26,021 nt of DNA. Source: a virus. Under the pieces are notes generated by a model, which ran no database searches, was not told where the DNA came from, and saw only the letters and a list, made by a program, of their open reading frames with translations. Each line of letters opens with the position of its first letter. Within the stretch, counting starts at the first letter, position 1. Below are positions 1 to 26,021 of the stretch, in pieces. The DNA lies in the IMG/VR virus record IMGVR_UViG_3300039412_000058, positions 1 through 26,021 of that record, one strand, 5' to 3'. Position numbers and translations under genes: made by a program.

Positions 1-6
1 TTGAAA

Positions 7-861
7 CTACTTTAAATCGCAGGATTTATGAATAGTTAGTGCGCCATTCTCATAAATGGCGTAGTATTGTGAGCCAGGATGTGTATCAAGACACAGATTA
101 TATGACGTTGTTTCAGTCAATGTCGGAGTGAAAAGAAACTTATCGCCCAATGTTGTATTAATACTAGCATCCCCCATAGGGAGGACTCCATATTGGTCTG
201 CCCCCTGCGCCACCATCACCCACTTTAATGAGCGTTGTGGTGTGTGCCCGACAATCTGATGAATTCCCTTGATTGGAAAGAACTCTTGATTCCAATCACA
301 CCAAAGCAATCCGCCATAACTACGGGAACGACTCGAACGAGAGAATCCGGCATAGGTAAACCAATGTTCGCCATTAGCATAAAGATTCTTCACAGCTTGA
401 GTTGAATCATAATCCAACTTTTCAACAACATCGGACAACTTTGCCGATGAAATGGAAGTAGATTTGAAACTGTCAGGATTAATCCAAACAGGATGAACGC
501 CTGCATGGCTCAACAACCATTTACCATCAAGAACATAGAAGAATTTTAGTTTCTCCCATTCCTTGTTAGTAACAATGTCGTTAATGGCAATAGACTTAAA
601 GTGGTCATAGCCAGAACAACGAGTTCTGATGTTATCTTTGAACCAGTAGTGAACATCATGATTTCCGCACAGGTGGATACGGTCTTTCTTGTGGATAGAT
701 TTTCTGAACCACTTGGCTACGTCAGTAACAATATCAGGATTGTCATAGAAGTCATCAAAGTAATCCCCAAGGAAAACGGTCAAGTCTGGCTTGACAGCTT
801 TGATGATTTTTTCAACGAGACTGATACGGTTATGAACGTCTGGAATGATTAGATATTTCAT
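7..861 (-). CDS. Calcineurin-like metallophosphoesterase
   Basis: A 284-residue member of the binuclear metallophosphoesterase superfamily. The metal-binding motifs are all visible in order: D8-x-H10, GDYFDD (32-37), GNHD (66-69), SHAG near 118 and GHTP near 207. The family includes phosphoprotein phosphatases and nucleic-acid end-processing enzymes; the Ser/Thr-phosphatase-like GNHD and GHTP motifs fit the lambda/PP2A-like branch or an RNA-repair phosphatase, but the substrate cannot be read from sequence. It is monocistronic, with its own promoter at 870-897 whose -10 lies 8 nt before the ATG, leaving almost no room for a leader or Shine-Dalgarno site. It is one of three such enzymes in the window. 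Fold assignment is secure; substrate is unknown. Confidence 0.9.
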   Translation of the reverse strand: MKYLIIPDVHNRISLVEKIIKAVKPDLTVFLGDYFDDFYDNPDIVTDVAKWFRKSIHKKDRIHLCGNHDVHYWFKDNIRTRCSGYDHFKSIAINDIVTNKEWEKLKFFYVLDGKWLLSHAGVHPVWINPDSFKSTSISSAKLSDVVEKLDYDSTQAVKNLYANGEHWFTYAGFSRSSRSRSYGGLLWCDWNQEFFPIKGIHQIVGHTPQRSLKWVMVAQGADQYGVLPMGDASINTTLGDKFLFTPTLTETTSYNLCLDTHPGSQYYAIYENGALTIHKSCDLK

Positions 862-869
862 AATCTATT

Positions 870-897
870 AGTCTAACACGGTTTTTATAGAAGTCAA
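870..897 (-). promoter_or_regulatory. Promoter of the 7-861 phosphoesterase gene
   Basis: On the minus strand TTGACT (892-897), a 16-nt spacer and TAGACT (870-875), followed by 8 nt and the ATG at 861. It sits just upstream of the stop end of the neighbouring operon. Confidence 0.7.
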
Positions 898-900
898 GCC

Positions 901-1077
901 TTACACTCCGCCGTCGCCTGGTTTCCACCAATTGAATCCGGCGGTGTCAATCAAAAGACCTTCACCGAATTTTTTCGGTTTTCTTGGACGGCCAACTTGA
1001 CGTTTAACTTCCACAGAAGGTTTTGCTAACCAATATGTTAAACCAATCAGAACAATAGAGAATATAACAGCATCCAT
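901..1077 (-). CDS. Small single-pass membrane protein, unknown
   Basis: A 58-residue protein starting at the ATG at 1077, 4 nt after the stop of the upstream gene (a TTG at 1095 is possible but overlaps that gene). Residues about 3-19 form one hydrophobic segment, followed by a very basic stretch containing GRPRKPKK and a Trp-rich tail. The arrangement suggests a membrane-anchored protein with a cytoplasmic basic region. The GRP core resembles an AT-hook, but that is only a resemblance. Last gene of the operon running from the kinase gene. Function unknown. Confidence 0.65.
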   Translation of the reverse strand: MDAVIFSIVLIGLTYWLAKPSVEVKRQVGRPRKPKKFGEGLLIDTAGFNWWKPGDGGV

Positions 1078-1081
1078 AATT

Positions 1082-1576
1082 TTATCTTGCGTCAAGGGTT
1101 ATGATAAGTTTCTTATCTTTTTTCTCCCAACCGGCTTTGTTCATGTCTTCTTCGGTCATGATACTGATATCATCGTCAGACTGCATAAACAAAATACAGG
1201 TTCGATTTGCTTTGAGTTTTTCTGCTCTCGGTTCAAGAACTTGTTTGGCAATGGCACGTTGCATCATCTGAACACGCATCGGGTCTTGAACATTAAGTTT
1301 GATTAATACAACAGCATTTTTTGGAAGATTGTCAAAATCAACGATATTACCCCACTTGACTATACTCTCTAGGAGGGGAGGGGCTGGTTCGGTTGGAGGC
1401 TGGCACCCCTCTGGGCTAGACATTTGTGCCGGTGATGGCTGCCAGACCACACCTAATTCTTCACAATAAAGCCACTGACCTTTATCATTTTGTGATTTTT
1501 CATTGAGTTCATCAATGTGTTTAATAATTTCTTCCGATAACGGAGCTTTTTCTGGCTTTGGTGTGATATTTTTCAT
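1082..1576 (-). CDS. Hypothetical protein
   Basis: A 164-residue soluble protein of unrecognised family. It has a proline-rich linker around residues 50-70 separating an N-terminal part rich in Glu and Lys from a compact C-terminal domain with alternating hydrophobic strands (AVVLIKLNV, RTCILFMQS, KLIITLDAR), which looks like a small alpha/beta fold. It lies 13 nt downstream of the kinase stop; AAAAGG sits close before the ATG as a possible weak ribosome site. Its operon position next to a polynucleotide-kinase-like gene is the only functional hint. Confidence 0.75.
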   Translation of the reverse strand: MKNITPKPEKAPLSEEIIKHIDELNEKSQNDKGQWLYCEELGVVWQPSPAQMSSPEGCQPPTEPAPPLLESIVKWGNIVDFDNLPKNAVVLIKLNVQDPMRVQMMQRAIAKQVLEPRAEKLKANRTCILFMQSDDDISIMTEEDMNKAGWEKKDKKLIITLDAR

Positions 1577-1589
1577 AACCTTTTAAAAT

Positions 1590-2063
1590 TTATTTGACAA
1601 TTACCTTGTCAACTTCTTGAGTCGTTGGACGTTCGTATTTTGCAACGAATCTGTCAATGACTTCTGGCCCAACATGACGGTCACGTTGTGCGTCTCTACG
1701 ATAGAGTTCATCCTTTGGAACTTCAAAGGCAACGGCAATGATATAGGCACCAGCTCCACGTCCCATGTTAATCCAATCACGACGAGATTTACGATTGACA
1801 CTGGTGGCATCAATCATTGCACTTTTTCCAGCTTGAAGAGCATCTGAAATTTTTCTACGGGCGACACCGAATGCTTGGGCAGATACCGACTGGTCACCTT
1901 CTCCCGAACCCAACTTGGCTCGTAATTCGTCTGTGGAAACGTATTCACAATCGTTCTCTTGGGCAAATTTCTTACCCCAAGTGCTTTTTCCAGATGCTGG
2001 CGGCCCACATAATATGATTAATGCCGGTTTATTTTGAGTATTTATCTCTGAATTTTTCTTCAT
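1590..2063 (-). CDS. P-loop polynucleotide-kinase-like protein
   Basis: A 157-residue AAA_33/zeta-toxin-like kinase of the T4 polynucleotide kinase N-domain type. Walker A is GPPASGKST (20-28); the acceptor-side Asp is probably D45 in STDELR, a second conserved Asp is D85 in MIDATSVN, and the arginine lid is RRDAQRDR (122-129). Family members phosphorylate 5'-OH ends of RNA or DNA. Unlike T4 Pnkp there is no HAD phosphatase domain, so any 3'-end healing must come from another protein. The start codon lies inside the 3' end of the homing endonuclease gene (overlap 2029-2063), and no Shine-Dalgarno site is apparent. Fold is sure; 5'-OH polynucleotide specificity is inferred. Confidence 0.85.
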   Translation of the reverse strand: MKKNSEINTQNKPALIILCGPPASGKSTWGKKFAQENDCEYVSTDELRAKLGSGEGDQSVSAQAFGVARRKISDALQAGKSAMIDATSVNRKSRRDWINMGRGAGAYIIAVAFEVPKDELYRRDAQRDRHVGPEVIDRFVAKYERPTTQEVDKVIVK

Positions 2064-2859
2064 ATTTTTTCAAAAATTTAATCTTTTCATCCTTATACAA
2101 TTTCATTATTTCATCATCTTTTAATATTCTTGGTGAAATAAGTTTGTATTTAAATCCGTTGTTACCACAAAACTTTTTGGCTCCTTTGACCTTCGATTGA
2201 ACAGAAACGGAACCGTGTAATTTTTTTGGTTTACATTCGACCAAATATTTTCCACCAATAACAAAATCACAAAAATAATTCCTTTGTTTTCCTTCCCAAT
2301 CTACATATTTCATTAGGTATTTTTTCTGTTCTCCACTTTCCCATTTCAATTTAAATCTTTCAATTACTTTCACCATGTATGAAAGTTCGTGTAAACTTCT
2401 AAAATACCAACCATTATACCAACCAGACCATCCGTTGCCGGAACCTTGCGGAGAAGGTTTTCCATACATAGGATTATTCTCTCCACTACTTTTTATAGAT
2501 TGTTTGTTTTTACTTTCTAATAATTTTTTGTCGGCCTCTTCTTTTCCATATTTCTTATTCCACCAATAATAATCCGATTTACCATACATAGGATTATATT
2601 TACCATACATTATTGGAGGCAATTGACCTATTATTTTTTGTATTTTGGTGCTGGAGTCTCTTAATTTTTCTTTTGTATGTTCTGTATGTTTTTTGCCATA
2701 AAAAGGATTTCCTTCGCCTTTATATTTTATAATACGACTTTTATCTTCACATTCTCTACAAATAATTTTATTTCTTTCGGCTTTATCACGATTTCCTTTT
2801 ATTGTATATGTCACTTTTTTTTGACACGTCGGACATTTTCTATCAAATAGTTCTTTCAT
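2029..2859 (-). CDS. NUMOD3 / PD-(D/E)XK homing endonuclease
   Basis: A 276-residue free-standing endonuclease. Residues 9-37 form a zinc ribbon (CPTC ... CREC). Three NUMOD3-type DNA-binding repeats follow: GNPFYGKKHT (50-59), YNPMYGKS (88-95) and ENNPMYGKP (127-135). The C-terminal half carries a PD-(D/E)XK nuclease pattern: E158 in LHELSYMV, D198 in YFCDFVIGG and E208-C-K210 in LVECKP, resembling Vsr-like or I-Ssp-type single-motif nucleases. It lies between the operon ending in the cREC gene and the kinase gene, overlapping the latter by 35 nt, as if inserted upstream of the kinase. Its DNA is markedly more AT-rich than the kinase gene, which supports separate acquisition. Confidence 0.85.
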   Translation of the reverse strand: MKELFDRKCPTCQKKVTYTIKGNRDKAERNKIICRECEDKSRIIKYKGEGNPFYGKKHTEHTKEKLRDSSTKIQKIIGQLPPIMYGKYNPMYGKSDYYWWNKKYGKEEADKKLLESKNKQSIKSSGENNPMYGKPSPQGSGNGWSGWYNGWYFRSLHELSYMVKVIERFKLKWESGEQKKYLMKYVDWEGKQRNYFCDFVIGGKYLVECKPKKLHGSVSVQSKVKGAKKFCGNNGFKYKLISPRILKDDEIMKLYKDEKIKFLKKYEEKFRDKYSK

Positions 2860-2918
2860 AATACATATAAGTATGATGAAATTTTAATTCCATCGCTGGA
2901 AAGTCAACAAAAATAACA

Positions 2919-3281
2919 TCATTCATCAATATTTTGTTGTTTATTTTTAAAATTTTCCAGCAGTGAGAGAATGTTTAGTTTTCCAACAGTATTCATCGAA
3001 TGACATCCAAAGTCAGGTAAATCTTGATTGGTTCTCATACAAAATTCTACCAACCATTTTGCAGCATCATAACCAGTCTTTTCTGTAAAATTTGACATTT
3101 TATTTTGGTCATCGTAAGACAGGTCGTGGTCAAAATTTATATGATATGGTAAATTTCGTTCGGTTATAATTTTAACAAATTCATCATATGAACGAACTAT
3201 AACCCAATTGTATAAAGGCAATTCAACGTGTTTCGTTGTATTCGGAAATCGAACATCATCAAGAAAAAGTGCGTAACTCAT
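2919..3281 (-). CDS. Cyclic-phosphate-processing receiver-like (cREC) protein
   Basis: A 120-residue receiver-fold protein matching the pattern of the cREC family described from comparative genomics of RNA repair: LFLDDVRFP (6-13, with D8, D9, R11), FDHDLS (50-55), T69-G-YDAAKWL and H94-S-x-N97. These acidic, His and Asn positions are proposed to handle 2',3'-cyclic phosphates or related RNA ends; the biochemical activity is not established. It is the last gene of a five-gene overlapping operon, with an ATGA junction to the gene upstream. An RNA ligase and a polynucleotide-kinase-like gene lie within 3 kb, which fits an RNA-end-healing role. Confidence 0.8.
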   Translation of the reverse strand: MSYALFLDDVRFPNTTKHVELPLYNWVIVRSYDEFVKIITERNLPYHINFDHDLSYDDQNKMSNFTEKTGYDAAKWLVEFCMRTNQDLPDFGCHSMNTVGKLNILSLLENFKNKQQNIDE

Positions 3282-3517
3282 AAATATTTTGGAGGCGAAA
3301 GATAAACGGTTTCAGATGTAAGTTCCAAATTTACTCCACCACCTTCTGTGACCGATTTCACAATAAAATAAAAAATAATATTTTTACCGATTTTTAAATT
3401 TTTTATTTGGTTATCAATTGATAATAAATTATTGGCAAAGCAGTCATCCACTTTAGGATTGCCTGGCAATTTTTCACCAATAAAACTAAATTTCTGTCTT
3501 ATTTCAGAACGTGTCAT
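3278..3517 (-). CDS. Hypothetical protein
   Basis: A 79-residue protein of unknown family. The second half alternates hydrophobic and polar residues (IIFYFIVKSV, VNLELTSETVYL), suggesting a small beta-rich domain. It overlaps both neighbours by 4 nt (ATGA), so translation is probably coupled to the preceding gene. Confidence 0.7.
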   Translation of the reverse strand: MTRSEIRQKFSFIGEKLPGNPKVDDCFANNLLSIDNQIKNLKIGKNIIFYFIVKSVTEGGGVNLELTSETVYLSPPKYL

Positions 3518-3831
3518 ATCTCCTTACCATTGACGATATCAGCAATTCCTGCATCTGTCAATTCTTTAATGGCATCTACATGATAACCACCGTATTCGTA
3601 ATACTTGGTTCCTGGCACTCGTAGGAACTTACCCAAGATAGAATCCAGCATTACGTTGGAGTCACCGCTAAGGAACTCATACCAATAGATAGGATTGTTC
3701 TTCTCGTAAAAATTTCGTCGTGAATGTGTTATAACTTTCATAGTCTTGTAAAAATCGTCAGGATATATCCCATGAAAATAAATCAGGTTTAACGTATCTG
3801 TATTTGTCCATTGTTCAACGGGTTTAGTCAT
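3514..3831 (-). CDS. Hypothetical protein
   Basis: A 105-residue protein rich in Tyr and Trp, with no recognised family. It contains WYEFLSGDSNVMLDSILGKF followed by an aromatic stretch, KYYEYGGYH. It sits in the middle of the overlapping operon and shares ATGA junctions with both neighbours. Confidence 0.7.
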   Translation of the reverse strand: MTKPVEQWTNTDTLNLIYFHGIYPDDFYKTMKVITHSRRNFYEKNNPIYWYEFLSGDSNVMLDSILGKFLRVPGTKYYEYGGYHVDAIKELTDAGIADIVNGKEI

Positions 3832-4154
3832 GAATCTCTCTCATAATTAGGTCCGTCGGCGTCAAAATCACTATCAAAAGTCAAATCTTCGTCCTCATCT
3901 TCATCCATACCGTAATATGGAGAATTTGGGTTGTCCGTGTGCCAGATATTATAAATTGTAAAATCAAAGATAATGAAATTTATAATCTTCAAAGTAAAGT
4001 TAAATTTGGGATTGTGGTCGCAAATGTATTTGTCAAAAGATATATCAAAAATAAAAAAGTCAATCCCATCTTTGAAACTTCTATAATTGTAGAATGTTTC
4101 CAATTCCCAAGCATAGTCGTCACCAATTTTACTGTGAAAATTTCGTAGATTCAT
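3828..4154 (-). CDS. Hypothetical protein with acidic tail
   Basis: A 108-residue protein of unknown family. The N-terminal 75 residues are aromatic and beta-like (FFIFDISFDKYIC, IINFIIFDFTIYNIW). The C-terminus is strongly acidic (MDEDEDEDLTFDSDFDADGP), the sort of tail seen in nucleic-acid mimics or in proteins that bind basic partners; that is only a suggestion. It is linked by ATGA overlaps to the genes on both sides. Confidence 0.7.
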   Translation of the reverse strand: MNLRNFHSKIGDDYAWELETFYNYRSFKDGIDFFIFDISFDKYICDHNPKFNFTLKIINFIIFDFTIYNIWHTDNPNSPYYGMDEDEDEDLTFDSDFDADGPNYERDS

Positions 4155-4420
4155 ACTTCCTCCTTATCAGGTTTCCACACAACCAACATAGTGTCTCCAA
4201 TAGATACCATAGGCATCGGTTCTTTTTTATCATATTTGATTATTATTTGACGAAGTGTTAAATCAAATCCATCTACAACAACTAACCTATATTCCGGTTC
4301 TATCGAATCGGATATCGCTTTAGCACGTTTCTTTAACATTTCTCCTAAATGTTTAGTTTCGTCGATTTTGTCTTGAAGTTCTTTAGACCACGGAGATTTA
4401 TTTGTAATTTTATCACTCAT
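4151..4420 (-). CDS. Hypothetical protein, first gene of the cREC operon
   Basis: An 89-residue protein starting at the ATG at 4420 (MSDKITNKSP). A longer reading from a TTG at 4477 would begin inside the -35 box of its own promoter, so it is rejected. The N-terminal half is helical and charged; the C-terminal half has short strands ending in MLVVWKPDKEE. Family unknown. Leader length is about 22 nt, making this the clearest promoter-proximal gene in the window that is not leaderless. Confidence 0.7.
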   Translation of the reverse strand: MSDKITNKSPWSKELQDKIDETKHLGEMLKKRAKAISDSIEPEYRLVVVDGFDLTLRQIIIKYDKKEPMPMVSIGDTMLVVWKPDKEEV

Positions 4421-4448
4421 TTTGTCACTTTTAATAATTTCAACTCTA

Positions 4449-4477
4449 TTTATATCATATGAACGGTGAAATGTCAA
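4449..4477 (-). promoter_or_regulatory. Promoter of the 4420-2919 operon
   Basis: Minus-strand TTGACA (4472-4477), 17-nt spacer, TATAAA (4449-4454). The -10 also reads TATAAATA, the T4-type late promoter consensus. It lies within the 5' region of the divergently oriented GIY-YIG gene. Confidence 0.65.
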
Positions 4478-5247
4478 CTACGAAAGGTGTTATATGGGAA
4501 GAAAATGTCTTAACAGAACCGAAGAAGAAATTAGAGAACAATGGAGAGTCAGGCGTATGCGGTATTATAACCGGCATAAACGAAGAATTAGAAAAGAAAA
4601 TCTTAAACGATACCACGAAAATAAGCGGAATATACAAGATAATAAACAAGGTTAACGGAAAGTATTATGTCGGAAGTTCTTGTGATATTCTTACCGATTC
4701 TTGGTCAGGAAGATGGTTTCAACATAAATATCTTTTGATGAAAAATAAACATCATAACATTAAACTTCAAAGGTCGTGGAATAAATATGGCGAAAATAAT
4801 TTTCAATTTTTAATTATAGAAAAATTACCAATCGAAAGTTTATTAAAAGTTGAACAGATATATTTAGATAAAGCAAAATTAGAAATGAAAAATTGCTACA
4901 ATGTAAGTTTTGATGCTTATTGTCCAACAAGAGGCAGAAAATTAAGTATGAAAACAAGAAAAAGAATGTCCGAATCCAAAATGGGTATAGGAAATTCTTT
5001 TTATGGAAAAACTCATACCTCTATCACAAGACAGTTAATTAGTAAAAATACTGTGTTAAATACTCCGAGAGATAAATTACATCCAAATTATAATCATAAC
5101 ATTTATAAATTTAAAAATAAAATATCAAATGAAATTTTTGAAGGAACTAAAAAAGAAATGATAGATTATTGTAAAAATAGAAATATACATCAATTATTTA
5201 CACAAAAAAGAAAATCTTCTTCGAATTGGATTTTATTAGAACGTTAA
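4459..5247 (+). CDS. GIY-YIG homing endonuclease (frame with uncertain start)
   Basis: The open frame encodes a GIY-YIG nuclease domain beginning at about 4621 (SGIYKIINKVNGKYYVGSS), then a NUMOD3-like repeat (GNSFYGKTHT) and a C-terminal NUMOD1-like DNA-binding segment ending SSNWILLER. The first 54 residues of the frame, from the ATG at 4459, look like non-coding readthrough: in that stretch the conserved protein is in another frame (ORF 4494-4655). No ATG, GTG or TTG lies in the nuclease frame close to the domain, so expression may need +1 frameshifting or reinitiation. The 3' end overlaps the convergent RNA ligase by 4 nt. The nuclease assignment is sure; the start is not. Confidence 0.8.
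   Translation: MNGEMSTTKGVIWEENVLTEPKKKLENNGESGVCGIITGINEELEKKILNDTTKISGIYKIINKVNGKYYVGSSCDILTDSWSGRWFQHKYLLMKNKHHNIKLQRSWNKYGENNFQFLIIEKLPIESLLKVEQIYLDKAKLEMKNCYNVSFDAYCPTRGRKLSMKTRKRMSESKMGIGNSFYGKTHTSITRQLISKNTVLNTPRDKLHPNYNHNIYKFKNKISNEIFEGTKKEMIDYCKNRNIHQLFTQKRKSSSNWILLER
4494..4655 (+). CDS. Small basic protein overlapping a GIY-YIG gene in another frame
   Basis: A 53-residue ORF (MGRKCLNRTEEEIREQW...) preceded by AAAGGTG, a good Shine-Dalgarno match. It is rich in Arg with a YYNRHKRRIRKENLKRY core. It aligns without gaps over 51 residues with the ORF at 17868-18023, sharing MGR, T-x-EE, RYY-x-R, RY and KRN-x-QDNK, while the alternative frame over the same DNA is not conserved. It ends about 30 nt inside the GIY-YIG domain reading. 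It could be a separate DNA-binding or regulatory peptide, or the N-terminal module of the nuclease joined by a +1 shift. Confidence 0.65.
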   Translation: MGRKCLNRTEEEIREQWRVRRMRYYNRHKRRIRKENLKRYHENKRNIQDNKQG

Positions 5248-6260
5248 GATTGTTTATAATTACTATTAATAATTTTGAGCGACCAGGACTTCCCTAACGT
5301 ATTGGAGTAGAAAGGATTTACGGGTGCTACCACTAGACCCTCGGCCGGTTGACCGTTGGTAGAATATATTTGTTTATCTGCTAAATTTTTAAACCAATCT
5401 ATCGTATGAATATCTTTGTTAAATTGACATACCATAATTTCATCAACTATGGGAATTTCAAGTTGTTTGGACAATTCTTTTAGTTCTTGATAATTATACA
5501 ATTCTCTTGTGTCTAAATTTTTTGCCCTAAAAATTCTTAATTCTATACCATCTATTCCCATTCGATTTCCATTAAGTTTATTTCCCACAGATTCCGCCTG
5601 AATTGCAAGATTTCTACCAAGAGTCGTCAACTTGTTCTTTATGTCGTATTTTGTTGCAGAATACCAAGGGAATCCGCTACCTTCTTTCAATTCAAATCTA
5701 CGAGAACAGGCTTTGAATTCCCCGTCATTGAAGATAAAAGTTGTTGAACTACCATCAACTTTTTGAGTGATGTAAATTTCTTTTCCTTCCAATTCTTGTA
5801 GAGATTTGGAATTACTTAACATATTATCTTCATCGGAAATAGAAATGAGACTGGTAGGAAATCCACCAGCGGCATCACCACGAACGGTCAAATCAAGTGG
5901 TCGTTCGTATTTTGTTATACCAAGTATTTCAGAAACATCATTTCCTTCTGAAAGGAATAAACTTCCAGGAGGTAATCCTTCTGTTTTTGGTATGATTGAC
6001 AATGGGCAGACTAAACCTGAACTTGGACTTCCACGAAATCTGGCATTCCAGATTCGGAATTTTTGTTTTCTCATAAATTCAAAATATTCCGTTTCTGGAA
6101 CAATACTATCTATAGTTATAAAAACTACTAATTCATTTTCTTTGAATTGGTCTTTTTTAATAACTACAGGCCATTCTAAAACTTTACCGATGGATAAATT
6201 GTCGGCATTTGGGTGTTGTTGAATTGAGTGAATTTTTTGTATTGTTGCTAATTTGTTCAT
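5244..6260 (-). CDS. RNA ligase, Rnl5/DraRnl type
   Basis: A 338-residue covalent nucleotidyltransferase. The N-terminal ~100 residues resemble the OB-like domain that precedes the ligase core in Deinococcus-type RNA ligase (HPNADNLSIGKVLEWPVV is characteristic). The ligase core has motif I K167-VDG, motif Ia around CSRRFE (185-190), motif III/IIIa GIDGIELRIF with E240, motif IV EGLVV (307-311) and motif V WSLKI with K329. Such enzymes seal 3'-OH/5'-phosphate RNA ends, often in nicked duplexes. The ATG overlaps the stop of the upstream HNH gene (ATGA). Together with the nearby kinase, cREC protein and tRNA genes it suggests tRNA or RNA repair. Confidence 0.9.
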   Translation of the reverse strand: MNKLATIQKIHSIQQHPNADNLSIGKVLEWPVVIKKDQFKENELVVFITIDSIVPETEYFEFMRKQKFRIWNARFRGSPSSGLVCPLSIIPKTEGLPPGSLFLSEGNDVSEILGITKYERPLDLTVRGDAAGGFPTSLISISDEDNMLSNSKSLQELEGKEIYITQKVDGSSTTFIFNDGEFKACSRRFELKEGSGFPWYSATKYDIKNKLTTLGRNLAIQAESVGNKLNGNRMGIDGIELRIFRAKNLDTRELYNYQELKELSKQLEIPIVDEIMVCQFNKDIHTIDWFKNLADKQIYSTNGQPAEGLVVAPVNPFYSNTLGKSWSLKIINSNYKQS

Positions 6261-6928
6261 AATTTATTTCTTTCCGTTATCAATTTACACCAATTAAAAA
6301 ATTCTTTTTCTTCCACGTCATGTTTCATAATGTTGACTATTTTATGAACCCACTGAACATTGTCAATCGTATATCCTTTGGAACTGTCAATTCTATCCAA
6401 TGATGCGGTTCCGTCATTTTTATTGTGCTGGGAATTGAATGATAATTCAACTCCTGATAATATGCATTTTCTATTTTGATTTAGAAATAATTTCCACAAT
6501 TGTTCTTTTGTTAAATTGAACTCCAATTTTCTTTTTTTAGCCGATTGTCGTAATGACCCCATATATGTTCCGGGCATATCACCTATACCAGTCCAGTGTG
6601 GATGTTTATTTTTTAAATAAAAGTGACTACACCCGCACGACCTAACCCTTTGTAAGGTTAAATGTGTATGACCGACGATGGTTTCATTACCACAATTACA
6701 TTTACATTTCCAATATTGTTGACCTTTGCGTTTTTCATAAAAAGATACAACAGTCAATCTGCCATATATATTTCCTGTCAAATTTTGTCGTTTTTTAGAC
6801 GGTCGTTTTCTTGAACATTCATCACAACGAGAATTATTTTTTAATGCTCTTAACAATTTATATTTACTTGAATAATTTTGTAATTTTTTACAATCAGGAC
6901 AATGTTTTTGATATAATTCGTTATTCAT
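6257..6928 (-). CDS. HNH homing endonuclease
   Basis: A 223-residue protein with three Cys-rich parts: an N-terminal zinc ribbon (CPDC at 10-13, CDEC at 35-38); a middle module of the type often preceding HNH or AP2 nucleases (GRLTVV, WKCKCNCGN, SCGC at 97-100); and a C-terminal HNH-type nuclease with LDRIDSSKGY (177-186), N190 and W193-x-H195. It sits between a canonical promoter (7000-7027) and the RNA ligase, whose start it overlaps by 4 nt, so the ligase is now probably read from a transcript that first crosses the endonuclease. Confidence 0.88.
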   Translation of the reverse strand: MNNELYQKHCPDCKKLQNYSSKYKLLRALKNNSRCDECSRKRPSKKRQNLTGNIYGRLTVVSFYEKRKGQQYWKCKCNCGNETIVGHTHLTLQRVRSCGCSHFYLKNKHPHWTGIGDMPGTYMGSLRQSAKKRKLEFNLTKEQLWKLFLNQNRKCILSGVELSFNSQHNKNDGTASLDRIDSSKGYTIDNVQWVHKIVNIMKHDVEEKEFFNWCKLITERNKL

Positions 6929-6999
6929 ACATCATACATATAATTAAAAATATTAAATCAACACTTTTTCGTTATTTTGACGTGAATAATCGTAGGGAA

Positions 7000-7027
7000 A
7001 TTATACCACAGACTTATAAAAAGTCAA
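7000..7027 (-). promoter_or_regulatory. Promoter upstream of HNH endonuclease and RNA ligase
   Basis: TTGACT (7022-7027), 16-nt spacer, TATAAT (7000-7005): a perfect -10. No ATG follows at the usual 6-9 nt (the sequence after 6 nt is ACG). The next gene start is about 65 nt away, unlike nearly every other promoter here, consistent with an insertion between promoter and original first gene. The -35 overlaps the last codons of the M23 gene. Confidence 0.7.
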
Positions 7028-7607
7028 ATTGGAACGGATTGGGGTTATTTGGCAAATCCTTGATATAACCGTATCCATCGAAATTGGTCAAATCCAATTT
7101 CTTGACAACTTGAACGTGTAAATGTTGAAAGGTATTTCCATTGGTCGGCCACGTTCCAACACGTCCAATCACTTCACCTTTGTTAAATCTTTGCTTATTG
7201 ACCAATGAGTTTGGGTCTAAATGGGCTAACACCAAGAATGGTGTATTGTTTGAATATTTGTCAGTGAAAGTCATTCTTCCGCCCCAGCCGATTTGTGTAT
7301 CGGTGTCAGTAAAAATATCAACCAAGTCGGCATCAAATGGAATCTTTACTTCGGTTCCTTCTTTGACGTTAATATCAATTCCTAAATGAATGTAATTTTT
7401 CTTTTCATCCATGTAAGTTCCGGCCCAAATATCCTTACGGTCTTCTGCCCATCCACCATAGGTATTTTTGTTTAAAGAATTCAAGGCATCCTGAATTTGT
7501 GATGGAACCTTTGTGTCAGGTATCAAAACCTTATTTGCTAAATAAAAGTCGTTGAGATTGATATAATCAAAATCTCCATCGAAAAAACTATTGCAGTTGA
7601 GTCTCAT
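7014..7607 (-). CDS. M23-family metallopeptidase
   Basis: A 197-residue peptidase of the lysostaphin/LytM type, which cleaves peptide cross-links in peptidoglycan using one zinc. Zinc ligands are visible: H74-x3-D78 in HLGIDIN and H162-x-H164 in HLHVQ, with the conserved AHLD at 128-131. There is no signal peptide or membrane segment, so it would need a holin or act within a particle. The start is the ATG at 7607, exactly 6 nt after the -10; an in-frame GTG at 7625 would lie inside the promoter. Role (lysis or entry) is inferred. Confidence 0.88.
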   Translation of the reverse strand: MRLNCNSFFDGDFDYINLNDFYLANKVLIPDTKVPSQIQDALNSLNKNTYGGWAEDRKDIWAGTYMDEKKNYIHLGIDINVKEGTEVKIPFDADLVDIFTDTDTQIGWGGRMTFTDKYSNNTPFLVLAHLDPNSLVNKQRFNKGEVIGRVGTWPTNGNTFQHLHVQVVKKLDLTNFDGYGYIKDLPNNPNPFQFDFL

Positions 7608-7613
7608 GGAAGA

Positions 7614-7642
7614 ATGATACCACAATGAAGAACTGTTGTCAA
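7614..7642 (-). promoter_or_regulatory. Promoter of the M23 gene, leaderless start
   Basis: TTGACA (7637-7642), 17-nt spacer, TATCAT (7614-7619), 6 nt, ATG at 7607. The expected transcription start coincides with the A of ATG. Confidence 0.75.
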
Positions 7643-7647
7643 GAAGA

Positions 7648-7724
7648 TGGTGGTGTTAGTGAGATTCGAACTCACACTGTAGAAATTTTAAGTTTCTTGA
7701 CTCCTGCCGTTGGTCTATAACACC
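7648..7724 (-). tRNA. tRNA-Leu (anticodon UAA), short variable loop
   Basis: Cloverleaf: acceptor GGTGTTA/TAACACC, anticodon stem AGAAA/TTTCT with loop CTTAAAA (anticodon UAA), T arm GTGAG/CTCAC with TTCGAAT, discriminator A and encoded CCA (7648-7650). The D stem is weak (GAC/GTC). The variable loop is only 5 nt, whereas bacterial tRNA-Leu normally has a long variable arm. It follows the CAU tRNA by 5 nt and shares its promoter. Confidence 0.88.
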
Positions 7725-7729
7725 GAAAT

Positions 7730-7816
7730 TGGTAGCGGGAGCAGGATTTGAACCTGCGAGGCACTTAGGCGGCGCGTTATGAGCACGCTGAGATACCGGG
7801 CTTCTCACATCCCGCA
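7730..7816 (-). tRNA. tRNA with CAU anticodon (Met/fMet or Ile2), long variable region
   Basis: Acceptor TGCGGGA/TCCCGCT with an unpaired 1:72 (U-U) position as in initiators, D stem GAGA/TCTC, anticodon stem GCGTG/CGCGC with loop CTCATAA (CAU), T arm GCAGG/CCTGC with TTCAAAT, discriminator A and encoded CCA. Oddities: three instead of two bases before the D stem and a variable region of 14 nt. Initiator identity is suggested only by the 1:72 mismatch; the anticodon stem lacks the full GGG/CCC. Confidence 0.82.
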
Positions 7817-7834
7817 ATAAAAGTTACATACATA

Positions 7835-7862
7835 ACTATACATGAAATTTAAAAACAGGCAA
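7835..7862 (-). promoter_or_regulatory. tRNA promoter (CAU and Leu tRNAs)
   Basis: TTGCCT (7857-7862), 16-nt spacer, TATAGT (7835-7840), followed by TATGTATGTAAC, nearly the same leader as at the second tRNA promoter. The remaining stretch 7863-7951 shows a short hairpin (GTATG-TTT-CATAC) but no gene. Confidence 0.65.
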
Positions 7863-7951
7863 CTAAAAATATCATTTGTGGTATATGGTATGTTTCATAC
7901 TCCGTCATATATTTATTATTATGAAAACTGTAATATGTGATTCAAAAATTT

Positions 7952-8045
7952 TGGTCGTCCTAAAGGGAATCGAACCCTAAACCTTACGCCAATCTAGCGA
8001 TTAATCCGATTATAAGTCGGACGGCTCTCCATGAGCTATAGGACG
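7952..8045 (-). tRNA. tRNA with UAU anticodon (Ile), very long variable region
   Basis: Acceptor CGTCCTA/TAGGACG (seven pairs), D stem GCTC/GAGC, anticodon stem TCCGA/TCGGA with loop CTTATAA (UAU, reading AUA), T loop TTCGATT, discriminator A and encoded CCA. The variable region is about 25 nt, containing a possible CGC/GCG mini-stem; tRNA-Ile normally has about 5 nt. The T stem has one mismatch. Its first base abuts the CC end of the upstream tRNA-Gly. Confidence 0.8.
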
Positions 8046-8047
8046 GG

Positions 8048-8119
8048 AGCAGGTAGTGGTAGTCGAAACCACGTCTCAGCATTGGAAGTGCCGAATAATA
8101 GCCGTTATACGATACCTGC
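8048..8119 (-). tRNA. tRNA-Gly (anticodon UCC)
   Basis: Acceptor GCAGGTA/TACCTGC, anticodon stem CGGCA/TGCTG with loop CTTCCAA (UCC), 4-nt variable loop, T arm GTGGT/ACCAC with TTCGACT, discriminator U. The genome continues CCC rather than CCA, and the third C is base 1 of the next tRNA, so the pair is probably cut from a dimer and the terminal A added after processing. Confidence 0.87.
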
Positions 8120-8131
8120 GTTACATCAATA

Positions 8132-8159
8132 ACTATATCACCGAACTTAAAAATGGCAA
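8132..8159 (-). promoter_or_regulatory. tRNA promoter (Gly-UCC and UAU tRNAs)
   Basis: TTGCCA (8154-8159), 16-nt spacer, TATAGT (8132-8137), then a 12-nt leader TATTGATGTAAC before the tRNA. The -35 TTGCC differs from the TTGAC used at protein genes. Confidence 0.65.
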
Positions 8160-8257
8160 TCAAAATTCATTTTTTCTTTGGGTCATATAATCTTATGTAG
8201 TTTTTACCATATAATAGTAAGTATGGAACGAAGACGCTTAATCGAACGGCTGAAATT

Positions 8258-8331
8258 TGGAGCACCATGTCGGTAGCGACCCGACTTATCTGCTTTGGCA
8301 AAGCAGCACATTACCTTTATGCTAATGGTGC
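8258..8331 (-). tRNA. tRNA-Gly (anticodon GCC)
   Basis: Acceptor GCACCAT/ATGGTGC, D stem GCAT/ATGT, anticodon stem CTGCT/AGCAG with loop TTGCCAA (GCC), 4-nt variable loop, T stem GTCGG/CCGAC with an unusual loop GTCGCTA (G instead of T at position 54), discriminator U and encoded CCA. Downstream, 8160-8257 holds no gene that I can recognise. Confidence 0.85.
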
Positions 8332-8344
8332 GTCTATGGTGATA

Positions 8345-8372
8345 AATATACACAAGTTCCGAAAAAAGTCAA
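8345..8372 (-). promoter_or_regulatory. tRNA promoter (Gly-GCC)
   Basis: TTGACT (8367-8372), 16-nt spacer, TATATT (8345-8350); the tRNA begins 13 nt further on. Confidence 0.65.
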
Positions 8373-8421
8373 GCCTTCTGCAAATATTTGCGCTTTTCCC
8401 GTTTTAACACTTTCTTTTTTA

Positions 8422-8449
8422 TTGACATTTAATAATACTGTGGTAAGAT
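8422..8449 (+). promoter_or_regulatory. Promoter of the GYF/TM2 gene
   Basis: TTGACA (8422-8427), 16-nt spacer, TAAGAT (8444-8449), 8 nt, ATG at 8458. Confidence 0.7.
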
Positions 8450-8457
8450 ATAAAAAT

Positions 8458-8940
8458 ATGAAATATTATATTCTAATCGGAAATAAAACCGGAGGCCCAT
8501 ATACAATAGAACAAGTGAAAGCATTGTATGATGCTGGAACAATTGAACAAACTAATTTATATGCTACTACGGAATCTCAGGATTGGCTTCCTGTGTCAAT
8601 GTTGATACCGTTGTTTAATATACCATCAATACCTCCCATTCCAAATTCGTCACAACCAACAATCGTCATTAACAACAGTAATAATAACAATAGTGGGAAT
8701 ATAGGAACTACAACAGTTAACGGAATTTCTCAAAAGAGTAGAATTGTTTATCAGTTGTTGGCCTTCTTTTTGGGGTCGTTTGGCGTTCACAATTTTTATG
8801 CCGGCCATAATACTAAAGGTCTGATTCAATTGTTAATCACGGTTTTAACTTGTGGTTACGGCGCATTCATTAGTTGGATATGGGCGGTAATAGAAATATT
8901 CATAATATCAGTTGATTCAAATAATATTCCAATGAGATAA
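8458..8940 (+). CDS. GYF_2-TM2 domain membrane protein
   Basis: A 160-residue protein. Residues 1-55 fit the GYF_2 (DUF4339-like) domain: short strand, GGPYTIEQVKALYDAG, then W43-LPV. An Asn-rich linker (62-92) leads to a TM2 domain (96-155) with two membrane helices and the signature GSFGVHNFYAGHNTKG. GYF_2 domains are thought to bind peptides, so this could be a membrane adaptor; its phage role is unknown. The start is the ATG at 8458; an upstream in-frame reading from 8422 would begin in the -35 box. A strong terminator follows. Confidence 0.88.
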   Translation: MKYYILIGNKTGGPYTIEQVKALYDAGTIEQTNLYATTESQDWLPVSMLIPLFNIPSIPPIPNSSQPTIVINNSNNNNSGNIGTTTVNGISQKSRIVYQLLAFFLGSFGVHNFYAGHNTKGLIQLLITVLTCGYGAFISWIWAVIEIFIISVDSNNIPMR

Positions 8941-8995
8941 TTTAGTTACGACGCTGTAGTTGTGTAAGATTGGTGTTTCATTGTTGTTGGAAATT

Positions 8996-9028
8996 GGGTG
9001 TGGAGAGAAATCTTCACACCCTTTTTTT
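8996..9028 (+). terminator. Rho-independent terminator
   Basis: Stem of 11 pairs (GGGTGTG-G-AGA / TCT-T-CACACCC, one G-T pair) closed by a GAAA tetraloop and followed by seven T. It ends transcription of the TM2 gene 6 nt before the next promoter. The only clear intrinsic terminator in the window. Confidence 0.9.
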
Positions 9029-9033
9029 ATAAT

Positions 9034-9061
9034 TTGACTTACTGATGATTTAAGTTATAAT
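9034..9061 (+). promoter_or_regulatory. Promoter of the AAA+ ATPase gene
   Basis: TTGACT (9034-9039), 16-nt spacer, consensus TATAAT (9056-9061), 9 nt, ATG at 9071. Confidence 0.75.
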
Positions 9062-9070
9062 CCCTAACAT

Positions 9071-10051
9071 ATGAACGAAATGAATTTGAAAGCCTTTGGC
9101 ACTAACTCGGTTAAACCGACAACTCCCCGAAAGAAAGCACAACCGGCCACTTCTGAAAAGAGTGAAGAAGAAAAGGATATTTTGAATTCCCTTTCTTTGG
9201 TTCAATGGGCAGTATGTGGCCCTCACACTTACAAGCCAGTTTCTTCAACCGCCACAAAACTCACCAGTGGTGTGTATAGTGTAGCGGTCAGTCAATATCA
9301 CGGAATCATTTATCAAAAGAAAAATGTCTGTGTTGATGACCTCTTGAGATTCCCCGATTCAATTTCTGAAAAGATTCTTAGCGAAATCACAACCTTCTGG
9401 GGTAAGGGAGAAAAATTTACAGAACACGGATTCCTCCACCGTAGAGGATATCTTCTTCACGGCCCTGCTGGGTCTGGTAAGACTTGTTTAGTTCAACAAA
9501 TCATTGCTGACATTGTGAACGCAGATGGTCTTGTATTCCAATGCACGAACCATCCAGCCGTATTCAATGATGGTCTTGCCCAATTCCGTAAGGTGGAACC
9601 AGACCGTCCTATCGTCTGTTTGTTTGAAGATTTGGACGCTATAATTTCGGAACATGGCGAGGATGAAATTCTACAACTTTTAGATGGTGAATCTGCCATT
9701 GATAAATGTCTTAATATTGCCACTACAAACTATCCTGAAAATTTGGATAAAAGATTAGTTGCCAGACCTCGGCGATTTGACAGAGTTATTCAGATTGGAA
9801 TGCCTTCAGCAGAAGTTAGAAAACTCTATTTTCAAAAGAAACTTAATGTTACCGATGGAGAAATTGAAAAATGGGTAAAATCGTCAGAAGGTTTCTCTTT
9901 CGCCGCTTGTGCCGAACTGGTAATTTCAATTTGTTGTTTTGAGAAACCATTTGAAACCGCCGTCAAAGATTTAAAAGAAATGATGTCAGCCAACGTTTCA
10001 AGTCGAGATTATGATAAATCTCAAAAATTGGGATTCTCAACTAATTCTTGA
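9071..10051 (+). CDS. AAA+ ATPase
   Basis: A 326-residue single-module AAA+ protein. Walker A GPAGSGKT (131-138), Walker B VCLFEDLD with D187 (an FEDLD-type box as in Bcs1/FtsH-like AAA proteins), sensor-1 Asn in ATTNYPE (N220) and an arginine finger region RPRRFDR (232-238). An N-terminal region of about 100 residues has no recognised domain and may bind the substrate. Such proteins remodel protein or DNA complexes; the target is unknown. The 3' end overlaps the convergent GIY-YIG gene by 31 nt, and base composition falls towards that end. Confidence 0.88.
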   Translation: MNEMNLKAFGTNSVKPTTPRKKAQPATSEKSEEEKDILNSLSLVQWAVCGPHTYKPVSSTATKLTSGVYSVAVSQYHGIIYQKKNVCVDDLLRFPDSISEKILSEITTFWGKGEKFTEHGFLHRRGYLLHGPAGSGKTCLVQQIIADIVNADGLVFQCTNHPAVFNDGLAQFRKVEPDRPIVCLFEDLDAIISEHGEDEILQLLDGESAIDKCLNIATTNYPENLDKRLVARPRRFDRVIQIGMPSAEVRKLYFQKKLNVTDGEIEKWVKSSEGFSFAACAELVISICCFEKPFETAVKDLKEMMSANVSSRDYDKSQKLGFSTNS

Positions 10052-10890
10052 TATTTTCCCAAACATCTCCAACCTTTTGATGATTGCCGAATTCCTTTAC
10101 ATATGACACTGACATCACTACTTGTGAGTTGAAAATTGTGACATAAATCTATCATTCTACATATTTTTTGCCCATGTATTTCATGAATAAAAATAAATTT
10201 TGTTTGAATTGTTCGTGGATTTTTTCCATTCAAGCATCGAATTTTCATAAGTTCACTTAATTTCTTTTTTGCTTCTTCTGAAAAGTTATTGTGTTTTCCT
10301 AAATTTGATGCTGATATCTTTTTTCTTATTTCATTATTAACTATTTTTCCTATATGCGACTTGCTTAATTTTTTTCTATATTCTTCCGAAAAAATTTTTC
10401 CATACATGGGATTACCAACGCCACTCATAATTTTACTCATTTTTCTCTTGTGGATTTCGGAATGTTTCTTTCCTTTATGAGAGATGCTTAATTTTCTTTT
10501 TGTTTCATTCGAATGATGTTTTCCTTTCCAATATCTCGCGTTATTCTTACTTATTAAAAATCTTGTTTCTTTTGATAATTTTATACCTCTCGTCGTAGAT
10601 TCTACATTATAACTCATATTATAAAAATTATTTGGATTTGATTTACAAACATCAAGATATTTTTGCTCGGTTTCCATCAACATAGTAGGTTCAACAGTTT
10701 CTACTACAACGAATTCAAAATTTTCTTTTCCATATTTGTTCCACGCCGATTGTAAATGTAAATTGAAGTGACGATTTTTAATTAAATTATATTTATGATT
10801 ACTAATTCTTTTAGATGTATCGACAGAACTTCCAACATAATACTTTCCATTAACTTTATTGATTATTTTGTAAATTCCACTTATTTTCAT
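10021..10890 (-). CDS. GIY-YIG homing endonuclease
   Basis: A 289-residue free-standing nuclease. The GIY-YIG domain starts at residue 4 (SGIYKIINKVNGKYYVGSS, then R at about 28 and a Glu in the later catalytic segment). A run of NUMOD3-type repeats follows (SHKGKKHSEIHKRKMS, GVGNPMYGKIFSEEYRKKLS, SHIGK), and a NUMOD1-like helix-turn-helix at the C-terminus (about 235-285, ending SSKGWRCLGKY). Unlike the other two GIY-YIG genes it has its own ATG directly at the domain edge, 2 nt after the stop of a small upstream ORF. Convergent with the AAA+ gene. Confidence 0.88.
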   Translation of the reverse strand: MKISGIYKIINKVNGKYYVGSSVDTSKRISNHKYNLIKNRHFNLHLQSAWNKYGKENFEFVVVETVEPTMLMETEQKYLDVCKSNPNNFYNMSYNVESTTRGIKLSKETRFLISKNNARYWKGKHHSNETKRKLSISHKGKKHSEIHKRKMSKIMSGVGNPMYGKIFSEEYRKKLSKSHIGKIVNNEIRKKISASNLGKHNNFSEEAKKKLSELMKIRCLNGKNPRTIQTKFIFIHEIHGQKICRMIDLCHNFQLTSSDVSVICKGIRQSSKGWRCLGKYQELVENPNF

Positions 10891-10892
10891 AA

Positions 10893-11042
10893 TTATTTTT
10901 CGTGTTTTAATTGTTTATAAAATTCTCTTAATTTATCTCCTACTTCTGGAGTGGTAAAAAAATTATACCATTTATATCCCTCTTTCTTTTTTCTTATTCT
11001 CCAATTTAATTGGGCCTTTTTAACATATATTGGTGTCTTCAT
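10893..11042 (-). CDS. Small basic protein upstream of GIY-YIG gene
   Basis: A 49-residue ORF (MKTPIYVKKAQLNWRIRKKK...) ending 2 nt before the GIY-YIG ATG (TAATTATG), so the two are likely translationally coupled. Rich in Lys and aromatic residues; no family recognised and not similar to the basic ORFs before the other two GIY-YIG genes. A weak promoter (TTGTTT 11072-11077, 17 nt, TATATT 11049-11054) places the ATG exactly 6 nt after the -10. Confidence 0.5.
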   Translation of the reverse strand: MKTPIYVKKAQLNWRIRKKKEGYKWYNFFTTPEVGDKLREFYKQLKHEK

Positions 11043-11092
11043 ATCTCTAATATATATAAGTCAAATTTCTTAAACAATAAATTTATTATCAC

Positions 11093-11120
11093 TTGACAAT
11101 TGACTACGATGACATATAAT
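11093..11120 (+). promoter_or_regulatory. Promoter of the 11128 gene
   Basis: TTGACA (11093-11098), 16-nt spacer, TATAAT (11115-11120), 7 nt, ATG at 11128. Confidence 0.75.
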
Positions 11121-11127
11121 ACAATAT

Positions 11128-11325
11128 ATGAATGAAACAAATAATAAAAAACAAGGTGATAGAGTGTATTTTGTGATGGGCGATAAACTTCCTTCTGGTT
11201 GGGGAAAAGTGTGTGGTTCCGTTGGACCTGTCATTATAATTGAATTGGAGACTCCGATTCAAGGGTATAATTTTACGCATACTTACATATTGGATGCTCA
11301 GGTTAAGGAACCGCCAAAAGAGTAA
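11128..11325 (+). CDS. Hypothetical small protein
   Basis: A 65-residue protein with alternating strands (RVYFVMGDK, GPVIIIELET, FTHTYILDAQV) suggesting a small beta-barrel, of unknown family. First gene after a strong promoter; its TAA overlaps the next ATG (TAATG), implying coupled translation. Confidence 0.75.
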   Translation: MNETNNKKQGDRVYFVMGDKLPSGWGKVCGSVGPVIIIELETPIQGYNFTHTYILDAQVKEPPKE

Positions 11326-11654
11326 TGACCACAGTAGTAAACATCAGAAAAAAGAAAGGTAAGAAATCATCTTTCTATGATGTTTATTGCGGTCGTGGTT
11401 CTCTATTTGGAAATCCATTTAAAATAGGTAGAGATGGAGATAGAAAACAAGTAATTCAAAAGTTTCGTGAGTATTTTTATAAACGCTTGACAGACGTTAG
11501 ATTTCGTGATAGTGTTTTATCTTTAAAAGGTAAAATTCTCGGTTGTTATTGTAAACCGTTAAAATGTCATCTTGATATAATCGTAGAATACCTTGAAGGA
11601 AAAGACAATGGAAACGAATATATTAATAATAAGGCAACTGATTTCTTTGGTTGA
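11325..11654 (+). CDS. DUF4326 family protein
   Basis: A 109-residue protein matching DUF4326: VYCGRGSLFGNPF near residues 20-32, an R-x5-IQKFREYF helix, and the Cys/His signature LGCYCKPLKCHLDI near 73-86, which probably binds a metal. The family is common in phages and has no known function. It overlaps the gene before it by one base. Confidence 0.85.
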   Translation: MTTVVNIRKKKGKKSSFYDVYCGRGSLFGNPFKIGRDGDRKQVIQKFREYFYKRLTDVRFRDSVLSLKGKILGCYCKPLKCHLDIIVEYLEGKDNGNEYINNKATDFFG

Positions 11655-11687
11655 TTATTATGTTTAAACAATTACTAAATATAATTT

Positions 11688-12269
11688 ATGACAAACATTG
11701 AACAAGTAAAGAAGGTAAGGGAGATTACATTAGCTCCCATCAACAAGATTAACAAAGCATTGGCCGAAACCAATGGAGACGTTGACAAGGCCATTGAAAT
11801 CCTTGTAAAACAACGTGAGGCCAGTGTTGAGGATATGGCGAATCGCAAGGCCGATAGTAGTTTTGTATATTCATACGTCCATAACAACAAGGTCGGCGCC
11901 ATGATTGTATTGGCGTCACAGACAGACTTTGTGGCGAAGAACGAATTGTTTACACAATTGGCGAAGGACATTTGTATGCACATCGTATCAAGTCCTATTC
12001 AGGCTCAATATGTTGATGAACAGAGCGTCAATGAAGCCCGACGTGGTATTGTAATGGAAGAATTGTTTAAGCAATCTGAAAACAAGCCACAGGCCATTCG
12101 TGACAAAATTGTTAAGGGTAAGATGGATAAGTGGTATTCTGAAATTTGTCTTCTAAACCAAAAGTTTGTGAAGGATGATACCATTACCATCAAGGAACTT
12201 ATCACAAAGGTTTCAGGAATTGTTGGTGAGAAGATTGAAATCAAACAATTCGTCAGACTTTCGGCATGA
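11688..12269 (+). CDS. tsf: Elongation factor Ts
   Basis: A 193-residue EF-Ts, the guanine nucleotide exchange factor of EF-Tu. Residues 1-45 are the UBA-like N-domain that binds EF-Tu (VKKVREIT, AETNGDVDKAIEIL). TDFVAKN (79-85) is the family signature, with D80-F81 at the positions that in E. coli EF-Ts push into the Mg2+ site of EF-Tu. The C-terminal part (KWYSEICLLNQKFVKDD, then GEKIEIKQFVR) matches the end of the short, single-core EF-Ts of the Thermus type, so the protein looks complete rather than truncated. It leads a cluster of three short genes and ThyX. A weak TTGATT/TACTAA pair upstream may be its promoter. Confidence 0.93.
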   Translation: MTNIEQVKKVREITLAPINKINKALAETNGDVDKAIEILVKQREASVEDMANRKADSSFVYSYVHNNKVGAMIVLASQTDFVAKNELFTQLAKDICMHIVSSPIQAQYVDEQSVNEARRGIVMEELFKQSENKPQAIRDKIVKGKMDKWYSEICLLNQKFVKDDTITIKELITKVSGIVGEKIEIKQFVRLSA

Positions 12270-12475
12270 ACGAGTTGCCTAAATGTTGTAGGGTAGAAGT
12301 GAAATTGGTTCCAAAAGACCAAATTCAAGTCTGTGGTATTGGGCCTTCATTGGAACAAAAAGAAAAAGACGGAACAATAACCGAAGGTGAAAGAATGGTA
12401 TTACACGCCTTACAGATATTCCGTATAACAAGTCAATGGGAAAATGAAGAACAAAGTAACAGACAAACAGATTGA
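12266..12475 (+). CDS. Hypothetical protein
   Basis: A 69-residue protein joined to the EF-Ts gene by an ATGA overlap. The N-terminal part is beta-like (CCRVEVKLVPKDQIQVCGIG), followed by a charged helix. No family recognised. Confidence 0.65.
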   Translation: MNELPKCCRVEVKLVPKDQIQVCGIGPSLEQKEKDGTITEGERMVLHALQIFRITSQWENEEQSNRQTD

Positions 12476-12704
12476 CGAAATCCACACGGCTATTGACGTG
12501 TTGATGAAGTGTGGATGTTGGAACGTGCTCAATGAAATGTTTACAGGCCTCGACCTGAAAGTATGGCGAACCGACATAGACATTTTGTTGAGTTATGCTA
12601 CAGCAAGTTTATCTGGTAAAAAGAATATTCCGGCAAGAGAGTCGTTTATAAATACTTGTAAAAGGATTCACCCTGATATAGAATTGTGGAAAGGATTAGA
12701 TTAA
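12444..12704 (+). CDS. Hypothetical protein
   Basis: An 86-residue, mainly helical protein overlapping the preceding gene by 32 nt. It contains an ID-x2-LLSYATASL segment and ends HPDIELWKGLD. No family recognised. A tiny ORF (12709-12735, MIEKGTEI) links it to ThyX through an ATGA overlap and may only serve coupling. Confidence 0.65.
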   Translation: MKNKVTDKQIDEIHTAIDVLMKCGCWNVLNEMFTGLDLKVWRTDIDILLSYATASLSGKKNIPARESFINTCKRIHPDIELWKGLD

Positions 12705-12731
12705 ATTTATGATTGAAAAAGGAACAGAAAT

Positions 12732-13529
12732 ATGAATGAAAGATTTGTTAAACCAAAAGTTTATTTACTTGGATATACTACTGTAGATAAAGATGCTGTA
12801 ATAGAATATCTTAAAGATACCGACCAGATTGAATTTTTAGATGAATTTGAGAAGGCTGTCAATGAAGGATTGGATGTAGGAGAAATTCTTTGTAGTTTTT
12901 ATGCTAAGGCTTGTTATGCTTCTTTAACTAATAAAAAGAATAAGAATATAACTAAAACTAGAGCCATTTATGATAATATAATTGGAATTTTGGATTCCGG
13001 CCACGGGTCTGTTATAGAACATTGTCAACTGAATTTTATGGTGACAAATTGTAGTCGTGTGTTTACACACGAATTGGTCAGACATAGAGCCGGAACAGCA
13101 TTTAGTCAGACATCAGGTCGTTATGTTAGAACTGATAAATTGAATGTGGTAATTGACCCAATTCTTGAACCTGTGTATGATTTAGTTGAAGAAGCCCGTC
13201 TATATTTGGAGCGGTGGTATAAAAAGATGGAAGACCGTCTTAAAATAGACCAAGTGAAGGATTTTGGAACCAAAAAAAAATTGACGAGTGCTATGCGAAG
13301 AATGTTACCTAATGGTCAGGCAAATGAAATGGGAGTGTCTCTAAATCTTCGAGCATTACGTCATACGATTGAAAATAGAACTTCAAGACACGCCGAGTGG
13401 GAAATTAGATATATTTTTAATCAAATTTACAGTTTGATGAAAAAGAAATATAAGGCAATGTTTTTTGACGCAAAGGAAGAAGAAATAGAAGGATTGTTGG
13501 AAATTACATTTAAAAATAAAAAAGTGTAA
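12732..13529 (+). CDS. thyX: Flavin-dependent thymidylate synthase ThyX
   Basis: A 265-residue ThyX, making dTMP from dUMP with FAD, NADPH and methylene-tetrahydrofolate. GHGSVIEH (90-97) and the ThyX signature RHRAGTAFSQTSGRY (117-131) are present; the loop between RHR and the Ser before the closing RY is one residue longer than in the forms I recall (for example RHRxxSxSQxSQRY). NLRALRHTIENR and AEWEIR near the C-terminus match the conserved substrate-binding helices. AAGGAA about 8 nt before the ATG is a plausible ribosome site. It supplies dTMP for phage DNA synthesis. Confidence 0.95.
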   Translation: MNERFVKPKVYLLGYTTVDKDAVIEYLKDTDQIEFLDEFEKAVNEGLDVGEILCSFYAKACYASLTNKKNKNITKTRAIYDNIIGILDSGHGSVIEHCQLNFMVTNCSRVFTHELVRHRAGTAFSQTSGRYVRTDKLNVVIDPILEPVYDLVEEARLYLERWYKKMEDRLKIDQVKDFGTKKKLTSAMRRMLPNGQANEMGVSLNLRALRHTIENRTSRHAEWEIRYIFNQIYSLMKKKYKAMFFDAKEEEIEGLLEITFKNKKV

Positions 13530-13556
13530 GTTTCATATTCGGTGTCATATTTATAT

Positions 13557-14252
13557 ATGAAAAAGATAAACATGACTATGAATACAATAAAAAAGAAAAG
13601 AATTGGGAATAATAAGCCATTGCGGACTGCTCCATATCCATCAAAAGATTTAACAGGCAAAAGAATTAATAAATTATTAGTTCTTAAATTTGAAGAATAC
13701 AAACCAAATTGTGTTGGTGTAAGAAATTGTTATTATAGATGTAAGTGTGACTGTGGGAATGAGGTTGTTGTTTCACAACAAGAATTAAATCATGGACGAA
13801 AATCTTGTGGTTGTTCTTTAGATTATTTTAGAAAAAATATTTTACCTAAAAATGCTAAAGAAAAATTTTCATTGGCATATGGAGAATCGTCATTTAATGC
13901 TTTATATAATGGGTATGTGGATAGATGTAAAAGAAAAAATAGAGAATTTGGATTAACAAGAGAAGAATTTAAAGAAATAACTAGCAAAAATTGTTTTTTT
14001 TGTGGTATAAAACCTTTACAAATATTTTCAAAAGGAAAGAAACATAAAAATGGTCATTATTTCCACAATGGAATTGATAGAATAGATAGTTTAAAGGGTT
14101 ATATAAAAGAAAATGTGTTACCTTGTTGTGAGATTTGTAATAAAGCTAAAAGAAATTTAAGTTTAGAAGAATTTTTAAAGTGGATAGATAGATTAATAAA
14201 TTTCAGAAAAAATAAAGACGATGAACAGTCACGTTCCACAAGAAATTATTAA
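13557..14252 (+). CDS. HNH homing endonuclease
   Basis: A 231-residue protein starting at the ATG at 13557 (a GTG at 13542 also fits). It has the DLTGKRINKLLVL and YRCKCDCGN ... SCGC module that precedes many phage HNH domains, then a zinc-bound HNH core: CFFCG (146-150), NGIDRIDSLKGY (171-182), ENVLPCCEICN (185-195) with a second Cys pair. Inserted between thyX and a small gene whose start it overlaps by 32 nt. DNA is strongly AT-rich. Confidence 0.85.
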   Translation: MKKINMTMNTIKKKRIGNNKPLRTAPYPSKDLTGKRINKLLVLKFEEYKPNCVGVRNCYYRCKCDCGNEVVVSQQELNHGRKSCGCSLDYFRKNILPKNAKEKFSLAYGESSFNALYNGYVDRCKRKNREFGLTREEFKEITSKNCFFCGIKPLQIFSKGKKHKNGHYFHNGIDRIDSLKGYIKENVLPCCEICNKAKRNLSLEEFLKWIDRLINFRKNKDDEQSRSTRNY

Positions 14253-14442
14253 TAAGTATCCAACATATGAGTTTAGAGGACAATCCTTTAATTTGTCTGA
14301 TGGGAAACATTATATAAGAGCTAGACATAAGACATTGGAACGGATATTCTTTTACTGTTTTGAGGAAGATTTTTTCTGGATGGACAGGGAAGATTTCATG
14401 CCACAACGATATGGCTTGACTTTCTATAAATGTTTGATATGA
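14221..14442 (+). CDS. Hypothetical protein
   Basis: A 73-residue protein of unknown family, rich in aromatic residues (FFYCFEEDFFWMDREDF). The start lies inside the HNH gene and the 3' coding sequence contains the complete promoter for the next gene (-35 at 14416-14421). The start is uncertain. Confidence 0.6.
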   Translation: MNSHVPQEIINKYPTYEFRGQSFNLSDGKHYIRARHKTLERIFFYCFEEDFFWMDREDFMPQRYGLTFYKCLI

Positions 14443-14443
14443 T
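14416..14443 (+). promoter_or_regulatory. Promoter of the PTH2-like gene, leaderless start
   Basis: TTGACT (14416-14421), 16-nt spacer, TATGAT (14438-14443), 6 nt, ATG at 14450. The promoter is embedded in the end of the upstream gene. Confidence 0.75.
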
Positions 14444-14449
14444 TTGATT

Positions 14450-14911
14450 ATGAGTAACGAAAATTTGTATTTGTATATTTTAATACGAACGGATTTAGGG
14501 AGTATGTCCGTAGGGAGGGCAGCGGCTCAGGCCTCCCACGCGTCAAATGCCTTCATCCACAAGTTCGGCGATAATGCTGACGTTAAGCTTTGGCAGGCCC
14601 AGACCCCTCAAGGTTTCGGCACCGCCATCGTCCTTTCCGCCAATTTGTTTGATATTGCTGAAACCTTGGACGAATGTAAGAATTCTGGTTTTGAAGTGTA
14701 TGACACTGTGGTTGACCCTGACTACGTTGTGCCGATTTCATCTGAACTCGTTCCGTTCTTGAACAAAGACGATAAGAGAATTACCGTTGAACAGTCGGCC
14801 ACAGACCCTAACAAGTCTTTCATCCACCGTTCAGAAGTTACTTGTGCCTATGTTTTTGGTGACAAGGAAAAGTTGGCACCGATTCTTTCAAGATTTCCTC
14901 TCTACTCGTAG
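14450..14911 (+). CDS. Peptidyl-tRNA hydrolase 2 (PTH2)-like protein
   Basis: A 153-residue protein of the PTH2 (Bit1) fold, whose members release peptides from drop-off peptidyl-tRNA. Visible elements: LYILIRTDLG strand, SVGRAAAQASHASNAF (20-35; the family has GKxAAQxxHA), FGTAIVLS (56-63), DTVVDPDYVVP (85-95) and TCAYVFG (131-137). The catalytic-region Lys of the family is Arg here (R23) and the D-A-G-x-T segment is altered, so activity is likely but not certain. The ATG at 14450 is exactly at the predicted transcription start. With EF-Ts and tRNAs it fits phage support of translation. Confidence 0.75.
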   Translation: MSNENLYLYILIRTDLGSMSVGRAAAQASHASNAFIHKFGDNADVKLWQAQTPQGFGTAIVLSANLFDIAETLDECKNSGFEVYDTVVDPDYVVPISSELVPFLNKDDKRITVEQSATDPNKSFIHRSEVTCAYVFGDKEKLAPILSRFPLYS

Positions 14912-14955
14912 AAGCCGAAACTTGAGATTGAAATAAAAGGAAAAAAGTTCAAGAT

Positions 14956-15024
14956 ATGAAAAAAATTTCTGTGTTCCTATTTCAATTTGGTGAACATAGG
15001 AAAGTAGAAGGAGAACTAATATGA
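14956..15024 (+). CDS. Possible very small ORF
   Basis: A 22-residue ORF (MKKISVFLFQFGEHRKVEGELI) whose stop overlaps the next ATG (ATGA). AAAGGAAAAAAG lies upstream. It could be a short leader peptide; the only support is the coupling and the spacing. Confidence 0.3.
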   Translation: MKKISVFLFQFGEHRKVEGELI

Positions 15025-15122
15025 TGTATAAATTTTTCTTATGGTTGTCAGAAATCTTGTTCGATGCGAGTCAAGACCGACTTTCCAATCCACGGTTGTA
15101 TAAAAACAATCGTGGCGACTAA
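15021..15122 (+). CDS. Possible small protein
   Basis: A 33-residue ORF starting MMYKFFLWLSEILFD, preceded by AAGGAG at good distance, the strongest Shine-Dalgarno match in the window. The N-terminus is amphipathic or hydrophobic. A hairpin (15090-15115, 10 pairs with one G-T, loop ATAAAA) lies inside its end but is not followed by T, so it is not a standard terminator. Nothing else is seen in 14912-15168. Confidence 0.45.
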   Translation: MMYKFFLWLSEILFDASQDRLSNPRLYKNNRGD

Positions 15123-15168
15123 ACACATTATACCACTGTCTCAAAACAAGACAAGATAAAACGGACGC

Positions 15169-15196
15169 TTGACTTCACATAGTCATCTGATACAAT
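15169..15196 (+). promoter_or_regulatory. Promoter of the DNA ligase gene, leaderless start
   Basis: TTGACT (15169-15174), 16-nt spacer, TACAAT (15191-15196), 6 nt, ATG at 15203. Confidence 0.78.
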
Positions 15197-15202
15197 GTTT
15201 AT

Positions 15203-16363
15203 ATGAGCGATTTTTTCGATATCCCTAAACGAACGGCGAATAAAAAGGTCTGGCCAACACTTTATAGTCGAGATACTACAGGAAATATAAGAGAATGGTT
15301 CCTTGAACAGGAAGAAAATAAATACCGAACGAACTCCGGCGTCCAAGGTGGTCAATTTGTAGTGTCCGAATGGACGGCTGCTGAAGGTAAGAATGAGGGT
15401 AAGAAGAATGAGACGACTTCTACTGCACAGGCAATCAAGGAAATTCAATCCAAATATAAAAAACAACTTGAATCTGGATATTTTGATGATGTGTCAAAGG
15501 TTGATGATTTCCAATACTTTCAACCAATGTTGGCTCATAAGTGGTTAGACCACAAAGATAAGGTAGATTTTTCTAAAGGCGTTTGGATTAGTCCGAAATT
15601 GGATGGCCTTCGTTGTGTTTTCACAAAATTTGGAGCATTTTCGAGAAACGGGAAAAAATTTGTTTCATTTCCTCACATTGAGAGAGAATTAAAACCTCTA
15701 TTTGATAAAGACCCAAATCTTGTTTTGGATGGTGAAATATATACCCATCTTCTAAAAGAGGATTTTGATAAAATTATTTCGTTGGCAAAGAAAACCAAAC
15801 CAACCAATGATGATATTGTTGAGAGTGAAAAACATCTTCAATATTGGATTTTTGATTATCCGTCTTGTTCTGGAGATTTTGATAATAGATATAATTCTTT
15901 AAAGAAATTAATTCTTGAAAATTTTCGTGATAACAAATGGATTCGGTTGTGTATTCATAAACTTATTCATAGTGAAGCCGAGTTGGAAACTGCTCTTGGA
16001 GAATGGTTACAACACGGATTTGAGGGGGCAATGCTAAATTTGAGAGATGGAATGTATTTGAATAAACGTTCGACTAATCTTCTTAAATACAAACTGTTTC
16101 AAGACATCGAGGCAACAGTAACCAACATTACAGAAGGTGTTGGGAATCGGTCAGGGATGTTCGGTTATGCTACTCTTAAACTTTCAAACGGAAAAACGTT
16201 TGATTCAAATGCCCGAGGCAATGAAGAACAGTATAAAAGAATTTTGAAAAATAAATCTGATTATATTGGGAAATCTGCTACAATTCGGTTCCAGAATTAT
16301 ACTCCAGATGGAATTCCTCGTTTTCCTGTTATCGTTCAATGGGCACGAGAGGATTGTGAATAA
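15203..16363 (+). CDS. ATP-dependent DNA ligase
   Basis: A 386-residue covalent nucleotidyltransferase. Residues about 15-60 (KVWPTLYSRDTTGNIREW ... GGQFVVSEW) resemble a WGR domain, which binds nucleic acid in some bacterial and phage ligases. The catalytic core has motif I PKLDGLR with K132, motif III LDGEIY (175-180), motif IV EGAML and motif V LLKYKLF, followed by an OB-fold domain in the last ~90 residues. It seals nicks in DNA during replication, repair or recombination. Leaderless start; the 3' end is overlapped by the remnant of a convergent endonuclease gene. Confidence 0.92.
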   Translation: MSDFFDIPKRTANKKVWPTLYSRDTTGNIREWFLEQEENKYRTNSGVQGGQFVVSEWTAAEGKNEGKKNETTSTAQAIKEIQSKYKKQLESGYFDDVSKVDDFQYFQPMLAHKWLDHKDKVDFSKGVWISPKLDGLRCVFTKFGAFSRNGKKFVSFPHIERELKPLFDKDPNLVLDGEIYTHLLKEDFDKIISLAKKTKPTNDDIVESEKHLQYWIFDYPSCSGDFDNRYNSLKKLILENFRDNKWIRLCIHKLIHSEAELETALGEWLQHGFEGAMLNLRDGMYLNKRSTNLLKYKLFQDIEATVTNITEGVGNRSGMFGYATLKLSNGKTFDSNARGNEEQYKRILKNKSDYIGKSATIRFQNYTPDGIPRFPVIVQWAREDCE

Positions 16364-16487
16364 TCCAATTTTTATAAGATTTTTTGAATCCGTTAGTTAA
16401 ACGATTTACTTTGGATTGATTTAATTTAAATTTTGTATAAAATTCATGTTGAGTTCCTCTGAATGATTTATGTGTTATATGATAAAC
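16329..16487 (-). pseudogene. Remnant of a GIY-YIG endonuclease C-terminus
   Basis: The minus strand between the DNA ligase and the next gene reads openly as KSFRGTQHEFYTKFKLN..., ending SYKNWII. It aligns with the C-terminal NUMOD1-like segment of the intact endonuclease at 17270-17995 (TFTGTQFDFRKKYNL ... STKGWVLI): shared F-x-GTQ-x2-F-x2-K, the L-x2-S-x-V spacing and the final Ser/Trp pattern. The reading begins after a TGA and has no start or nuclease domain, so only the last ~45 residues of a former element remain. Like the intact copies it runs into the 3' end of the convergent gene (ligase). Confidence 0.75.
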
Positions 16488-16721
16488 TCAAGAGTAGTAA
16501 CAGAACTACACGGCAATTTGCCGGAAAACTTCGATACTTTGAAGAATAAAATCTTCTATCGTGAAGTATATTCTGAATTCGGAACTTATGTTTGGATTCC
16601 AAAATCTTCCATTATGGAATGTCAAGACCCTGACGTATTGATTTTACCGGCATATTTATCATTACATTCAGCCTTTGAAAAACATCCTGAATTCGATTCG
16701 ATTACTTTATCAAATACATGA
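16470..16721 (+). CDS. Hypothetical protein
   Basis: An 83-residue protein of unknown family (start at 16470, or 16479 for MINSRVVTEL). It contains FYREVYSEFGTYVWIPKSSI and a hydrophobic LILPAYLSL. Its 5' end lies at the edge of the endonuclease remnant, and no consensus promoter is seen, so the start region may have been reshaped when the element decayed. An ATGA junction links it to the next gene. Confidence 0.65.
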   Translation: MCYMINSRVVTELHGNLPENFDTLKNKIFYREVYSEFGTYVWIPKSSIMECQDPDVLILPAYLSLHSAFEKHPEFDSITLSNT

Positions 16722-16885
16722 CCGACCAACGATTTGAGGAATTGAAGGCCCATTATCTTTCAAAAAAGGACAAGTCAGAAAAAATACTGATGTATGAATT
16801 CTTAAATCATGTGAAACATGAAGCTAGGATGAATGTCAGAGAACGTCGTCGTGGAGACACCGAAACAAAACACCAACCTGTATGA
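16718..16885 (+). CDS. Small charged protein
   Basis: A 55-residue ORF (MTDQRFEELKAHYLSKK...) exactly filling the space between two genes with ATGA overlaps at both ends, which is strong evidence that it is real. It is helical and highly charged with an RERRRGD segment. No family recognised. Confidence 0.7.
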   Translation: MTDQRFEELKAHYLSKKDKSEKILMYEFLNHVKHEARMNVRERRRGDTETKHQPV

Positions 16886-17283
16886 GAGGAAAATTTATCT
16901 TTGAGGCAATTCAAGAAGGTGAAGACGAATCACTTCGTCAAATCTACTTCAATCCTCCTTTGGTGATTGAGTATAGTATTTACGATAAAATTGACAAAGA
17001 AACCGGCAAGGAAAATTATCCAGAAGATTCTGATTTGATGGGGTTTTTTACATTCGACTTCGGTATGATGGGCGAATGTTCATTGGATTCTAAAAATAAT
17101 TTTTTATCTCATGGGTATGAAGGACTTACAAAAGAATCTCCTGTGGAAGATGTTTTGATGAAATCTATTATGTTTGATTTATTTCATGCGTTTTTTCATA
17201 CTTCACAAGACCCTAACTATGGATTTTATCATCACGCTTTATATGCGTATTTGAAAGATAGAACGATTCTTAAAGGCGATTAG
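16882..17283 (+). CDS. Hypothetical protein
   Basis: A 133-residue acidic, aromatic protein, family unknown. It has a beta-like first half (GFFTFDFGMMGEC) and a C-terminal helix with clustered His and Phe (FHAFFHTSQDPNYGFYHHALYAYL). The 3' end overlaps the convergent GIY-YIG gene by 14 nt. Confidence 0.72.
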   Translation: MRGKFIFEAIQEGEDESLRQIYFNPPLVIEYSIYDKIDKETGKENYPEDSDLMGFFTFDFGMMGECSLDSKNNFLSHGYEGLTKESPVEDVLMKSIMFDLFHAFFHTSQDPNYGFYHHALYAYLKDRTILKGD

Positions 17284-17995
17284 TTTTAATTAACACCCAA
17301 CCTTTAGTGGATTTTGCCTTTTTTCTAACTAATTCACTTACACAAGATGGAAGTAGATTATATTTTTTACGAAAATCAAATTGAGTTCCTGTAAAGGTTT
17401 CTTTTGTTAATATATTTAAAAAATGATAAATGTTCCTATTGAATTTACTATTACCTTCACCACAGAATTTGGGCCTTTTGCCTGACATTTTCTTTTTACA
17501 TTCTTCCGTGTGATGTTTTCCATAAAATGCCGGCTTATGGTGTTTATAGTAGTTTTTCAAACTATTGACCATTTTTAATCTTGACGTTTCATTTTCACAT
17601 GGCGAACCGCATGTGTTGAATGTTAAATTATAACATAAATTTTTTCGGTTATTTTTAATTTCATCCAAATATTTTTGTTCTATTTCTAATAACTTTAATT
17701 TTTCGGGCTTATTGAAAATTACAAATTCAAAATTCTTCTCTCCATATTTGTTCCACGCATTTTGAAGATATGAATTTTTATGAACATTTCGATTTAATTC
17801 GCTTCTGTGTTCGTTCCATCGTCTATTGATGTTTTTAGAGCTTCCAATATAATACTTTCCATTAATTTTATTTATTATCTTGTAAATTCCGCTTACTTTT
17901 CCAATATCTTTCCATTCGTTTACGTTTGGCGATTTCTTGGTTACGATAGTAGTATCGTAGTTGACGTTTTCTTCGAGCTTCAAGTTGTTCTTCAT
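17270..17995 (-). CDS. GIY-YIG homing endonuclease (frame with uncertain start)
   Basis: The frame carries a GIY-YIG domain starting at about residue 34 (SGIYKIINKINGKYYIGSS, then R in NRRWNEHR), a NUMOD3-like region (FYGKHHTEECKKKMSGKRP) and a C-terminal NUMOD1-like segment (FTGTQFDFRKKYNL ... STKGWVLI). The 33 residues before the domain appear to be shadow reading of the conserved basic ORF at 17868-18023, and no start codon lies near the domain. As at 4459, production of the nuclease may involve a +1 shift or reinitiation. Convergent with the gene at 16882, overlapping by 14 nt. Confidence 0.8.
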   Translation of the reverse strand: MKNNLKLEENVNYDTTIVTKKSPNVNEWKDIGKVSGIYKIINKINGKYYIGSSKNINRRWNEHRSELNRNVHKNSYLQNAWNKYGEKNFEFVIFNKPEKLKLLEIEQKYLDEIKNNRKNLCYNLTFNTCGSPCENETSRLKMVNSLKNYYKHHKPAFYGKHHTEECKKKMSGKRPKFCGEGNSKFNRNIYHFLNILTKETFTGTQFDFRKKYNLLPSCVSELVRKKAKSTKGWVLIKTNRL

Positions 17996-18023
17996 CGGTT
18001 TTGTATATTAATCTTCTTCCCAT
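17868..18023 (-). CDS. Small basic protein overlapping a GIY-YIG gene in another frame
   Basis: A 51-residue ORF (MGRRLIYKTDEEQLEARR...) with the core RYYYRNQEIAKRKRMERY and the end KRNLQDNK. It is the counterpart of ORF 4494-4655: gapless alignment, the same offset to the GIY-YIG frame, and a stop at the same place inside the nuclease domain. The ATG directly follows ACTTATATGT, with no Shine-Dalgarno site. Either a separate DNA-binding peptide or the N-terminal module of the nuclease. Confidence 0.65.
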   Translation of the reverse strand: MGRRLIYKTDEEQLEARRKRQLRYYYRNQEIAKRKRMERYWKSKRNLQDNK

Positions 18024-18072
18024 ACATATAAGTAGAATCATAAAAGTAGAAACGTCAATTTATTTTTGTTGC

Positions 18073-18100
18073 TTGACTTTTATATTTGAAGTGATATTAT
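18073..18100 (+). promoter_or_regulatory. Promoter of the 18107 gene, leaderless start
   Basis: TTGACT (18073-18078), 16-nt spacer, TATTAT (18095-18100), 6 nt, ATG at 18107. Confidence 0.78.
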
Positions 18101-18106
18101 TGTAAT

Positions 18107-18433
18107 ATGAATGATGATAAACTCATATCGGAATCTGAACTAAAGGATTATTTTCCTGGTAAAAATTGTGGTTGTAATGCGTCTTGTCATTCTGAATGTT
18201 GTTGCTCGGATGTAGATTGGACATCAATAGAAGTCTATGATTTGAGATTGAAGGTGTTCAGACTAAAAGTTAAGACAATTAAGGCTGAAAACTATCTGTC
18301 TAAATTCCTTCGTCTTGTAAAGGAATTAAAAACTTTAGATGAAATGAATTTTGGCGATGAATCTTTATTGGAAACGTCTCATCCTGTTTCAAAAATTAAT
18401 GATTTGATAAATGAGATTGAAAAATCACATTAA
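18107..18433 (+). CDS. Cys-rich hypothetical protein
   Basis: A 108-residue protein. A Cys/His cluster at 21-33 (CGCNASCHSECCC) probably binds zinc; the rest is predicted helical (LRLKVFRLKVKTIKAENYL ... LINEIEK), possibly a coiled coil. No known family. The predicted transcript starts at its ATG. The next gene has its own promoter 40 nt further on. Confidence 0.75.
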   Translation: MNDDKLISESELKDYFPGKNCGCNASCHSECCCSDVDWTSIEVYDLRLKVFRLKVKTIKAENYLSKFLRLVKELKTLDEMNFGDESLLETSHPVSKINDLINEIEKSH

Positions 18434-18471
18434 AAATCTTTTCCGATTCTTCTATTTCAGTCGTCCTGCGC

Positions 18472-18500
18472 TTGACTTCTCACTTGGTCTATGTTACCAT
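18472..18500 (+). promoter_or_regulatory. Promoter of the DEDD exonuclease operon, leaderless start
   Basis: TTGACT (18472-18477), 17-nt spacer, TACCAT (18495-18500), 6 nt, ATG at 18507. Confidence 0.78.
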
Positions 18501-18506
18501 AGGCCT

Positions 18507-19088
18507 ATGTATTTATTTTTAGACAATGAAATGGGCGGACTTGAAAGGGAGAAACATTCTCTCTTGACAGTTTACCTAATGATGACCGATGACAACTACA
18601 ACGTCATTGTTGGCGAGCTTTACCTTTATTTGAAGCCGGACGACGGAACTTACAAAGTCTGTGGCGAAGCCATGGCGGTCAACAAAATCAATCTTTTGGA
18701 ACACGATAAGAAAGCCATCACCTACAAGGAAGGTGGCACAAAGTTATACAATTGGTTGAAATCTTTGACTGACAACGGAAAGGTTAAAGCCACTGTCGTT
18801 GGTCATGGAATTCATGGTGACGTTGATTGGATTGTCTATCACCTTATGAGTCGTGCTTCCTTTGAGAATTTCACTTCTTATAGAAAATTGGACACAAGTT
18901 CAACGTGTCAGTTCCTAAAGTCTGTGGGAATGTTCCCAGAGGATGTTAGCGGAAGTCTGGTATCGTTGGCGAAACACTTCAAGGTTGAAGTTGACGAGAA
19001 CGCTGCCCACGACGCCAAGTATGATACTCAACTGACGTTCAAGGTGTTCTTGGCTTTGAGAAAAATGTTTGTTGGAACTCCTATTTGA
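18507..19088 (+). CDS. DnaQ-like 3'-5' exonuclease (DEDDh)
   Basis: A 193-residue RNase-H-like exonuclease. Exo I is LFLDNEMGG (D6, E8), Exo II is in GHGIHGDVDWI and Exo III is AAHDAKYDTQ (H and D near 168-172), giving the DEDDh set. The length and single-domain layout fit free-standing trimming exonucleases acting on DNA or RNA 3' ends. The start is the ATG at 18507, at the predicted +1; a longer in-frame reading upstream runs through the promoter. It is the first gene of an operon with 19092 and the phosphoesterase at 19469. Confidence 0.87.
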   Translation: MYLFLDNEMGGLEREKHSLLTVYLMMTDDNYNVIVGELYLYLKPDDGTYKVCGEAMAVNKINLLEHDKKAITYKEGGTKLYNWLKSLTDNGKVKATVVGHGIHGDVDWIVYHLMSRASFENFTSYRKLDTSSTCQFLKSVGMFPEDVSGSLVSLAKHFKVEVDENAAHDAKYDTQLTFKVFLALRKMFVGTPI

Positions 19089-19091
19089 TTT

Positions 19092-19472
19092 ATGAAACTT
19101 ATTCGTTCAAAAGAATGGTATGAAGAAAGGATTGCCAAAGAAGGCGATTCTGAAATTGGTGCTGGGACACTTCAATCATTGCCTGATACAATCATCCGCA
19201 TGGATGATGGGGTATTATTTCTTTTGAATAAAGAGACGAACAAGTATCGTGCCCATTTGGGTATTCCACACTTGGACGACCCGAAGCACCTTCATAATGA
19301 ATACACCTATGAACGCTTGATGATTGACCCACGGAATAAGGGGTTATTCAAAGTCGCAGACGGAACGGAAGACCTTGAAGCCATAAGGCGGGCGTATCAA
19401 AAGAGTTTCTTGAAATCGCACCGTTACTGTGGTAACGATGACGATGAAGATTGTGGTAAGGGTAGAGAATGA
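19092..19472 (+). CDS. Hypothetical protein
   Basis: A 126-residue protein of unknown family with an acidic tail (GNDDDEDCGKGRE). The middle reads like a small domain with IIRMDDGVLFLLN and RAHLGIPHLDDPKHLH. It lies 3 nt after the exonuclease stop and overlaps the phosphoesterase gene by 4 nt. Confidence 0.72.
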   Translation: MKLIRSKEWYEERIAKEGDSEIGAGTLQSLPDTIIRMDDGVLFLLNKETNKYRAHLGIPHLDDPKHLHNEYTYERLMIDPRNKGLFKVADGTEDLEAIRRAYQKSFLKSHRYCGNDDDEDCGKGRE

Positions 19473-20101
19473 AGATTGAAGAAATACAAGTGACTCGGTT
19501 CCCATTAGTAATAATAACCGACAGTCATTGTCACGTCAAAAGAATCAGTGAGGTAAAGAGTCTTTATCCTCATTCTCAAATCATTTGTCTTGGCGACCTT
19601 GTGGATTTGTTTAGTGAAAAGGAAGCGTTCAACAAACACTCCATTAACTATTTCATTGAGAACAAGATTCCGGCTCTTGAAGGCAATCACGAAAGTTTTA
19701 TCAAGGCGTGTTACACCGGCGACAATTTTGTATTGAGTAATGTTTTGATTAATACACAAGCGATACCAGATTACCGACTTGATGAAAAGGTTCACGTCGA
19801 ATTTCTCTATTCATTACCGAGAGGATTTAAGTTGATTTTACCAAGTGGCGAGAACTACTTGTGTTTCCACATGAAACCTTCCGATTTGTGGTCTTTTGTA
19901 GAAAAAGATGACATAAATACAGAACAATTTATTTCAACATATCCTTTAGATAATAATACCGTCGGTGTTTTGCATGGTCATCTTCATAAAAATTTCGTTG
20001 TAGAGTATAAGAATAAAGTAAAACGTTATTCTATTGGGGCGTTAAAATACAACGAATATGCTTTACTTACAGAAACAGGAATCGAATTTAAAAAGATTTA
20101 A
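19469..20101 (+). CDS. Calcineurin-like metallophosphoesterase
   Basis: A 210-residue enzyme with all binuclear-metal motifs: TDSHCH (D18, H20), GDLVD (42-46), GNHE (72-75), FHMK near 133 and HGHLH near 170. The short length and GxH-type last motif fit Mre11/YfcE-like phosphodiesterases, possibly acting with the exonuclease encoded two genes upstream. ATGA overlap with the gene before. The last ~200 nt are more AT-rich than the start, next to a convergent HNH gene whose 3' end it overlaps by 14 nt. Confidence 0.88.
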   Translation: MKIEEIQVTRFPLVIITDSHCHVKRISEVKSLYPHSQIICLGDLVDLFSEKEAFNKHSINYFIENKIPALEGNHESFIKACYTGDNFVLSNVLINTQAIPDYRLDEKVHVEFLYSLPRGFKLILPSGENYLCFHMKPSDLWSFVEKDDINTEQFISTYPLDNNTVGVLHGHLHKNFVVEYKNKVKRYSIGALKYNEYALLTETGIEFKKI

Positions 20102-20954
20102 AATTATTTTCATACACTATTTTACACATATCGATATAATATTTATCAATAAAACTTCCTTTCATTAAATTAATATCTTTGTGAACCCATTGAATATTTC
20201 CTTTTACATATCCTTTATTGGAATCGATTCTATCTAATGATGCTGTATTTTTATCGCTTCCATATTGGGCAATTTTTATATCTAACCCTGATATTGAGCA
20301 TTTTTTATTCTGTTTTAAGTATAATTTCCACAATTGTTTTATGGTAACATTGAAATCTAATTGTCTTCTATAAGCGTTTCTTTTGATTGCACTAAAGAAT
20401 GTTTTTGAAATGTCTTTATATCCTTTAAAATATAATTCGCTTTTAATTTTTTTGTGATGACATCCGCAACTTATATTGTTTTTACATTCTCTCAACCATC
20501 TATCCGTCACAATTATTTGATTGCCACAATCACATTTACACAACCATTTTCCTTTTCTTCTGGAATTATTTTGTTCTACTATTTGTATTACTTTTAACAT
20601 TCCTATTTTTTTATTTAATAAATTTTTATCAAATTTCGGTTTACGAATAATGTTATTTGTTTTTAATATCATTCTAATCCATACTTCTGATAAATTATAT
20701 TTTTTACATAATATTTCATATGGAACATACAATTTATAATCGGCAATTAACTGATTTAAATTATCTTTAGATATTCCTCTATCAGAATAATTTATATTTA
20801 ATGATAACGATTTTAATTTAGTGACAATACTAGGTTTTTGCCGACCCAAAAGTTCGGATATTTTTGATGTGGTCAATCCATCATTGGCATATTTTGTTAA
20901 TAATTTTAATTCATCATTATTCCAAAGTTTTCTTGTTTTTAATTTAGTATCCAT
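20088..20954 (-). CDS. HNH homing endonuclease with HTH domain
   Basis: A 288-residue protein. Residues about 8-55 resemble a SANT/HTH DNA-binding domain (LWNNDELKLLTKYANDGL, TTSKISELLGRQKPSIVTKL), a second HTH-like segment spans about 65-100, then the WLCKCDCGN ... SCGC module and the HNH-type core CSISGLDI, ASLDRIDSNKGY, GNIQWVH. The HNH part is closely similar in layout to that of the gene at 6257-6928. A likely promoter (TTGATT 20986-20991, 17 nt, TAGAAT 20963-20968) puts the ATG 8 nt after the -10. Confidence 0.87.
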   Translation of the reverse strand: MDTKLKTRKLWNNDELKLLTKYANDGLTTSKISELLGRQKPSIVTKLKSLSLNINYSDRGISKDNLNQLIADYKLYVPYEILCKKYNLSEVWIRMILKTNNIIRKPKFDKNLLNKKIGMLKVIQIVEQNNSRRKGKWLCKCDCGNQIIVTDRWLRECKNNISCGCHHKKIKSELYFKGYKDISKTFFSAIKRNAYRRQLDFNVTIKQLWKLYLKQNKKCSISGLDIKIAQYGSDKNTASLDRIDSNKGYVKGNIQWVHKDINLMKGSFIDKYYIDMCKIVYENNFKSF

Positions 20955-21010
20955 AAATCTATATTCTATATATAGTGATTTGTGGAATCAAAATTCAATT
21001 TATGTGAGGC

Positions 21011-21039
21011 TTGACAGAATATATTATTGATGATACAAT
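21011..21039 (+). promoter_or_regulatory. Promoter of the 21049 phosphoesterase
   Basis: TTGACA (21011-21016), 17-nt spacer, TACAAT (21034-21039), 9 nt, ATG at 21049. Confidence 0.75.
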
Positions 21040-21048
21040 ATCTAAAAT

Positions 21049-21744
21049 ATGAACAGAATTTTAAAATTCAAACAGACAGAAGAACAAAAGGTTTATTGGA
21101 TTTCCGACACGCATTTCAACCACAATCCAAAATGGAAAGTTCCTCTTTGGGAACAACGTAGATTTAAATCGTCAGAAGAACATACCGATGGTGTAATTAA
21201 TAAGATTAATGAAATCGTTCGTCCGAATGATATTCTATTTCATCTGGGAGATTTCTGCCTCAATACATCCGAAAGTCAGTTTGAAGAACTTCTTTCAAGA
21301 ATTAATTGTCAACATATACACTACATTTGGGGCAATCACAATTCAAGAATTGACCAGGCATATAAAAAATCCGTAACTGATTATCTTCGTTCTATTTACG
21401 GTGATGGTCATTATAATCATTCAGAAGAAATAGAAATTTACCCAACTCGTTACAGAAATTTGATTTTTATTGGAAATTATGCTGAGGTCGTTGTGGATGG
21501 AAGGTATTTTATTCTTTCACATTACCCTATTCAAGTAGTAAATCATATGAAAGACGGTGCAATTCATCTTACAGGACATTCGCATTATAATCTACCCTTT
21601 TCACAAGCAGATAATCTTGATGCTAAGATTCTTGATGTTGGATTTGATGGTTTTGGTAAACCATTATCAACCGAAGAAGTGTTGAAAATAATGAACACAA
21701 AGAAAATCTTTCAATCGGGCGACCATCATACAAACGTAATATAA
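21049..21744 (+). CDS. Phage-type metallophosphoesterase
   Basis: A 231-residue binuclear metallophosphoesterase of a type frequent in phages: ISDTHFNH (18-25), HLGDF (66-69), WGNHN (94-98), SHYP and GHSHY. The Asn after GNH and the SDTHFNH motif mark the small phosphodiesterase group rather than protein phosphatases. Substrate unknown. Monocistronic with its own promoter. Confidence 0.88.
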   Translation: MNRILKFKQTEEQKVYWISDTHFNHNPKWKVPLWEQRRFKSSEEHTDGVINKINEIVRPNDILFHLGDFCLNTSESQFEELLSRINCQHIHYIWGNHNSRIDQAYKKSVTDYLRSIYGDGHYNHSEEIEIYPTRYRNLIFIGNYAEVVVDGRYFILSHYPIQVVNHMKDGAIHLTGHSHYNLPFSQADNLDAKILDVGFDGFGKPLSTEEVLKIMNTKKIFQSGDHHTNVI

Positions 21745-21748
21745 TAAA

Positions 21749-21776
21749 TTGACTATTTTATTTTATGAGATATAGT
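21749..21776 (+). promoter_or_regulatory. Promoter of the 21788 gene
   Basis: TTGACT (21749-21754), 16-nt spacer, TATAGT (21771-21776), 11 nt, ATG at 21788. Confidence 0.65.
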
Positions 21777-21787
21777 GTCTAAAATTT

Positions 21788-21952
21788 ATGGATACTAAAA
21801 CTTCAAACACATTCGCAGATTTGAATATCTGCTTGGCCGCAAATGATATTATTGAAATTTTTGAGTCGTTCGGTTTCACAACTGATACTCCGCCTGATAT
21901 AGAATCGTTGAGGCATTTAATAACAGAAGCCATCCAAAACAGATTCCTATGA
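21788..21952 (+). CDS. Small hypothetical protein
   Basis: A 54-residue ORF (MDTKTSNTFADLNICL...) placed just after a promoter and sharing an ATGA overlap with the next gene, which together make it convincing. Acidic and mainly helical; family unknown. Confidence 0.7.
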   Translation: MDTKTSNTFADLNICLAANDIIEIFESFGFTTDTPPDIESLRHLITEAIQNRFL

Positions 21953-22155
21953 AGGTAAGTGAAAAACAACTGATAATGTTAATGGATATCCTCAAGGATA
22001 CTTTGAAGATTTCAAATGTCTTGGGTGGTTACGATTTACAAACTCGTCTCCAACTCACCAACGACTTGATAAATCAACAGAGCAACGACTTGAAAGAGGT
22101 TGAACCGAAGCCAAAATTTACCGCTAAAGGTCATAAATCCGTCTTGAATGGTTGA
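21949..22155 (+). CDS. Hypothetical protein
   Basis: A 68-residue helical protein (KQLIMLMDILKDTL, LQTRLQLTNDLINQQ) with a basic C-terminal tail. Family unknown. Coupled to the preceding small gene by ATGA. Confidence 0.65.
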   Translation: MKVSEKQLIMLMDILKDTLKISNVLGGYDLQTRLQLTNDLINQQSNDLKEVEPKPKFTAKGHKSVLNG

Positions 22156-22158
22156 TGC

Positions 22159-22186
22159 TTGACTTTCTATAAAGGTGTGGTATCAT
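22159..22186 (+). promoter_or_regulatory. Promoter of the 22193 operon, leaderless GTG start
   Basis: TTGACT (22159-22164), 16-nt spacer, TATCAT (22181-22186), 6 nt, GTG at 22193. The sequence up to position 22174 is nearly the same as at the PTH2-like promoter. Confidence 0.75.
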
Positions 22187-22192
22187 TCGGAC

Positions 22193-22531
22193 GTGATATC
22201 AATAAAAGACACCGTAGGAAGTATGTGGGTTCCTTGCCCAAAGTGTAAATCAGCGGTCTGTATTACACAATGGGGAGAGCAAACTTGTATCTACGAAAAG
22301 TGTGACGGTCACAAGTTCACGTTTGAATTTACGCCTGACACGGCGTTGTTGATGCTCGAACAGATTCAGAAAACAAACATCCAAGAACGGAATACACCAA
22401 AGGCGCCTTTAATGAGGCCGGCCATGCCAAAACTTCAAAAAACCATTGACCGTTACCTTTTGGTTCCACAACCTGATTCCACCAATCCTGATGATTGGTA
22501 TAATTCAGACCCATTTAAGCCAAAGAAATGA
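22193..22531 (+). CDS. Zinc-ribbon hypothetical protein
   Basis: A 112-residue protein with a zinc ribbon near the N-terminus (C15-PK-C18, C32, C37, H40) and a Pro-rich C-terminus (PKAPLMRPAMPKL, PFKPKK). Function unknown. I place the start at GTG 22193, exactly at the predicted transcription start; the GTG at 22175 lies within the promoter spacer. Overlaps the next gene by ATGA. Confidence 0.72.
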   Translation: MISIKDTVGSMWVPCPKCKSAVCITQWGEQTCIYEKCDGHKFTFEFTPDTALLMLEQIQKTNIQERNTPKAPLMRPAMPKLQKTIDRYLLVPQPDSTNPDDWYNSDPFKPKK

Positions 22532-23649
22532 AAATTCACGACGTAAGACAGTTCATCAATTCAAGTTCAGAATTTTTCACAATACTGAAACATTTACCGG
22601 CCATAGACAGTGACGGCCCTTGGGTGGCCGGTGGCTCTGTGTGGAAGTCAGTTGAAAACATTCCATTGGAATGTGACATTGACGTGTTTTTCAAATCTGA
22701 CAGGCAGTGTGAGAAGTGGTTCCGAACACTGTTGTCATTGCCTTACGCCCATCGTATTGTTTCCGACCCGAAATTCAATCAATACAACACTTCTTTGAAG
22801 TATCACGTTCACCACAAGGGATACAACAAGACAATTACTTTACAATTGGTTTCTTTCAGATTCTTTGACAACATCAAGGCATTGCTTGATGGATTCGACT
22901 TCACGGCCTGCCAGTTTGGTTTTGACGGAAACTCTCTTTATACCGGCGACACTTCTTTGGAAGATTTGAGAAACAGAGAGATTATTTTTAACAATGTCCT
23001 TGACAATGTGGCAACAGGTATTCACATTGAGAAATACACCAAAATTGGTTTTAAGATTCCGGCAAGTCAGAAACAAAGATACGATGAAATAATGAAGAAA
23101 ACGAGCGAATATCGTTCTAATAAATGTCCTGAACCGGCAAGAGTTGATACCCTCGTTTCAAGATGGGGAAATGTATTGTCATCTTCTCCGTCGCCTATCG
23201 TAGCATCTTCGCCGAGACCCGTGGCGGTTGATGAAGACTATGCTTATCCACGGCCTGTTTCAGGTGGTGGTGGAATTGATTTGTCAAGAATAACGCAGAT
23301 GCCAGCTCCGCCAAGACCGTCACCAAGACCGTCTTCTTTGTGGGCAAATGTTGATTCGGGGCCCGATGTTTCTGCTCAAAATCCTTGTGTGGAAGCTCCT
23401 ATCTATAGCAACACACAAACACAGGCACAAGTCTCGCCGGGGGTTTATACAAGAGAAATTGACCGTTCTTTATACACCACGGAAACTATAAGTATTCCGA
23501 TGGATTATGTGACAACCGCAGGAACGGATAGTCAAAACACGTCAGGCATAAGAAGTGTTTTTGACGACGTTGATGCTAGCGAGTCGCCGCTTGCCGAACC
23601 TAGTGTTGGTGGTTACACTGGTGAGGCTGAAAATCCATTACTGACATAA
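22528..23649 (+). CDS. Nucleotidyltransferase-like protein with Pro/Ser-rich tail
   Basis: A 373-residue protein. The first ~200 residues have the hallmark of the polymerase-beta nucleotidyltransferase superfamily: WVAGGSVW (32-39) followed by CDIDVFF (49-55, with D50 and D52 as metal ligands), then DFTACQFGFDG and a helical LEDLRNREIIF. Members include CCA-adding enzymes, poly(A) polymerases and minimal nucleotidyltransferases; substrate not determinable. Residues ~215-373 are low-complexity, rich in Pro, Ser, Thr and Gln (PSPIVASSPRPVAV, PPRPSPRPSS), and probably disordered. ATGA overlap with the zinc-ribbon gene. Confidence 0.72.
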   Translation: MKIHDVRQFINSSSEFFTILKHLPAIDSDGPWVAGGSVWKSVENIPLECDIDVFFKSDRQCEKWFRTLLSLPYAHRIVSDPKFNQYNTSLKYHVHHKGYNKTITLQLVSFRFFDNIKALLDGFDFTACQFGFDGNSLYTGDTSLEDLRNREIIFNNVLDNVATGIHIEKYTKIGFKIPASQKQRYDEIMKKTSEYRSNKCPEPARVDTLVSRWGNVLSSSPSPIVASSPRPVAVDEDYAYPRPVSGGGGIDLSRITQMPAPPRPSPRPSSLWANVDSGPDVSAQNPCVEAPIYSNTQTQAQVSPGVYTREIDRSLYTTETISIPMDYVTTAGTDSQNTSGIRSVFDDVDASESPLAEPSVGGYTGEAENPLLT

Positions 23650-23653
23650 CATT

Positions 23654-24088
23654 ATGAACGCACTCTATTTGCCCGTCATGTTCTTCCTCTGTCATTTCGT
23701 GCCAGACTTTTGGTTGCAGACCGATTGGATGGCCCTGAATAAAGGAAAGAAAACATGGAATTGTCTCGTTCACGTTCTTATCTACACTTCATGCTTTTTG
23801 TTCGTCACCCTATCGTGGAAGGCTTTGCTTTTCATTGGTGCCACCCACTTCATTTTGGATAGATGGCACATAATTCTGAAAAGAATGATATGGTGGAAGA
23901 ACCATTTTCCGACTGGTAAGTATCCGCCATTCAAGTATTGTGACACAACGGGTTATTACGATGCGTCACCAATCAACTCTGCTGTGCCTGATGACAGTGT
24001 AATTGCCGAGTATGGTCAACCAAGACCGTTTTATATCACTATTTGGTTGTATATCTTTCAAGATAACATCCTTCATTTGGCGTCTTGA
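23654..24088 (+). CDS. DUF3307 membrane protein
   Basis: A 144-residue membrane protein matching DUF3307: HFVPDFWLQTDWMALNKG (residues 14-31) followed by His-containing helices (CLVHVLIYTSCFLFVTL, LLFIGATHFILDRWHIIL). About three transmembrane helices and a further hydrophobic segment at the C-terminus. The conserved His and Asp residues hint at a metal or catalytic site in the membrane, but the family has no known function. Fourth-to-last gene before nadE, in the 22193 operon. Confidence 0.8.
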   Translation: MNALYLPVMFFLCHFVPDFWLQTDWMALNKGKKTWNCLVHVLIYTSCFLFVTLSWKALLFIGATHFILDRWHIILKRMIWWKNHFPTGKYPPFKYCDTTGYYDASPINSAVPDDSVIAEYGQPRPFYITIWLYIFQDNILHLAS

Positions 24089-24091
24089 GTT

Positions 24092-24346
24092 ATGAGGTCT
24101 GAAATAGGATTTTCAGTTTTGGTCTTGGCTCAAAGGGGTTGGGGTAGAACACTTATTGACAACAAAATACGGTCAGAACGTTGGTGGCGTCAACGACTTG
24201 ATTACTTGATAAACAAGGAAGAAGACCCGATTCCACCAGAAAACTTGTGGGATGGAAAGCCGGTTGATTATCCAATGCCATACGAAGTAGAATTCAACAT
24301 GGCAAACGCCTCTGACTGTTCGTATTGGTTGGAGAACCACGCTTGA
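24092..24346 (+). CDS. Hypothetical protein
   Basis: An 84-residue protein of unknown family, rich in Trp and Arg (RSERWWRQRLDYLI). It lies 3 nt after the DUF3307 gene; the nadE promoter overlaps its last codon. Confidence 0.65.
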   Translation: MRSEIGFSVLVLAQRGWGRTLIDNKIRSERWWRQRLDYLINKEEDPIPPENLWDGKPVDYPMPYEVEFNMANASDCSYWLENHA

Positions 24347-24370
24347 CTTGTCATAAAACCTTGATAGACT
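24343..24370 (+). promoter_or_regulatory. Promoter of nadE, leaderless start
   Basis: TTGACT (24343-24348), 16-nt spacer, TAGACT (24365-24370), 6 nt, ATG at 24377. The -10 is identical to that of the first gene in the window. Confidence 0.72.
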
Positions 24371-24376
24371 TTTGAC

Positions 24377-26021
24377 ATGAAGTTAATCAAAGTAGCCGCC
24401 GCTGTCGTGAACCAAACTCCCCGCGATTGGAAGGGGAATAAGGCGAACATCCTTGAAGCGATTCGTCAGGCCAAGGCACAGAACGTCACGATTCTTTGTT
24501 TGCCCGAAGCAACCATCACCGGCTACGGTATGGAAGACGACTATTTCTGTGCCGATGTTCCTCAACGTGCCATTCGTAAATTGGCTGAAATCGTCAGGGA
24601 AACTTGGAACCCTGTCCCCGGCCGTGGATTGATTTTCTGTGTCGGTCTTCCGATTCGTTTCAATAATACCCTTTACAACGCCGTCGCTACGGTGGTCAAT
24701 GGAAAGGTTCTTGGCTTCACTTGTAAACAACACTTGGCCGGTGACGGTATTCACTATGAAAACCGTTGGTTCAAACCTTGGCCGCAGGGTGTGGTTCAAA
24801 CCGTCAACATCCCTGAACTCGGTGGTGAACTCCCGATTGGCGACATTCATTTCAATATTGGTGGTATCAAGATTGGATATGAAATCTGTGAAGATGCTTG
24901 GGTAGCAAATCGTCCCGGCACCGTTCTCGCTACGAAGGGCGTTGATATCTATCTCAATCCAAGTGCCTCTCACTTTTCTTTCGGCAAACTGAATACACGA
25001 AGAAACTTCGTTGTGGACGGGTCGAGAGCATTTAGCGCCACCTACATTTACGCAAATCTTGTAGGTAATGAGGCAGGACGTGCCGTTTATGACGGTGGCG
25101 CTTTGATTGCTACTGGTGGTTCGTTGGTGGCTGCCGGTAAACGGTTTACTTACAATAATGTTCTGTTGACAACCGCAGTTATTGATGTGGACAACACACG
25201 GACTTCGCAGGTTCGCACGGCGAGTTTCCAGCCTAACATTGAGAAATACAATGAAGGTTGTGTTGAATATTCCTTCACCTATCCTACTGTCAACGAAAAA
25301 TTGACAATTAATCCTGTTCAAGAGAAATGGGAATTGTCGCCCGATATTAAGCATGAAGAATGCACAAGAGCATTGGGATTGGCGCTTATGGATTTTATGC
25401 GAAAAAGTAAGACAAGGGGGTTTGTCATTTCTTTAAGCGGCGGAGCCGATTCGGCAATGGTAACATATCTTTGTAGTATTGGCATCAAACTTGGCATCAA
25501 TGAATTGGGAAGTGACAAATTCATTCAGAAATATTGTCCACATTTAAGTTCTAAATTGTTTAAACCAAATACTCATTCGATTATTGAACAAATAACACAC
25601 GATTTAATCTCAACCGCATATCAGGCTACTGAAAATAGTGGTGATATTACAAAGACGGCTGCTTTTGAATTGGCTAAAACATTGAATGTTAAACATTATG
25701 AACTTAATGTTCAACCGATTTTTGAGGAATATAAGAAGATTGGCAAAGAAATGAAAGGTAGTGAATTAACCTTTACTGACGATGATATTACATTACAAAA
25801 TCTTCAAGCGAGAACACGTTCGCCAAGTATTTGGATTTTGGCTAATATGACCGGTAAACTATTACTTACTACGAGTAATATGTCGGAAGCCGCCGTCGGA
25901 TATGCTACAATGGACGGAGATACAAGTGGCGGATTGGCGCCAATTGGCGGACTTCCTAAACTCTTTATACGAGAGTATTTAAAATGGGTAGTTGATATCC
26001 ACGATGAAGAAATTTCAATGG
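24377..26021 (+). CDS. nadE: Glutamine-dependent NAD+ synthetase (3' end outside window)
   Basis: Open for 548 codons to the window edge, so partial. It converts nicotinate adenine dinucleotide to NAD+ with ATP and glutamine. The N-terminal nitrilase-type glutaminase domain (about 1-290) shows the catalytic triad: E44 in LPEATITGYG, K117 in TCKQHLAG and C171 in YEICEDAW. The synthetase domain begins near 325, with the ATP-pyrophosphatase P-loop SLSGGADSAM (352-361) and LLTTSNMSEAAVGYATMDGD later. Leaderless start. Base composition changes from near-balanced in the glutaminase part to strongly AT-rich in the synthetase part, starting close to the domain boundary. The minus strand also has a long open frame here, which is a shadow. 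Confidence 0.93.
   Translation, partial: MKLIKVAAAVVNQTPRDWKGNKANILEAIRQAKAQNVTILCLPEATITGYGMEDDYFCADVPQRAIRKLAEIVRETWNPVPGRGLIFCVGLPIRFNNTLYNAVATVVNGKVLGFTCKQHLAGDGIHYENRWFKPWPQGVVQTVNIPELGGELPIGDIHFNIGGIKIGYEICEDAWVANRPGTVLATKGVDIYLNPSASHFSFGKLNTRRNFVVDGSRAFSATYIYANLVGNEAGRAVYDGGALIATGGSLVAAGKRFTYNNVLLTTAVIDVDNTRTSQVRTASFQPNIEKYNEGCVEYSFTYPTVNEKLTINPVQEKWELSPDIKHEECTRALGLALMDFMRKSKTRGFVISLSGGADSAMVTYLCSIGIKLGINELGSDKFIQKYCPHLSSKLFKPNTHSIIEQITHDLISTAYQATENSGDITKTAAFELAKTLNVKHYELNVQPIFEEYKKIGKEMKGSELTFTDDDITLQNLQARTRSPSIWILANMTGKLLLTTSNMSEAAVGYATMDGDTSGGLAPIGGLPKLFIREYLKWVVDIHDEEISM

Follow-up and report, generated by a model that had tools for sequence, protein, structure and literature searches.

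The window, by which is meant the whole 26,021-base IMG/VR virus record that was analysed, holds on its plus strand an open reading frame that runs from an ATG start to a TGA stop at 11688-12269 and encodes 193 amino acids. The features within this gene and around it are given here, with the evidence for each in brackets.

1590-2063, minus strand: P-loop kinase similar to the Pnkp kinase domain (AAA_33, 1.2e-27; TIGR04075 over profile positions 8-139, below its cut-off)
5244-6260, minus strand: RNA ligase, DRB0094/Rnl5-like, probably for tRNA repair (PF09414, phrog_968; TIGR02306 below its cut-off)
7648-8331, minus strand: five tRNA genes, Leu-TAA, Met-CAT, Ile-TAT, Gly-TCC and Gly-GCC (ARAGORN; the same five occur in the viral contig G002)
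11688-12269, plus strand: EF-Ts (tsf), 193 aa, single-module Thermus type (TIGR00116 above cut-off, PF00889, 1AIP, predicted structure)
11688-11822, plus strand: UBA-like N-terminal domain, residues 1-45, with N22 for the conserved Lys and N19 for the usual hydrophobic residue (model helices 3-14, 18-27 and 32-42; residue table)
11922-11942, plus strand: exchange loop T79-D80-F81-V82-A83-K84-N85 (D80, F81, V82 and N85 invariant in all eight phage copies)
11991-12137, plus strand: dimerisation (coiled-coil) module, residues 102-150, with K133-P134 and KI.GK..K (aligned to the dimerisation region of 1TFE/1AIP)
12138-12266, plus strand: C-terminal part of the core, residues 151-193, with V179-G180 (1AIP alignment, residue table)
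14444-14911, plus strand: PTH2-family peptidyl-tRNA hydrolase-like protein (PF01981, 7.7e-7; PDB 1XTY, 9e-4 by profile; co-occurrence with EF-Ts)

The strength of the match between 11688-12269 and EF-Ts is far outside chance. The product scored above the cut-offs of both the NCBIfam tsf equivalog TIGR00116 (3e-35, 121.8 bits against 104.05) and Pfam PF00889 (EF_TS; 1.7e-25, 90.2 bits against 27), and Thermus thermophilus EF-Ts (PDB 1AIP chain C) was aligned end to end over residues 1-191 at 1.4e-34, the whole-length match being recovered also by profile (3e-50). No PHROGs family matched the 193-aa protein. A Shine-Dalgarno-like motif lies upstream of 6 of the 33 gene starts in the window, and the EF-Ts start is among those without one. 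The gene is real, and its product is a single-module EF-Ts of full length and of the Thermus (homodimer) type, in agreement with the sequence-only reading, which had taken it as complete and had located the TDFVAKN motif with D80-F81, found here at residues 79-85.

The AlphaFold2 model of the protein has a mean pLDDT of 88.2 and a pTM of 0.69. Its core and dimerisation part superimposes on 1TFE with an rmsd of 1.9 Å over 137 residues (Z 19.0), and sequence and model together cover the whole of 1TFE, that is, one core module with its dimerisation hairpin. The full chain matches 1AIP_H with Z 20.4 and an rmsd of 7 Å over the whole chain, the latter being consistent with a UBA domain that the model sets differently against the core. 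The N-terminal three-helix bundle of the model (residues 1-44) matches UBA domains (Z 8.3, 1.3 Å), whereas the Pfam UBA model stayed below threshold (12.0 bits against 22.4), and the UBA domain claimed earlier is thus kept as a fold but not recognised by sequence. In E. coli and M. tuberculosis EF-Ts an internal repeat mimics the Thermus homodimer (PMC9529903); for the single-module protein of the window we infer dimerisation.

The gene is assigned to a phage because of the viral contigs on which it lies and the phage-type genes around it; no phage structural gene was identified within the 26,021-base window. The gene order of the window parallels positions 59.7-93.3 kb of G002, a viral contig of 214,733 bases, the shared genes being those for metallophosphoesterase, kinase, RNA ligase, peptidase M23, a small protein, DUF4326, EF-Ts, PTH2, DNA ligase, exonuclease and NAD synthetase. 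On the strength of this synteny, host contamination was rejected as the source of the window EF-Ts; it also upholds the earlier statement that it is phage-encoded. A further contig of 10.3 kb (L002) is 99.98% identical to window positions 2719-13051. Three stretches of the window (15203-16363, 18411-19472 and 23654-24346) are 92-97% identical to G002, as against 52-82% for neighbours such as EF-Ts, a mosaic of sequence identity that suggests recent recombination. By sequence resemblance, GIY-YIG-like homing endonuclease genes lie at window 4459-5247, 10021-10890 and 17270-17995, and their relatives are scattered elsewhere in G002 and in the 353.8-kb contig G009. The NAD synthetase gene (24377-26020) is open at the end of the window, and loci L155-L165 of G002 carry an NAD module with, among the matches listed, nicotinate phosphoribosyltransferase, ribose-phosphate diphosphokinase, NMN adenylyltransferase-like proteins, Sir2, PARP and two ADP-ribosylglycohydrolases.

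Jumbo phages are known to carry PTH2, a peptidyl-tRNA hydrolase of archaeal-eukaryotic type (PMC7824862). The window protein at 14444-14911 reached 29.8 bits against a cut-off of 23 for PF01981, over residues 10-55 only, and 22.8 against 126 for the NCBIfam PTH2 equivalog, and this 155-aa protein, which matches PTH2 in its first part only, may be a derived version. PTH2 was found in seven of the eleven EF-Ts records, being absent from three records shorter than 39 kb and from the 96.8-kb contig of L189; its loci are 79706-80167 in G002 and 59648-60100 and 131789-132139 in G009, and G009 and LR756511 carry two each. Both G002 and G009 also carry many tRNAs together with a tmRNA gene, at 200712-201103 on the plus strand of G002 (L165:712-1103) and at 15248-15637 on the minus strand of G009 (L166), with tag peptides ending in VAVA and LAIA, respectively. 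Amber-reading tRNAs with a CUA anticodon, called Pyl by ARAGORN, were found at G002 207801-207876 (L165:7801-7876) and G009 131456-131530 (L172:11456-11530), and TAG is the stop codon of 3 of the 40 gene models of the window.

Scans of 2.9 million viral contigs recovered seven further distinct EF-Ts copies that are 51-70% identical to it, the longest of their contigs measuring 353.8 kb, and the distant single-module L189 (35% identity), whose 96.8-kb contig has few phage-family matches around the gene. The copy of G009 (L018 5001-5666) is extended at its C-terminus by some 30 residues that the others lack. In 50,697 phage records, the only genuine-looking carriers among the matches inspected were CcrColossus and the 595-kb uncultured phage LR756511. 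LR756511 encodes a 139-aa EF-Ts without the dimerisation module (locus L006 9998-10417), possibly a minimal monomeric form, for which one scan found no relatives. The copy of Acinetobacter phage MD-2021a, the one record with an EF-Ts annotation that was inspected, was rejected as a phage gene because its rpsB-tsf chromosomal neighbourhood is host sequence, and those of Pseudomonas phage Y1 and the fecal contig MT835604 are long, two-module and bacterial in type, and are probably host contamination. A pattern scan of viral contigs with the loop motif returned mostly the same contigs again and unrelated proteins, and a BFVD fold search gave the CcrColossus EF-Ts as its sole meaningful match. With so few carriers among these contigs and records, phage EF-Ts is rare, as the sequence-only reading had stated; for huge phages, EF-G, EF-Tu and EF-Ts are all named by Al-Shayeb et al. 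2020 (PMC7162821).

Phylogeny against bacterial and huge-phage EF-Ts had been suggested earlier as a check. The eight phage copies form one clade apart from the sampled bacterial EF-Ts with support of 100/100, and on the aligned sequences the window EF-Ts belongs to an old phage-only branch. When LR756511 and L189 were added, all ten phage rows fell on one side of a branch (95/95), although both are long branches and their join is not trusted; nor is a sister relation between LR756511 and the window clade (support 98/48, branch length 4.4). The position of the clade relative to the bacteria is unsettled (AU test, p 0.41), and its branch is long whether the two longest phage rows are included or left out. 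Outside Verrucomicrobiota, the single-module EF-Ts in the tree came from Thermus and two Nitrospirota-like genomes. A recent capture from Verrucomicrobiota was considered and not upheld: the best bacterial matches are from Opitutia, but the scan was biased to motif matches, and the Thermus match was as strong as the best Opitutia/Puniceicoccales match (174 and 176 bits). The dN/dS ratio was 0.13 for L011/L014 (dS 0.24), the only pair with unsaturated dS, and 0.12-0.27 in the other estimates, which rest on near-saturated dS; to judge from these codon comparisons, phage EF-Ts is under purifying selection.

EF-Tu contact residues have been described for E. coli, P. aeruginosa and M. tuberculosis (PMC3747624; PMC9529903). 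D80, F81, I125 and G126 of EF-Ts contact the G domain of EF-Tu, and H147, I151, K166, M170, A174 and V234 in E. coli numbering contact its domain III (PMC3747624). In M. tuberculosis the contacts are R13, K24, D77, N82 and H149, complex formation being affected by R13, N82 and H149 (PMC9529903). As the residue table shows, all eight phage copies share R11, H65, D80, F81, V82, N85, K93, M97 and G180 without variation. E. coli H147, I151, K166, M170 and V234 correspond to H65, V69, K93, M97 and V161 of the window EF-Ts, so that the domain-III contacts are present, and M. tuberculosis R13, N82 and H149 correspond to R11, N85 and H65, all three retained. The mean identity between phage and bacterial copies is 52% in residues 53-101, 41% in residues 151-193, 29% in the dimerisation module and 30% in the UBA domain. 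Together with the invariance of the exchange residues and the domain-III contacts, these regional identities indicate that the exchange face has been kept and the UBA contact has not.

In the solved M. tuberculosis complex K24 (E. coli K23) forms a salt bridge to D144/D145 of EF-Tu (PMC9529903). The contact is conserved, but the residue does not define EF-Ts. The Lys was present in all 43 bacterial copies sampled, which are mostly from Verrucomicrobiota and do not stand for all bacteria, and also in Thermus, Acinetobacter, LR756511 and L189, but it is Asn in five and Ala in three of the eight phage copies (N22 in the window EF-Ts). The position of M20 is likewise polar in the phage copies, being N, T or K (N19 in the window EF-Ts). 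The sequence-only reading had missed this altered UBA contact. With this Lys lost and the UBA domain so divergent from the bacterial ones, affinity or kinetics toward EF-Tu may differ; that the changed contact tunes affinity or partner choice is speculative. The UBA change is the one point here that might surprise a specialist.

No EF-Tu-type GTPase (GTP_EFTU family) was found in nine EF-Ts phage records, which include contigs of 595, 354 and 215 kb and of which some are fragments, and a phage-encoded EF-Tu partner was accordingly rejected within these records. The family scans of G002 covered about two thirds of its genes with the best 25 families each, and further translation factors are possible there. 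For elongation factors, phages nearly always rely on borrowing. Should the protein function like the rest of its family, its partner should be host EF-Tu, and for both the exchange activity and this partner we infer as much. The core interface is invariant in the eight homologues, selection on the gene is purifying and the searched relatives have no EF-Tu of their own, and judged from these comparative data the window EF-Ts is very probably active as an exchange factor for host EF-Tu, in line with the earlier view that exchange on EF-Tu looked possible. The reading that a jumbo-type phage encodes here a complete single-module EF-Ts that acts as a homodimer in guanine-nucleotide exchange on host EF-Tu is given a probability of roughly 77%.

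As in the T. thermophilus 2:2 complex, one protomer would insert its TDFV loop (D80-F81) next to the G domain of EF-Tu, on the Mg2+/P-loop side, and the other would grip EF-Tu domain III through H65, K93 and M97. GDP would then leave, and GTP and aminoacyl-tRNA would reload on EF-Tu. The phage protein would in this way add exchange capacity during infection by recycling host EF-Tu, and may be one of a set sustaining translation with the tRNAs, RNA ligase and kinase, PTH2 and, in the relatives, tmRNA.

By analogy with Q-beta replicase, the protein could instead bind host EF-Tu chiefly for sequestering or redirecting it, either to slow host translation or to serve a phage machine as subunit or chaperone. 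Q-beta uses host Tu-Ts (PMC9071432, introduction), and the phage copies changed the EF-Tu-facing UBA surface (K to N/A, M to N/T/K) while retaining the core contacts. A pure sequestering protein would not need the GDP-release residues, however, and these are invariant; the adjoining genes support translation rather than shut-off, and no phage protein partner is indicated. This alternative is unlikely, and for the redirection of EF-Tu, escape from EF-Tu-targeting defence and Q-beta-like role that had been proposed earlier no supporting evidence was found, leaving them as speculation. Distinctly unlikely, too, is a special form of the exchange-factor reading, namely that the phage-only lineage, with a re-worked UBA contact and a fast-changing coiled coil on an intact exchange core, is tuned to infection, recycling host EF-Tu on the phage's terms and avoiding host or toxin proteins that act via normal Tu-Ts.

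Improbable, too, is a replacement of host EF-Ts that supports translation but withholds the cofactor from weapons that depend on EF-Ts. Tu-Ts and its coiled coil are needed by some tRNA-cleaving toxins. Mutants of tsf altered in the coiled coil resist CdiA-CT toxins (PMC9071432); the dimerisation module is the most divergent part of the phage clade (34% identity in residues 102-150 against 80% in 53-101), and the RNA ligase and Pnkp-like kinase nearby are probable tRNA-repair genes. The same region is, however, the least conserved in bacterial EF-Ts as well, both in the sampled copies (51% against 70%) and in the literature (PMC3747624), and the host has no known toxin or defence target. That the copy is decaying or incidental, or that bacterial sequence was mis-binned as viral, is highly improbable and was already disfavoured, for in spite of the shorter remnants in LR756511 (139 aa) and CcrColossus (98 aa) and of several EF-Ts matches in phage databases that look like host contamination, eight divergent copies are intact and under purifying selection, in a phage gene neighbourhood common to the window and the 214.7-kb viral contig.

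The EF-Ts encoded in the window has several known counterparts. EF-Ts in huge phages has already been reported, and the window adds a full-length example of this kind. The consulted text of PMC7162821 describes, without analysing the protein itself, elongation factors G, Tu and Ts that are supposed to maintain translation efficiency; shared features are the phage-borne gene, the very large genomes and a reading as sustaining translation, whereas the LR756511 form lacks the dimerisation module that the window copy has. Gp247 of Caulobacter phage Colossus (CcrColossus; PMC3556154, 2012) is an EF-Ts domain in a cultured jumbo phage and shares the conserved Phe, but it is truncated at 98 aa, and its full function was doubted because the dimerisation domain is missing. 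Beyond these two sources nothing was found in the literature on the function of phage EF-Ts, and no paper testing it. The 139- and 98-aa forms make a natural series for how little EF-Ts may be needed, and a full-length EF-Ts that selection maintains in several large phages, without EF-Tu in the searched records, offers a direct test of whether phages raise the rate of host EF-Tu recycling during infection. With Thermus thermophilus EF-Ts (1AIP, 1TFE) the window protein shares 35% identity over its whole length, one core module plus UBA in about 195 aa, the dimerisation module and the TDFVA.NE loop, and it differs in being phage-encoded, in lacking the conserved UBA Lys and in having V189 for C190. 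The single-module EF-Ts of Opitutia/Puniceicoccales (Verrucomicrobiota) share its core and length (about 190-200 aa) at 36-44% identity, but the bacterial copies keep the UBA Lys (43/43 sampled) and the phage clade stands on its own long branch. The consistent loss of this EF-Tu-contacting Lys is a specific, testable contrast with bacterial EF-Ts.
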